Part shown: one piece after another, positions 1 through 55,458 of the stretch
How the letters are laid out: each line of letters opens with the position of its first letter
How positions within the stretch are numbered: position 1 is the stretch's first letter
Assembly (NCBI GenBank): GCA_947495685.1
Contig: CANLZY010000034.1
Span: forward strand, 1 to 55,458
Direction of reading: 5' to 3'
DNA length: 55,458 nucleotides
Source of the DNA: an uncultured Tropicimonas sp.
Lineage (GTDB): Bacteria > Pseudomonadota > Alphaproteobacteria > Rhodobacterales > Rhodobacteraceae
Position numbers and translations under genes: made by a program
Notes under the pieces: generated by a model
The model's input: only the letters and a program-made list of their open reading frames with translations
What the model was told of the DNA's origin: nothing
The model's database searches: none

Positions 1-650
1 ATACAGGCAGATGTCATCGCGTCTCATGACCCACAAGTGACACGCCTGACAAACAATGGGAATCCTTCGTAAGGTGGAGAACACTAGATCGCTTGCCTTG
101 ACCATGCTCTCGGCCCCCCGGACCAGGGTCCAAGCCAAACACAGTGGAGTGCCTTTTGGACGCGTTCGGAATCTTGCGATCCATGCCAGATGGCGCAGGC
201 AATACTCGACCATCCGGGAAAGCCGGAATCTCTTTTCCCTTCGGATCGGGAAATTGCTCACCGAAATCTCGATCAGTGCTGCCAGAAGGCAGCATTCAGT
301 CAACGTGATTTCCACAGCGAGGCAACTGGTGACCGAGCTCATTTCATAGCGGGTATTTGGCCGATATGAATTGACCTTGAGGAGGTCGAGCATACCGCAA
401 AATGTCTTTCGTCAGCACCCGTGGGACAGATTTGAGTATCTGAACAACGGATGATTCCTGGTTGAACGAAGCTTTCATGGAGTGAAGCTCAACAAGACAT
501 CTGGAAAGTCGCAGGCGGCTGCTGCCTCCGATTTGAACAATCACGGTGTCTCCGACGCCGAGGTCTGAACTGAAGGTTGATGAACGCCCATTTGGTGCAA
601 CCGGCTCCAAAGCATGTCCGGCACCCAGAAAATGACGTCACCGACGTCAC
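1..650. other. No convincing gene
   Basis: Several short open frames exist on both strands, but none has a recognisable domain, signal peptide or clear ribosome binding site. The least poor is an 88-codon minus-strand frame at 344-610, which matches nothing I recognise. Composition is somewhat less GC-rich than the neighbouring genes, as expected for intergenic or decayed DNA. Confidence 0.5.
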
Positions 651-651
651 C
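634..651. repeat. Two-copy 9-bp tandem repeat GACGTCACC
   Basis: GACGTCACC occurs twice head to tail. Each copy contains the palindrome GACGTC. It abuts the stop codon of the minus-strand AraC-type gene. It could be a protein-binding site or chance; nothing next to it depends on it in an obvious way. Confidence 0.5.
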
Positions 652-1676
652 TATGCGGAAGCTTGAGTTTTCCGCGTCCTTGATCGATGGCGCGTCCGAT
701 ATGCAATCGGGCTCTGCCCCGTCTTCGCCCGGTACGCGCGCGAGAAGTTCGAGGGGCTGCTGTAGCCCAGTTCCGCCGCAATCTCCGAGACACTGCGCTT
801 GTCCGACGTCAACAGGTCACGGGCCTTGTCCAGACGCAGGTCGTTGCGGATTTCTGCGACGCTGGTGTTGGCGTTGCGCAATGCGCGTTGAAGCTTCCAT
901 TTCGGGATGCCGATCGAGGTGGCAACCTTTTCAATTCCGAACTCCGGATCGGAGAGGTGCAGCCCGAGCAGGTGGCGGACTCTCTCGGCGAGATCGACAA
1001 TGCCCATTTCGGGAAGGCCAACCTCCGGCGTATCCGAGAGGTGTCTGACGTCTCCAAGGTCTCGTTCCAGCCAGCCGGACGGAAACCGTAGCGTGGTTCC
1101 CTTTGCTCCGGAGATCACGTTGGCGCGCGGAAGGATATCATCGGGGACGAGGCTCGCGTCCGAGGTCATCGCAATGCAGTCGTCCCAATTCGCCGCCGCG
1201 CCTTGCGACTGCTTGAGCAGTTCGACAAAGAACGATGTCGCAATGGCATCGGCAAAACGGACGCAGTCCCGAACGCCCTTGGGCCGGCCAAGCTTCCACA
1301 GCGCGATGCGTCCTTCGATTTCCAGCCTGTAGGTCGCGGCGCCGCCCTGATCTTCCGCCGTGACGCTGAAGCGGCGCAGGAACTCCCAGACTGTCGCGCA
1401 TTCCGACAACAACGCGTTGATCGGGCCCCAACCACCATTCGCCATGCGTTGTCCGATGCGCGCGCACAGGAAGGGATCGCCGATCTGAACCGTCGACCAT
1501 GCCAGGAACGCATACACCCGCCCTGCCGGAAGCATGGTTGCCGGGTCTTGCATCTGCAAAACGGATATCGACAATTGCCGCGCAAGCAGGTCGGTGCCGC
1601 ACCCCTGCGCCGACATGGCGTCCAGCACTGGATGCAGAAAGGCAATGCTCATCACGGGCGGCGATTGGGACTTCAT
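651..1676 (-). CDS. AraC-family transcriptional regulator
   Basis: 341-residue regulator. The N-terminal ~220 residues resemble the effector-binding arm of the AraC subgroup with an 'Arabinose_bd' domain (OruR/VirS-like). The C-terminal ~100 residues are a double helix-turn-helix: first helix pair around VATSIGIPKWKLQRALR, second around VSEIAAELGYSSPSNFSRAY, ending in the usual TGQSPIAYR. The start is an ATG. It is divergent from the dipeptidase-like gene at 1760 with 83 bases between them, so that gene and the broken porin behind it are the likely targets; this is inferred from position. The effector is unknown. Confidence 0.9.
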   Translation of the reverse strand: MKSQSPPVMSIAFLHPVLDAMSAQGCGTDLLARQLSISVLQMQDPATMLPAGRVYAFLAWSTVQIGDPFLCARIGQRMANGGWGPINALLSECATVWEFLRRFSVTAEDQGGAATYRLEIEGRIALWKLGRPKGVRDCVRFADAIATSFFVELLKQSQGAAANWDDCIAMTSDASLVPDDILPRANVISGAKGTTLRFPSGWLERDLGDVRHLSDTPEVGLPEMGIVDLAERVRHLLGLHLSDPEFGIEKVATSIGIPKWKLQRALRNANTSVAEIRNDLRLDKARDLLTSDKRSVSEIAAELGYSSPSNFSRAYRAKTGQSPIAYRTRHRSRTRKTQASA

Positions 1677-1759
1677 GGCTCACTCCAACACCCATCCGCT
1701 TGCCCGAACCAATCCGGAGCATTCATTCGGTGTGATTTTTCTGTGCAAGGCGTCACCTA

Positions 1760-3067
1760 ATGAAGCGCGAGGCGCTCCCTTTCCCGATACCGTGGCGCGA
1801 ACGGAAACTCGCCTCGGAGGTCGCCAGGAAGCGCCTGTTGTCATCGCTGCTTGTCAGCGCCGCCTTTGCCACGTCGGCATTCGCCAGTGAAGAAAGCAAA
1901 ACCTGGGACGCCTCGGCCGAGGCCAAACAGTTCGTCATGGACACGATTGTGATCGGCATGCTGGCCAGCCCATACGGCACCGGCTGGACCGAGTACGAAC
2001 AGCTTCACACGTATTTCGACCGGGCACGAGAAAATGGAATAACCGGGCACGAGTTCACGATCTCCGCGGCAGATATGACATGGGAGACCTTTCGAGAGCA
2101 GCACTACCATTTCCGCGCCGCAATGGCCGAGCAGCCGGAAAACTATCTGATTGTCCACAACACGCGCGACATTGAAGCCGCCCATATCCAAGGCAAGACA
2201 GCGGTGATCTGGAACAGCCAGTCTGCCGAGCTGTTGAATGGGGACCTGACGCGCATGGCGTTGCTCAAGGACATCGGGATCAAGAGCATGATCCTTGCCT
2301 ACAACGATACCTTTCGGACCGGCTCGGGACAGCTTTCGGCCTACAATGGCCTGGACATCGGCCTGATGCCTTATGGCAAGAAGGTAATCGACGAGCTTGT
2401 TCACTTTGGCATCCTGCTCGATTTGAGCCACACAGGTTCAAGGACGGCGAATGATGCCATGGACTACATGGACGAGACCTATCCGGGCGTTCCCTACGTC
2501 TATACACATTCTGTCCCGGCGGGCCTGTATGCGAACGAGCCGAACCGGACGGCGCGGGGGTGCTACAGAGCCATTCCCGACGACGAGGCAATCCGGGCCG
2601 CAGCGTCCGGCGGATATGTGTCTCCGACCTTTACCGAATGGATGATGGACGGCGTCTGGCCAGAGGATATCTCGCCCAGGCAAGCCGCCGAAATGATCGA
2701 CTACTATGTGAAACTGGTGGGTGTCGACCATGTCGGCATCGCCACGGATGACATGTTCTCGACGGAACTGGTGATGCAGTTCGCCGAGGCAAATGCCGAC
2801 CTTTACAACGATGGCCGCTACATGACCGACGCTTTCGCGAAAGGGGCAACGGGCAATGGGGAGCTGGCCAAGATCCTGGCTGCCATCACCGACGATCTGT
2901 GGGAATGCGGCTACACGAACGAGGATCTCGCCAAGATCTACGGCGGCAACAAGATGCGGGTCTATGCACAGGTCTGGGAAGGCAAGCCGCCGGAGCAGTT
3001 CCTGAAGGAATACCCCGAGCGGCTGCGCTTGCGCGAGGAACTGCGCAACGGGTTCTACGCACGCTGA
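1760..3067 (+). CDS. M19 membrane-dipeptidase-like exported protein, probably atypical active site
   Basis: 435 residues. A charged N-terminus and a hydrophobic stretch ending in TSAFA (about residues 27-42) look like a signal sequence, so the protein should be periplasmic. The fold signature of the M19 (renal dipeptidase) family is visible: LLDLSHTG, the later THS histidine, and a GIATDD segment where the family has GSDFDG. The usual N-terminal DGHNDL metal motif is not seen (MDTIVIGML stands there), and the bridging glutamate region reads NSQSAELL. It may therefore belong to a divergent subgroup that is not a standard di-zinc dipeptidase. A terminator-like hairpin and a porin pseudogene follow. 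A ribosome-binding AAGG lies 9 bases before the ATG. Confidence 0.8.
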
Positions 3068-3076
3068 CCCCATCGC

Positions 3077-3106
3077 AACCCGGCCGCCGGACTGCGCGGC
3101 CGGGTT
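3077..3106 (+). terminator. Hairpin after the dipeptidase-like gene
   Basis: Perfect 10-bp inverted repeat AACCCGGCCG / CGGCCGGGTT with a 10-base loop, starting 9 bases after the stop codon. No strong T-run follows (only TTCCTC), so it may act as a weak terminator or an mRNA-stabilising stem. Confidence 0.6.
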
Positions 3107-3156
3107 CCTCACAATCAACCGCCAGATCTTGGCGGCCCGCACAGATCGATGCAGGC

Positions 3157-4340
3157 ATGAGCAGACTGATCCTTGCCCTCGTTTCGCTCGCGTTGGCGAC
3201 TGGCGCTCATGCGCAGGAAGGTGGCCTGTCAGGGCCGTCCTCGGTAGCCGCAGATCTGGCCCCCGGCGACGGCCTGACCGATTCGCAGGTCCGGTCGGAG
3301 TTTCCGCGCAACATCGTCCCGGGCTGGTTCGCCTGGAAGGACGGGTTGGCGGAACAGGGCATCGCATTCAACATCGATTATCTCTCGCTTGGCCAGTGGT
3401 CGAGTTCCGATCAGGGTGCAGGAGAGGCCGGGGGAGGAATGCTGCGCTTCTATGGAAACTGGAACGCGACCGAAAACGGGTCGCTGACCTTCAAGGTTGA
3501 AAACCGGCATCGCTACTGAGAGGTCGCGCCACAGTTTCTCGGGCTCGACAGCGGAGCCTTGTCGATCACCGGCACTGCGTTCAATGACAGTGAAACGCTG
3601 CTGACCAACCTGTTCTGGACCCAACGAGATCCGGAAGGCCGCCGGACATTTCAGGCGGGTCAGGTCGACGTGACCGATTTTCTGGACCTCTACGGCGCCG
3701 TCAGCCCCTGCACGGCCTTCCAGAACCTCGCCTTCAACACCAACCCGACGATCAATGCGCCCAACCCGGGGCTAGGGATCGCAGGTGGCGTCGACCTCGG
3801 ATCGAACTTCTATGCTGTCGGCAGCCTCGCAGACGCGAATGCCGACCCAGCGGCGCCAAACCTGAACGTTCTCAATGACGGAGATCTCTTCAAGAGTATC
3901 GAGATCGGCTACACGAGCGGGCGCGACAGGATCTATCTGGACAATGTTCACCTGACCTTCTGGCACGCGGACGAAGCCGAAGATGGCAGCCGGGCCGAGG
4001 ATTATGGCGCGACCTTCTCGGCCGCATGGTTCATCAACAATGAGTGGCTCCCTTTCATTCGCGCCGGCGCCTCTCGGGGCACCGCCGCACTCTATGAACG
4101 CTCACTCTCAACCGGGATCGCCTGGTATGGCCGGAACACCGACGCCGCAGGTGTGGGGCTGAACCGGGCCGAGGCAAACGGGATCGACGGCACCCAGTTC
4201 ACCTCCGAAGCATTCTACAGGTTCACCATCAGCCCCGGCCTGCAAGTCACACCATCCGTGCAGTTCATCTCCAACCCGCTGCTGGCCCCATCACAAGACA
4301 GCATCACGGTACTCGGGCTCAGAACGCGCATCGTTTCTGA
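3157..4340 (+). pseudogene. OprB-type carbohydrate porin, broken by an in-frame stop and a probable frameshift
   Basis: The start at 3157 gives a clean signal peptide (ends GAHAQ) and mature OprB-like sequence (FPRNIVPGWFAWKDGL, FYGNWNATENGSLTFKVENR). A TGA at 3517-3519 interrupts it after RHRY. The same frame then continues as porin for some 270 residues (ITGTAFNDSETLLTNLFW, LGSNFYAVGS, AWYGRNT, VQFISNP). A glycine codon GGA to TGA change would explain the stop. At the 3' end the frame runs past GLRTRIV into an unrelated tail to 4482. Adding one T in the TTT at 4334-4336 would give RIVF followed by stop at 4338-4340, the expected C-terminal aromatic of an outer-membrane barrel. Two lesions argue for a true pseudogene over a single sequencing error. 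Confidence 0.8.
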
Positions 4341-4714
4341 GAGTTCAAGGCACACCTTCACCCGTTTCCGCGTCCCCGTCGGGGTTCTTTTCATCCGTGA
4401 CGGAAAAACGGCGATTGTGCCCGACCCGGACCGATCAAGCATTGGTCCGATCGACCATGAACGGTCGTTCCGGACATTTTGATCGAATGCGGAGATTGGG
4501 CCGACCTCGAAGCTTTCATGAGGTTTGTACCTCGCCTGAACGTCTCATCTGTTTGGAACTACCGTTTCTGTATCTGTGGCGGGCCAGTCGTTGGATGGCA
4601 GCAGACTGCAATTGAACAGAGCGCCCTCGTCCCGCGCAATCCTCCAGCCTGGGGTGCAAATGCTCGGCGCGCCGGGGGTTCGGAGCGGAGGTCAGCCCCC
4701 TGCGTCGAATGCGG
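4341..4714. other. No gene seen
   Basis: Between the porin remnant and the 3' end of the minus-strand polysaccharide operon. Only overlapping short frames without recognisable features. The readthrough tail of the broken porin frame ends at 4482. Confidence 0.5.
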
Positions 4715-5473
4715 TCATTCCGGATCACCGCACAGCGCGTTGTCCAACGCGGAAATTGCATCGGGCTCAGCAAGATTTGCGGCCGATGCACCAAGGACCT
4801 GTTCCAGGGCCCGACGCGTTCTGGCACCGACAAATCCGTCCAGCGGCCCCGGGTTGGCCCCGGCCTCCAGCAACAACCGTTGCAGCGTCAACCCGTTCGG
4901 CCCATCTGGTAGTGTGGCAAGACCGCAGGCGGCCGTTTCGGTGGTACTTCCATCCGTCTCACCGGCCGTTGCGGATTTGTCCGCCCCCTGCCCCGCCACG
5001 GTCAGCGTGCCGTCGGTGCCTTCCGGCCCGGCAGCCTCGCCCGAGGTGACGCCGCCTTCTGCCAGCGCAGTGGCCTCAGCGTTCTCGGCCCTCCGACCAG
5101 CATACCCGGCATCCGACAGGCAGCGTCCCAGGTCATCGGCTATCTCCAGTGCCGGCACAGGGGGTGTGCCATCGATAGCTTTTCGACACGCCTTGCCCCC
5201 GCCATCGCAAACGACCGAAATTGTCCAGGCCGGGCGAGACGCCTCCGGTTGCAGCACGGCCTCTTCGTTCGACCAGATCCGGTAAAAGAAGCCGTCGATC
5301 CAACCTTCTTGCCAGATACCGGGGAACCGGGGCGACGGGACATCCGCATGACGTGTTTGGCTACCGGTGGCGCCGGGGAATGGACGGGAGAATGTTTCGG
5401 ACACGCAGGTCTCGGCAACGGCTGCGGTGGCGAACCCAAGCATCGCCACGAGCGAGCAGGCGACGAACCGCAT
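4715..5473 (-). CDS. Exported protein with C-terminal peptidoglycan-binding-like domain
   Basis: 252 residues, last gene of the nine-gene operon. A signal peptide ends near AAVAE. Residues ~50-125 form a small domain with two cysteines and the pattern GFFYRI..., WTISVVC, C...DGTPPVP, DDLGRCL. The domain resembles residues 70-160 of the outer-membrane-like protein at 17334-18938. A low-complexity acidic linker follows. The C-terminal ~70 residues (LQRLLLEAGANPGPLDGFVGARTRRALEQ) fit a PG_binding_1 repeat. The ATG lies in TGATG, overlapping the upstream stop by one base, which implies coupled translation; a GTG one codon earlier is the alternative. It probably acts in the periplasm as an accessory to polysaccharide assembly or export (inference). 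Confidence 0.75.
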   Translation of the reverse strand: MRFVACSLVAMLGFATAAVAETCVSETFSRPFPGATGSQTRHADVPSPRFPGIWQEGWIDGFFYRIWSNEEAVLQPEASRPAWTISVVCDGGGKACRKAIDGTPPVPALEIADDLGRCLSDAGYAGRRAENAEATALAEGGVTSGEAAGPEGTDGTLTVAGQGADKSATAGETDGSTTETAACGLATLPDGPNGLTLQRLLLEAGANPGPLDGFVGARTRRALEQVLGASAANLAEPDAISALDNALCGDPE

Positions 5474-6831
5474 CACCGGCTCGCCTGAAGCAGCGGGCCG
5501 TGGGCCCGGAACGCAATCGACGCCAGGACCACCGCGTTGGTATTCGTTGTCACGGAACCATTCGTCGTCCCATCCTGTTCATAGATCCCCTCGGGCCAGC
5601 CCCGCTCCGGGTCTCCCAGGGGAGCGACGGCTGCGACCAGTTCCTTGGTGTAGTCAGTCCCGAACAGCGCATCCCAGGCAAAGGCGGATTTCGTGCTGAG
5701 GGTGCGTTTGCTGTCCATTCGTTCGCCCTTGAACGTCATGACGGCCCAAGGCGCTCCGCCGCCCCAGATCGAGGAATAGATAAAGTAGGGTGCAACATCG
5801 AGGTGGGATTCGCTGACCGCAGTCAGAACACCGGTCTCGCGATATCGCGCTTCTTGCGCATTGTAGATCGCGGTGGCAAATCGGTGCGACCGCGCGTCAA
5901 ATCCAAACTCCAGCCCGTCGAACACGTAGGGTTCGCTGACCGTGAAGGCCGGGGTGGTGTTCCGGTGCAGACGGGTATCGACCGGGATCGGGTGGCCCTC
6001 GACGTCTTTTACCATCAACGTGTCCCCGACCCGATAGGCGTGATACATGTCAAAGCCAAACAGCATCATCGCCTTGGCGGCGTATTGTTCGTAGCCGACA
6101 CGGCCTTCCTGATCGTGGCGCAGCTTTCCATCGACAAGGTTGCCTCCGATCAGCAATCCGTCTTTGACCATCTCGGACAGGGCCCAACCATCCAGCACGT
6201 CATCGACCTCGGGGGAAAGTTCGGGAAAGGTCTGCTGAACGAGGCCGAGCGTGCCGACGATCCGCGCGATGTCAAGCGCCGACCAGCCAAGCCCACGCTC
6301 GACCGGCTTGTTGGAATAATCGACCAGTTCACCGGTCTGAACATTGTAGGCCTTGTTGGGCAGAAGGTCATCGAACAGCCGCATTTCGCCCAGCGTCTGC
6401 AGCGTCAGGGCAATCCGGGCCTGCGCCTCGGCCTCATCGATCAGGCCCAGCTTGTTGGCCGAGATCACGGCCACGAAATAGGAGCCGGTTTCCCACATTG
6501 TGGTGGAGGGATACTGGTCGGCGGAGTTCACAAGCCCCGTTTGCAGGTCCGTGTTGTTCTTGAAGTACCGCCAGGCGATTGCGGCGAATTCAAGGTCTTG
6601 CGGCGTGCTCTTGCTGGGCACAGTCAAGGGCAACGGGGCCACGTCTTCAAACACAGCCATGGCTGATTTCCCCTCCAGAGGCGCCATCTTCGGGCCCTGT
6701 TGCTCCGCCACGTCCGACGGTTCGTTGGCAACACGGTTCTCAATTGACGTGACCAACGCAAGACCACACCCCAGCGCAACGAGGAAGATGATGTGGCTTC
6801 GGGCCTTGACCAGGTTTTCACGAAAGCTCAT
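5473..6831 (-). CDS. DUF3131 domain protein, membrane-anchored periplasmic
   Basis: 452 residues. One N-terminal hydrophobic segment (IIFLVALGCGLALVTSI) anchors it; the rest should be periplasmic. Residues ~80-450 show the DUF3131 pattern: AIAWRYFKNNTDLQTGLVNS, YPSTTMWETGSYF, GWSALDIAR, GRVGYEQYAAKAMMLFGFD and FAWDALFGTDYT. The fold is predicted to be an alpha/alpha barrel like glucoamylases, so a glycan-processing role is plausible; no catalytic residues can be assigned with confidence. It is paralogous to the protein at 9809-11536 in the same operon. It overlaps its neighbours on both sides (ATGA with the glycosyltransferase, TGATG with the next gene). Confidence 0.85.
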   Translation of the reverse strand: MSFRENLVKARSHIIFLVALGCGLALVTSIENRVANEPSDVAEQQGPKMAPLEGKSAMAVFEDVAPLPLTVPSKSTPQDLEFAAIAWRYFKNNTDLQTGLVNSADQYPSTTMWETGSYFVAVISANKLGLIDEAEAQARIALTLQTLGEMRLFDDLLPNKAYNVQTGELVDYSNKPVERGLGWSALDIARIVGTLGLVQQTFPELSPEVDDVLDGWALSEMVKDGLLIGGNLVDGKLRHDQEGRVGYEQYAAKAMMLFGFDMYHAYRVGDTLMVKDVEGHPIPVDTRLHRNTTPAFTVSEPYVFDGLEFGFDARSHRFATAIYNAQEARYRETGVLTAVSESHLDVAPYFIYSSIWGGGAPWAVMTFKGERMDSKRTLSTKSAFAWDALFGTDYTKELVAAVAPLGDPERGWPEGIYEQDGTTNGSVTTNTNAVVLASIAFRAHGPLLQASR

Positions 6832-8657
6832 TTGGTGTCGGTTCCTTCATCGGCAGAGGGCGGCAGCCACAGCGCGGCCGAGATAATGCCTGCCATGGCA
6901 AGACAATTGTTCAATCCCCAGAGAAGATTGGCGACGACGCCGCTGGTCGAATGCGGGGTGCCGCCGACCCATAGCGCGCCCACGGCCCAGATCGAGGCCA
7001 GCACGGTCAGTGCCACAACCGCGATCTGGGGCCGAACGAGGCGGAGGAAGCTGCCCGATTGGCGCACCTTCGGCGTCACGGGAAAGGAGATTTTTTCGCC
7101 CTTGGCAACGGTCAGGATGGCGCGAAGCCCGAGAGGGAAGAAGGACAGGTAACTTGCCTTTGCATCATACCCCGAGATGCCCCAGGTCCCGACCATCATG
7201 GCCAGTTCGAGGGACACAAGGAACGGAACCAGATGCAGGAAAAACTCGTCGGAATAGGCGGATACCGGCGCGATCCCCGACAACAGGTAGATGACAGGTG
7301 CGAACAGGAAGATGATGTTCCAGAGCGGTGCAAGGTAAGAAAAGAAGGTCGTCCCGTACATCAGCTTCTGCGGGATCGACAAGCCCTTTCGAAACAACGG
7401 GTTGTCGTTCACCAGGATGTCGAGACTGCCGCCGGCATATTTGTAGCGTTGCACCGTCCAGGTCAGCAGATCCTGAGGTGACAGCATCTTGCTCTCGACG
7501 ATCGGGTGCATCTTCGACTTCCAGCCCCGTTCCCGGTCGGAGTGCAGGACGATCGAGGTGAAGATGTCCTCCGACACGTGGAACTTGTAGGGTGTGAGCG
7601 CTTCGGTGGTGGCGGCCTCGGTTCGGATGGCCTCCATGAGCTCCGGGGCAACGACACGCTCCTTGCTGGAGACGGTGATGATCTCTTCCTGATCAAAGGT
7701 GCGCTTTTCGACCTTCGCGCCAAAGCTTCGAAGGGCGGCTTCCATCACCGCCTCGCGACGGTGGATCGACCCCGCACCACAGCAGAACGAGGCGTTGACC
7801 CGGTTTCTGCGTCGCTGGATCACATCGTAGAACATCTTGGGATCGTTCACGAATGGGTCCTGGCCCAGCGTGACGGGGCCAAAGATCCGCTCGATGATCC
7901 GCCCGATCCGACCACCGAGCGCGCCAAACCGCCGTTCCAGCCTGACGGGCAGCCTTTCGCCTTCGGGCAGGTCATAGAACCACTGCGGCGTCTGTACCCA
8001 GGCCACCTTGGGGTCACGGAAATAGCCAAGCGTATGCTCCAGAAAGGTCGGGAACGGGCGTGTGTCCGCATCACAGATAAGGATGAAGTCGCCGTGGGTC
8101 TGCTCCATCGCGTGACGCAGGTTGCCGGCCTTGAACCCCTCGTTGGAACTGCGGGCGATGTAGTTGACGCCCTCCTGTTCCGCGACCGCACGCATCGCAT
8201 CACGCCGCCCGTCGTCAAGAACATGGAGTCTCACGTCGATCGGATGCGGATAGGTCATCTTCCGGGCATCCTGGATACCAATCCGGACAAGCTCGGGTTC
8301 TTCGTCATAGGTCGCGAACATCACGTCGACCGACAGCATGCGCGCCGCCTCGGGATGGCCGGTTGTGACATCCCGAAGGGTGTCCGGCGCAGGGGCGATG
8401 TTGATCGGGTCGTCCTTCCACAGATTGAAGACGAACAGGATCATTCCGACGTAGGCGCAGGTCTCGGCCGCCACCAGCGGAATGGCGAACCAGAGCGCAT
8501 CGGGATTGAGGGAATCCGTCCAGCGCCACCAGATGTACCAGGCCCCGATGACCAAGGCGATGGTGGCGAGAAACTGCCAGATGCCCTCCCGAGTGGCGGA
8601 ATATGGCAGCGGTCCCTCGGGGACACGATCCTCGAATTTCCGGAAGTAGTCGTCCAT
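6828..8657 (-). CDS. Family 2 processive glycosyltransferase (cellulose-synthase-like)
   Basis: 609 residues. Two N-terminal membrane helices (~27-45, 55-78) precede a cytoplasmic GT2 domain carrying the UDP-sugar aspartates: DDG at 148-150, DAD at 196-198 and the catalytic-base-like SED at 362-364. The acceptor motif QxxRW of processive synthases is present only in altered form, QRYKY at 403-407. At least four membrane helices follow (~430-600). No PilZ domain is seen, so direct c-di-GMP control as in BcsA is not indicated. It is probably the polymerase of the operon's polysaccharide. The polymer cannot be named; beta-glucans are made by the nearest families. A 3-base gap separates it from the acyltransferase gene, and its stop overlaps the next start. 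Confidence 0.88.
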   Translation of the reverse strand: MDDYFRKFEDRVPEGPLPYSATREGIWQFLATIALVIGAWYIWWRWTDSLNPDALWFAIPLVAAETCAYVGMILFVFNLWKDDPINIAPAPDTLRDVTTGHPEAARMLSVDVMFATYDEEPELVRIGIQDARKMTYPHPIDVRLHVLDDGRRDAMRAVAEQEGVNYIARSSNEGFKAGNLRHAMEQTHGDFILICDADTRPFPTFLEHTLGYFRDPKVAWVQTPQWFYDLPEGERLPVRLERRFGALGGRIGRIIERIFGPVTLGQDPFVNDPKMFYDVIQRRRNRVNASFCCGAGSIHRREAVMEAALRSFGAKVEKRTFDQEEIITVSSKERVVAPELMEAIRTEAATTEALTPYKFHVSEDIFTSIVLHSDRERGWKSKMHPIVESKMLSPQDLLTWTVQRYKYAGGSLDILVNDNPLFRKGLSIPQKLMYGTTFFSYLAPLWNIIFLFAPVIYLLSGIAPVSAYSDEFFLHLVPFLVSLELAMMVGTWGISGYDAKASYLSFFPLGLRAILTVAKGEKISFPVTPKVRQSGSFLRLVRPQIAVVALTVLASIWAVGALWVGGTPHSTSGVVANLLWGLNNCLAMAGIISAALWLPPSADEGTDTK

Positions 8658-8660
8658 CTC

Positions 8661-9812
8661 TCAGGTGCCCGCCGCTTTGTCGAGTTTGCGCATTTCCCAC
8701 GGGTTCGGCCCAAGCCCGATCGTCCATGCCAGAGGTTTGAGCCGTGACAACCCGACCGCAACCAGGAACGAGCCAGGCAAAGCGATCGCGAACCGAAGCA
8801 GCACGATCTGCCATGGCGCCAACGCGTCGGACAGTCCGGACGTGTACAGCGCGACGTCGAACAGGTCGATGACCAACGGATGCACCAGGTAGACGCCAAA
8901 GGTATAGCGGGCCAGTTTCGACCAGTTCGGCGACCAATCCAGATATTGTCCACCCATGAAGATGAAGAACATGAAGATCGGCATCAGGAAGTGGCCATAG
9001 AAGACCCATCCCTCGCGGGTGCCCCACGCGCCGGTCTGCACCGCCGTCGCGTAGAAGGGGATCGTGGCAACATAGGCCATGAGGGCAAAGTAGAGCGCCC
9101 CGCGGCGGATCAGCCGCGACTCCCCGCGCGGAACGCCATCTTTCCAGAGCCCGTACATCGCGAAGGCGGCAAGGCCGTACCCGACGTAGCCAAGGATCTT
9201 CAGAACGCGGAGGACGTAGTCCCGTAGCATCGGATCGAGGTCGAGCCCCCAGACGAAGCCTTGCGTGTTGTTCATGACGCCCAACGTGAAGAAGACCGTC
9301 AGACCCAGCACCGGATACCGCGTGGCGCCGCGCATCAGCGGATAGAACAGGAACAGCGCAAACAAGGTGGGCAGGAAGTGCATGTGGTACTGCACCTTGC
9401 CGAGCATGAAATAGCCGAGCCAGCTTTCGGGTTGGCGGATCTGGTCCCAGATGTAGGGCGCGTATCCGAAAGCATCGGCCTTGATCAGGCGGAAGAAGGC
9501 ATAGAACACCACCCAGAAGGCAAACGGCACCAACAGCCGCGTGGCCTGCTGCCCGATCGCAACGGAATAAGCCGGCAATTTCCGGTCAACCCGCATGGCC
9601 ATGAGGAACAGCGAGAAGAGGAAGAACATCTCCGACCCCGAAAACTCACCGATCGATCGCAGGACGACAGGAAAAACCCTGTCGTCGGCGGCCGCCTTGG
9701 CGAAAGGTTGGCCGGCAAAGTCTGTCGTCGAATGGATCAGCACGACGCCAAGCGCCGCGCAGACCCGGTTCGCATCGAACCAGACCAGCCTGGGTTTCTG
9801 TGCGCCGCTCAT
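8661..9812 (-). CDS. Membrane acyltransferase, OpgC / acyltransferase-3 type
   Basis: 383 residues with about ten hydrophobic helices. The N-terminal WFDANRVCAALGVVLIHST contains the conserved histidine region of the acyltransferase-3 family, and late segments such as TFGVYLVHPLVIDLF are typical of the same family. OpgC succinylates periplasmic glucans, so an acyl (perhaps succinyl) decoration of the polymer made by the adjacent glycosyltransferase is likely; the acyl group is inferred. The ATG at 9812 is chosen over longer upstream frames because it overlaps the previous stop as ATGA and starts the first helix. Confidence 0.85.
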   Translation of the reverse strand: MSGAQKPRLVWFDANRVCAALGVVLIHSTTDFAGQPFAKAAADDRVFPVVLRSIGEFSGSEMFFLFSLFLMAMRVDRKLPAYSVAIGQQATRLLVPFAFWVVFYAFFRLIKADAFGYAPYIWDQIRQPESWLGYFMLGKVQYHMHFLPTLFALFLFYPLMRGATRYPVLGLTVFFTLGVMNNTQGFVWGLDLDPMLRDYVLRVLKILGYVGYGLAAFAMYGLWKDGVPRGESRLIRRGALYFALMAYVATIPFYATAVQTGAWGTREGWVFYGHFLMPIFMFFIFMGGQYLDWSPNWSKLARYTFGVYLVHPLVIDLFDVALYTSGLSDALAPWQIVLLRFAIALPGSFLVAVGLSRLKPLAWTIGLGPNPWEMRKLDKAAGT

Positions 9813-11536
9813 TGGGCCGCCGCGGGAACCGGGCAGGACTTGGGCAGAACCTGCCGGACCTGGGGCGGCTCCAGGTTGTGTTCTTGCGGGCGGCAGTCCG
9901 TGGCGGCGATCTCGCCGCCGGTCAGAACCGGGCGGCAATAGAGGAACTCCTCGACCGGAATGACCGGGGCCAGCTGGGTCGGGTTCTCGCAGGCACAGCA
10001 GGGCACGACTTCGACCATCGGGTTGGGGTGACACTTCTGGGCGCGCAGGTCCGTTCCCGAATAGGCCACGTCCCAATGCTGTGTGTTCGTACTCACCTGC
10101 TGAAGGATCGGTCCCTGCACCTTGTAGAGAAGGGACGCGAGGATGATGCCGTTGTTGTTGGCGCTCTGAAGCGGAATGTAACCGTTCCCGTTTTCGTAGA
10201 GTCCTTCGTAGAACCCGAGACCTGGCTCATACAGGTCTGCGACAGATTCGAACAACAGGTCTGTGTAGTCGGTGTCCCACAGCGCCCACAGGCCCACGGC
10301 AGCCTTGGCCGCGATGGCGGAGCGGTCCGGCTGGTATTCGCCTGTCGGGTCGAGCGTGTTCCAGGCGTAGCCGTCCGCAAAGATCGAGTCATAGACGAAA
10401 TAGGGCTTGCCGTTGACCTGGTGCTCGGACCGGGCCGTGATGATCCCAGTCTGCTCGTACCGGCGCTGCTGAACCAGGTAGATCCGGTTCGCGAATTCTG
10501 CCCGCCATCCATGGCTTGCGGTTTGGCCGTCAAGTGTTCGATCCGACGGAAGATCCCAACCGAGTTCGAGTCCGTCCAGGATATAGCCCTCCGTCAGAAC
10601 ATAGTTCTGGTTCTTGAAAATCCTCGGATCGCGCCCGTCATAGGGAACCTTCACGTCAAAGATGGTCGTGTAGGCCAGCGGCTCCGGCGACAGCGCGCGC
10701 GACACGTCGAACCCCCATAGGGCAAAACCCTTTGCGGCGTATTCCTCGTAGCCGAGCCGGCCTTCCTGCACGTACCTGGTCTCTCCATCGCCCTGCTTGA
10801 ACGAGCCGAACATCCGACCATCTTCGTTGACCATGTTGCAGAAATTCCAGCGCATCGGGACATTGTCCACGCTGTTGGCAAGGTGGGGGTGACGTTCCTT
10901 GAGGATCTTGAGCCAGACCAGCATGCGTCCGATGTCGAGCGCAGACATGCCGACCTCTCCGGGTTCGTTGGCATAGTTCACCTTCGCGCCCGTCTCGGTG
11001 TTGTACACCTTGTTGGGGGCTTCACCGCGGTAGAGGTCCAGATTGCGCAACGTATTGAGAAGCTTTGTCGCCCGGGTGTCGAATTCGCGCTTGTCGATCA
11101 CGCACAACTCGTATGCAGCCACCAGGCCGCTCAGATAGGACGCCGTATCCCACAGCGTTGTCGACGGATAGGCGCCAACCGCATTCACCAGGCCCGTTTC
11201 CGGCTGGAACCGCTTTTCGAAATAGGACCAGGCGGTCTTGGCCATCTCGTATTCGCGCGGGGTCAACTGGCCGTTTCGGCCGAAATGCGCCTCCGAGGCT
11301 CTGTCGATGCTCCGTTGGCATTGCGGCACGGACACCGCCTGATCGGAGAACTCGACGAAAAGCGGGGTCTCCGAGCGGATCGTGACGCTGTTGTATTTGG
11401 CGCCATTGATCGTGATATCGTCAATGGTGACGGCAAGCGGTTCGACGCTTTCGTCCTGCGCCAGCGCAGGAAGGGCCAACGCAATGCACGCCACCGCGGG
11501 AGCCACCAAGGGCGAGACGGCCGTTCTGAATTTCAT
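9809..11536 (-). CDS. DUF3131 domain protein, secreted
   Basis: 575 residues. A signal peptide ends at ALPALA. The DUF3131 region (~95-500) contains YPSTTLWDTASYL, APNKVYNTETGAKVNY, GMSALDIGRML, GRLGYEEYAAKGFALWGFD and LWALWDTDYTDLLF. It is clearly paralogous to the shorter protein at 5473-6831 but has a ~95-residue N-terminal extension. A ~75-residue tail is rich in proline and cysteine (VVPCCACENPTQ). The role is unknown; processing or export of the polysaccharide in the periplasm fits the context. The gene follows the RsbW-like gene by 22 bases. Confidence 0.85.
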   Translation of the reverse strand: MKFRTAVSPLVAPAVACIALALPALAQDESVEPLAVTIDDITINGAKYNSVTIRSETPLFVEFSDQAVSVPQCQRSIDRASEAHFGRNGQLTPREYEMAKTAWSYFEKRFQPETGLVNAVGAYPSTTLWDTASYLSGLVAAYELCVIDKREFDTRATKLLNTLRNLDLYRGEAPNKVYNTETGAKVNYANEPGEVGMSALDIGRMLVWLKILKERHPHLANSVDNVPMRWNFCNMVNEDGRMFGSFKQGDGETRYVQEGRLGYEEYAAKGFALWGFDVSRALSPEPLAYTTIFDVKVPYDGRDPRIFKNQNYVLTEGYILDGLELGWDLPSDRTLDGQTASHGWRAEFANRIYLVQQRRYEQTGIITARSEHQVNGKPYFVYDSIFADGYAWNTLDPTGEYQPDRSAIAAKAAVGLWALWDTDYTDLLFESVADLYEPGLGFYEGLYENGNGYIPLQSANNNGIILASLLYKVQGPILQQVSTNTQHWDVAYSGTDLRAQKCHPNPMVEVVPCCACENPTQLAPVIPVEEFLYCRPVLTGGEIAATDCRPQEHNLEPPQVRQVLPKSCPVPAAAQ

Positions 11537-11558
11537 TGTTGCTGTCCAATCATGATGT

Positions 11559-11999
11559 TCAATTCACCGGTTCGGAAGCGCTGCCTTCTTCGCGCCTGTC
11601 AAAACCAAGAGAGAGCCTGTTTCGGCCGTTAGATGTGCCGTAGTCCACACTGTCGGCGCATTCCATTATGAGCGAGAGCCCCCTGCCCCGCTCTGCCATC
11701 AGGTCAACCTGGGCAAGTTCACGTGCATGGAGCCGCAAATCGAACGGCGCGGCCCCGGCCGGATCAAAGATCTCCAGGCGGACGGTGTCGTCGTCGATGG
11801 TCAACCCCACATCGATGGGCACCGACGCATCCGCGCCCTTGGCGTGTATCACCAGGTTGTACAGGGCTTCGCTCAGACAGATCTGCACGCGTGCCGGCAA
11901 GTCACCCGAAAGGGCGCCCTCCAATTTCGACATTACCGTCAAGACCGTCGGATCGACGCCTTCAAGGCAATTGGGCATATGAAAGGTTTCCTGGATCAC
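11559..11999 (-). CDS. RsbW-like anti-sigma / serine kinase ATPase
   Basis: 146-residue HATPase_c_2 protein. The N-box reads LSEALYNLVIHA (E44, N48), the G1 region IFDPAG and the G2 region ERGRGLSLI, so ATP binding looks intact. In partner switching such proteins phosphorylate a STAS antagonist and sequester a sigma factor or another target. The STAS partner is the overlapping upstream gene and the phosphatase the one before it. No sigma factor is encoded in the window, so the output partner is unknown. The start is taken as GTG at 11999, which overlaps the STAS stop (GTGA); an ATG 21 bases downstream is possible. Confidence 0.85.
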   Translation of the reverse strand: MIQETFHMPNCLEGVDPTVLTVMSKLEGALSGDLPARVQICLSEALYNLVIHAKGADASVPIDVGLTIDDDTVRLEIFDPAGAAPFDLRLHARELAQVDLMAERGRGLSLIMECADSVDYGTSNGRNRLSLGFDRREEGSASEPVN

Positions 12000-12340
12000 A
12001 GGCGCTCGTTCATCGACTGCACGGCCGCGTCGGAATCCCGGTATATCGTGAAGACGCGATCCATGCGGCAGATGCGGAACATCTGCTCGACATCATTGTT
12101 CAGGCCGCACACAGCCATTTCGCCCCGGTTTCCGATTTTCTTCAGAACACCGACAAGCGCGCCCAAACCCGAGGAATCGAGGAACGAGACATCCTTGAAA
12201 TCGACGACGAGCAGGCTGGTGCCCTGATCGATCAGCGCAACGACTTCATCCCTGAATGTCTTGGCGTTCATGGCCGTCAGACGTGCGTCGCCGGGCCTGA
12301 CAACCGTGATTTCAGAGTTGTGTACGGCGGTGCGTATCAT
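11996..12340 (-). CDS. STAS-domain anti-anti-sigma factor (RsbV/SpoIIAA-like)
   Basis: 114 residues, a single STAS domain. The phospho-acceptor loop FLDSSGLGAL is intact, with the conserved serine at 56 or 57. When unphosphorylated it should bind the RsbW-like ATPase encoded downstream; the PP2C phosphatase encoded upstream should dephosphorylate it. The ATG at 12340 is preferred because AAAGGA lies 9 bases upstream. The gene overlaps the 3' end of the phosphatase gene by 29 bases. Confidence 0.88.
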   Translation of the reverse strand: MIRTAVHNSEITVVRPGDARLTAMNAKTFRDEVVALIDQGTSLLVVDFKDVSFLDSSGLGALVGVLKKIGNRGEMAVCGLNNDVEQMFRICRMDRVFTIYRDSDAAVQSMNERL

Positions 12341-13520
12341 TTGGTCGTGTCCTTTCCAAAGCCACAATGGTCAGATCATCCTCGAGCGCCCGGCCATCCC
12401 GCCAGTCAGTCAACGCTCGAACAAGTGTATCGGGCAATTCGTCGATCCCCAGATCGGGCATCTTTGAAACGATGCCATTCATTCGGTCGATGCCGAACGG
12501 AACCCCGCGCATGTTCTCGGCCTCCGGCACCGCATCGGAACAGATGACCAGCGAATGCCCGCATTCGAAGTCCAGCGAATTGTTTTCGTACTCCGCCTCT
12601 GGGAACATTCCGACCGGAAAGCCGCCATCCCCGACGGTCTCGACCTTTCCGCAAGGGCGCACGTAGTGCGGAGACGGATATGCGGCCTGACAATACTCCA
12701 ACCGTCCGGTCTCGCTGTCGATCACGCCGCAGAACATCGTGAAATAATCGTCGTTGTCCCTGCCACTGAAGCGGTGGTTCAGATCGGACACAAGGGCGGC
12801 CGGGTCTGGAAGGTCCGGGGTTTCCAACACCTTGGTCTTGAAGAATTCCGGTGTGATCAGATGTCCGATGGCGACAGACAGAAGGGATGCGTGCACGCCA
12901 TGCCCCGACACATCGACAGCGTAGAACCCAAGTTTGTTGTCGCTCAGCGGAAAGCACCCGAACATGTCACCGGACACGAACGAAGACGGCACGAACATTG
13001 CGGAAATGCGAAATCCGAGGATTTCCTTGTGGATGTCCGGCAACAACTGCCGCTGTGCATTGGCTGCGGATCGCAGGTCCTGTTCCAGTCGTTCATGGGT
13101 CTCGCGGAGGATGCGATTGCTTTCAGCCAGTGCCTCGGCATGTTGCACCAGCCGGGTCGCGGATCGAATTCTCGCCTTCAGCAACACCGGGCTTTGACCT
13201 TTGGTCAGGAAGTCGTCCACACCCGCTTCGAGCGCTTCTGCGCGCAGATCGTCCTCGTCGCGGCCGGTAATCATGATGATATGCACGTAGTGATCGAGGT
13301 TCAGTTCCCGGACCTTCTTCGTGAGTTCGATGCCGTTCAACTTCGGCATATGAAAGTCGCTCAGCACGATCTGGGCATCCGTCTCGCGCACAAGATCCAA
13401 CGCTTCCTGACCGTCTTCCGCGACAACGACCTGATATCCCAGGCTCTCGACCATGCGCGAAAGGATCACCCGCTGCAGGCGATTGTCTTCGGCCACGATA
13501 ACCTTGAGCCGGCACCTCAT
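12312..13520 (-). CDS. Response regulator with PP2C (SpoIIE/RsbU-type) phosphatase output
   Basis: 402 residues, first gene of the operon. The receiver domain (1-~120) has the acidic pair E11-D12, phospho-acceptor D55 (VLSDFHMP) and the GVDDFLTKG lysine. A coiled-coil linker (~125-165) leads to the SpoIIE phosphatase domain with metal aspartates in SGDMFG, AVDVSGHGVHASL, CSDAVPEAEN and DDLTIVALE. Its role would be to dephosphorylate the STAS protein when its receiver is phosphorylated. The kinase is not encoded in the operon; the divergent hybrid kinase with an HPt domain is the obvious candidate donor (inference). Confidence 0.9.
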   Translation of the reverse strand: MRCRLKVIVAEDNRLQRVILSRMVESLGYQVVVAEDGQEALDLVRETDAQIVLSDFHMPKLNGIELTKKVRELNLDHYVHIIMITGRDEDDLRAEALEAGVDDFLTKGQSPVLLKARIRSATRLVQHAEALAESNRILRETHERLEQDLRSAANAQRQLLPDIHKEILGFRISAMFVPSSFVSGDMFGCFPLSDNKLGFYAVDVSGHGVHASLLSVAIGHLITPEFFKTKVLETPDLPDPAALVSDLNHRFSGRDNDDYFTMFCGVIDSETGRLEYCQAAYPSPHYVRPCGKVETVGDGGFPVGMFPEAEYENNSLDFECGHSLVICSDAVPEAENMRGVPFGIDRMNGIVSKMPDLGIDELPDTLVRALTDWRDGRALEDDLTIVALERTRPNDTHRRTQL

Positions 13521-13699
13521 AACACTTCCACTTTGCGGTTGGACGACACAGTCGTCGAGTACACAATCAGAGTCAGAAGGGGCTTCGTGGCCATCCTATG
13601 ACCAATTTGAGCCAATACTCGAGTGCTATACACGTCTGGCTCCCTCCTGCGTTGGAAGGGTGTTTGCTGGTATTTCCTCGTGTCTTCAACACACCTTTC

Positions 13700-13748
13700 G
13701 TATAGTCCGGTGCTCAACGGTATAGTCCTTTGTCCAGACGTATCGTCT
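13700..13748. repeat. 20-bp-phased direct repeats GTATAGTCC / GTATAGTCC / GTATCGTCT
   Basis: Nine-base units start at 13700, 13720 and 13740, exactly 20 bases apart (about two helical turns), so all three face the same side of the DNA. This is typical of cooperative binding by a response regulator. They lie ~180-230 bases upstream of the phosphatase start and ~400 upstream of the H-NOX start. Confidence 0.7.
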
Positions 13749-14029
13749 TGTGCCGCGACAACCTGCAAAGGAGAGGATCGCGGCATTGCCGGCCAATTGG
13801 CAAGGCCAATGGCTCGACAAGAGGAACGATCCGAGACGACGCAATGAGACCTCCTATCTTCCGATTTCATGATCAGGTTTGCGCTTGAGACGAACCGGGA
13901 GAAGGTCTCTCTGGCGGAACGGTCGATGGAGCAGGACCTGCCGAGTGAATGCCCCCTCCATGCCATGTCCGACCCCGTCGGATGACCGGCAGGCCGACCT
14001 GCCTGGTTCGGAGCCGCCCGCTGCAAACC

Positions 14030-14045
14030 CTATACTTTGGTATAG
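14030..14045 (+). promoter_or_regulatory. Inverted repeat CTATACTTTGGTATAG upstream of the H-NOX gene
   Basis: Six-base arms CTATAC / GTATAG flank TTTG, 95 bases before the H-NOX start. The right arm continues as GTATAGTCGG, matching the phased repeats at 13700-13748. It could be an operator for the locus-encoded LuxR-type regulator, or overlap the promoter itself. Confidence 0.6.
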
Positions 14046-14140
14046 TCGGCCATACGGAAGCGCACGAAGGACCGATTGTAAAACCCTGCCGGATGAGGGA
14101 CTCTCGCGCGCAACAGGACAGAAGCCAAAGGGATATCCGC

Positions 14141-14686
14141 ATGAAGGGCGTTGTGTTTGTCGAGCTGCTCTCGATGGCCGAAAAGGCCTTCGGTGAGGAC
14201 GTGGTTGACCAGGTCATCGAAAAGGCGGATCTCGCCAACGGCGGCGGGTATACCGCTGTGGGCAACTACCCCTGCGAGGAACTCGTCAAGATCGTGGACG
14301 CCTTCAGCGCCCATTCCGGCCTGAGTCCGGAACTGCTGCAGCGCAAGTTCGGCCATTGGATGATGGACTTTTTCGGCAAGCACTATCCGGAGTTCTTTAC
14401 CGGCAAGTCGACCTCCTTCGAAATGCTCGAAGCGGTTGACCAGGAGATCCATGTCGAGGTTTTGAAGCTCTACCCGGAAGCCGAACTCCCCCGTTTCGAA
14501 ACCGAGCGCACCGGAGAACGCCAACTTGAAATGGTGTACACTTCGCCGCGACCGCTCGTCTCCTTTTGTCAGGGTCTGATCGAAGCCTGTGTCGAGAACT
14601 TTGGCGAGACGGCGGAAATTGCGTTCGAGGCAACGCCGGACCAGAGCAACAGCACAACCTTCACGATCGACGTCACCGATACCTAG
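14141..14686 (+). CDS. H-NOX (haem-nitric oxide/oxygen binding) sensor protein
   Basis: 181 residues, a stand-alone HNOB domain. It begins with the canonical MKG. The proximal haem histidine is H104 (IHVEVLKLYP), followed by the conserved P117 and the haem-propionate motif Y133-x-S135-x-R137 (YTSPR). No obvious distal tyrosine is seen, which in this family favours NO over O2 binding (inference). The next gene is a cytoplasmic kinase, the usual H-NOX partner. The ATG at 14141 is preferred to longer frames because it gives the exact family N-terminus. Confidence 0.95.
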   Translation: MKGVVFVELLSMAEKAFGEDVVDQVIEKADLANGGGYTAVGNYPCEELVKIVDAFSAHSGLSPELLQRKFGHWMMDFFGKHYPEFFTGKSTSFEMLEAVDQEIHVEVLKLYPEAELPRFETERTGERQLEMVYTSPRPLVSFCQGLIEACVENFGETAEIAFEATPDQSNSTTFTIDVTDT

Positions 14687-14697
14687 GAGATCACCTG

Positions 14698-16425
14698 TTG
14701 TCATCCGTACAAGATGATCGCGTATCGCGCAGCCGATACGAGCGTGAAACGACCGCGCGCAAGGAAGCCGAGCAGTTGCTGGAGCAGAAGAGCCGCGAGC
14801 TTTTTCTTGCCAACCAGAAACTCAGCCAGCAGTCCGAGATGCTCGAACAGACCGTCAAGCAACGGACGGCAGAACTGCGTCTGGCCCTGGAAAAAGCCGA
14901 GGCCGCCTCGGCGATGCGGGCCCGCTTCATCGCAACCATGAGCCACGAGATCCGCACACCGCTCGGCGGCCTGCTGGGCATGATCGACCTGATCCTTGGC
15001 GACGAGACCGACCCGGCCAAGCGCGAATTGCTGGAGTATGCGAGCACCTCGGGCGAGGCACTCAAGCGGATCGTGAACGACGTTCTGGATTTCTCCAAGA
15101 TGGAGGCCGGGGCGTTCCAGTTCGAGAACGAGAAGGTCGATATTCGCGCCCTCATCGGCGGCGTTCTGGCGCTGACCGGTGCCAGTATTCCAGATGGCGA
15201 TGCCCGGCTGCGCAGTTCCATCTCGCCGACGGTGCCACAGTTCTTCGCCGGCGATGCCACGCGCATCCGCCAGGTTCTGGCCAACCTGATCTCCAATGCC
15301 GGCCGCTATTCTTCCGGAGGGACGATCGAGGTTCGTGCCTTTGCGTCCCCGCACAAGAAAGGCGCGTTGATCCGGGTCGAGGTCGAGGACCACGGGGTCG
15401 GGATTTCGACCGAACAACAAAAGGACCTGTTCAAGGATTTCACCCAGGTGCAGAACAAGCTAACGGCTGCGGCGCAGGGAACCGGTCTCGGCCTCGCCAT
15501 CAGCCGGCGGATCATCGAAGGCGCCGGCGGCCATATCGATGTCCACAGCGAGCCGGGCGTTGGCTCGGTCTTCTGGTTCGAATTGCCGGTCGAGGTGGTA
15601 GAAGCCCGCTCGTCCCTGCAAAAATCTGGGTCCATCGGCGCTCCCGCCGCGAAAGCCGAGGTTGATGGGGCACGGATTCTTCTGGCCGAGGACAACAAGA
15701 TAAACCAGAAGCTGCTCCTGACCTTTCTCAAGCGAATGAACGTGACGGCGGACCTGGCCGAGAACGGCCGGATCGCGGTCGAGAAGTTCGCGCCGGGCAA
15801 ATACGACCTCGTCCTGATGGACGTGGCGATGCCGGAAATGGACGGGCTCGAAGCGACGCGGATCATCCGCGACAGCTGGCCGGCGGAAAAGATCCCGCCC
15901 ATCGTGGTGCTGACGGCGCATGTGCTCGACGCGATCCATGAAGACAGTGCCCGGGTTGGTATCGACCGGGTCCTGAGCAAGCCGATCACCTTCGGCGACC
16001 TGCGCGATGCGATCTCCGAGGAGCTTGGCGCGAAACACGCCCCCGACCAGGACGCGCCCATGCAGTTCGGCGCCCGTCCGGCGGTCTTCGTGCACTTGTC
16101 CGAACCGATACTGCAGGGATTGATCGAGTCCATGAGCGAGAACGAGGTGATCGCTCTTGTCGAGGAATTCGTGATCGACTCGCGCCGTTTGCTGGAGGCG
16201 ATCACCTCGAATCTCAGGCGAGGAGAGGCCGAGGCGGCCGCAGCCGAGGCGCATGCCCTCAAGGGGATGTCCGGGCTGATCGGGGTTCAGGGCGTGTCCG
16301 AACTTGCCGGACAGCTGGAACAAAGCGCGCCCTATCTGGACGAGGCGTCGATCGACGAGGTCGCAGGCTCCATCGCGCAACATCTCGACACGCTCGACCG
16401 CGCGCTGAACAACACTCCGGATTGA
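14698..16425 (+). CDS. Hybrid histidine kinase with receiver and HPt domains (H-NOX-associated)
   Basis: 575 residues. An N-terminal coiled coil (~15-70) is followed by HisKA (MSHEIRTP, H83), HATPase_c (N-box NLISNAG, DHGVGIS, GTGLGLAIS), a receiver domain (phospho-acceptor D375 in LVLMDVAMPEMDG) and a C-terminal HPt domain (AHALKGMSG, H519). There are no membrane helices and no sensor domain, consistent with control by the soluble H-NOX protein encoded 11 bases upstream. The start is taken as TTG at 14698, with AGGAGA 8 bases upstream; no ATG fits the N-terminal helix. The HPt can pass phosphate to the LuxR-type regulator and possibly to the receiver-phosphatase across the divergent region. 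Confidence 0.9.
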   Translation: MSSVQDDRVSRSRYERETTARKEAEQLLEQKSRELFLANQKLSQQSEMLEQTVKQRTAELRLALEKAEAASAMRARFIATMSHEIRTPLGGLLGMIDLILGDETDPAKRELLEYASTSGEALKRIVNDVLDFSKMEAGAFQFENEKVDIRALIGGVLALTGASIPDGDARLRSSISPTVPQFFAGDATRIRQVLANLISNAGRYSSGGTIEVRAFASPHKKGALIRVEVEDHGVGISTEQQKDLFKDFTQVQNKLTAAAQGTGLGLAISRRIIEGAGGHIDVHSEPGVGSVFWFELPVEVVEARSSLQKSGSIGAPAAKAEVDGARILLAEDNKINQKLLLTFLKRMNVTADLAENGRIAVEKFAPGKYDLVLMDVAMPEMDGLEATRIIRDSWPAEKIPPIVVLTAHVLDAIHEDSARVGIDRVLSKPITFGDLRDAISEELGAKHAPDQDAPMQFGARPAVFVHLSEPILQGLIESMSENEVIALVEEFVIDSRRLLEAITSNLRRGEAEAAAAEAHALKGMSGLIGVQGVSELAGQLEQSAPYLDEASIDEVAGSIAQHLDTLDRALNNTPD

Positions 16426-16599
16426 TCTTCGATGGTATGGAGACTGTGACTCCCCTGCCGACGCCGAAGGCATCTTGTTGGCGCCAAGGTCCCTAGCATG
16501 TTTGACGTCGATGGTCCGAGATCGGATTGGTGGGTTTCGCGCGGTTTCCATCGACCGGCATAGTCGTTAGAACCGGGTGAAGGTGGCAGAGGTTGAGAG

Positions 16600-17220
16600 A
16601 TGATCCGGGTTTTGATTGCTGACGACCACGTGCTCGTGCGTGAAACGCTGGGCGCCTTCGTCGAGAATGCTGGTGGTTTCGACCTGACACTCGTGGAAGA
16701 CCTCGACGCAGCCTGTGTCAGCATGGAGGCTACGACCGGCTATGACCTCGTGCTGCTGGACTACCAGATGCCGGGCATGAATGGGCTCGAGGGGCTGACG
16801 CGCGCGATGCAAGCCAACCGCGGCAAGCCGGTGGCGCTGATGTCCGGCGTGGCAAGCCGAAAGATCGCGCAGGACGCGATGGAAGCCGGTGCGATCGGTT
16901 TCCTGCCCAAGACAATGCCGGCAAGTTCACTGGTGAACGCGATCCGCTTCATGGCGATGGGGGAGCAGTTCATTCCTGTCGCCTTCATGAACGAGCCCGA
17001 AGAGCCGGAGACCGACCACCCCCTCGCCGACAAGTTGTCTCCCCGCGAAATCGAGGTGCTTGGCGGATTGTGCCGGGGGCTCGCCAACAAGGAAATCGCG
17101 CGCGAGTTGGGCCTGCAGGAGGTGACGATCAAGATGAACGTCATGACGCTCTGCCGCAAGCTCGAAGCAAAGAACCGCACTCATGCCGCGATGATCGCCA
17201 AGGAGACCGGTTTCTTCTGA
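16600..17220 (+). CDS. LuxR/NarL-type response regulator
   Basis: 206 residues. The receiver domain has D9-D10, phospho-acceptor D54 (LVLLDYQMPGMNG) and K104. The C-terminal LuxR helix-turn-helix (~143-206) reads LSPREIEVLGGLCRGLANKEIA...VTIKMNVMTLCRKL. It is the likely final receiver of the H-NOX phosphorelay. A GGCATAGTCG word at 16558, resembling the phased repeats at 13700-13748, lies just upstream and may mark autoregulation. A 174-base gap separates it from the kinase gene, so it may have its own promoter. Confidence 0.92.
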   Translation: MIRVLIADDHVLVRETLGAFVENAGGFDLTLVEDLDAACVSMEATTGYDLVLLDYQMPGMNGLEGLTRAMQANRGKPVALMSGVASRKIAQDAMEAGAIGFLPKTMPASSLVNAIRFMAMGEQFIPVAFMNEPEEPETDHPLADKLSPREIEVLGGLCRGLANKEIARELGLQEVTIKMNVMTLCRKLEAKNRTHAAMIAKETGFF

Positions 17221-17333
17221 TACCGCGCCAGAATGGTTGCTGTGACCTTGCACGTTGGCGCCGTCGCGCAGATCGGCTGGAGGCGAAACAGGTTCTGATT
17301 GGTGCCGCGTGGCAGCCGCCTCGCCAATCCGGC

Positions 17334-18938
17334 TCAGAACTTGAACCGGTAGGTAACGGAAAAGCTCCCGCCAAGAAGACCCGGACCGGACGCCTCGTTC
17401 TGGTTCCAGGGCCACCGATTGTTGCTGTAGTTGCTGTAAGACACGGTGAACTGGTCCGAGATCCTGTAGCTGGCCGTATAGCTGTAGTCGGGCTCGTACG
17501 TGCCCTGCTCGCCGGGGAAATACGCATAGGCTGTTCCACTGACCCTGAGTTTCTTGGTGATGCTCGCGCCGCATGACAGGCTGACACTGGATTCCACCAG
17601 CTTCGGCAGACCGATGCCGGTGGAACAGGCGACGGTCTTGCCATTTGGAAGCTCGAATTTCGGCAGCTTGAAACTCCCACGCAATTTTCCCGAAGCCAGC
17701 GCATCGAAAAAACCGCCATCCGGGCCGTCGAAACGGGCAAGGTAGTTGGAGTAGGTCAGGTTGATCCTCTCCGAAACCTTGTACGTGAGGGCATAGGTGA
17801 AATCCGGGTCCCAGGGCTGCTGATCCTCCGGGTTGAGGTATTCCTGAAGGAAGAACCGCAAGGTGAGCTTTTCGGTGATATTTCCGCTGCACCCAAGCCC
17901 CACGCGCGGTTTGCCCGGCCCCGTGTCTTGCGTGTCCGAGTCGGTATGCCGAAGGCTGAAGGAGCCGGTTACCGAACACCTGAGATTTGTCCGCTCCACG
18001 AATGTTTCCCTGTCATCGTCGGTCGATGGCTCTTCCGCCCCATCCTCCACGGCGGGAGCATTCGGATTTGTGGAGGGCTTGGTCGTGACGGGTTTGGGAG
18101 TTGTGCGGCGCGGGGCGGTGTTTGCGAACGACGTGGCGCAGCCGGACGGCATGAAAGCTGCAAGTTCCGAGCAGACATCTTCCTGCGGATCCGCCGCCCC
18201 GGCCCGGTCGCTCGGGCGGCTGTTGGCGTTCCCCGGAACCGATCCGGACCCGCCGTTGACCTGCTCCAGGGGGTCTGCGGCTGCATCGCGTGCTCCGGGA
18301 TCGGCGGAGGCCGGTGCCGATGTCACCTCGCCCCCATCGGAGGGCGCGCGCGTTCCGACCGGTAATCCGGTGTCCGAGTCCGCCGAGGTCAGCGTGTCCG
18401 ATTGCTTCTTGTCGTTCGTCGGCCCGTCCACCACGGCGGGAGCGGATGGTTGTGCCCCCGTGCCGGAAAGGATCCACTCGGCCAGGTAGCGCGACAAGGT
18501 TTCGCCGTCGGAAATGGCCGCGCTGTCCGGACGCCCGCTCCCGGTGGCTGGAACAGCAAACGACGTCCCATCGGCACGCCGTACCAGGCAGGACACGCCT
18601 GACGTGCACGCCAGGGTGTAAGCCGCTTCCCTCTGACCACTGTCTTCCATGATCGTGGCAGACCCGTCCGGAAACACGACATAGTACCAGCCATTGGACA
18701 CCCCGCGCTGGAAGCGCGACCAGAACATGACGTTCTGGACATCGCCAACAACCTCTTCGGCGCCCGGCAGGACAGGGTCCGCCGTGTTGACGAATTCCGG
18801 ACCGGGCACGAACGGCTGAATGGTGGCAGGAGACACGCCGGGAGACCCGATCTGCTCCGCCCGAGCCACAGGGACATGCGGGGCCTCTGTCACGAAGACC
18901 ACAGCCATCAACATGAACCAGAATGAACGCAAAAACAT
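17334..18938 (-). CDS. Outer-membrane beta-barrel-like protein with N-terminal exported domain
   Basis: 534 residues. A signal peptide ends near VARAEQ. Residues ~65-160 resemble the N-terminal domain of the protein at 4715-5473 (WYYVVFPDGSATI, YTLACTSGVSC, DGTSFAVPA, ETLSRYLAEWI). A long Ser/Pro/Asp/Thr-rich linker (~165-310) follows. The C-terminal ~220 residues show alternating strands such as YALTYKVSERINLTYSNYL and YTASYRISDQFTVSYSNYS, ending in YRFKF with a terminal phenylalanine as in BAM-inserted barrels. It may form the outer-membrane part of the polysaccharide system (inference). The ATG at 18938 is chosen; a TTG two codons upstream is possible. Convergent with the LuxR-type gene. 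Confidence 0.7.
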   Translation of the reverse strand: MFLRSFWFMLMAVVFVTEAPHVPVARAEQIGSPGVSPATIQPFVPGPEFVNTADPVLPGAEEVVGDVQNVMFWSRFQRGVSNGWYYVVFPDGSATIMEDSGQREAAYTLACTSGVSCLVRRADGTSFAVPATGSGRPDSAAISDGETLSRYLAEWILSGTGAQPSAPAVVDGPTNDKKQSDTLTSADSDTGLPVGTRAPSDGGEVTSAPASADPGARDAAADPLEQVNGGSGSVPGNANSRPSDRAGAADPQEDVCSELAAFMPSGCATSFANTAPRRTTPKPVTTKPSTNPNAPAVEDGAEEPSTDDDRETFVERTNLRCSVTGSFSLRHTDSDTQDTGPGKPRVGLGCSGNITEKLTLRFFLQEYLNPEDQQPWDPDFTYALTYKVSERINLTYSNYLARFDGPDGGFFDALASGKLRGSFKLPKFELPNGKTVACSTGIGLPKLVESSVSLSCGASITKKLRVSGTAYAYFPGEQGTYEPDYSYTASYRISDQFTVSYSNYSNNRWPWNQNEASGPGLLGGSFSVTYRFKF

Positions 18939-19342
18939 GTCCAAACTCTAATAGGTATCGGCAATCACCGCCTGCTGACCGGGGCGGGTGGTAGCCAGTC
19001 GGGAGAAAGTTTAACCAAGACGGCCTCCGCCAACGACTCTCGTTCTCGATTTGAATGCAACCTGATGCGGTCATGCCGCGTTCGCTGTACCGACCGTGCT
19101 TTTTTCGGTGGAAGACGGGCCATCAATCCGCGTTTCGTCGGCACTTTCGGCGGGTTCCTGTGCAGGGACAGGTGGCAGGGTCATCTTTGGACTCCAACGT
19201 GACAGCAGGAACGAAGGATCAGTTCCCCCACGAGCCGAACGAGCGCGAGTTGGTCGCCATGCAATGATGCCTTGTGGCCGCGCCGAGGGCACAATCCCCT
19301 GTCGCCCGATGCCTCCCAAGCCTCTGCAACCGCTCCCCTGCC
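18939..19342. other. Intergenic; at most one very small frame
   Basis: A 37-codon minus-strand frame (19184 to 19071, starting MTLPPVPAQE) has GGAG seven bases upstream, but no recognisable feature supports it. Nothing else was seen. Confidence 0.4.
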
Positions 19343-19924
19343 CTATGCTCTTGCAGCATTTCGCATCCGGCTCAACGTGACCGGCGTCATTCCCAGGAAC
19401 GACGCGATTTGGCCGTGATTGAAGTGATCCTCATGGTCCGGATAGAGACCCCGAAACCACGCCAACCGCTCCTTGGCCTTCAATGCAGCAAGACTCCATT
19501 CGCGGCTTGTCTTTCGCTCCAGTTCGGCACGCAGGATGGCATTGGCCCAATCCTCGATCTCTTGTGTGCCGCGCATCATGTCCAGAAGCACCGCAGCCGA
19601 CACCGAAGCGACTTGCCCGTCCGTCTCTGCCCGGAGGTTGACAAGGGACTTTCCGTTGGCGGTTCGCGCCAGATTGGGAGTCACGACGCAAGGCCCGACA
19701 TGAAACCCAACACAGACTTCGCGCCCTTCGGCGTCGCCAATCAGACTGACGGCCCGTCCTGACAACAGAAGGTATTCCATGGCATCCGGCTCTCCCTGCC
19801 GCGCGACATGCTCGGTCCTGCGAACTGCCGTTGCCTCGAACGCCCCGGCCAAGGTCCGCGCATCCGCGGACGCCAGGCCACCGAAAATCCGTCGGTCCCG
19901 TTCAAAGCCGTCTGCGATCCGCAT
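19343..19924 (-). CDS. Crp/Fnr-family transcriptional regulator
   Basis: 193 residues. The N-terminal part has the cyclic-nucleotide-binding fold pattern (HVARQGEPDAMEYLLLSGRAVSL). The C-terminal helix-turn-helix reads FNHGQIASFLGMTPVTLSRMR, the recognition helix of the Crp superfamily. No FNR-type cysteine cluster is seen, so it is not an iron-sulphur oxygen sensor. Start placement at 19924 is tentative; in-frame codons continue upstream. Divergent from the membrane protein at 20014, its probable target. Confidence 0.85.
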   Translation of the reverse strand: MRIADGFERDRRIFGGLASADARTLAGAFEATAVRRTEHVARQGEPDAMEYLLLSGRAVSLIGDAEGREVCVGFHVGPCVVTPNLARTANGKSLVNLRAETDGQVASVSAAVLLDMMRGTQEIEDWANAILRAELERKTSREWSLAALKAKERLAWFRGLYPDHEDHFNHGQIASFLGMTPVTLSRMRNAARA

Positions 19925-20013
19925 TTCCGATGCTCCGTTATCAAATGACAATGCATCGCAATCGAGGGGCCGGTACGGGCAGACAAATCTCGATTGCAGC
20001 AGGAATGATTGAA

Positions 20014-20652
20014 ATGAACATACGTCACAATGGCAGGGCAGCAATTGCTTTCGGGTTGAGCGCCTTGGCCGTTTACCTTGTCATGGTTCTCGGAACGCTC
20101 GAACACCTGAGCGATCTTGCCGGTGCGCCACCGTTCGACCTTCGGCCTGCAGGGTATTCACAGACCGATGCCGCCGACCTTCTGCACGCGCTCGGCGATC
20201 CCGGGCGGCGGTACTATCTGACGCGGCAGGTTCCACTGGATACACTCTATCCGGGATTGCTGGCCCTGACATTGATATCGACGTTCCGATGGCGTGCCGC
20301 CTGGTTCGGGCCGACGGCGATGACACGATTGGGCGGACCCGTGGCCATCCTGGCCGCCGGCTTCGACTACGTGGAGAACATTGGGGTGGCTCTCATGTTG
20401 CTTGGCGGGCCGGCTTCAGATCCGTCGCTGATCCAAGCTACAAGCACCGCGTCGATCCTGAAATCCATCCTGACCTCCGCTGCTATGTTTGGCGTGATCG
20501 CGACCCTGGCCCCCCTCCTGTTCCGGCATGTGGCGCGACGGCGCTTCCTGCCGTTTCCCCGCGACCGAGCCGTCAGGACGGGTCCGGCATCTTCCCTGAC
20601 CCTCGCCCCCAAAACCACGCGAATGGCGGAAAACGAGGGGGCTTTGTCCTAA
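20014..20652 (+). CDS. Integral membrane protein of unknown function
   Basis: 212 residues with about four hydrophobic helices (near AIAFGLSALAVYLVMVLGTL, LYPGLLALTLI, GGPVAILAAGFDYVENIGVALML and ILTSAAMFGVIATLAPLLF). The D-Y-x-E-N motif in the third helix is notable. The start at 20014 has AGGA nine bases upstream. I do not recognise the family by name. It lies between a divergent Crp/Fnr regulator and a GlxA-type regulator. Confidence 0.75.
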   Translation: MNIRHNGRAAIAFGLSALAVYLVMVLGTLEHLSDLAGAPPFDLRPAGYSQTDAADLLHALGDPGRRYYLTRQVPLDTLYPGLLALTLISTFRWRAAWFGPTAMTRLGGPVAILAAGFDYVENIGVALMLLGGPASDPSLIQATSTASILKSILTSAAMFGVIATLAPLLFRHVARRRFLPFPRDRAVRTGPASSLTLAPKTTRMAENEGALS

Positions 20653-20685
20653 CGGTCAATGCAGCGGGTGCGCTAATGTCTGATC

Positions 20686-21729
20686 ATGGCACAGGAACCA
20701 ACATATCAGACAGGGCATCGGCCACGTACCGTCGTGATGGTGACGTACCCGGAGGCCCACATTCTCGACGTGGTCGGCCCGTTGGAGGTATTGACCGGCG
20801 CGACGTATTTCCTCCCCGAAGGGCAGGCCCCCTATGCGGTCACTGTCGTCGCGTCCAACGCCGGGCCAGTGCAAACGACGTCCGGGATAAGCGTGACGGC
20901 CCACCGGGCGTTTGTCGACGCCATCAGGGACGACGATCCGATCGACACGCTGATCGTCAGCGGTGGCCATGGCACCATGACCGCGCTCGAGGACACCGCA
21001 CTTCTGGATTTCGTGCGCCAGGCGGCGGCACGGTCGCGACGGATCGTGTCAATCTGTACCGGCGCCATGGTCCTTGCGGAGATCGGGCTTCTGGATGGCA
21101 GGCGGGCCACAACCCATTGGTGGTGGTGCCCGATTCTGGAAAAGCGGTATCCAGCAGTCAATGTCGACCGCGATGCGATCTTTGTCCGCGACGGGGATAT
21201 CTGGACCTCCGCCGGTGTGACCGCCGGAATGGACCTGGCGCTGGCCCTGGTCGAGATGGACTTCGGCCACGACATCGCCCTGCAAGTGGCGCGGTACAAC
21301 GTCATGTACATGATGCGGCCCGGCGGTCAGTCGCAGTTCAGCGCGCATCTTGTGGCGCAACGCGCCGAGGATCCGGCGATCAACGCGACGCTCGCGTATA
21401 TCCTTGCCAATCCCGGCGATCCGCTGACCGTGACAGCACTGGCCGCGCGCGCGGGTCTGTCGGAGCGGACCTTCGCGCGACGGTTCAAGGGAGAAACGGA
21501 GCTGACGCCCGCCGCTTATGTCGAAGCGGTGCGGGTTCAGTCGGCGCGCGTGACCCTGGAAACGACGACACGCGGTGTCGAGCAGGTCGCGCTGCAAACC
21601 GGGTTTCAAAACGCCGAACGGATGCGACGCGCGTTTCAACGGCATCTGGGCGTCTCTGCCACGGAGTATCGCGAGCGGTTTCGCGGCTCGCAGTCAGCCG
21701 CCACCCTGATCCGCGACGGCCCCGGCTGA
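20686..21729 (+). CDS. GlxA-type transcriptional regulator (DJ-1/PfpI plus AraC domains)
   Basis: 347 residues. Residues ~15-180 form a class I glutamine-amidotransferase-like (DJ-1/PfpI) domain with the nucleophile-elbow sequence SICTGAMVLAE. The C-terminal ~100 residues are an AraC helix-turn-helix pair (LAARAGLSERTFARRFK; VEQVALQTGFQNAERMRRAFQ) ending GVSATEYRERF. In related regulators the N-terminal domain is a sensor and not an enzyme. The target is unknown; the following lipoprotein gene is a candidate. Confidence 0.92.
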   Translation: MAQEPTYQTGHRPRTVVMVTYPEAHILDVVGPLEVLTGATYFLPEGQAPYAVTVVASNAGPVQTTSGISVTAHRAFVDAIRDDDPIDTLIVSGGHGTMTALEDTALLDFVRQAAARSRRIVSICTGAMVLAEIGLLDGRRATTHWWWCPILEKRYPAVNVDRDAIFVRDGDIWTSAGVTAGMDLALALVEMDFGHDIALQVARYNVMYMMRPGGQSQFSAHLVAQRAEDPAINATLAYILANPGDPLTVTALAARAGLSERTFARRFKGETELTPAAYVEAVRVQSARVTLETTTRGVEQVALQTGFQNAERMRRAFQRHLGVSATEYRERFRGSQSAATLIRDGPG

Positions 21730-21825
21730 GCAACGTCCGCTTTCAACCCGACATCAACCTGACGCGCCACTGACCCTGCGTTTGCGCGACCCTATCCCTT
21801 TGTTCAAAACCACAGGAAACGACCG

Positions 21826-22188
21826 ATGAAACCGATCCTCTTTCTCACCCTAATTCCCATCGCCTTGGCAGCCTGCGCGGACAGTGGCGCAAACTACACG
21901 CCAATCCTTGACGGCGCGCCATCGGCGGCTTTCGCAAGCGATCTTGAGGCCTGTCAGCGCCTTGCCCGCAACCAGGGGCAGTTCGATCAGGAGGCCGCAG
22001 GCGCTGCCATGCTTGGGGCCGGAGCCGGTGCGCTCCTGGGCGCGGCGGACGAGGACGGCGATGCGGTGAGCGGGGCGGTGGTGGGGGCGGTGGCCGGGGG
22101 TGCTGCGGGTGCCGTCGACGCCAACGACCGGCGCAAGGCGATCGTCGTTGAATGCCTGCGAGGGCGTGGCCACCGTGTCGCCGGCTGA
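21826..22188 (+). CDS. Glycine-zipper lipoprotein
   Basis: 120 residues. A lipobox LAAC ends the signal peptide (Cys17), so it is a predicted lipoprotein. The middle holds a glycine zipper (AAGAAMLGAGAGALLGAA..., AVSGAVVGAVAGGAAGAV) as in OmpA-associated and SlyB-like envelope proteins. The C-terminus resembles short 'YMGG-type' tails but has VECLRGRGHRVAG. Function unknown; probably structural in the envelope. Confidence 0.85.
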   Translation: MKPILFLTLIPIALAACADSGANYTPILDGAPSAAFASDLEACQRLARNQGQFDQEAAGAAMLGAGAGALLGAADEDGDAVSGAVVGAVAGGAAGAVDANDRRKAIVVECLRGRGHRVAG

Positions 22189-22222
22189 CAGTTCCTTATT
22201 CACACCATGAAAGGACCAGGGC

Positions 22223-22417
22223 ATGTCTCATCTCCACCCTCTGCGCCGCCGTGGCCTTGACTGGCTTTTGGCCATGTTTCATCTGAAGGCGTATCGAAAG
22301 CCGTCCGGCAGCCGATCCCTTTCGCTGCCGACCGCGCCCCGGCTGCGGCGGGATGTTGGCCTGCCCGAGATGGACCCGGAGCCGCCGGTCCACTTGTTTC
22401 TCAGCCCAAGGCTCTGA
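22223..22417 (+). CDS. Small hypothetical protein
   Basis: 64 residues, basic N-terminus (LRRRGLDWLLAMF). The part LRRDVGLPEMDPEPP is faintly reminiscent of DUF1127 small proteins (LRDIGLSRxD). AAAGGA lies about 7 bases before the ATG. It sits in a head-to-tail run of short genes. The coding status is uncertain. Confidence 0.4.
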   Translation: MSHLHPLRRRGLDWLLAMFHLKAYRKPSGSRSLSLPTAPRLRRDVGLPEMDPEPPVHLFLSPRL

Positions 22418-22460
22418 CACGGAGCGCCTGCATCCAAGTGTCTCCAGCACGGAGGAAGTC

Positions 22461-22835
22461 ATGACAAGCCAGACCCCTGCCATCTTCTATGCCGCTCTCG
22501 CGGCCATCCCCGCTGCGATGCACATCGCCCTTGCGGCAGGGGCGCCGTTGGGGCGGTTCACCGTCGGGGGCCGGTTCCCGGGCCGCTTGCCACCGATCTG
22601 GCGCGGTCTTGCACTGGTTCAGGCCGGGCTTCTTGTCGGGATGGCGCTCGTCGTGCTCGACCGGGGCGGTGTCTGCTCCACCGGGCTGCCATCCGCCCTG
22701 TTCTGGCCAGTGACAGGCCTTACCGTACTCACATTTCTCGCCAATGCAGCAAGCCCCTCGCGCCCCGAACGGCGGCTCTGGACACCCATCACCCTTGGGA
22801 TGGTGGCAAGTGCCCTTGGGACGGTCTTTCTCTGA
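22461..22835 (+). CDS. Small integral membrane protein
   Basis: 124 residues with about four hydrophobic segments (FYAALAAIPAAMHIALAAG, LALVQAGLLVGMALVVL, ALFWPVTGLTVLTFLANAA, TLGMVASALGTVFL). GGAGGA at 22451 gives a good ribosome binding site. I do not recognise a named family. It lies 25 bases before the NAD(P)-binding protein gene and is probably co-transcribed with it. Confidence 0.75.
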   Translation: MTSQTPAIFYAALAAIPAAMHIALAAGAPLGRFTVGGRFPGRLPPIWRGLALVQAGLLVGMALVVLDRGGVCSTGLPSALFWPVTGLTVLTFLANAASPSRPERRLWTPITLGMVASALGTVFL

Positions 22836-22860
22836 AACCCAAATTCCGAAAGCATACCCC

Positions 22861-23715
22861 ATGCAAACAGTCTTCATTGCCGGCGCCACCGGCTACCTTG
22901 GCCGCAATCTTTGCGCAGAATACCACAGTCGCGGTTGGCAGGTGCGGGCGCTGGTGCGCGATGCCCATCGGGCACGAGACCTGACTGCCGATGAATTGAT
23001 CGAGGCCGAGGCCACCAAGCCGGAAACCCTTGCGGGGGTCATGGAGGGGGCCGATCTGGCCATCTCGGCCCTTGGCATCACCCGGCAGGCGGATGGCGTT
23101 GGGTATCGGGAAGTCGACTACCAGGCGAACCTGAACCTGCTGGACGAGGCGCGCCGCGCCGGCGTGCGCCGCTTTGCCTATATCCACGTGCTGAACGCCG
23201 GACGGATGCTCGACGTGCCGCTGGTCGCCGCCAAGGCCGCGTACGTGCGCGAGTTGCAGGATGCGGACATCCCATCGACCGTGATCGCGCCGTCAGGGTA
23301 TTTTTCCGACATGAGCGATTTTCTGGAGATGGCGCGGTCGGGCCGCGTCTGGCTCTTTGGGTCCGGCGCGCCGCGGATCAACCCGATCCACGGGGCGGAC
23401 CTGGCCACGGCCACGGCGGATGCCATTGACCGGGAGCTGGACTGGCTGGACGTGGGCGGACCGGATACGTTCAGCCAATCCGCCCTGGCGGAGGCTGCCT
23501 TTGCCGCACTTGGCAAACCGGCGAAGATCACCCGGCTTCCCGATTGGGTGCGCCGCGCCGCCTTGCTGCTGCTACCCCGCCTGACCCCGCGTCGGATTCA
23601 CGGCCCAGCGCAATTGTTCCTGACCGCGCTTGGGATGGACATGGTTGGCGCGCGCCATGGCACCCGTCACCTGGCGGACCATTTCGCGGCATTGGCCGCG
23701 TCGGCAAAGCCATAG
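22861..23715 (+). CDS. NAD(P)-binding NmrA/atypical SDR protein
   Basis: 284 residues. The N-terminus FIAGATGYLGRNL is the GxxGxxG dinucleotide-binding turn of atypical short-chain dehydrogenases (NmrA/complex I subunit-like). There is no classical YxxxK catalytic pair at the expected place (AAKAAYVREL is nearest), so it may bind NADP(H) without standard SDR chemistry. Substrate unknown. The ATG at 22861 gives the canonical start of the first beta strand. Confidence 0.85.
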   Translation: MQTVFIAGATGYLGRNLCAEYHSRGWQVRALVRDAHRARDLTADELIEAEATKPETLAGVMEGADLAISALGITRQADGVGYREVDYQANLNLLDEARRAGVRRFAYIHVLNAGRMLDVPLVAAKAAYVRELQDADIPSTVIAPSGYFSDMSDFLEMARSGRVWLFGSGAPRINPIHGADLATATADAIDRELDWLDVGGPDTFSQSALAEAAFAALGKPAKITRLPDWVRRAALLLLPRLTPRRIHGPAQLFLTALGMDMVGARHGTRHLADHFAALAASAKP

Positions 23716-23739
23716 GCCGCCGATCGGCAAGAGCGAGCC

Positions 23740-24393
23740 ATGACTCTGCAAGGCATCGAGTGGCCTGTCCACGCCTGTCTGCGGCGCGACCTATCTGATC
23801 GACTTTGCCCGTCTGGTCACGCTTCTGGCCCGGTTGGGATACGGCAGTTCCGAGATCGCCCCCCGCGCCTTGGCCGATTTCATCGACGCGACGCCCGACA
23901 TCTGATTGCCTGGAACACCATCATCCATGCGGTCCTTGCGCCGGCTCCGGCGATACTGGTCGGGGCGGTGTCACGGCAGTTGTCCGAGACCGCGCCGGGC
24001 TGGGCCTCCGCCCCCCGGGCGTTCGGCCTGATCTGGGCAACGCCGATGCCGGGCGCGGGCATAATCGCCAATGTCGCGATCCAGCGCGGCGCATCTCTAG
24101 GCCACAGGTCCCGACGCCGCCGCGCTTTGGAGCATCCTTCACGCCGTCGAGCTTGGCCGCTGTGACGGCAACGGGATTGCGGGCGGGGTCTGCATCCTGT
24201 GTGTCAGCCTCGCCAGCCTTCTCGGACACAGCCTATTTGAACCAGTCGCGGCGCTCTGTATTCTGTCGGCCTTGGCGGTTTCGCGATCATCGTGCCAGCA
24301 GTTGGCGCAACCGCCGGAGCCGTCTTCGGGTCTTGCGCCATCGTCTGGTTGCTGGCCATTGGCATCCATGCGTTTCTTGATGATCGGATGAGA
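23740..24393 (+). pseudogene. Frameshifted integral membrane protein
   Basis: Protein-like segments appear in succession in different frames. After MTLQGIEWPVHAC comes TYLIDFARLVTLLARLGYG to a stop near 23903. Another frame continues HLIAWNTIIHAVLAPAPAILVGAV to GAGIIANVAIQRGASL. A third gives WSILHAVELGRCDGNGIAGG, then LLGHSLFEPVAAL, and after a further shift GGFAIIVPAVGATAGAVFGS. Joined, they make a multi-helix membrane protein of roughly 210 residues. At least three frameshifts are needed, so this is a decayed gene. The family is not recognised; it follows the NAD(P)-binding gene closely. Confidence 0.65.
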
Positions 24394-24419
24394 CGTCCGG
24401 CGCAATGCCCCCTGCCGTA

Positions 24420-25304
24420 TCACCGCCCGATGAATTCAGCCCGGCGCTCGCTAAGGGCCGCGCAGAGATAGTCGACGAACAACCGTACCCTGCGGACCCT
24501 TTGCAAGTCGCCGTGCAACAGCACCCACGTGGCCCGGCTGGTATCGAGCGCGGTGCCCGGCACGCGTTGCAACTCGGGAAACCTGGCCTGGACCCAGGCC
24601 GCCAGGACGGTCATCCCGGCCCCCGCCCGCGCCAGGTGAAGATGCATCGCGGGGTCCGGGATCGTGTGCCGGATGCGGGCCTTGGGGAACGGCGAACGGT
24701 GGATAAGGTCCAGAAGCTCCGGCACCTCGCCGTAGCCGATCCAGGTCAGCCCCTGCCCCTCGGGTCCGGCTGTCGGCAGCATTTGATCCAGGTAGTGAGA
24801 GGCCGCATACGTTCCCAACGCCAATGGGAAAAGCTTGCGCCCCACGGCATCCTCTTCGATCTCGCGCACATGGCGGATCGACACGTCCGTTTCCAGCCGG
24901 GCGATGGAGTCGATCCCGTAGGACAGATTGAGGTCTATCTCGATATCGGGATAGAGGATCGCAAATTCGGCCAGCACGGGTGCCAGCAGAAAGTGCGCCG
25001 TCATCGGATCGGCGGACAGGCGGATACGCCCGGCGGCTTCGCGATCCAGCCCCTGTACGGCGTTGAACCCCTTGAGCAGTGCCGTCTCGGCCTCTAGCGC
25101 TTGCGGCAGCAACGCCCGCCCCGCTGCCGTCAGATGCAGGCCATCCGCGCCACGCCGAAACAGCTGCACACCAAGGCGCGCCTCCAGTGCCTCGATCTGG
25201 CGCCGGATCGTGGCGTGGGTGCTGTCCGACTGGTCGGCCGCGCCCCTGAGCGACCCAGCACGAGCAACCGCCAAAAAAGCAGGGAGCGATTTCCAATCTA
25301 TCAT
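24420..25304 (-). CDS. LysR-family transcriptional regulator
   Basis: 294 residues. N-terminal winged helix-turn-helix (FLAVARAGSLRGAADQSDSTHATIRRQIEALEARLG in the standard LysR position), then a periplasmic-binding-like effector domain. Divergent from the alcohol-dehydrogenase-like gene at 25412 with 107 bases between starts, which makes that gene the probable target. ATG start. Confidence 0.92.
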   Translation of the reverse strand: MIDWKSLPAFLAVARAGSLRGAADQSDSTHATIRRQIEALEARLGVQLFRRGADGLHLTAAGRALLPQALEAETALLKGFNAVQGLDREAAGRIRLSADPMTAHFLLAPVLAEFAILYPDIEIDLNLSYGIDSIARLETDVSIRHVREIEEDAVGRKLFPLALGTYAASHYLDQMLPTAGPEGQGLTWIGYGEVPELLDLIHRSPFPKARIRHTIPDPAMHLHLARAGAGMTVLAAWVQARFPELQRVPGTALDTSRATWVLLHGDLQRVRRVRLFVDYLCAALSERRAEFIGR

Positions 25305-25411
25305 GGTGGAACGATTTTGAACCGCACTGGGCCATATCTGTCAATAGGCGGATCAATTTCGACACGGTAGGACCGGTTCATTCCGACGAAATGTCCAAAG
25401 GAGACGCCGAA

Positions 25412-26392
25412 ATGACCGCGACCCTCACCGCCTGGAGGATCCGCAGCTATGGCGCGCCTGACCGCCTTTCCCCCGTCCAGCGCCCGATGCCCACCCCGGG
25501 CCCGACCGACATCCTGATCCGCATCCACGCCTCTGCCGTCACCCGCGCTGACGGGATGATGCGGGCGGGTCAGCCTCGTTTCGCCCGAGCGTTCCTGGGC
25601 CTCCGTCGCCCCCGCAACGATCTCAGCGGTACGGGGCTTTCCGGCGAGGTGATCGCGGTGGGCGAACAGGTCCGACGCTTTGCGGTGGGCGACGCCGTGT
25701 TCGGAGAATCCGGTTTGTCGTTCGGCGCCAATGCCAGTCATATCTGTCTGGACGAAGCCGGCCTGCTGATGCCCAAACCCGCGGAGCTGTCACATGAAGA
25801 CGCAGCCGTGATGTGCGACGGGCCGCTGACCTCGCTTCATTTCCTCGAAAACGTGGCACGCCTGAAACAGGGCGAGCGGGTGCTGATCCTCGGCGGCTCC
25901 GGCAGTCTGGGCAGTGCCGCCGTGCAGATCGCCGCCGCGATGGGGACGGAGGTCACGGCGACCTGCAGTGCGCGGAACGTCGGCCTCGTCGCCTCGCTGG
26001 GGGCCGACCGGGTGATCGACTATGCCGAGGAAGATGCGCTGGCCGCGCGTGAACGCTACGACGTGATCTATGATACTCTGGGGATCGCGACATTCGCCAG
26101 TGCCCGAAAGAGCCTCACCCAACGCGGTCGCTATGTGTGCCCCGTTCTGTCACTGCGCCTTCTCGCAGCGACACTGCGCACGGCGGCCATTGGCCAGCGC
26201 AAGGCCCGTTTCTCGGCCACCGGATTGCAGACGCCGGACCTGCTTCGCCCTTTGCTCAAGCGGCTTGTGGAGATGACCGAGGCCGGAACCCTCGCGCCGG
26301 TTCTCGACCGGGTCTATCCGTTGAACGACCTGATTGCGGCCCACCGGCACATGGAAACCGGGCACAAGCGCGGAAACGTCGTGGTGGTCTGA
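25412..26392 (+). CDS. Zinc-free MDR-type NAD(P)H oxidoreductase (quinone oxidoreductase-like)
   Basis: 326 residues. The GroES-like N-terminal domain (MPTPGPTDILIRIHASAVTRADGMMR) lacks the structural-zinc cysteine cluster, as in quinone reductases. The Rossmann domain has VLILGGSGSLGSAAVQIA (NADP-binding turn). The start at 25412 is chosen over an ATG 21 bases earlier because AAGGAG lies just before it. The substrate is not predictable. Probably regulated by the divergent LysR protein. Confidence 0.88.
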   Translation: MTATLTAWRIRSYGAPDRLSPVQRPMPTPGPTDILIRIHASAVTRADGMMRAGQPRFARAFLGLRRPRNDLSGTGLSGEVIAVGEQVRRFAVGDAVFGESGLSFGANASHICLDEAGLLMPKPAELSHEDAAVMCDGPLTSLHFLENVARLKQGERVLILGGSGSLGSAAVQIAAAMGTEVTATCSARNVGLVASLGADRVIDYAEEDALAARERYDVIYDTLGIATFASARKSLTQRGRYVCPVLSLRLLAATLRTAAIGQRKARFSATGLQTPDLLRPLLKRLVEMTEAGTLAPVLDRVYPLNDLIAAHRHMETGHKRGNVVVV

Positions 26393-26591
26393 CAGACAGC
26401 GCGCCTGATCTGTTTGCGACGTCGCATCCTTTGGTCAGGCGATGATCGCCGCCCTGCAGCCCCAACTACCTCAAGATCGAAAAACGACGTGGCGGACACC
26501 CCCAGATCTTGCCCGGAAAGCCCCCCTTGGTCGCGCCCTGCCCTGCAAAGGCAGCGTTCCCTTGACAGGTCAGCCAAGTCCGCCAAACCGA

Positions 26592-26640
26592 TTGACGACG
26601 GCTCAAGATCCCAATAATTCTCATTTGGAAGGTTCCAAAT
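26592..26640 (+). promoter_or_regulatory. Promoter with LacI-type operator before the flavoprotein gene
   Basis: TTGACG at 26592 and TAATTC at 26615 (17-base spacer) form a plausible -35/-10 pair. Directly downstream is the palindrome ATTTGGAAGGTTCCAAAT (26623-26640), perfect apart from the central GG. Its position over the start site suggests repression. An almost identical palindrome precedes the CoA-transferase gene, and a LacI regulator is encoded at 31571. Confidence 0.75.
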
Positions 26641-26749
26641 TAGGATTGGCACTCTTTTTGGGGGATCAAGCCGGGCGTGCGGCGCGCTCCAAATCTCCAT
26701 CCCCGTCGTTCGGTGTGCCACCTCCAAAGCCCAAACGGGAGATCGTTTC

Positions 26750-28846
26750 ATGACCGTTGATGTGCCTCAGAATATCCTCGACGCCTTGACCGACGTGCGG
26801 ATGCCTCGGTTGAAACCGGAAGCGCCAGCCACGGACACCCTGGGTATTGGCGACATGCACATCCCGGTCTTCAGATCCGGCGGCGTTGTCGTGGGCAGCG
26901 GGGCTGCGGGTCTTCGGGCCGCGGTCGAAATGAAGCGCCGCGGCGTCGATGTGGCGATCATCAGCCAGAGCGCCTGGGGCGGGACATCTGCCTGCTCCGG
27001 CTCCGACAAACAGACGCTGCACACCGCCAATACTGCGGACCGGGGCGACAACTATCATTCCATGGCGCGCGCCATCCGGGCTGGCGGAGCGATGGACGAA
27101 GACACGGCCTATATCGAAGCCGTCGGATCCTCCCGCGCGATGGCATCGCTTCAATACCTCGGTCTTCCCCTGCCCCAGGATCCCACAGGTGGCACCTTGC
27201 GCTACCAGACCGATCACGACGAAGTCGGGCGCGCGACGAGTTGCGGCCCCCGCACGTCGCGCCTGATGGTCAAGGTCCTGTCGCAAGAGGCGATCGGCCT
27301 CGGTATCCCGCTCTACAACCACACGACCGCCGTACGGATCCTGGTTGATGGCAACGGAGAGGACCGCCGGGCCCGTGGTGTACTGACGATCCGCCCAAAG
27401 GAGGCAACCGACACCAATCCGCTCGGCCTCGCCGTGTTCCAGTGTGACGCTCTGGTGTTGGCCGCAGGTGGACCGGGCGAGTTGTACCGCGACAGCGTCT
27501 TTCCCAACGGGTGTTTTGGCTCGCTCGGGCTGGCCCTGGAAGCCGGTATCGAATTGGTGAACATCACCGAAAGCCAGTTCGGAATCGGGACCAGACGAGA
27601 AGGCTTCCCATGGAACCTTTCGGGCAGCTATGTTCAGACGCTCCCGTATATCCATTCGGTCGATCCAGATGGCCAGGAGCACAACTTTCTCGCGGAATAC
27701 TATCGCACGACACAGGAACTTGCCTCGAACGTCTTCCGCAAGGGATATCAGTGGCCATTCCACGCGACCCGCATGCTGGAGTTCGGATCCAGCCTGGTCG
27801 ACCTTGCGATCCATCGGGAGACGGAATCCGGCCGCAAGGTATTCATGGACTTCAACCGCAACCCCGAGCCAGTGCCCGGTGACCTGCCCTTCAGCCTTGA
27901 TCGGTTGGACGACGACGTGCGCCGCTATCTCTGCAATTCGGGCGTGGTTCAGGAGATGCCAATCGACCGCCTGCGCCACATGAACCCGCTCGCGATCGAA
28001 CTCTACCGCCGCTACAAGGTCGACATCGCGGCCCAACCGCTGGAATTCGCGGTCAACAATCAGCACATGAACGGTGGGATCTCTGTCGACACCTGGGGCC
28101 GCAGTACATTGCCGGGGTGTTACGCCATTGGAGAAGCCGCCGGCACCCACGGGGCAACCCGCCCCGGCGGCTCTGCGCTGAATGCCGGCCAGGTGTTCGG
28201 AACGCGGGTTGCCGAGCACGTGGCAGCCGGCCCCAACGCACGAACGCCGGCCAGCGCGGATATTGCCGGCCCGACCCAATCCGCCGTCAGACAGATACAC
28301 GCCCTCCTGCGCCCGGACAGCCCCCTGACGCCCGCCGGCGTGCGCGCGAGCGTGCAGGCACGGATGAGCGACAAGGCGGGCATCATCTGCACGCCGAGCG
28401 ACGTGGAACAGGCGTTGACCGAGGCGCGCGCCCTGAACGCTGAAATCCGAAACGTGGGTCTCTCCCTTGTTCGGCCGAGCGAAGCGGGCCGCGTCCTGCA
28501 ATGGCAGCAGATGGCTCTCGCGTCAGAAGCCGTTCTGCAGGCACTGGACCATTTTGTGCGCCACGGCGGCGGGAGCCGCGGAGCGCGGGCGATCTGTGAT
28601 CCCGCCGGCGACTGCCTGCCCGAAACCCCCGGTGGAACGCTGGAACAGTTCCGGTTCCGAAAGGAACGCGAGTGCGACAAGGCAGAGCAGATACGGGTCC
28701 GACTGGAGGACGGAGACATGAAGATCTCGGTCATCCCCAATCGGTCATTTGACGAGGCGTCCAAGCCGGTCTTTGAACGGGACTGGCCGGACTGGTTGAC
28801 CGGGCGCATCTTTGACACCGGCACGAGCGGTCACAAGTGGCAATGA
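26750..28846 (+). CDS. FAD-dependent oxidoreductase, fumarate reductase/aspartate oxidase-like flavoprotein
   Basis: 698 residues. The FAD-binding GVVVGSGAAGLRAAVEMKRRG motif (dinucleotide turn) is near residue 45. The second FAD contact GGISVDTWGRSTLPGCYAIGE...RPGGSALNAGQVFG is near 440-490, as in succinate dehydrogenase/fumarate reductase flavoproteins and L-aspartate oxidase. A helical C-terminal domain follows. No signal peptide is seen. The substrate is unknown. Its operator and the nearby CoA-transferase and enoyl-CoA hydratase suggest oxidation of a carboxylic acid entering CoA metabolism. Confidence 0.85.
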   Translation: MTVDVPQNILDALTDVRMPRLKPEAPATDTLGIGDMHIPVFRSGGVVVGSGAAGLRAAVEMKRRGVDVAIISQSAWGGTSACSGSDKQTLHTANTADRGDNYHSMARAIRAGGAMDEDTAYIEAVGSSRAMASLQYLGLPLPQDPTGGTLRYQTDHDEVGRATSCGPRTSRLMVKVLSQEAIGLGIPLYNHTTAVRILVDGNGEDRRARGVLTIRPKEATDTNPLGLAVFQCDALVLAAGGPGELYRDSVFPNGCFGSLGLALEAGIELVNITESQFGIGTRREGFPWNLSGSYVQTLPYIHSVDPDGQEHNFLAEYYRTTQELASNVFRKGYQWPFHATRMLEFGSSLVDLAIHRETESGRKVFMDFNRNPEPVPGDLPFSLDRLDDDVRRYLCNSGVVQEMPIDRLRHMNPLAIELYRRYKVDIAAQPLEFAVNNQHMNGGISVDTWGRSTLPGCYAIGEAAGTHGATRPGGSALNAGQVFGTRVAEHVAAGPNARTPASADIAGPTQSAVRQIHALLRPDSPLTPAGVRASVQARMSDKAGIICTPSDVEQALTEARALNAEIRNVGLSLVRPSEAGRVLQWQQMALASEAVLQALDHFVRHGGGSRGARAICDPAGDCLPETPGGTLEQFRFRKERECDKAEQIRVRLEDGDMKISVIPNRSFDEASKPVFERDWPDWLTGRIFDTGTSGHKWQ

Positions 28847-28917
28847 CGGCGATTGAGTTTCGACACTCCGGTGGTGTGTGAAGATTGTGGCGCAATGCCC
28901 GCCCCCACCAGATGGTA

Positions 28918-28964
28918 TTGACAGGTAGGACTTGGCCACACTACCAATTTGGAACGTTCCAAGT
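28918..28964 (+). promoter_or_regulatory. Promoter with LacI-type operator before the CoA-transferase gene
   Basis: TTGACA at 28918 and TACCAA at 28942 (18-base spacer) are followed by ATTTGGAACGTTCCAAGT (28947-28964). The core TTGGAACGTTCCAA is a perfect 14-bp palindrome with the central CG typical of LacI-family operators. It matches the palindrome at 26623-26640 in 16 of 18 positions. The overlap with the -10 region implies repression. Confidence 0.8.
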
Positions 28965-29090
28965 GGATCAATGCAAAGACGGCACGGATGTGGTGGACGT
29001 TGATGCCGGCGCGAAAAAGGGCATCGCGCCACAGGCCAGACGCGCTCCGGGCGCGGCACCGCGTGTAGACGTAAGATATCGGGGTTGGAC

Positions 29091-30671
29091 ATGGACAAGA
29101 CAAACAAGGTGGCGAGCGTAGAGGCGGCTGTTGCACGGATTCCCGACGGAGCGGTCATGACGGTTTCGTCCTCTTCCGCGCTCGGCTGTCCGGATCTGTT
29201 GCTGCGCGGGATCGGCGACCGGTTTGCAGAGGAAGGCCACCCGCGCGGGCTGACCACGCTTCATCCCATCGGGGCCGGCGACATGTACGGCGTCAAGGGC
29301 ATCGATCATATCGCCCGGGACGGATTGCTGGAACGGGTCATCGCCGGATCGTACCCGTCCGGCCCCTCCAGCCTGCCGATGCCGGCGATCTGGAGCATGA
29401 TCGTCGAGGATCGTGTGGCCGCCTACAACGTACCCTCCGGCATCGTCTTTGACATGCATCGCGACGTCGCCGCGCGCCGCCCCGGCGTTATGACCAAGGT
29501 GGGCTTGGATACCTTTGTCGACCCGATCCGCGAGGGCTGCGCCATGAACGCCCGAGGGGCCGCGGCACCGATCGTCAGCCGGGTGGAGTTCGGCGGCGAG
29601 ACGTGGTTGCACTTCCCCAATATCGCGCCGGACGTGTGCCTGCTGAGAGCAACGACGGCCGACGAGCGTGGCAACCTGACATACGAGTACGAAGGTGCCT
29701 ATCTCGGTGGGCTGGAACAGGCGATCGCGACCCGCAACAATGGCGGCCTGGTCATAGCGCAGGTCCAGCAGGTCACCGCCGCGGGGACGTCGCGCCCGCA
29801 TGACGTACGGGTGCCCGGGCACCTGATTGACCTTGTGGTGATCGATCCCGACCAGAAACAGACCTGCGAAACGCCCTATGATCCGGCGATCTCCGGACAG
29901 GTCATGCGTCCCTGGTCGAGCTTCGCCCTTGCGGAACACGGGGTCGAGAAGGTCATCGCCCGCCGCGCGGCGATGGAACTGCGCGGCGGCATGACGGCGA
30001 ACCTCGGCTTCGGGATCAGCGCAATGGTGCCGCGCATCCTTCTGGAGGAAGGCCACCCGCAAGCTGTGACCTGGGCCATCGAACAGGGTGCCGTCGGCGG
30101 TATGCCCTTGACGGGGTTTGCCTTCGGCTGCGCATCCAACGCCGACGCCTACGTGCCCGCCCCAAACCAGTTCACCTTCTTCCAGGGCGGCGGGTTCGAC
30201 ATGGCGTTCCTGTCCTTCATGGAGATCGACATCGAAGGCAACGTCAACGTCTCCAAGCTCGGCAAGAAACCCTACCTGACGGCGGGGTGCGGCGGCTTTG
30301 TCGATATCACATCGCATGCCCGAAAGGTCGTCTTTTCGGGGTGGTTCGAGGCTGGCGCCAAGATCGACCTCTCCGACGACGGCATTCGCGTTGTTCAACC
30401 GGGCAAGTTCTCCAAGATGGTCGACACGGTGGAGCACGTGACTTTCTCCGGCCGACGGGCGCGCGAAACCGGACAGGAGATCCTGTACGTCACCGAGCGA
30501 TGCGTCATGCGGCTGACCGACAGCGGCCCGGTCGCCACCGAGATCATGCCCGGCATTGATCCGCAGGCCGATATTGTCGGCGCGTCGGGCGGACGGGTTC
30601 AGGTGGCGGAGAATGCCACGACCTTGCCGCTCAGCTTGCTGTCGACGCGACCTATGGGGTGGACGCCATGA
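29091..30671 (+). CDS. Family I CoA-transferase (YdiF/propionate CoA-transferase-like)
   Basis: 526 residues, fused alpha and beta halves of a family I CoA-transferase. The catalytic glutamate is in AIEQGAVGGMP (E-x-G-A context); GIGDRFAEEG in the N-terminal half lies in the CoA-transferase fold. It should move CoA from a donor such as acetyl-CoA to a carboxylate. The substrate is not predictable from sequence. The gene is preceded by the strong LacI-type operator and overlaps the next gene as ATGA. The ATG at 29091 is used; a TTG two codons earlier is possible. Confidence 0.9.
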   Translation: MDKTNKVASVEAAVARIPDGAVMTVSSSSALGCPDLLLRGIGDRFAEEGHPRGLTTLHPIGAGDMYGVKGIDHIARDGLLERVIAGSYPSGPSSLPMPAIWSMIVEDRVAAYNVPSGIVFDMHRDVAARRPGVMTKVGLDTFVDPIREGCAMNARGAAAPIVSRVEFGGETWLHFPNIAPDVCLLRATTADERGNLTYEYEGAYLGGLEQAIATRNNGGLVIAQVQQVTAAGTSRPHDVRVPGHLIDLVVIDPDQKQTCETPYDPAISGQVMRPWSSFALAEHGVEKVIARRAAMELRGGMTANLGFGISAMVPRILLEEGHPQAVTWAIEQGAVGGMPLTGFAFGCASNADAYVPAPNQFTFFQGGGFDMAFLSFMEIDIEGNVNVSKLGKKPYLTAGCGGFVDITSHARKVVFSGWFEAGAKIDLSDDGIRVVQPGKFSKMVDTVEHVTFSGRRARETGQEILYVTERCVMRLTDSGPVATEIMPGIDPQADIVGASGGRVQVAENATTLPLSLLSTRPMGWTP

Positions 30672-31435
30672 GCGGCGTGCATCTGACGGTCACCGACCGG
30701 GTGGCAGAACTGCGGTTGGACAATCCCGAGAAGATGAATGCCTTCACCGCCGAGATGGTGGTGCAACTTGGCGATCATCTCGATGCGGTGGAGCGACGCT
30801 CCGACATCCGTTGCGTTCTGGTCACCGCCGAGGGCGAGCGCGCCTTCTGTACCGGGGCGGACATCCTGGCATGGGGCGACCTGTCCCCGGCAGAGTTTGC
30901 GCGTCATTGGGTGCGCGACGGCCACCGCGTGTTCGACCGACTGGCGCGCCTGTCCAGGCCGACCATCGCGGTACTGAACGGCCATGCCTTTGGCGGCGGG
31001 CTGGAGTTGGCCGCCGCATGCGACATCCGCGTGATGGCCCCGAAGGCCACCATTGGGCTTCCGGAGGCCAGCGTCGGTATCGTACCTGGCTGGTCCGGCA
31101 CCCAAAGGCTTGCGCGATTGCTGCCGGAACCCGTCCTGAAGGAAATGGCCCTGTTCGGCCGCCGGATTGGCGCCGAGCGGGCCTGTCAGCTGGGGTTTGT
31201 GACAGAGGTGTCCGACGACCCACGGGCCAGCGCCGATACAATTGCCGGGCGCGTGCGAAACCTGTCCCCGCGCGCGGTGGAAATCGCCAAGTCCATGCTC
31301 CACGCCGGGCAAGGTGAAGATCGCGGGGCGATGATCGAGGCGCTAGGATCGGCGGCAATAGCCGCATCTAGCGATCGTACCGAAGGCGTCGCGGCCTTTG
31401 CCGAAAAGCGCAAGCCAGAGTTCCCGGGGGATTGA
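30668..31435 (+). CDS. Enoyl-CoA hydratase/isomerase family protein
   Basis: 255 residues, crotonase fold. The oxyanion-hole segments are AFCTGADILAWGD and HAFGGGLELAAACDIR. The catalytic glutamates of hydratases are expected around LPEASVGIVPGWSG (one E visible). It could be a hydratase, isomerase or hydrolase. Its ATG overlaps the CoA-transferase stop (ATGA), so translation is coupled and the pathway shared. Confidence 0.92.
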   Translation: MSGVHLTVTDRVAELRLDNPEKMNAFTAEMVVQLGDHLDAVERRSDIRCVLVTAEGERAFCTGADILAWGDLSPAEFARHWVRDGHRVFDRLARLSRPTIAVLNGHAFGGGLELAAACDIRVMAPKATIGLPEASVGIVPGWSGTQRLARLLPEPVLKEMALFGRRIGAERACQLGFVTEVSDDPRASADTIAGRVRNLSPRAVEIAKSMLHAGQGEDRGAMIEALGSAAIAASSDRTEGVAAFAEKRKPEFPGD

Positions 31436-31437
31436 GC

Positions 31438-31560
31438 ATGCACGACCAGCATCGCGACAGGACGTTCGTGGACCCTCATCCGGGTGATGGTGAATGGACC
31501 GGGTATGCCGAACTCGATGCCCAGGCTGCGGATCTTGTCCGCGCCGGACATTGCATCTAG
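31438..31560 (+). CDS. Possible small ORF between hydratase and LacI genes
   Basis: 40 codons, starting 3 bases after the hydratase stop and ending 10 bases before the LacI gene. It has no homology I recognise (MHDQHRDRTFVDPHPGDG). It may be translated by coupling, or may be a leftover 5' end of a lost gene. Coding status doubtful. Confidence 0.3.
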   Translation: MHDQHRDRTFVDPHPGDGEWTGYAELDAQAADLVRAGHCI

Positions 31561-31570
31561 GTCCCGCGAG

Positions 31571-32581
31571 ATGAAGCGCAGACCAACGATCATAGATGTC
31601 GCCCGCACCGCGGGCGTGTCGAAATCGACCGTGAGCCTGGTCTTGCAGAACAGCCCTCTGGTCAAATCCGACACGCGCGCCGAGGTCCGGCGTGCCATGG
31701 CCGAGATCGGCTATGTCTACAATCGCGCGGCGGCCAATCTGCGCTCGTCGAACGCCGGTCTGATCGGGCTGGTGATCAACGACCTTCGCAATCCCTTCTT
31801 CACCGAGTTTGCCACATCCGTTCAGATGGCGCTTTCGACCCGAGGTTACGTCACGGTCTTGGCCAACACCGATGACGACCCAGACATGCAGGCCCAGGTG
31901 GTCTCCGCCATGATCGAACACGGGGTGTCCGCCATGGTCATCTCCCCCTCCTATGATGGAGAGGCAGAGACCTTCGGCGCGATCCAGCGGGCCGGAATTC
32001 CCTGCCTTCAGGTCCTGCGGAACGTTGCGCCTGCAGCGGCCGGCATTCCGTTCGCGGCCCCCGACTACCGACATGGAACGGTGTTGGCGGTCGAACACCT
32101 ACTGGAGGAAGGCGCGCGCCGCATCGCCTTCGTCGGCGGCATCGAAGGCCGGTCAGTGACCTTTGAGCGGGTCTCGGGATACCTGTCCGTACTTGAGGCC
32201 GTCGGGATGGAGCCTCTCGTTCTCTCTGGCCGTGCAAGCCGCAAGTTGGGTAAGGACGCAGTCGGGATACTCACGGCGCAGCACCCCACTGTGGACGCGG
32301 TCATGTGTTTCAACGATCTGATCGGTCTCGGCATGCTCGCCGGATGCGCACAGACGGGAATACAGGCCGGTGAAACACTCAAGATCGTCGGGTTCGACGA
32401 TATCGACGAGTGTGGAGATTCCTTTCCGGCGCTGTCGTCGGTGCGATGCAATATCGCTGCGTTTGGCGAGGACATCGCGGCAACGATCCTGAATTGGCTC
32501 GAAAAAAACGAGGTTCCCGTAGCCGAAACCCGAAGCCAGGTGGACCTGATCGTCCGCGAGTCCAGCAGGCGTATCCTCTGA
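31571..32581 (+). CDS. LacI-family transcriptional repressor
   Basis: 336 residues. The N-terminal helix-turn-helix and hinge read TIIDVARTAGVSKSTVSLVL...VRRAMAEIGYVYNRAAANLR, followed by the periplasmic-binding-like effector domain (IGLVINDLRNPFF; VGFDDID near the end). The start at 31571 gives the standard family N-terminus. It is the last gene of the carboxylate/CoA cluster and the obvious reader of the two palindromes at 26623 and 28947. The effector is probably a catabolic intermediate, identity unknown. Confidence 0.93.
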   Translation: MKRRPTIIDVARTAGVSKSTVSLVLQNSPLVKSDTRAEVRRAMAEIGYVYNRAAANLRSSNAGLIGLVINDLRNPFFTEFATSVQMALSTRGYVTVLANTDDDPDMQAQVVSAMIEHGVSAMVISPSYDGEAETFGAIQRAGIPCLQVLRNVAPAAAGIPFAAPDYRHGTVLAVEHLLEEGARRIAFVGGIEGRSVTFERVSGYLSVLEAVGMEPLVLSGRASRKLGKDAVGILTAQHPTVDAVMCFNDLIGLGMLAGCAQTGIQAGETLKIVGFDDIDECGDSFPALSSVRCNIAAFGEDIAATILNWLEKNEVPVAETRSQVDLIVRESSRRIL

Positions 32582-33042
32582 ACTCTCCGGAGCCCAGGCC
32601 CCCTGCCCGTGTGTCGCCGCTGTCGGACGAAGTCGAACGGCGCTATGCTAGGTGAACGACCTCGGCGGTGCCGAAAGCTGTCGCTGGGCTGAGTGGGCAG
32701 TTTCGGTGGTGCAGCACTGGTCATCTTGGGCGCCCCCCCTGACCGGACGTTGAAGGAACAGGCGGCGACTTGCGGCACCGAGTCTCTTGCCAACCGCGGT
32801 GCACAGCGCAGCATTTCCCCGGAGGGGCGGAGTCCCGGCTGCCGCCGTGCAAGGTTCCGACGACCGAGACAGGGCGCCGTCCTCGTCGTTCAACATCTCA
32901 GGCTCTTGAAACAACCGCCAAAGGACCGTTTCGCGTTGGCGAGACAGCGATCGATGCATCCCCGATGCAGACGGATTTCGCCCACTGACCGATCAATTGG
33001 CGTCTTGGGAAAGGTACGGCAGGAATTGAGTTCCGGACAGGT
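32582..33042. other. Intergenic, nothing recognised
   Basis: Between the LacI gene and the convergent AraC-type gene. Only overlapping low-quality frames; no clear terminator, repeat or RNA seen. Confidence 0.5.
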
Positions 33043-34077
33043 TCACTGTGCCTGTTCCGCATGCCGGAAGGCGCTTGGGGAAAGCCCTGTCGAGTCCTTG
33101 AAGGCACGCCGGAAAGCTCTCGGATCCGAATAGCCCAACACTTTGGCGATCTCCTCGAGCGGCATATCCGTTTCAGATAACAACGATCGCGCCCGATCCG
33201 AAAGGACCCGCAGCCGGACTTGACGAAACGTCGTGCCTTCGGCTTTCAGGGCGCGCTGCAGCGTCCTTGGCCCGATGGCAAGCAGCCTGGCAACGACGTC
33301 TTCGGATATGAGGCCAGTCGCAAGGGTGACGTGCAGCATCTGATCCACGCCATCTACCATTGATTGCGCAGGCGCGATGCCCATCAAGCGCCCCAATTCG
33401 CCGAGGGACATCGTTCTCTCTGGCTGCGGTGGTCCGGGATTGAGCGCCGCGAGTTCGGTCAAGCGAATGGCGACACTCGGCACCGGGGCACCCGCGCGGA
33501 TCGTGGTGCCCAAAAGGTCTTCAAGGGCCGCAAGCTCCCGGGGGTTGGTTTCCGGCAGTTCGGCCCAGTCCGGCGTCCAGTCGGCCCCGAGAAAATGGCG
33601 CGCGACCTGCCCGATGATAAACAGCGCGCCTTCGTCGAGGTGGTGATGCCCGATCACCGACAGGCCCTTGGAATCGCGCCCGACGATCAGATGCGTTTCA
33701 GTTTCTCGCAGGGTGATTTCAGAGCCGGGGTGCGTGAACAACAAGGCCCGCCGCCCCCGATCCAACGCCGATGCAAGATCTGGCGCGCCCAACACGAAAT
33801 GGGCATACGCGCCATAGGCCGAATACTCATAGGCCTGCCCGATCCGCGCACCGAGATGGCGGTCGCCGATTGTCCTGGCGACCGAGTCTATCAAGACGGC
33901 TTCGGCAGCATAGGGAATGAAACCTGTGAACCCGCCCAGCATCGCACGGTCGAGTCCGGCTGACCGAAGCGCCCTGTCCACGATCGACCGCGCCGCGAAC
34001 CGATCAAGCAGATCGACGACGTGAACGAGCTCGACGAGGTTCACCAGCTTGTTTTGCACTGGCCCACATTGTCGCAA
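33043..34077 (-). CDS. AraC-family transcriptional regulator (OruR/VirS-like)
   Basis: About 344 residues. The N-terminal 'Arabinose_bd'-type domain carries the conserved region AYAHFVLGAPDLASALDRG...GHHHLDEGALFI. The C-terminal AraC helix-turn-helix reads VVARLLAIGPRTLQRALKAEG and LEEIAKVLGYSDPRAFRRAFK, ending GLSPSAFR. The start is uncertain: TTG at 34077 or nearby GTG codons, with no ATG in range. Divergent from the outer-membrane protein at 34168, so it probably controls the envelope cluster. Confidence 0.88.
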   Translation of the reverse strand: MRQCGPVQNKLVNLVELVHVVDLLDRFAARSIVDRALRSAGLDRAMLGGFTGFIPYAAEAVLIDSVARTIGDRHLGARIGQAYEYSAYGAYAHFVLGAPDLASALDRGRRALLFTHPGSEITLRETETHLIVGRDSKGLSVIGHHHLDEGALFIIGQVARHFLGADWTPDWAELPETNPRELAALEDLLGTTIRAGAPVPSVAIRLTELAALNPGPPQPERTMSLGELGRLMGIAPAQSMVDGVDQMLHVTLATGLISEDVVARLLAIGPRTLQRALKAEGTTFRQVRLRVLSDRARSLLSETDMPLEEIAKVLGYSDPRAFRRAFKDSTGLSPSAFRHAEQAQ

Positions 34078-34167
34078 AATGTCCGGCGCCGCAATGATAT
34101 CATGGCGGCAGGGTGACGTGAGCGGCCGGCCCTAAGCTTGGATAGATGTCGCAGGGAGAACCCTCAG

Positions 34168-34956
34168 ATGCATACCATCGCTTTTCGAACGTCGTTTGCA
34201 ATATGCGGCCTGTGCTTCCCCGTCGCGGCCATCGGGCAAGACGCCGCTGACCTGGCGCAGGAACTGGCGAACCCACTCGCGGCCATCATCTCCGTGCCGT
34301 TCCAGCTGAATTTCGACGACAATCTCGGCCTGACGAACGACGGAAACCGGACGACGTTGAACCTGCAGCCGATCATCCCCTTTGCGCTCGACAACGGCGC
34401 CACCATCATCACGCGAACGATCATCCCCTATATCTGGCAGGAGGACGTGATCCCCGGCACCTCCCAGAACGGCTTTGGCGATGTTCTGGCGAAGGCGTGG
34501 TATTCCCGGACCACCGAGGCCAACCTGACCTGGGGCGTAGGTCCAGTGGTCAGGTTCCCGACCTACTCCGATGTCTCCAGCGAAACATGGGCTGCGGGCG
34601 TCACCGGCATTGCATTGCAGCAGACGGGTCCGTGGACGTACGGCTTGCTGGCCAACCACCTGTGGGATCTGGAAGACGATCCCAAGACACCCACCAACGC
34701 CACCTTCGTCCAGCCCTTCGTCGCCTATTCGACCGAGGGCGCCTGGACCTATTCGATCCAGAGCGAAACCACCTACGACTGGGAATCCGAAAGCTGGTCG
34801 GTGCCGGTGAATGCCTCGGTGTCGAAGCTGGCGATCATCGGCGGCAAGCCGGTCAATTTCCAGGCCGGTGTCGGCAACTGGCTGGAGAGCCCGGATGGCG
34901 GGCCGGAGGACTGGCGGTTCCGCCTCCAGGTTCAGTTCGTGTTCCCGAAGGGATGA
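34168..34956 (+). CDS. Outer-membrane-associated protein ('transporter'/neuromedin-U-like family)
   Basis: 262 residues. A signal peptide ends near AAIGQ. The mature part has the repeated pattern of this poorly described family: NPLAAIISVPFQLNFDDNLG, LNLQPIIPFAL, TRTIIPYIWQED, FGDVLAKAWYS and WGVGPVVRFPT. Alternating hydrophobic residues suggest a beta barrel, and the end FRLQVQFVFPKG fits a final strand. Function unknown. The start has GGGAGA 8 bases upstream. Confidence 0.8.
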   Translation: MHTIAFRTSFAICGLCFPVAAIGQDAADLAQELANPLAAIISVPFQLNFDDNLGLTNDGNRTTLNLQPIIPFALDNGATIITRTIIPYIWQEDVIPGTSQNGFGDVLAKAWYSRTTEANLTWGVGPVVRFPTYSDVSSETWAAGVTGIALQQTGPWTYGLLANHLWDLEDDPKTPTNATFVQPFVAYSTEGAWTYSIQSETTYDWESESWSVPVNASVSKLAIIGGKPVNFQAGVGNWLESPDGGPEDWRFRLQVQFVFPKG

Positions 34957-35079
34957 TCCGGGTGCCCGCGTCGATGCGGGGAACAGCATGACCATCGTAC
35001 TCGTTACCTAGTGCCCTGGTTTCACAAAGTGAGGAGCCACTCGGCACCTTTCTTCAACACGCAAGATAGGAGGGTCCAA

Positions 35080-35295
35080 ATGGCAATCAGACAAACAGTA
35101 CTCACGGCGTCACTCGCATTGGCGGTGGCGATGGGCTTGGCGATTTCCTCACCCGCCATGGCAAACAAACAGCTCGAAAATACAGTTGGCGGTGCGGTTG
35201 TGGGTGCTGGTGTCGGCTACCTTGTGGGGGGCAACAACGGAGCGAAGGGCGGCGCGGTTGTCGGCGCGATTTCTGGCTACAGAAAGAAAAGGTGA
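35080..35295 (+). CDS. Small exported glycine-zipper protein
   Basis: 71 residues. A signal peptide ends at SPAMA. The mature 43 residues are mostly a glycine zipper (VGGAVVGAGVGYLVGG...GGAVVGAISGY) ending in a basic tail KKR. AGGAGG lies ahead of the ATG. It probably associates with the envelope. A GACCCT-TTG-AGGGTC hairpin at 35294-35308 overlaps the stop codon. Confidence 0.8.
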   Translation: MAIRQTVLTASLALAVAMGLAISSPAMANKQLENTVGGAVVGAGVGYLVGGNNGAKGGAVVGAISGYRKKR

Positions 35296-35342
35296 CCCTT
35301 TGAGGGTCCCCATGATGCAACCAAGCTCCAAAGGAATTCAGA

Positions 35343-35720
35343 GTGATACGCCCCATTGAAACCCTCACCGCCGCAACAGCGTGCCTGTTCGCGCTTGGCG
35401 GAGTTGCGCAAGCCGACGAGATAATGGACCAGACCTTCACGGCTGTGCAGCCGTATATGCACCACAGTTGTGGAAGCGTTCTCGACACCTTTGGCGATGA
35501 CGAGGACAAGGTTGCGGAGATCGTGCGCCTGATGGCCATGGTGTCGCTCTACAATCGCCAGATCGACGTCCTGGCAGAGGTTCCCGACGAGCAGGACCGT
35601 GCAAGCCTCAAGGACGAGTTTGTCGAAGAGCTGGAAGACGCCTGTGATGACGATCCCGGCATGCTGTTGGCAGGCGCCGTCGACATCGCTGTCAGAGAAA
35701 CCTTCCGGGCGTTCCACTGA
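35343..35720 (+). CDS. Exported HdeA-like small protein
   Basis: 125 residues starting at GTG with AAAGGA upstream. A signal peptide ends near GVAQA. The helical acidic mature part has two cysteines (C43, C100) that could form the disulphide typical of HdeA/HdeB periplasmic chaperones. Assignment to that family is by architecture only. It lies 43 bases before the DUF1254 pair and is likely co-transcribed. Confidence 0.65.
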   Translation: MIRPIETLTAATACLFALGGVAQADEIMDQTFTAVQPYMHHSCGSVLDTFGDDEDKVAEIVRLMAMVSLYNRQIDVLAEVPDEQDRASLKDEFVEELEDACDDDPGMLLAGAVDIAVRETFRAFH

Positions 35721-35763
35721 CCTGAACCGCCACGTCCTTGCACCGCTCAATAAGGAGTCCAAA

Positions 35764-36834
35764 ATGAAAAAAATGACCTATTGCCGGATTGCGCCCATTG
35801 CCCTCGCCCTGACTGGGGGAGCCTTCATTGGGAGTGTCGCCAGCGCCCAAATCGCCGGCAACGATCTTGATGCCCTGTTGGAGGCCCGTGAAATCCCGGT
35901 GATGATCGGCAACTTCGCCCGGGCCGCAACGGACATCGAACTTGCCAAATACGTGTCTCTCGCCAGCGGCGTGAACCGTTTCTTCCACTTCCGCGAGCCG
36001 GGCGACGTGGACAACCAGCCGACGATCCGCATGAATTTCGACACGCTCTACAGCACGGCGGTCGTCGATATCAGCGACGGCGCGACGCTCACGCTGCCGG
36101 AGGTGGGAGAGCGGTACATGTCGGCGATGATCGTCAATCAGGACCATTACATCAACGATGTGTTCCATGGCGGCGGCAGCTACACGCTCGGCACCGAGAC
36201 CTTCGATACGCCGTATGTCATTGTTTTCATGCGCACGCTTGTGGATGCGTCCGATCCTGACGACGTGACGGCCGTGCACGCGATCCAGGATCAGATGACA
36301 CTCGAAGCCGCGTCGTCGCAGCCATTCATCTTGCCGGACTATGACGAAGAGAGCTACGAGGCGTTGGTCGCGGGGCTGAACGCGCTGCTGCCATTCCTGG
36401 CCGACAGCTCGGGCGCCTTTGGTCCGAAGGACGAGGTCGACCCGATACACCACTTGCTCAACACCGCCATCGGCTGGGGCGGCCTGCCCGAACGCGAGGC
36501 GTTCTATGATGGCGCCGATCCGGGGTTGCCCGTGGGCGAATACAAGATCGACGTTCCCGCGGATGTGCCGGTGGAAGCGTTCTGGTCCGTCAGTCTCTAC
36601 AACAAGAACGGCTTCTTCGAGAAGAATGACCGAAACGCCTACAACGTGAATTCGGTCATGGGGACGCAGAACGACGACGGCTCGATGACGATTCATCTTG
36701 GCGGCTGCGAAGACGATCGTGTGAATTGTCTGCCGTTGATGGAGGGGTGGAATTACGTCGTTCGGATGTACCGGCCCGAACCGTCGGTTATCGATGGCAG
36801 CTGGACCTTCCCCACCGTTGTTCCTGCCAATTGA
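35764..36834 (+). CDS. Exported DUF1254/DUF1214 protein
   Basis: 356 residues with a signal peptide (ends VASAQ). The DUF1254 part has QPTIRMNFDTLYSTAVVDISDG and RYMSAMIVNQDHYI. The DUF1214 part has GWGGLPEREA, VPVEAFWSVSLYNKNGFFEKN and GCEDDRVNCLP followed by GWNYVVRMYRPE. These proteins are periplasmic or secreted, of unknown biochemical function. Tandem with a shorter paralogue directly downstream. Confidence 0.88.
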   Translation: MKKMTYCRIAPIALALTGGAFIGSVASAQIAGNDLDALLEAREIPVMIGNFARAATDIELAKYVSLASGVNRFFHFREPGDVDNQPTIRMNFDTLYSTAVVDISDGATLTLPEVGERYMSAMIVNQDHYINDVFHGGGSYTLGTETFDTPYVIVFMRTLVDASDPDDVTAVHAIQDQMTLEAASSQPFILPDYDEESYEALVAGLNALLPFLADSSGAFGPKDEVDPIHHLLNTAIGWGGLPEREAFYDGADPGLPVGEYKIDVPADVPVEAFWSVSLYNKNGFFEKNDRNAYNVNSVMGTQNDDGSMTIHLGGCEDDRVNCLPLMEGWNYVVRMYRPEPSVIDGSWTFPTVVPAN

Positions 36835-36845
36835 AGGGTATGAAA

Positions 36846-37847
36846 ATGAAAACCAAGCTACTGCTGACAGTCGCGCTCTGCGCACCGACACTGGCCGTTG
36901 CCGAAAGCGTCACGGTCGATACCTTCGTCCGCGCGGAATCCGACTTTTACATCCGGGCAAACATGGAGGCCTTCGGCTATGGGCTGGGGGAGCTGCATCA
37001 TTTGCGCGACCCCATTGCGCCGGACAACCAGCCGACAATTCGCATGAACCAGGATACGCTGTATTCCGGTTTGGTGCTGGACCTCTCTGAGCCGGCCGAG
37101 ATCACCTTGCCTGAAATCGACGGCCGCTATCAGTCCATGCATGTGGTCAGTCAGGATCACTATATGTTCGCCGAGGCCAAGCCCGGAACCCACACGCTGA
37201 CCGAGGAAGAGGTGGGGACCCGATTTGCCTCTGTCAGCTTCCGCACATTCGTTGATGTCTCGAACCCGGAGGACATTGAAAAGGCACACGCCGCGCAAGA
37301 CGCCATCGAGGTCAGTGGCGGTGGCGAAGGTCCGTTCGAGACGCCCGACTGGGACCTCAAGGCTCTGACCGTGGCCCGCCAGGCCCTGAGCGACGTCGCT
37401 GTGCTTGGCTTCAATGCGGATTTCGCCTTTGGCAGCAAGGATGAGGTGCGCCCGATCGACCACCTTGTTGGCGCCGCGGCGGGCTGGGGCGGGTTGCCGC
37501 GCACGGCTGCCTCTTATGTCGTGGATAGCGTGGCCGCCAATGATGGCGAGGTTGCGCATGCCGTGACGGTCAAGGACGTGCCGGTGGATGCGTTCTGGTC
37601 CGTCACCGTTTACAACGCCGATGGCTATCTGGAGCCGAACGATCTTGGCGTGAACAGCTACAACAATGTCAGCGCCAAGCCGAATGACGACGGGTCCTAC
37701 ACGCTGCATTTCGGCAGCTGCGAGGATGGCCGGATCAACTGCATCCCGATCTCGCCCGGCTGGAACCACTCCATCCGCCTCTATGAACCACGCGCGGAAA
37801 TCCTCGAGGGCAGCTGGAGTTTTCCAGCCTTCGAACGGGTCAAGTGA
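36846..37847 (+). CDS. Exported DUF1254/DUF1214 protein, tandem paralogue
   Basis: 333 residues. A signal peptide ends at TLAVA. It shares with its upstream neighbour QPTIRMNQDTLYSG, RYQSMHVVSQDHYM, GWGGLPRTA, VPVDAFWSVTVYNADGYLEPN and GCEDGRINCIPISPGWNH. The start at 36846 is preferred over ATG 36840 because AAGGG then lies 7 bases away. The pair arose by duplication; their divergence (about half of the residues in the aligned blocks) suggests separate roles. Confidence 0.87.
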   Translation: MKTKLLLTVALCAPTLAVAESVTVDTFVRAESDFYIRANMEAFGYGLGELHHLRDPIAPDNQPTIRMNQDTLYSGLVLDLSEPAEITLPEIDGRYQSMHVVSQDHYMFAEAKPGTHTLTEEEVGTRFASVSFRTFVDVSNPEDIEKAHAAQDAIEVSGGGEGPFETPDWDLKALTVARQALSDVAVLGFNADFAFGSKDEVRPIDHLVGAAAGWGGLPRTAASYVVDSVAANDGEVAHAVTVKDVPVDAFWSVTVYNADGYLEPNDLGVNSYNNVSAKPNDDGSYTLHFGSCEDGRINCIPISPGWNHSIRLYEPRAEILEGSWSFPAFERVK

Positions 37848-38410
37848 ACCTGGGTTGGCGGAAAAGTGAGCCGCGACAAGTGGGTGAGCCCGCCGGGAGC
37901 CGGGGCTCTGCTGTGGGCTCCTCACTGCCTTTCATTGTATCTTCAACGAATGGCAGATGCGTGTGGATTGCGCTTGAAAACAGGGGTTCGAGGGACGTCG
38001 AGTTTCTCGGAAGATAGCTCCAGGTCGACATTGTTTCGCAACTCGCCTTGAGGGCCGACTTTCCGCCCTTGCCCGACAGACAAACCGCCGAGACCCTCAT
38101 TCGCATCGCTCTGATGAACCACTGTTCAGCCCTCGGAACGGCTCAGGACGTCTGCGATGGATGAGCCCGTTGCCGACCTCGGCGTGGAGCGCAGAATTCG
38201 GCAACGCGTGGCGGACAGAGGGTTTTGGCTGAGTTCTCCTTGTGCGTCTGCATTGCAAAGGTACCTTTGTGCCGACGCACGAAATCGAACCTCAAGAAAC
38301 CCTTGGATAGCGGCAGAGTGACCTTGCGCTTGACGGAAGGTCGGTCGCGTCAAACGTCTGGCAACCAGTAATTCCTTGCCCTGTCGCTTTTTTCTGGCCT
38401 ATCGACGTTC
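37848..38410. other. Intergenic between DUF1254 pair and dctB, with one long palindrome
   Basis: No credible gene. It contains the 39-bp inverted repeat listed separately and a GAGCCC...GGGCTC stem near 37890 that may end the DUF1254 operon. No good ribosome binding site precedes dctB. Confidence 0.5.
38242..38280. repeat. 39-bp inverted repeat centred on CAAAGGTACCTTTG
   Basis: The arms are GTGCGTC(T/G)GCA and CAAAGGT; the left arm has an extra TTG between the two blocks. The centre is a perfect 14-bp palindrome (38256-38269) and the ends are GTGCGTC / GACGCAC. It lies ~130 bases upstream of dctB. It could be an operator, a transcriptional hairpin or joined ends of a lost mobile element. 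Confidence 0.65.
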
Positions 38411-40138
38411 ATGCGCCAAATTCCGATGCTCATACCAGTTCTTGCAATGATCGTTGTTGCTGCCGGAGTCTTCAGGGCGTCCTACGTCTATTTCCAATCC
38501 GAGGAGATCGCCACGGCCGAAGGACGGCTGTCCCTCTACCAGAGCACCGTCGTCGCGGAGTTGGAGAGGTTTTCTCATCTGACCCACGTCCTGGCCCGCG
38601 ATGCCTCGGTGGTGGAAACCGCCAGCGGCAAGGCCACCGGCGACTTGAATTTGAAACTGGAGGATTTTGCAGAGAAGGCAGGTCTGGATGCCATCTACCT
38701 GATGGGCCCGGAGGGGTTTACCATTGCCGCTTCCAATTACCGCCGGGCGGACAGCTTTGTTGGGCAGAATTACGCATTTCGCCCGTATTTTCAAACGGCA
38801 CTCGATGGAGAACAGGGGCGGTTTTATGCCATTGGCACCACCACGGGCCTTCCGGGGTACTTCATTGCCGATGCGGTGCGCAACGCAGATGGAAGCACCA
38901 TAGGCGTTGTTGCGATCAAGATCGGGTTCTCGTTGCTGGAACAGAGCTGGCATAACTCTGGCGAGCAGGTCTTTCTTGCCAATGAAGACGGTGTGGTGGT
39001 CCTGTCCTCCGATCCGGACTGGCGATACCGGGTATTGGTGCCGCTCTCCGAGAGCCAGCGCCAACAGATCGAGGACGCGCGGCAGTTTCCTGGCCGAGCG
39101 CTTGAACCACTCGATTGGCGTCCAATGCCAGGGCTACGCGCGAGGATCGTCAACGACGAACGCATCCACCTGACGGCTGATATCCCGCATCATGATTGGA
39201 CGCTTCACTACTTCGCAAGCGATGACAGCGCCGTTGCGCGGAGCTGGTTGGTGACATCTCTGGTGGTTGCTGTCGCCGGCCTTGCATTCATCGTACTGCA
39301 AATCCAGCGCGCCCGCCGGGTCAGCGCCGCGCTGGCGCGATCCGAAAACGAGGAAGCGAAACTACGTCAGGCCAACCAACTTCTGGCGATCGAGGTCGAG
39401 GACCGCAAGACGGCCGAACGGCGTTTGAAACGCGCCCAGGATGAACTGGGACGAGCAAGTCGGCTCGCAGCACTTGGCACGCTTTCCGCGTCGGTGACGC
39501 ATGAACTTGGCCAACCGATCGCCGCGATGCGCAACCATCTGGTGGCGGCTGAAATAGGATCGGACGGGCCGAGCGCCCTGACCGGCAAGATCGGCAACCT
39601 CGTCGACCGGATGGAGGGGATCACCCGCCAGCTGAAGTTCTTTGCGACACCAGATGCAGAAACCTTCGTCTCGGTGAACCTCAAAGACGCCGCACGGGCC
39701 TCTGTTGCGCTGGTTGAGCCAAACCTGACGGCGGCAAATGCGCAAATCCACATGGACCTTCCAGAAAACCCCGTGATCTTTCGAGGAAGTCGTCTGAGAA
39801 TTGAGCAGGTAATGACCAACTTGCTACGCAACGCGGTTGATGCCTGCGAAGAGTGTGAGACGCCTGAAATACGGGTGCGGATGGGCACATCGAATGGACA
39901 AGTCTGGTTCGAGGTTGAAGACAACGGACATGGACTTGGCGCGGCAACCCTGGCCGACGTTCAGGAACCCTTCGTGACCACCCGGGAAAGCGGGCGCGGC
40001 ATGGGGTTGGGGTTGGCCATCTCGGCCGGTATCGTCAACGATCATGGCGGGTCCATGTCGGCCCACAACATTGAAACAGGAGGGGCGGTCTTTCGGGTGG
40101 AGTTCCCCGCAACTCAAAGGGCTGGCAACGTAGAATGA
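38411..40138 (+). CDS. dctB: DctB-type sensor histidine kinase
   Basis: 575 residues. One membrane helix near the N-terminus and one near 285-300 bracket a periplasmic PDC/Cache double sensor (FAEKAGLDAIYLMGPEGFTIAASNY, FRPYFQTALDGEQGRFYAIGTTTG), the DctB arrangement. The cytoplasmic part has a coiled coil, HisKA (SASVTHELGQPIAAMRNH) and HATPase_c (NLLRNAVDAC, DNGHGL, GMGLGLAIS). It overlaps the DctD-like gene by 4 bases. It presumably senses the substrate of the TRAP transporter behind it; C4-dicarboxylates are the family precedent, not shown here. Confidence 0.88.
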   Translation: MRQIPMLIPVLAMIVVAAGVFRASYVYFQSEEIATAEGRLSLYQSTVVAELERFSHLTHVLARDASVVETASGKATGDLNLKLEDFAEKAGLDAIYLMGPEGFTIAASNYRRADSFVGQNYAFRPYFQTALDGEQGRFYAIGTTTGLPGYFIADAVRNADGSTIGVVAIKIGFSLLEQSWHNSGEQVFLANEDGVVVLSSDPDWRYRVLVPLSESQRQQIEDARQFPGRALEPLDWRPMPGLRARIVNDERIHLTADIPHHDWTLHYFASDDSAVARSWLVTSLVVAVAGLAFIVLQIQRARRVSAALARSENEEAKLRQANQLLAIEVEDRKTAERRLKRAQDELGRASRLAALGTLSASVTHELGQPIAAMRNHLVAAEIGSDGPSALTGKIGNLVDRMEGITRQLKFFATPDAETFVSVNLKDAARASVALVEPNLTAANAQIHMDLPENPVIFRGSRLRIEQVMTNLLRNAVDACEECETPEIRVRMGTSNGQVWFEVEDNGHGLGAATLADVQEPFVTTRESGRGMGLGLAISAGIVNDHGGSMSAHNIETGGAVFRVEFPATQRAGNVE

Positions 40139-41475
40139 CAAAGAACAAGGCGTTCCGCATTCTGGTCATCGATGACGACAAATCCATGCGGCAATCGCTC
40201 TTGGAGCTTCTGGAAGTCGCGGGCTGGCAGGCCGTTGCGATCTCGCGGGCCAGCATGGCGGAAAACCACATGGCGGATTTTCAGCCCGACGTCATCCTGT
40301 CCGATGTACGAATGCCCGGGATGTCGGGGCTTGATCTGCTCGCCAGCCTGGACAGGAGTACCGCCGCTCCGCTGGTTCTGATCTCGGCCCACGGGGACAT
40401 CCCCACGGCAGTGAAGGCCATTCAGGATGGCGCCTACGGCTTTGTGGAAAAACCCTATGAACCCCGCAGGCTCCTGACCATTCTCAAGCATGCGGCCGAG
40501 CAGAACCGGATGCGGCAGACCAATACGCGTTTGAAAGAGCGTCTATTCAAGCTTTCCGGCCTCGACCGCGTCCTGCTGGGGCAGACGGATCAGGTTGTCC
40601 ACCTGCGTCAGGATATTCTGGATTTGGCCGATATCGGCATCACGGTCCTGATCGAAGGAGAAACAGGAACAGGCAAGGAACTGGTTGCCCGCGCGCTGCA
40701 CGACCTGGGCACGGACGCCGGATCGCCGTTTCTGGCCTTGAACTGCGCCGCGCTGTCTCCTGACACTTTCGAAGCTGAAATGCTCGGTGTCGCGGGAGGA
40801 CCTGACGGCAGGCTCCTTGCTGCCTCCGGCGGCACCTTGTTTCTCGACGAGATCTGCTCCTGCCCGATCGTGGTTCAGGCCAAGTTGCTGAGGGTGATCG
40901 AGGACAAGCAGATCTTTCCGGTGAATGCGCAGCGCCCGGTTCCGATCAGCTTTCGCGTCATTTCTGCGACGAACGAGGACGTGGAACTGGCCGTCAAGGA
41001 AGGCCGGATGCGGCAGGACCTTCTGTTCCGGCTCAATACCATGATGCTGCGCCTGCCAACCCTCCGCCAACGGCGCGACGATCTGGTGCTTCTGGCCACG
41101 CATTTCCTGGAGGAATTCGCGCGCATTTACGAAATTGCCGTCCCGGACATCAGTCAGGATGATCTGGCCGCGCTGCTTGCGCATGATTGGCCAGGCAACG
41201 TCAGGGAACTGCGCAGCGTCTGTGAGCGCAGGATCCTGTCCGCCCGTCGTGGAGGTGGATCGATGACGCAGGCCATCAGGACAGACCAGCATCTGGACAA
41301 TATCCCCGATACCCTTCGCGAGGCCGTGGCAGCCTTTGAGCGTGAACTGATCGGCAAGGCGATCACGGCCCATGAAGGCCGCATGGACGCAGCTGCCGAG
41401 GCCCTGGGGATCGGACGCCGGACCCTGAACGAAAAAATCGTCAAACTCGGGCTCGACAAGGGCGCCCTGCTGTAG
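40135..41475 (+). CDS. dctD: DctD-type response regulator lacking the GAFTGA loop
   Basis: 446 residues. Receiver (D57 in VILSDVRMPG), AAA+ domain with Walker A GETGTGKE (175-182), Walker B GGTLFLDEI (232-240) and arginine-finger region, then a Fis-type helix-turn-helix (MDAAAEALGIGRRTLNEKI). Between NCAALSPDTFEAEMLG and the Walker B motif, where sigma-54 activators carry GAFTGA, only VAGGPDGRLLAAS is found and the segment is about 8 residues short. The protein is therefore unlikely to engage sigma-54. Rhodobacter capsulatus NtrC is a known sigma-70-acting precedent lacking this motif. Confidence 0.88.
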   Translation: MTKNKAFRILVIDDDKSMRQSLLELLEVAGWQAVAISRASMAENHMADFQPDVILSDVRMPGMSGLDLLASLDRSTAAPLVLISAHGDIPTAVKAIQDGAYGFVEKPYEPRRLLTILKHAAEQNRMRQTNTRLKERLFKLSGLDRVLLGQTDQVVHLRQDILDLADIGITVLIEGETGTGKELVARALHDLGTDAGSPFLALNCAALSPDTFEAEMLGVAGGPDGRLLAASGGTLFLDEICSCPIVVQAKLLRVIEDKQIFPVNAQRPVPISFRVISATNEDVELAVKEGRMRQDLLFRLNTMMLRLPTLRQRRDDLVLLATHFLEEFARIYEIAVPDISQDDLAALLAHDWPGNVRELRSVCERRILSARRGGGSMTQAIRTDQHLDNIPDTLREAVAAFERELIGKAITAHEGRMDAAAEALGIGRRTLNEKIVKLGLDKGALL

Positions 41476-41485
41476 CCCGCCGGCT

Positions 41486-41501
41486 CTGCGGAAATCCGCA
41501 G
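41486..41501 (+). promoter_or_regulatory. Dyad CTGCGGAAATCCGCAG between dctD and dctP
   Basis: Perfect 7-bp arms CTGCGGA / TCCGCAG around AA, 11 bases after the dctD stop and ~100 bases before dctP. It may be the binding site of the DctD-like regulator or a weak terminator. I found no convincing -24/-12 sigma-54 promoter (TGGCAC-N5-TTGC) before dctP, in keeping with the altered regulator. Confidence 0.5.
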
Positions 41502-41601
41502 GGACGGCAAGATTGAGCGTGCAGTTTCCTTCATAGTCCGGGCCGTCGGCTTCCTGAATACTCGCAGGATCAAGATCCGCTTGCTTCTGGGAGGAACCAA
41601 C

Positions 41602-42612
41602 ATGCGCAAGTATCTGAACCGGGTGGCCGTCGCCGCCGTGTCGATCGCCTTTGCATCCGAAGCCCTGGCCACCGAATGGAATGTCTCGCTCTGGGGCAAA
41701 CGACGCGCCTTCACCGAACATGTCGAAAAGCTCGCCGAGTTGGTCTCCGAAAAGACCGATGGCGATTTCACCCTGAACATCAGCTATGGTGGCCTGTCCA
41801 AGAACAAGGAAAACCTCGACGGGATTTCCATCGGTGCCTTCGAGATGGCCCAGTTCTGCGCCGGATACCATCGCGACAAGAACCCTTCGATCACCGTTCT
41901 GGAGCTGCCGTTCCTTGGTGTGACCTCACTGGAACAGGAAATTGCACTGTCGATGGCTGTCTATCAGCATCCGGCCGTACAAAAGGACCTTGCCCGCTGG
42001 GACGCCACGCTGCTGATGCCTTCGCCGCTTCCGCAATACAATCTCATTGGTGTCGGGGACGCGCCGAAGACGCTTGCAGACTTCGACGGGCTGACCGTTC
42101 GCGCAACGGGCGGGATCGGCAAGGCGATGGATACTGTCGGCGCGGTTCCGACATCCATGTCGGCCTCCGAGGTTCGTCAGGCCATGGACAGCGGTATCGT
42201 CAAGGCTGTCAGCTTTGCGCCGCATGCCCATATGTCCTTTGGCACCATCGAGAACGGGAAATGGTGGACCACGAACCTCAACCCGGGCACGGTCAACTGT
42301 CCGGTCGTGGTCAACACGCCGGCGCTGCAGGATCTGTCGGACGAACACCGTGAAGCGCTGCTGGGCTCGGTCGAAGAGGCTCTGGATCATTACGTGACCC
42401 ACTACCAGTCCAAGACGATGGAAGCCTGGGGTCCTGCCCTGGACGAGCGTGGAATCGAACGCGTCACCTTCTCTGATGAGGAAATCGCGGCCTTCAAGGA
42501 AGCTGCCGCGGCCCCCGCCGCCGCTGCCTGGATCGAAGAAAACACCGCTCGCCGGCTTCCGGCGCAAGAACTCTACGACCTCGTGACCGGAATGGTTGCA
42601 AGCGGAAGCTGA
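41602..42612 (+). CDS. dctP: TRAP transporter substrate-binding protein (DctP family)
   Basis: 336 residues, signal peptide ending near EALATE. DctP-fold markers include FDGLTVRATGGIGKAMDTVGAVPTSM and the MASEVRQAMDSGIVKAVS-like lobe hinge. It binds the substrate in the periplasm for the DctQM membrane pair. GGAGG precedes the ATG. The substrate is unknown; the receptor lacks residues that would allow me to name it. Confidence 0.92.
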   Translation: MRKYLNRVAVAAVSIAFASEALATEWNVSLWGKRRAFTEHVEKLAELVSEKTDGDFTLNISYGGLSKNKENLDGISIGAFEMAQFCAGYHRDKNPSITVLELPFLGVTSLEQEIALSMAVYQHPAVQKDLARWDATLLMPSPLPQYNLIGVGDAPKTLADFDGLTVRATGGIGKAMDTVGAVPTSMSASEVRQAMDSGIVKAVSFAPHAHMSFGTIENGKWWTTNLNPGTVNCPVVVNTPALQDLSDEHREALLGSVEEALDHYVTHYQSKTMEAWGPALDERGIERVTFSDEEIAAFKEAAAAPAAAAWIEENTARRLPAQELYDLVTGMVASGS

Positions 42613-42686
42613 GCCGTCTGCCCTGCGCCGCGTCTTCCTGAAGGCGCAGGGCTCCCCCTTCATCAAAGTCCTTGCGGAGAGTCGTC

Positions 42687-43319
42687 ATGGCAGGATCATC
42701 CCTCGTGCTGACCGATGACAGCCTTCTCAGTCAGATCGACCAGCGCCTCTACAGGCTGGAAGGGTATCTGGCACTTCTGAGCGGCCTTGCGGTCTTTTCT
42801 CTCATGTTGCTTGCGGTCTTTTCCGTCGGAGGGCGCAATCTGGCGAACCTGCCACTGCCCGGTTATGTCGACTGGATCGAGCAGGTTATGCCACTGATTG
42901 CCTTCATGGGCATTTCCTTCACGCAACGCGATGGCGGACACATCCGCATGGACATGCTGGTGGGCGCCCTTCGTGGACGGCCTCTCTTTCTGGCCGAACT
43001 TGTGACCACCCTGGTCATTCTTGTCCTGATGCTTCTCCTGGTTTGGGGAAGCTGGGCGCATTTCGAGCGGAGTTTCGATTTCAGCGCGCCTCTGTGGAGT
43101 TCTGACAGCTCGATGGATATCTCCCTGCCGCTCTGGCCCGCAAAACTGTTGGTGCCTGTCGCGTTCAGCGTGCTGTGCCTGCGCCTTGCCCTTCAGGTCT
43201 GGGCCTATGGCCGGGCCCTTGTCACCGGGGACGCCAAGCTCGTCGCGGTGCCGCTGATCGCCGACGCTGCCACACAGGCTGCGATGGAAGCCGAGCATGT
43301 CTCGGGCCAGGACAATTGA
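42687..43319 (+). CDS. dctQ: TRAP transporter small permease (DctQ family)
   Basis: 210 residues, four membrane helices. Family hallmarks are the GGRNLANLPLPGYVDWIEQVMPLIAFMGISFTQRDGGHIRMDML region. It partners the large permease encoded 11 bases downstream. Confidence 0.9.
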   Translation: MAGSSLVLTDDSLLSQIDQRLYRLEGYLALLSGLAVFSLMLLAVFSVGGRNLANLPLPGYVDWIEQVMPLIAFMGISFTQRDGGHIRMDMLVGALRGRPLFLAELVTTLVILVLMLLLVWGSWAHFERSFDFSAPLWSSDSSMDISLPLWPAKLLVPVAFSVLCLRLALQVWAYGRALVTGDAKLVAVPLIADAATQAAMEAEHVSGQDN

Positions 43320-43330
43320 GGTAGACTGAT

Positions 43331-44731
43331 ATGGAACCGATCGAAATCGGACTGATTGTTTCAGGCGGGATGCTCGTTCTGGTGGTCCTGGGCATGCGGG
43401 TCGCCTTTGCTGCCGCGGCAGCGGGCCTGGTTGGCCTGACCTGGATCTTCTGGGCAAAGTTCGGGTATGATCCCGAGCGTTTCGGCAAGGCCCTTACCAT
43501 TGCGGTCAAGACCGCAGGCCAGGTCCCCCATTCCAAGATCTCGAGCCAGGCACTCTCCCTGATCCCCACCTTCATCCTGATCGGCTATCTGGCCTATTAC
43601 GCAGGCTTGACCAAGGCCCTGTTTGAGGCTGCCAAGCGATGGCTGGCCTGGGTTCCCGGCGGGTTGGCCGTCTCGACCGTCTTCGCCACCGCTGGTTTTG
43701 CCGCCGTGTCCGGGGCTTCGGTGGCGACGTCCGCGGTCTTCGCGCGCATTGCCATCCCGGAGATGCTGAAGATCGGCTACAACAAGCAATTCGCCGCCGG
43801 TGTGGTTGCCGCCGGCGGCACCCTGGCCTCGTTGATCCCGCCCTCTGCCATTCTGGTGATCTATGCCATCATCGTTGAACAGGACGTGGGCAAATTGCTT
43901 CTGGCGGGGTTCATCCCGGGCGCCTTCTCGGCCGTCATATACGGGTTGCTGATTATCGGCATGGCCAAGGTCATAAAGGGGTTCGGGCCGCCGGTCACAG
44001 GTTTCACCTGGAAGGAGCGCTTTGCGTCGCTGCCGCCCGCCCTGCCCATCGTCTTCGTGGTCGTGACCATCATCTTCTTCGTCTACAATCCCTTTGGCGG
44101 AGATGCATGGGGAACCCCAACGGAAGGCGGTGCGATCGGTGCCTTCGTGGTGTTCCTGATGGCCCTCTATCATGGCATGCGCTGGTCCGAACTCAAGGAC
44201 GCGCTTCTTGAGACCGCCAAACTGAGCGTGATGATCTTCACCATCATCTGGGGTGTGCTGATCTATGTGCGGTTCCTGGGCTTTGCAGAGTTGCCAAGTG
44301 CCTTTTCCGATTGGATCACGTCGCTCACGATGTCGCCGATGCTGATCCTGGTTTGCATTCTGCTGGCCTACGCGGTGTTGGGGATGTTCATGGACGCCAT
44401 CGGCATGCTGTTGCTGACGCTCCCCGTTGTCTATCCAGCGGTGATGGCCCTGAACGGCGGCGAAGCGGTCTCTGCTGCCGAGAGCGCCTTTGGCATGTCG
44501 GGGCCGATGTGTGCAATCTGGTTCGGCATCCTGGTCGTGAAGATGGCCGAGTTCTGTCTGATCACGCCCCCTATCGGTTTGAACTGTTTCGTGGTGGCCG
44601 GCGTGCGTGACGACCTGACAGTCCAGGACGTGTTCAAAGGCGTGACGCCCTTCTTCATCGCCGATGCCGTGACCATTGCCCTGCTTGTGGCCTTCCCTGC
44701 CATCGTACTCTGGTTGCCGGGGAAAGTCTGA
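43331..44731 (+). CDS. dctM: TRAP transporter large permease (DctM family)
   Basis: 466 residues with about twelve membrane helices. Conserved DctM blocks: IPTFILIGYLAYYAGL, GGTLASLIPPSAILVIYAIIVEQ, EGGAIGAF, LLTLPVVYPAV and ITPPIGLNCFVVAG. It carries the Na+-coupled transport path. Last gene of the dct operon. Confidence 0.94.
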   Translation: MEPIEIGLIVSGGMLVLVVLGMRVAFAAAAAGLVGLTWIFWAKFGYDPERFGKALTIAVKTAGQVPHSKISSQALSLIPTFILIGYLAYYAGLTKALFEAAKRWLAWVPGGLAVSTVFATAGFAAVSGASVATSAVFARIAIPEMLKIGYNKQFAAGVVAAGGTLASLIPPSAILVIYAIIVEQDVGKLLLAGFIPGAFSAVIYGLLIIGMAKVIKGFGPPVTGFTWKERFASLPPALPIVFVVVTIIFFVYNPFGGDAWGTPTEGGAIGAFVVFLMALYHGMRWSELKDALLETAKLSVMIFTIIWGVLIYVRFLGFAELPSAFSDWITSLTMSPMLILVCILLAYAVLGMFMDAIGMLLLTLPVVYPAVMALNGGEAVSAAESAFGMSGPMCAIWFGILVVKMAEFCLITPPIGLNCFVVAGVRDDLTVQDVFKGVTPFFIADAVTIALLVAFPAIVLWLPGKV

Positions 44732-45352
44732 TCGCGGGTCTGAAGTGGTGGACGCCGGAACGACTGCCGGTTTCCACCGCTTCGGGCAGCATTCTCGATG
44801 GCACACGTTCCCGCTCATCACGCATCCAGTGTGAAGAGCGATCGAAGGATCTGAGTGAGAAGCAGACATCTACCATTGTCTTTGCAACTGACCGGCCTGG
44901 GCCGTTCGCGTTGGTCGAGGCTGCTCGGGCAAAGGTCCGAAACATCCGCATCAGCAACCTCGAAACTGTCGCAACGAACGATGGCTGGCAGATCAGGCCG
45001 GATGTTCGCAGTGCATGCCCGAAGCGCCCAAGCCCGTTATTTCTGATTGTGCAGAGAGCGGCCGCTTCCCTGGCCGTCTCGCGGACCTCACGGCAGAGTG
45101 TGCAACTCGGGAGGACGCCTTCGGTGGCATGGACCTGTCCCGTGCGCGCAGAGGTTCGAGTGCTCGATCCCACCCAGAAATAAATATTGCGAATAAGTTG
45201 ACCTTAGGTCAAGGTTGGTCGGTATACCAGTTGAAAGTCTATTTGTCTGAAACAGTTCATTTATTTGTGCGGGCGGGTTAGGGCGCCGAAAAGTCATATG
45301 CGGGTGACGTGGCGATCAACTCGCTGAACCCGCGCCAGGGAGGACACACCTG
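44732..45352. other. Intergenic/decayed DNA before the coiled-coil islet
   Basis: A frame from about 44740 to 45183 is open on the plus strand without a credible start, and I cannot match it to a family; it may be remnant coding DNA. From 45180 the sequence turns AT-rich and contains the promoter-like element listed separately. Confidence 0.45.
45198..45228 (+). promoter_or_regulatory. Promoter with 19-bp spacer and internal dyad, MerR-like layout
   Basis: TTGACC (45198) and TATACC (45223) are separated by 19 bases, longer than the 17 usual for sigma-70 but typical of MerR-activated promoters. The spacer region carries two overlapping dyads: TTGACCTTAGGTCAA (45198-45212) and ACCTT-N5-AAGGT (45201-45215). 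It lies 125 bases before the first coiled-coil gene. No MerR gene is in the window, so the regulator is unknown. Confidence 0.5.
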
Positions 45353-47290
45353 ATGCCGGATATCACAGAAACCAACACCAACGATGCTGCGAACTCGACC
45401 GAAGCTCCGATTCCTCCTTATGAGAAACTTGTCAGTGTCGAGATCAACATGCTTGCGCCCCCGGAAGGGACGGATGGCAACGATGCCGATTTCGTCCAAC
45501 GGGCCTTCACCTATCGCCTCGACCAGTCCCTTCCCTTGGACGACCGGTTGGTTCTAAGCCGACGAAATGTGCTGATCGGACAAATCAAGCTCGATGAGAT
45601 GATTGTAAATCTCGGTCGTCTGACCTTGCTCGTCGATTTGGCGTACAACGCAGTGCCCAAGCACGAGGGCGCATTGGTTGCCGCACTGAACCAAATGCAG
45701 ACCGACTACGGTTCACTCTGCCAGCGGTGCGCCGTGGCGATGGGGTCCGTGAGCAAGAGCGCCAATGAAATCGGCTTGGCGCTCAATATGTCGATGGAGG
45801 ATCTCTACAACGGCGACGAGGAGCTCGCCGTCGGCGGCATCGGTGATTGCGCAAAGATTGCCGGTCGCCTGGCCGCACTCATGAAGGTACTTGCGACGGC
45901 GTTCGACGATCTGGCCGACCGTGCCGACACTTCGCTCAATACGGCACATCTGGCGCGCGGCGACGAATTGCAGGCCGTCAAGGCCCTCAAGCATGCCCGG
46001 ACCGAATGGGAAGCTCAAAAAGCGAAGGCGGAGAAGCTTTCGGAAGAGCTGGCGAGTCTGCTCTCCGAGTTGGAAAGCAAATACGACAAGCTGGAGGGAA
46101 AACTTGAGACCACCGAGGATCGCGCTTTCGCCATCGCGCTGACCGGGGCGATCATGAAACCTCTTGGCGAAGGTCTGGGCGGCGCAGCGACGGCGATCGC
46201 GCTGATCTATTCCGGCGCTCCGAGCAATGGCGGCGGCAACGGCGCAGCCAACGGTGATCAAGGACGAGGCGGTGGCAAGCCGAAGCCAGTCACACAGGAC
46301 CCCGATGCGGAGGTGCCGGAGAAAAACCGCAAGGAGCTGGAGGAAAGCGAAAGCGCCTACGAGGACAGCCTGCTGGAGCTCGACGTGGCGGAAGAGGACA
46401 TCGAGATCCTTGAAGCCGAGGTCGCGGTGCTCGCAGAAGAGATCGCCGCCGCGACGGCAGAGGACGGGCTAAAGGAATTGAAGGAGCGCAAGACGACCCT
46501 GGAGCAGACCAAGCAGGCGGTCGAGCAGGTCAAGGTCGTCCGCGAAAAGACGGCAGAGGAGCGGGAACGCGACTACCTGACTGCCAAATCAGCGATCGAG
46601 GCGCTTGGGTACACTCTGTCTTCGGCTGGTGAGCAGTTCTCCCAGATGGGCCACGACTACCTTGATCTGGCCGAAGCGCAGCGTGAACAACTGGAGCGCC
46701 TGTTCGACCTGATGATGCAGAAGAAAGACCTCGAACGGGAGCAACTTGGCATCGTCGCCGAAGCCGGTGTGCAGCTGGAAGGAATAGACTCCGATATCGA
46801 GAGTTCGGCCGTGACGATCAAGGCGCTTGTGCTGACGATCGCTGCGTTGCGACAGGTCTCAGACATCCTGCACGACACCGCCGAGTTCTGGCACGCGATG
46901 GAATCCGGCTGCGAAGATCTCGCCAGTCCGTCCTTCCTGGATAACCTGGATCGGAGACTCAAGAATATAGCAGACAGGACTCCTGCAGAGCGCGCGGCAG
47001 TCTTTGCCCGCACCTCCATCAAGGTGCCATTGCTCAACTACAAGGCTGACTGGGCGGCGCTGCAACTCGTGGCCGACGAATACCAGTCCCACACCAACGA
47101 TCTCTACCAGGATGCCCGGAAGCGACGCAGGGTGACGCTGGTCGGCACGGCCGCGCAGGAAAGGGTGGACGCCCTCGCCAAGAAGCTGATCGGAGACGTC
47201 AAGGCCGCTCAGGACGAGATCGACCGGGAGCTGGAGCAAATGCGAAAAAGCAAGGAGAACGCCACGCAGGATCAGAGTTCCGTGGCATGA
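45353..47290 (+). CDS. Large coiled-coil protein with central hydrophobic segment; alpha-pore-forming-toxin-like
   Basis: 645 residues, no signal peptide. Mostly helical: coiled coil ~205-257, a hydrophobic stretch at ~258-287 (IALTGAIMKPLGEGLGGAAT), a glycine-rich linker ~291-310, coiled coils ~322-410 and ~435-480, then a helical C-terminal region (FWHAMESGCEDLASPSFLDN). Long helices around a hydrophobic 'head' are the plan of ClyA/HBL/XaxAB-type toxins. No sequence motif proves this. GGAGGA precedes the ATG; the stop overlaps the next gene as ATGA. Other reading: a coiled-coil structural or phage-like protein. Confidence 0.7.
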   Translation: MPDITETNTNDAANSTEAPIPPYEKLVSVEINMLAPPEGTDGNDADFVQRAFTYRLDQSLPLDDRLVLSRRNVLIGQIKLDEMIVNLGRLTLLVDLAYNAVPKHEGALVAALNQMQTDYGSLCQRCAVAMGSVSKSANEIGLALNMSMEDLYNGDEELAVGGIGDCAKIAGRLAALMKVLATAFDDLADRADTSLNTAHLARGDELQAVKALKHARTEWEAQKAKAEKLSEELASLLSELESKYDKLEGKLETTEDRAFAIALTGAIMKPLGEGLGGAATAIALIYSGAPSNGGGNGAANGDQGRGGGKPKPVTQDPDAEVPEKNRKELEESESAYEDSLLELDVAEEDIEILEAEVAVLAEEIAAATAEDGLKELKERKTTLEQTKQAVEQVKVVREKTAEERERDYLTAKSAIEALGYTLSSAGEQFSQMGHDYLDLAEAQREQLERLFDLMMQKKDLEREQLGIVAEAGVQLEGIDSDIESSAVTIKALVLTIAALRQVSDILHDTAEFWHAMESGCEDLASPSFLDNLDRRLKNIADRTPAERAAVFARTSIKVPLLNYKADWAALQLVADEYQSHTNDLYQDARKRRRVTLVGTAAQERVDALAKKLIGDVKAAQDEIDRELEQMRKSKENATQDQSSVA

Positions 47291-48855
47291 TCCCATTGCG
47301 GGGTTTCCGGGGGCTGGTCGCCGCAGCGGCCGGTCCGTTCCTCCTCGTACCTGCCCAGGCCGATGTGGCCGATGTGCAGGCAGCAATGGAGGCACTGGAC
47401 GCAAGCGATCTGGCTGCGGCCCAGCAGTTCGTGGTGGCGGCGGCGGCCGACGTTGCCAACGCCAGGGTTCGCGCTGAGGCTCTCGAATCCGAAACCGACG
47501 CGATGGCTGCAACCTGCGATGGCCGGCTTCGAACGCTGCATGTCTTTCGGGGCGATGCGCTGCAACTGAAATCCGACAGCCAAACCCGTTTGAACGAGGT
47601 ACGGGCACGCCTTCTGAACGCAACGACCGATGCCGATGCAGCTGAAGCCGAGATCGCGGCCACACAAGCGGCGATTACCACCCAGCAGAATGCCTTGGAC
47701 GAGCATGCCCGAAAATATGAAGAGCTCAAATCGTGGTTCTGGGTGCCGTTCTACGGCGCGTTCCTGGCAATCAGGGAGCTGGTCGATCGAGACGCGCAGA
47801 AGATTGGCGATCTCAGTCGAAACCTGTCACACGAGCAGCGGGTTCTCCGTGATGCCACTCTCCGGGCCGAAGTGGAGCGGGATCTGGCCACACATTTCAC
47901 CGCCACCATCAGCCGCGATGAGTTGCAGTTGAAACTGCTTTCGCGGACCGAGGCGTTGGTACAGGAGCGGATTGCAGCCTTCCGTGTCCTATCCGACGCG
48001 CTGCACGACGCCGAAGGGCATTGGCAGGAACTCGAAGCACTGGTCGCGATCGATGCCTATGCGGAGGAACAACGATTCCGACGAGCACTCGAACGGATGG
48101 CACGGCGGTTGGAACAACCCGCGGCCGGACAGGAACTGCTTGGCCTCGCATCCGGCGCGGCGAGCAGTTTCAGCGACACATTGGCCGCCATTGAGGCCGG
48201 GCTTGACGATGATGGCCTGATGGCGCGGCTGAGGGCCTCGGATTGCGCAACCGGTGCCGAGGATTCCCCCGTGTCGTTGGAAAGCTGTCCGATGCCGCGC
48301 TTTCCATATTTCGACATGTCCCACGAGGCGCCGTGCACCTATGTCTACACCAACCCGCCAGACTGCCCGCCGTCCGTCTTCGCAACGCCGCGGGAGTCAC
48401 CACTCGATCAGATCCGTTCCTGGGCGTCGGCGCCGATCGGGGCGGGCACCGATGGCATGGCGCGAGGCGCTGGCGGCGACCTTCTTGACGACGACATGTC
48501 AGGCTATGAGCCCGCGATCGCAGTCCACCAGAACTACGGACACGAGTTCCGTGCAGTTGCGGAGCACGCAAACGGCCGAAATTTCGTCGGCGCGGCGCGC
48601 TGCGCCTCCAGCGAGGCTCTTTTCCTGGGAACGACAGAAGACCACATCTCCTGTTCCGACGTCTGCGACGAAACGGCGGGCTGTTATTATTGGAGCTACT
48701 ACGCCGACAACAGCTACATCACCGGAACTTCAGGAGAGTGCTGGGGCGGGACAAAAGGTCTGGCGCCGGACACTGCGTCAACGGGTTGGCGAGGGATCGT
48801 CTCAGGCGGCGCCCCTTGTGAAAGTGACGTCACATGCACTTACGACGATGAATGA
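47287..48855 (+). CDS. Exported coiled-coil protein with hydrophobic head and PAN-like C-terminus
   Basis: 522 residues. A signal peptide ends at VPAQA. A long helical region (~27-290) is interrupted by an aromatic-hydrophobic segment at 150-161 (WFWVPFYGAFLA), the place of the membrane-inserting head in HBL/NHE-type B components. The C-terminal ~100 residues are cysteine-rich (CASSEALFLG, CSDVCDETAGCYYWSYY, GECWGGTKG) and look like a PAN/apple carbohydrate- or protein-binding domain. It is translationally coupled to the preceding coiled-coil gene, so the two probably act together. The pore-forming assignment is inference from architecture. Confidence 0.7.
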   Translation: MIPLRGFRGLVAAAAGPFLLVPAQADVADVQAAMEALDASDLAAAQQFVVAAAADVANARVRAEALESETDAMAATCDGRLRTLHVFRGDALQLKSDSQTRLNEVRARLLNATTDADAAEAEIAATQAAITTQQNALDEHARKYEELKSWFWVPFYGAFLAIRELVDRDAQKIGDLSRNLSHEQRVLRDATLRAEVERDLATHFTATISRDELQLKLLSRTEALVQERIAAFRVLSDALHDAEGHWQELEALVAIDAYAEEQRFRRALERMARRLEQPAAGQELLGLASGAASSFSDTLAAIEAGLDDDGLMARLRASDCATGAEDSPVSLESCPMPRFPYFDMSHEAPCTYVYTNPPDCPPSVFATPRESPLDQIRSWASAPIGAGTDGMARGAGGDLLDDDMSGYEPAIAVHQNYGHEFRAVAEHANGRNFVGAARCASSEALFLGTTEDHISCSDVCDETAGCYYWSYYADNSYITGTSGECWGGTKGLAPDTASTGWRGIVSGGAPCESDVTCTYDDE

Positions 48856-48876
48856 GACAACGGGAGAGAACACGTC

Positions 48877-49464
48877 ATGGTAGAGATCAATATCAGCCGG
48901 GCCCATCAGGTCACAATGGCCGAGGTGCCGTACATCAAGCTTCAGAAGGTTCCGGACTTCATTCTCGCGATTATTGGCAACACCCTCAATGACACCATAA
49001 AGACCGCGATTTTGACTCAAGCGAATGTGGGCCTGCACTCCTGGATCCGGCGAAATCTCGACACGCTGATCAAGGGAAAGAAAATCGCCCGTACTGGAAC
49101 TCTCACCAGCCTGTGGGACGACTATCTCGACGCATTCGATACGAATGGAGTGAGCGCGAAGGAGACAAAGGACGCGTTGATCGCATTTCAGACCGCGGCG
49201 TGTCTTGGTAGCAGCTACATCAAATTGCCGAGCGCGGCGAACATGGCCCGTTTTTTCACGAAAAGATCCGAGGTGCCCTTGCCCATGGCATCCGCAACGG
49301 AGATCAATGACAAGAGGGGTGAGCCCAATTATGGCCACTACATCGAAGGAAAGATCTCCGACATGATGGCCCTGTATCAGCAAAACCAATTCAATCGACG
49401 TGTTCCAAGCAACAAGGGCCAGCGGCGGACTTTGATCGGAGCCAACAGAGACGGCGACCAATGA
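48877..49464 (+). CDS. Hypothetical protein, third gene of the coiled-coil islet
   Basis: 195 residues, no signal peptide. A hydrophobic patch VPDFILAIIGNTL lies near residues 24-37; the rest is mixed helical with a basic C-terminus. I do not recognise the family. It begins 21 bases after the second component with GGGAG upstream, so it is probably an operon member and could be an accessory, immunity or third toxin component. Confidence 0.7.
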   Translation: MVEINISRAHQVTMAEVPYIKLQKVPDFILAIIGNTLNDTIKTAILTQANVGLHSWIRRNLDTLIKGKKIARTGTLTSLWDDYLDAFDTNGVSAKETKDALIAFQTAACLGSSYIKLPSAANMARFFTKRSEVPLPMASATEINDKRGEPNYGHYIEGKISDMMALYQQNQFNRRVPSNKGQRRTLIGANRDGDQ

Positions 49465-49950
49465 CACCCCAAACACCGCCCTGGTTTCGCGAACACGCGG
49501 ATGCCCAGGCTCAGGAGAACCAGACGACCGCAAGGCGCTGACACTTTCGGGTGCATTGAGACCATCGAGCCTTCCCGTGACGCTGTGCTGAGGCAGCACC
49601 GCCGGTGAGGGACAGGCTGCCCGACACCAGTGGTTCGGAGAATGCGCGGCGAACGGGAGTGACACCCCGGTAGCAGGCCGTCCGATGGCTCGCTGCCTGT
49701 TTCCACAGAACGATTTACGCTGCGTCTGAGGAAAGTCTTTGGCCGCGCTGTTGCCGGATGAGCGACCATTCAAGCGTCATGACTCGAGTTTTGCAGTGTC
49801 CGGCCTGCCCCCGGTTTCCCCTCGCTCATGCGGGAGGGCACACCCCATGCCTTGGCACCGCAAAAAACGCCGGGGCATGTCGCACGGCACCCGGTTCAAG
49901 CGCATTCTGATTGGCCGGCAGGAGGGCGAGAAAATCCGGGATAGGTCGGT
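49465..49950. other. Non-coding or decayed DNA downstream of the islet
   Basis: No credible gene on either strand. It separates the three-gene islet from the transposase remnant. Confidence 0.5.
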
Positions 49951-50029
49951 TTGATCAAAAAAAAGGCCGTGAGTGGCGGTTCCGTCAGACCAATTCGAAC
50001 TCGTCTCCACAAGGGCTGGATCGCTGTCC

Positions 50030-50590
50030 TCCATGCCGTGCCTAGGCCGCGCCACTCGGCGATAGCGGCGTCACGTTTGCCCTTGAAGATGTCCTGGATG
50101 CAGATTCTGGGCGCCGAATTGGAATGGCTTTGGACCGAGGCCCAATCGGCGACGAATCTCTCCAAGCTTCGTGTGACCGGATCCGGTACATCGCCCGTTT
50201 TTGACATCAACACGGCAAGGCCGAGTTTTCGACCCAATTGTAAGACCAACCGTTGGTTTCATGCAGATCCGCGACGCCGATCTCCTTCAAGGCCGCGCCG
50301 TAGGATCGGAGCAAGTCGGTGACGATGGCCACAGGCCGGACGTACCGTGCATCGTTTTGAAAAGAGATTTCAATGCGGCCTTCTTGTCCCGCTTCCTCGT
50401 AACGAAGTTTTCCGGGATCTCGCCCTCGTGCTCGACAGCCCGCCACGGGGAACGCCGCTCGCCGATTATCTCCACGAACATCTCGATCAGATGCCACCGC
50501 CAGCGCCTGAACCAAAGGCCTCCACCCCGGTATTCCCGGATCTCGGCGGCAGAAACCGGCCCGACCCGATGCCACCAGACCCCAACCGTT
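50030..50590 (-). pseudogene. Degraded IS6-family (IS26/IS6100-like) transposase
   Basis: In minus-strand frames: WRWHLIEMFVEI, WRAVEHEGEIPENFVTRKRD and KKAALKSL, then after a frame change VAIVTDLLRSYGAALKEIGVAD, and after another shift SLERFVADWASVQSHSN and GKRDAAIAEWRGLG. These match the DDE domain order of IS6-type transposases (second aspartate in VTD, then the ENS region). Two or more frameshifts and internal loss make it inactive. Terminal inverted repeats were not identified. Confidence 0.8.
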
Positions 50591-50678
50591 TGGTCATCCC
50601 AGGAAGCTGATCAGCCCCCTGCCCCGCTGCAAGCAAAGCTTTCTGACATCACCATCCATCCTCCGTTCGGTTGGGCGT

Positions 50679-50873
50679 TTAAGCGGTCGCGATATGCAGA
50701 TCATGGGCAAGAACCGTCACGCGATCCGCTGCGTTCTGAACATCGAGTTCCACAGCATCGATCCTGATGTCGCACAGGTAGCAGAAGCCGGAGATCGCAT
50801 TTTCGGGCCAGACCTATCGTGCGCCGCGGCGCCACGAAACGGTGACCCTCGATGCTGTCCCGGCGTCACTCAT
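50679..50873 (-). pseudogene. Truncated glycerophosphodiester phosphodiesterase (ugpQ-like)
   Basis: An ATG overlapping the ugpC stop as TGATG opens a frame of 65 codons including an internal TAG. The part after it, VWPENAISGF...DAVELDVQNAADRVTVLAHD, is the N-terminal active-site region of GDPD enzymes (HRG...PEN, ELDV, HD). It ends at TAA at 50679, close to the transposase remnant, so the remaining ~180 residues are lost. It was probably the last gene of the ugp operon, hydrolysing glycerophosphodiesters to glycerol-3-phosphate. It supports the Ugp assignment of the transporter. Confidence 0.75.
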
Positions 50874-51919
50874 CAAATACGTGCGCCACTGTTCGGGTCA
50901 AAGAAGTGCAGGTTTTCGGGGTCCACGCCGAAGGAGATCTGGGCACCGGTATCAGCGTAATGGACGCCGGGGAGGCTGATTGTGAACGCATCGACACTGC
51001 CGCCGATGCGGCCGTGCAGGAGCGTGGTGGCACCCAGAGGTTCGCCCATCTGCACCGTGATCGAAAGTGGTCCTTGTGGGTCGGCGATGACATGTTCGGG
51101 CCTGATCCCGACGGCGACCTTGCCGGATGCGGTCGTGGTCGCGTCTATCGTCGCCTCGCCAATTCTAAGCTTGCCATTCTCGATCACGCCGTCGACGACA
51201 TTCATCGACGGGCTTCCAATAAATTGCGCGGCGAACAGTGTTTGCGGGCGCTCGTAGACGTCCAGGGGCGTGCCGATTTGTTCAGCGCGGCCTGCATTCA
51301 TCACGATCATCCGGTCGGCCATGGTCATCGCCTCGACCTGATCATGGGTCACGTAAAGGGACGTGATCCCCAAACGTGACTGCAAATCGCGTATCTCAAG
51401 GCGCATTTGAACCCGCAGCTTCGCGTCAAGGTTGGACAGCGGTTCATCAAACAAGAACACGGCCGGTTCGCGCACGATGGCGCGGCCCATGGCAACTCGC
51501 TGACGTTGACCGCCCGACAGATCGCGCGGGCGGCGGTCGAGATAGTCTTCGAGTTGGAGAAGCTTGGCGGCGGCTTGCACCTTTTCATTGATCTCGGCCT
51601 TGGCAAGGCCAGCGATCTTCAACCCGTAGCCCATGTTCTGGCGCACGGACATATGCGGATAAAGCGCGTAGTTCTGGAACACCATCGCGATATCGCGATC
51701 CATCGGTTCAAGCTCGTTGACGCGGTCACCACCAATCTGAATCTCTCCTTCGGACACGCTTTCCAGCCCCGCGACCATGCGAAGCAACGTGGATTTTCCG
51801 CAGCCCGATGGCCCGACGATCACTATGAGTTCACCGTCTTGGATGTCCGTCGTAACGCCGTGGATCACCTCGACCGAACCAAAGCGTTTCTTGACCGCGT
51901 TGAGAGATACAGTTGCCAT
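50873..51919 (-). CDS. ugpC: ABC transporter ATP-binding protein UgpC
   Basis: 348 residues, a MalK/UgpC-type ATPase. Walker A GPSGCGKST (36-44), signature LSGGQRQRVAMGRAI, Walker B VFLFDEPLSNLDA, H-loop THDQVEAMTMADR, then the C-terminal OB-fold regulatory domain (VGIRPEHV). It energises glycerol-3-phosphate/glycerophosphodiester import with the UgpAE permeases. The ATG at 51919 is the family start; it follows ugpE by 5 bases. Confidence 0.92.
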   Translation of the reverse strand: MATVSLNAVKKRFGSVEVIHGVTTDIQDGELIVIVGPSGCGKSTLLRMVAGLESVSEGEIQIGGDRVNELEPMDRDIAMVFQNYALYPHMSVRQNMGYGLKIAGLAKAEINEKVQAAAKLLQLEDYLDRRPRDLSGGQRQRVAMGRAIVREPAVFLFDEPLSNLDAKLRVQMRLEIRDLQSRLGITSLYVTHDQVEAMTMADRMIVMNAGRAEQIGTPLDVYERPQTLFAAQFIGSPSMNVVDGVIENGKLRIGEATIDATTTASGKVAVGIRPEHVIADPQGPLSITVQMGEPLGATTLLHGRIGGSVDAFTISLPGVHYADTGAQISFGVDPENLHFFDPNSGARI

Positions 51920-51924
51920 AGGTC

Positions 51925-52791
51925 CTACTTTTCGCTGTCCACGAGGCCGCGGATAAAGAGTTTCTGCATTGAGACGACGACGATTACAGGCGGGATCATC
52001 GCGAGGATCGACGTTGCCATGATGACTGGCCATTCGGCAACGTCATCACCGGATGGGAACATCTGCTTGATGCCCATGACGATGGTGTTCATTTCAGGGT
52101 CGGTCGTGATGAGGAGCGGCCAGAGGTATTGGTTCCAGCCGTAGATGAACAGGATCACGAAGAGAGCGGCGATGTTTGTCCGGCTCATCGGGAAAAGGAT
52201 ATCACGGAAGAAACGCATCGGTGAGGCACCATCGACACGGGCCGCCTCGGCGAGTTCATCTGGCACCGTCATGAAGAACTGGCGGAACAGAAAGGTCGCT
52301 GTGGCCGACGCGATCAGCGGAAAGATCAGGCCGCCATAGCTGTTGAGCATGCCGAACCCTGCGACGACCTCGTAGGTGGGCACGATGCGCACTTCGACGG
52401 GGAGCATCAACGTCAGGAAGATCAACCAGAAGAAGATCATCTTGCCGGGGAACTTGAAATAGACAATCGCGAAGGCGGACAGAAGCGAGATCGCGATCTT
52501 TCCCACCGCGATGCCAACAGCCATGATCAGGCTGTTGAACAGCATCGTCGCCACAGGAACGTTCACGCCTGAAAACAGTGCCTTGCGGTAGTTGTTCAGG
52601 AACTGATCGCCCGGCCAGAGCGGCATGGGGGGATGGACAATTTCGGGTTGCGTCACCGTCGACGCCACAAAGGCGAGCCAGATCGGAAAGAACACGATCA
52701 ACACACCGAGGATCATCAGAACGTGGCTGAGCCAGAGCGACGCGCCGCGTTTTTCGACCATGCCTGGGGGGGGATCATTTGGATGACTCAA
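51925..52791 (-). CDS. ugpE: ABC transporter permease UgpE
   Basis: 288 residues, six membrane helices. The EAA loop is [24 protein letters not shown]. The segment [19 protein letters not shown] is characteristic of UgpE. The start is TTG at 52791: GGAGGG lies 7 bases upstream and the codon overlaps the ugpA stop (TTGA). The first ATG, 30 bases on, lacks a binding site. Confidence 0.9.
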
Positions 52792-53669
52792 TAGTGCACC
52801 CTCCGCTCAATGAACTTGAACTGGACGACCGTGAGGGCACCAACCACGAACAGGAGGATGACCGATTGTGCGGCGGACGAACCAAGGTCCTGGCCGACGA
52901 ATCCGTCCGAGAACACCTTGTAGACAAGGATCGTCGTGGATTGTTGCGGGCCACCGCTGGTGATTGTGTGGATCACCCCGAAAGTCTCGAAGAAGGCATA
53001 GACGATATTCACGACCAGCAAGAAGAAGGTGGTTGGAGACAGTAGCGGCAACAGAATCGTCCAGAATCTGCGCCAAAACCGTGCACCGTCAATTGCGGCG
53101 GCTTCGATCACGGATTTCGGGACGGCTTGCAAGGCGGCAAAGAAAAACAGGAAGTTGTAGCTGATCCGCCCCCAGGCCGAGGCCAAGACGACAAGCCCCA
53201 TGGCCTGCCCCCCGTTCAGGACGTGGTTCCAGTCGTATCCCAGATGGCCAAGATACCATGACACGACGCCGACGCGGGTATTGAACATGAACAGCCACAA
53301 CACGCCTGCGATCGCGGGGGCCACCGCATAGGGCCATATCAGCAGGGTGCGATAAACACCTGCACCCTTGATGAGCCGGTCCGCCACCACGGCCAGAAAC
53401 AGCGCCGGGATCATGGATGCCAGCGTCACGAAAGTCGAAAAGATTGCGGTCGTCAGAAATGAAGCTCGGTAATACGGGTCCGGCAGAAGGAATTCAAAAT
53501 TGCCCAGCCCGACGAATTGCATCGATAGCCCAAATGGATCGGGGATAAACAAGGATTGCCAAATCGCCTGACCTGCCGGGTAAAAAAAGAACACTGCAGA
53601 GACCAGCACCTGCGGCGCAATCAGCAAGAGTGGCAATAGCCATCCCTTGAATGTGACCCGTTTTTCCAT
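52788..53669 (-). CDS. ugpA: ABC transporter permease UgpA
   Basis: 293 residues, six membrane helices. The EAA loop is [44 protein letters not shown] near the N-terminus and the [20 protein letters not shown] block are typical of UgpA. Separated from ugpB by 59 bases containing a strong hairpin. Confidence 0.92.
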
Positions 53670-53691
53670 AATGTCTGCCCCCCGATGGTGC

Positions 53692-53719
53692 GGCGGGCGG
53701 CCCGTTTGGGCCGCCCGCC
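53692..53719 (-). terminator. GC-rich hairpin between ugpB and ugpA
   Basis: Perfect 12-bp arms GGCGGGCGGCCC / GGGCCGCCCGCC around a 4-base loop, 9 bases after the ugpB stop. On the ugp transcript no U-run follows it, so it more likely attenuates readthrough or protects the ugpB message, giving excess binding protein over permease, as seen in many ABC operons. On the plus strand TTTT follows. Confidence 0.75.
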
Positions 53720-53728
53720 TTTTGGTCG

Positions 53729-55042
53729 TTAACGGTTGGCTTGCTCAAAGCGGCGCAGCAGTTTGTTGCCACGCTCAACAGCGCTGTCCATGGCCGTCTG
53801 CGCATCCTTGTCGCCGGACCACACGGCCTCCAGTTCTTCGTCGATGATCCCTCGGATCTGATCAAAGGACCCAAGACGCAACCCCTTGGAATTGGCTGTC
53901 GGCTGGTTGGTCGTCATCTGGATAACAGCCACGTCGGTGCCAGGATTCTCCTCATAGAATCCGGCGGCGCGAGTGGCATCTGCAGCAGCGGTCGTGATCG
54001 GAAGGTAACCCGTATCCTGATGCCATTGCGCCTGAACCGGACTGGACGACAAGAATGACAGGAACTGAGCGACGCCTTCATATTCGGCATCCTCATGGCC
54101 TTCCATCACCCACAGCGAAGCACCACCGATGATGGTGTTTTGCGGCTCGGATGCGACAGCTTTCCAGTACGGGAGCGGGCGCACATCAAAGTCAAATTCG
54201 GCTTCGGCCTTGATGCCTGCATAGCCCGCAGAGCTTTCCGTGAACAACGCGCATTCACCCGCACGGAAGTTCGCGCCACCTTCGTTGCGGCGCCCCGCAT
54301 AGAAGAATTTGCCTTCCTTGGCCCATTCACCCATTGCGGAAATGTGCGCAACTTGTGCTGCGCCGTTGAACGCAAGCTCTGTGTCTGTTCCCGCAAATCC
54401 ATTGTCTTGAGTTGCGAACGGCACATCGTGATAGGCCGAGAAATTTTCAAGGTGAACCCAGCTCTGCCATGCCGTTGTCAGCGGGCACTCAACGCCTGCC
54501 TCCGCCAGTTGGTCAAGAACACCACCAACGTTTTCCCACGTGGACAGGTCTGTGTCAGGGTCGATGCCCGCCCCTTCGAGCAAATTGCGATTGACCCAAA
54601 GCACCGGAGTGGAAGAGTTGAACGGCAAGGACAGCATGTCGCCATCCGTGCTGGTGTAGTACCCCTTGACCGCGCCGATATAGGCGTCCTGGTCAAACTG
54701 GGCACCAGACGCGGCCATGACTTCGGCAACAGGACGCACAGCGCCTGCGGCAGACATCATCGTGGCAGTGCCGACCTCGAACACCATCAGGATCTGAGGC
54801 TGCTCCCCTGCGCGGAACGCCGCGATACCAGCGTTCAGCGTCTCGGAATAGTTGCCCTTGTGGGACGCAACCACGGTGAACGCGTCCTGACTTGCGTTGA
54901 AATCTTCAACCTGTGCTGCGACGAGTTCGCCGAGACGGCCGGTGAACGCGTGCCAAAACTGGACTTCTGTCTGTGCAGATGCCGCCAAAGGCGACAAGAA
55001 TGTAGACCCGACGATCACCGCGCCAGTTGCGAAATACTTCAT
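53729..55042 (-). CDS. ugpB: ABC transporter substrate-binding protein UgpB
   Basis: 437 residues. A signal peptide ends at ASAQ. Type 1 extracellular solute-binding fold with UgpB marks: [78 protein letters not shown]. It binds glycerol-3-phosphate or glycerophosphodiesters in the periplasm. First gene of the operon; the GDPD remnant at its other end fits this substrate. Confidence 0.92.
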
Positions 55043-55458
55043 AGTACCCTCCCAGTTCTTGCTGAAGCTGCATCAGCAATCGCTGCACACGATATCCGGA
55101 GAAAAAGATAATGCAAGCCCATCGTTTGCCAATGAATATGATGCGAAGCAGCCAATAATGACATTATACAGATTTTCACGAAAGAAACTAGAAATGCAAC
55201 TTTTCCACGAAATGCATTATCGAAACCGGGTCAACGACATTACTACAGAAGGGTTGAATTCTCTGCAAAAATAATTGCATCGGTTGACCTGTGATCTATT
55301 TTCATCATTTGATTGCTCCTTGTTTGAAAGCAATTTTAGTCACTCTATTGCGTCGAAAGTGGGTTGTGCAATGCCAGATGCCGTTGTTGCAGAATTCGAT
55401 CTGTAGAGGAGTCACTTTGCGAATCCATGCCGTCAGACGCTCTGCATGAGCAAACCAC
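55043..55458 (-). promoter_or_regulatory. AT-rich upstream region of the ugp operon
   Basis: No gene seen. The sequence is strongly AT-rich compared with the rest of the window. A TATAAT box on the minus strand (plus 55163-55168) lies ~120 bases before ugpB and could be the -10; no good -35 or repeated Pho box (TGTCA-type direct repeats) was recognised. The window ends here, so the neighbouring gene is unknown. Confidence 0.45.

Follow-up and report, generated by a model that had tools for sequence, protein, structure and literature searches.

How might an H-NOX sensor control the production of a polysaccharide, and which protein would carry its signal to the synthase? This question is raised by a locus within the window, the whole 55,458 nt stretch of uncultured Tropicimonas sp. 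DNA that was analysed. On the minus strand, a receiver-PP2C (SpoIIE-type) phosphatase gene (12312–13520; Pfam Response_reg 89.3 and SpoIIE 117 bits) is followed by genes for a STAS protein with a DSSG motif (11996–12340; 67.1 bits) and an RsbW-type serine kinase/ATPase (HATPase_c_2, 55.5 bits; 11559–11999, start codon uncertain). Next come DUF3131 protein A (9809–11536; 398.2 bits), a membrane acyltransferase (8661–9812, ATG start at 9812), a BcsA-like GT2 synthase (6828–8657; Glycos_transf_2), DUF3131 protein B (5473–6831; 408.6 bits) and a 253 aa protein that looks secreted by eye (4715–5476). The initial annotation described nine overlapping genes here. The co-directional set stands, although it numbers eight genes and includes two gaps, of 22 and 3 bp; the remaining junctions are overlaps of 29 bp (PP2C/STAS) or 4 bp (STAS/RsbW, DUF3131/acyltransferase, GT2/DUF3131 and DUF3131/PG-binding-like). 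Two gene names had to be revised. The acyltransferase, previously called OpgC-like, matches Acyl_transf_3 only (78.4 bits) and lacks the OpgC_C domain of OPG modification, which is present in the relative L116. The PG-binding name of the 253 aa protein is unproven because its PG_binding_1 score of 14.8 bits lies below the Pfam cut-off of 23; the cluster of this protein is represented in 31 of the 89 loci described below.

The divergent plus-strand genes encode an H-NOX protein (14141–14686; HNOB 134 bits), a hybrid kinase with HisKA-HATPase-REC-HPt architecture whose gene directly follows (14698–16425, with a proposed TTG start) and a REC-GerE (LuxR-type) response regulator (16600–17220), which has cluster homologues in 15/89 loci. 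These domains exceed their Pfam cut-offs, as do those of the phosphatase, STAS protein, RsbW-like ATPase, acyltransferase, GT2 and both DUF3131 proteins, in agreement with the initial annotation. Also a member of the gene set is a 536 aa gene on the minus strand (17334–18944), which is without a Pfam match and has cluster homologues in 24/89 loci; its repeats and C-terminal Phe, judged by eye, suggest an outer membrane barrel. The 169 aa ORF at 13517–14026 likewise has no Pfam match. Three 20-bp-phased GTATAGTC/GTATCGTC direct repeats (13700–13747, plus strand) form a candidate operator, and a further exact copy occurs at 14040–14047. The idea of a conserved operator was dropped, as no such repeats were seen in the relatives checked.

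Co-occurrence of the H-NOX, switch, GT2 and DUF3131 genes was examined in 89 loci, comprising the best 80 of a genome scan, eight plasmid loci and the window. The gene set recurs, with GT2 accompanied by all three switch proteins (PP2C, STAS and RsbW) in 75 of the 89 loci by a strict recount and in 76 by a looser one. Switch genes were counted in six frames because the ORF caller had missed RsbW and STAS genes. L110 falls outside the strict count, since no RsbW frame shorter than 330 aa was found there, yet the ORF caller has one. PP2C-profile hits in L098, L111, L112 and L113 were rejected as kinase frames; the Serratia loci L111 and L112 carry GT2 and a globin-kinase pair, with no switch genes within about 10 kb. 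The co-occurrence spans alpha-, beta- and gammaproteobacteria, classes being named from record titles. Among marine relatives, the layout of the window recurs in, for example, Celeribacter halophilus, Pacificibacter marinus and Octadecabacter algicola. Two record titles, perhaps mislabelled, are non-proteobacterial (Mycobacterium, L073; a Maribacter metagenome-assembled genome, L114). This gene set is conserved and little studied: among the titles and abstract starts listed by searches of open-access PMC, none describes it, apart from a Klebsiella passage considered below.

The residues required of an RsbV/RsbW/PP2C-type partner-switching module are all present. In the motif counts over each cluster, the N-box of RsbW retains its Glu in 76/77 and its Asn in 77/77 proteins, the STAS DS motif is kept in 73/73, and each of five conserved PP2C Asp residues is found in 72/72, with the receiver Asp in 64/72. 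Relay parts track the receiver on the phosphatase. A kinase or HPt is present in 55 of 66 receiver-PP2C loci versus none of ten receiver-less loci (Fisher p 4e-7, uncorrected for relatedness). In a separate count, L088 (a 4.4-kb contig) was scored as receiver-bearing and L092 as receiver-less, although Pfam gives L092 a partial receiver. Neither part was seen in the other 11 of the 66, where some stretches are cut. Receiver-PP2C and kinase occur together in the stretch examined in 51 loci. In 49 of them an HPt is present as well, either fused or as a gene of its own; L076 and L115 are the two where none was found. The genome of the window holds a second receiver-PP2C/STAS/RsbW set (L143 and L144), whose members are 27–38% identical to those of the window.

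An H-NOX gene lies within 6.1 kb of GT2 in 24 of the 89 loci, in several arrangements, and this recurrence excludes a chance association. It adjoins a kinase gene in 21 of the 24 and a bare PP2C gene in three, which belong to the ten receiver-less loci and in which no kinase was seen (L107 without a Pfam scan). The proximal His is conserved in 24/24 members of the H-NOX cluster and the Arg of YxSxR in 21/24. The window protein carries this His and the YxSxR motif, the features used here to judge haem competence; the second H-NOX of the same genome lacks the axial His. The input is interchangeable, H-NOX being one version of it; in other loci its position is occupied by a protein of globin-like or molybdopterin-domain type or by other kinases. 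A single origin of the linkage was considered and dropped, because the H-NOX tree separates the alphaproteobacterial, gammaproteobacterial and Granulosicoccaceae copies, with modest support and with long branches meeting. Rows L005, L008 and L011 of this tree are labelled unlinked, though G127 and G097 are linked and G155 consists of two short contigs.

The switch component that persists in synthase loci is STAS, which stands alone in two lineages and is fused in a third. It occurs without RsbW and PP2C in five of six loci of one non-alphaproteobacterial family, the sixth being a 3.2-kb contig, and in three Paracoccus loci. An RsbW-like gene exists elsewhere in the three Paracoccus genomes and in three of the six others (G277, G300 and G362), so a kinase could act there in trans. 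Among all these genomes, an RsbW-sized match is lacking only in G249 (99% complete), G358 (93%) and G445 (67%). In eight genomes, the GT2 locus encodes STAS fused to a nucleotidyltransferase-hexapeptide protein. The fused domain exceeds the Pfam cut-off in 6/8 and has lost the DS motif in 8/8 (motifs of L136, L138, L139 and L141 read by eye). The fusions of L138, L140, L142 and L156 lie 0.6 to 6.7 kb from GT2 rather than adjoining it, and the window itself has no nucleotidyltransferase of this type. Because STAS is retained alone or fused in synthase loci, we infer that it, and not a sigma factor, is the means by which the switch influences synthesis. The output, which the initial annotation had left unspecified, is narrowed accordingly to this protein.

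Two other routes from the switch to the polysaccharide must be weighed against this assignment. In a classical anti-sigma arrangement, RsbW would hold a sigma factor encoded elsewhere, STAS would merely free it, and the polysaccharide operon would be one target promoter. RsbW and STAS do keep the Bacillus-type switch residues, and for the related RbaVWY proteins a sigma factor has been suggested as the target, although none was identified (PMC3999984). This arrangement nevertheless seems rather unlikely, given that STAS stays in the locus in G249 and G358, where no RsbW-sized match exists, and that STAS-nucleotidyltransferase fusions occur at all. A survey of 150 in-locus ORFs also shows no recurrent sigma-70 region 2 family in the 25 most frequent of its 131 families, a survey that one or two sigma factors could escape. 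Sigma70_r4_2 matches three of the 150 ORFs, its best E value of 2.7e-4 being that of the LuxR-type regulator of L063. Alternatively, RsbW itself might bind and inhibit the synthase while STAS merely titrates it, and the RsbW gene does immediately precede GT2 in many non-alphaproteobacterial loci. The STAS-only and STAS-fusion loci, however, keep STAS and not RsbW, and the sole RsbW-only locus (L089) ends at a contig end, which makes this an unlikely explanation.

A separate concern is whether H-NOX and its kinase are mere neighbours that signal to the LuxR-type regulator or another target, the switch having a different input. H-NOX is indeed found in 138, and GT2 in 14, of 198 genomes of the family; a similar H-NOX-kinase pair (L146, from G123) is located away from such a GT2 in another genome of the family, and L076 has H-NOX and a kinase without any HPt. 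Such a coincidence of position appears quite improbable in the face of the repeated linkage in varied arrangements, the receiver-less phosphatases that H-NOX abuts directly, and the separate HPt gene found in L078, L079, L083 and L095, H-NOX loci whose kinase has no HPt of its own.

The best PDB sequence matches of the window GT2 are BcsA, and all 89 GT2 proteins carry a QR[FY]KY motif. Identification as a BcsA cellulose synthase was rejected, because the TIGR03030 score (233.9) is under the cut-off (699.1) and a C-terminal PilZ match is lacking. Between two of its catalytic motifs, the GT2 has a longer segment than its BcsA match does, modelled as two helices in a predicted structure (mean pLDDT 84.5, pTM 0.81). 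This segment spans at least 62 residues in 87/89 loci, a script giving 24 and 41 for the other two; it is 62 in the STAS-only non-alphaproteobacterial family and 44–61 in seven measured GT2s of the fusion type (L140 gave no value). A GalU match over the cut-off in L110 points to UDP-glucose. The DUF3131 alignment profile matches 8wy1 (‘Glycosyltransferase 36’; E 8.5e-6 over 87 positions), which is weak evidence, and has lesser matches, first to a type IV pilin at E 0.0061 and then to cyclic beta-1,2-glucan synthases at 0.085; unlike the profile, DUF3131 protein A as a single query gave no match. The locus probably makes a sugar polymer. As initially annotated, no GGDEF, EAL or PilZ match is found among the scanned window genes, and a c-di-GMP route was therefore dropped. 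In Sphingobium RAC03 a PilZ gene directly precedes GT2, so this route is set aside for the window and not for every relative.

These observations suggest that a protein-phosphorylation relay with an exchangeable sensor probably switches the locus on and off. We would give an even chance to the view that a local, dedicated partner switch gates a BcsA-like, PilZ-free and probably glucan-making synthase. For this scheme we infer all phosphotransfers, the sign of the NO response, the effector role of STAS and a glucose polymer as product. Without NO, the kinase would autophosphorylate, and phosphate would pass by a His-Asp-His route to the PP2C receiver and also to the LuxR-type regulator, setting transcription. 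Active PP2C would dephosphorylate STAS, whose unphosphorylated form would be the output, promoting polymer synthesis at the synthase or a precursor step; RsbW would disable STAS by phosphorylating it. NO-bound H-NOX inhibits kinase autophosphorylation in relatives, and the same is assumed here, such that haem-bound NO would turn production off. The path from NO through kinase, HPt and receiver to the switch, as initially annotated, gains partial support from co-occurrence, intact catalytic residues and the tracking of relay parts with the receiver, and is modified in that H-NOX is only one of several inputs.

A more specific proposal is put forward tentatively, as its odds are somewhat against it. 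Here, a PilZ-free branch of cellulose-synthase-like enzymes would be controlled after translation by STAS, acting on the synthase (perhaps its extra helical segment) or on a nucleotide-sugar supplier, with no sigma factor or c-di-GMP and with an interchangeable sensor; in Granulosicoccaceae, H-NOX would act directly on PP2C without a kinase. The locus family offers natural experiments in the form of a lone STAS, a phosphosite-less STAS-nucleotidyltransferase fusion and sensors that vary ahead of a single phosphatase. A means of gating a cellulose-synthase-like enzyme independently of c-di-GMP could come to light in this way, and perhaps also a phosphatase paired directly with H-NOX.

Several known systems resemble parts of this locus. 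BcsA shares the GT2 family and core motifs; its motif is QxxRW, in place of which the window enzyme has QR[FY]KY, and the latter lacks a PilZ match. RbaV-RbaW-RbaY of Rhodobacter capsulatus, also reported from other Rhodobacterales, consists of receiver-PP2C, STAS and RsbW proteins; as described in PMC3999984, it differs in its effects, which concern the gene transfer agent and viability in stationary phase, and in having rbaY apart. The second switch set of the window’s genome has an Rba-like layout. An H-NOX domain is likewise paired with a diguanylate cyclase in control of attached growth in Paracoccus denitrificans, where, according to PMC5588039, the axial His is missing from H-NOX, whose gene overlaps the GGDEF gene; in the window, the His is present and a kinase gene lies downstream. 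Klebsiella pneumoniae ‘block 3b’, which is similar by description only, comprises a cellulose synthase, three DUF3131 proteins, OpgC, a hybrid kinase, and an anti-sigma factor with its antagonist, listed as accessory genes with no function given in that passage of PMC12974863.

The closest precedent, which corrects the initial statement that no described system with such wiring was known, is that of Vibrio fischeri, as presented in passages of PMC12369376 and PMC4517449. There, the H-NOX protein HnoX restrains the hybrid kinase HahK, the HPt of SypF-LuxU feeds the regulator SypG and the receiver protein SypE, and SypE controls the STAS protein SypA via serine phosphorylation, with polysaccharide (syp) as output. 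The active form of SypA is unphosphorylated; PMC4517449 describes the way in which it stimulates biofilms that depend on polysaccharide as unknown. The two systems share an H-NOX-kinase pair and a STAS protein and, in the scheme proposed for the window, an HPt serving both a regulator and a receiver protein, with polysaccharide as the output; this is a likeness of wiring rather than demonstrated descent. In V. fischeri, hnoX-hahK forms a separate operon and SypE unites kinase and phosphatase in one protein (passages of PMC12369376 and PMC4517449). In contrast, the window locus brings separate RsbW, STAS and REC-PP2C proteins together with a BcsA-like GT2 and DUF3131 proteins, under a sensor that can be exchanged.

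By Pfam assignment, the minus-strand operon (4715-13520) encodes a receiver-PP2C phosphatase, a STAS protein, an RsbW-type ATPase, two DUF3131 proteins, an Acyl_transf_3 protein and the GT2 synthase (6828-8657). The plus-strand genes (14141-17220) encode an H-NOX protein, a HisKA-HATPase-REC-HPt kinase and a REC-GerE regulator. The receiver-PP2C, STAS, RsbW, DUF3131, GT2, H-NOX and kinase-HPt families claimed in the initial annotation are thus confirmed. An unclassified 536-aa protein (17334-18944), in which a signal peptide and a C-terminal Phe can be recognized by eye, belongs to the locus; its cluster is present in 24 of the 89 loci compared. Because no Pfam sensor domain scores above cut-off upstream of the kinase phosphoacceptor, H-NOX, whose gene lies 11 bp upstream when an inferred TTG is taken as the kinase start, is the natural sensor to infer for this kinase.

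Between PP2C and H-NOX (13700-13747 and 14040-14047) the motif GTATAGTC is found in three exact copies, against 0.13 expected for the window, together with a single GTATCGTC variant. Of these four repeats, three are spaced by 20 bp, and the tandem pair occurs once in the 5.6-Mb genome. These repeats are possibly a binding site for the LuxR-type regulator. Elsewhere in the window, 38411-44731 encodes a Cache-domain kinase with a sigma-54 response regulator and, after them, the TRAP transporter protein DctM, and a 645-aa open frame (45353-47290) has no Pfam match at E 1e-5.

The nearest named relatives of the GT2 are from Rhodobacterales. We searched with this protein through plasmids, genome contigs, 198 family genomes and 398 phylum genomes, the last two sets partly overlapping. 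Among the best 40 of 499 plasmid records, the first 17 form one group (55.8-75.7% identity, at least 98% coverage), beyond which identity falls to 33%. A GT2 was found at E <= 1e-100 in 14/198 family genomes, and in 15/398 phylum genomes. In addition to the window, the 89 loci comprise the best 80 of 93 genome-contig relatives and eight loci from the 17-member plasmid group. The co-occurrence across genomes that the initial annotation proposed to look for is seen here: PP2C, STAS and RsbW are all present in 75 loci (strict six-frame profile search), DUF3131 in 88 and H-NOX in 24. The 14 loci short of a full switch are three from Paracoccus with STAS alone, L110, in which the RsbW frame was not counted, two from Serratia (L111 and L112) with no switch proteins within about 10 kb, and eight that are mostly cut by contig ends (L051, L089, L098, L100, L103, L104, L113 and L114).

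The sensor of the locus is exchangeable. Besides the loci with H-NOX, 16 carry a molybdopterin-domain protein and four a globin-like protein, and in further loci other kinases take that place. The name globin-like is NCBI's; the protein has no match in Pfam, and its best PDB match is 1tu9 (E 3e-4). It serves with a kinase as input in the enterobacterial loci L035, L036, L111 and L112. The distance between H-NOX and the GT2 ranges from 2.3 to 6.0 kb, and H-NOX is found upstream or downstream and on either strand. Input labels require 24 changes on the GT2 tree, compared with a mean of 50.5 after shuffling, indicating that inputs are clustered on the tree yet have changed repeatedly. In one Sulfitobacter locus (L117), an H-NOX-kinase module and a molybdopterin-protein-kinase-LuxR module flank a single operon.

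A receiver-PP2C and a kinase occur together in the available stretch of 51 loci, and 49 of these also encode HPt, either within a fusion or in a separate gene; no HPt was found in the available stretch of L076 and L115. A kinase or HPt accompanies 55/66 receiver-PP2Cs but 0/10 receiver-less PP2Cs (p 4e-7, which overstates independence since the loci are related; L088, counted among the ten, is a doubtful case). This tracking of relay parts with the receiver marks the phosphatase as the entry point for signals. A Pfam scan of six receiver-less PP2Cs (others are in L084, L085, L107 and L116) found CHASE3 in L082, HAMP in L038 and L147 (the latter outside the 89 loci) and GAF-PAS in L102, and no known input domain in L105 and L108. 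In the Granulosicoccaceae loci L105 (13225-14740), L107 and L108, the H-NOX gene is 4 bp from the receiver-less PP2C gene or overlaps it, and no kinase is seen nearby; a direct H-NOX-phosphatase pair is possible there.

The kinase residues of RsbW, the DS motif of STAS and the conserved Asp residues of PP2C hardly vary, indicating that the switch remains functional. STAS is the part left when the switch is lost. In f38, a family from a different class in this phylum, the STAS gene immediately precedes the GT2 or is separated from it by one gene, and RsbW and PP2C were not found in the available stretch of 5/6 loci. Genome-wide, an RsbW-sized match is present in G277, G300 and G362 and was not found in G249, G358 and G445 (67% complete); all six genomes have PP2C-type matches elsewhere. 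The genomes of the three Paracoccus STAS-alone loci likewise carry an RsbW-like gene elsewhere.

Eight loci from the same family as the window (L136-L142 and L156) encode STAS as the N-terminal portion of a nucleotidyltransferase-hexapeptide protein, with the STAS domain above the Pfam cut-off in six. The fusion gene adjoins the GT2 in four loci and is 0.6-6.7 kb away in the others, and these GT2s are more distant (43-49% identity). The nucleotidyltransferase domain falls below the Pfam cut-off in L137, L138 and L140 and looks degenerate. The DS motif is present in 82/82 measured non-fusion STAS loci and absent from 8/8 fusions. On a GT2 tree of 108 rows, a single branch separates the fusions from the rest, and three changes are needed to explain the STAS-only label. 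Taken together, these patterns make synthesis the most likely point of action of STAS, as for SypA in V. fischeri.

The GT2 is BcsA-like but belongs to a subfamily of its own. Between FCCGA and SED it has a segment missing from the BcsA match, with about 54 residues between aligned blocks compared with 8, and this segment is modelled as two helices (301-331 and 338-351). It is long in nearly all separate-STAS loci, whereas the seven fusion-type GT2s that were measured have a shorter one; given this tracking, we speculate that it may be a contact site. The putative product is likely a glucose polymer. Relatives include genes for GalU (L110), glucose-6-phosphate isomerase (L113) and glycoside hydrolases (GH9, GH2, GH3 in L073, and GH16 in 9/150 in-locus ORFs), and the profile of DUF3131 has a weak match to a GT36-type entry. 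In a Sphingobium plasmid locus (L037), a PilZ gene (11431-11799) is just before the GT2.

The initial annotation inferred that the wiring is novel. The V. fischeri system of HnoX-HahK with SypG and SypE/SypA comes closest as a working parallel (PMC12369376, PMC4517449), RbaVWY is closest in protein types (PMC3999984), and a Klebsiella paper lists a similar gene block (PMC12974863). The window's genome itself holds a second gene set with the RbaVWY layout. Its other H-NOX (L130, contig C22), separated by about 3 kb and intervening genes from a REC-REC-GGDEF gene, has Pro replacing the haem His, a residue also missing from the H-NOX described in Paracoccus denitrificans (PMC5588039). These parallels indicate that the parts are known and that the wiring is partly precedented, in V. 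fischeri. Here they are combined in a single conserved locus whose sensors can be exchanged and which offers an unexpected clue to the output.
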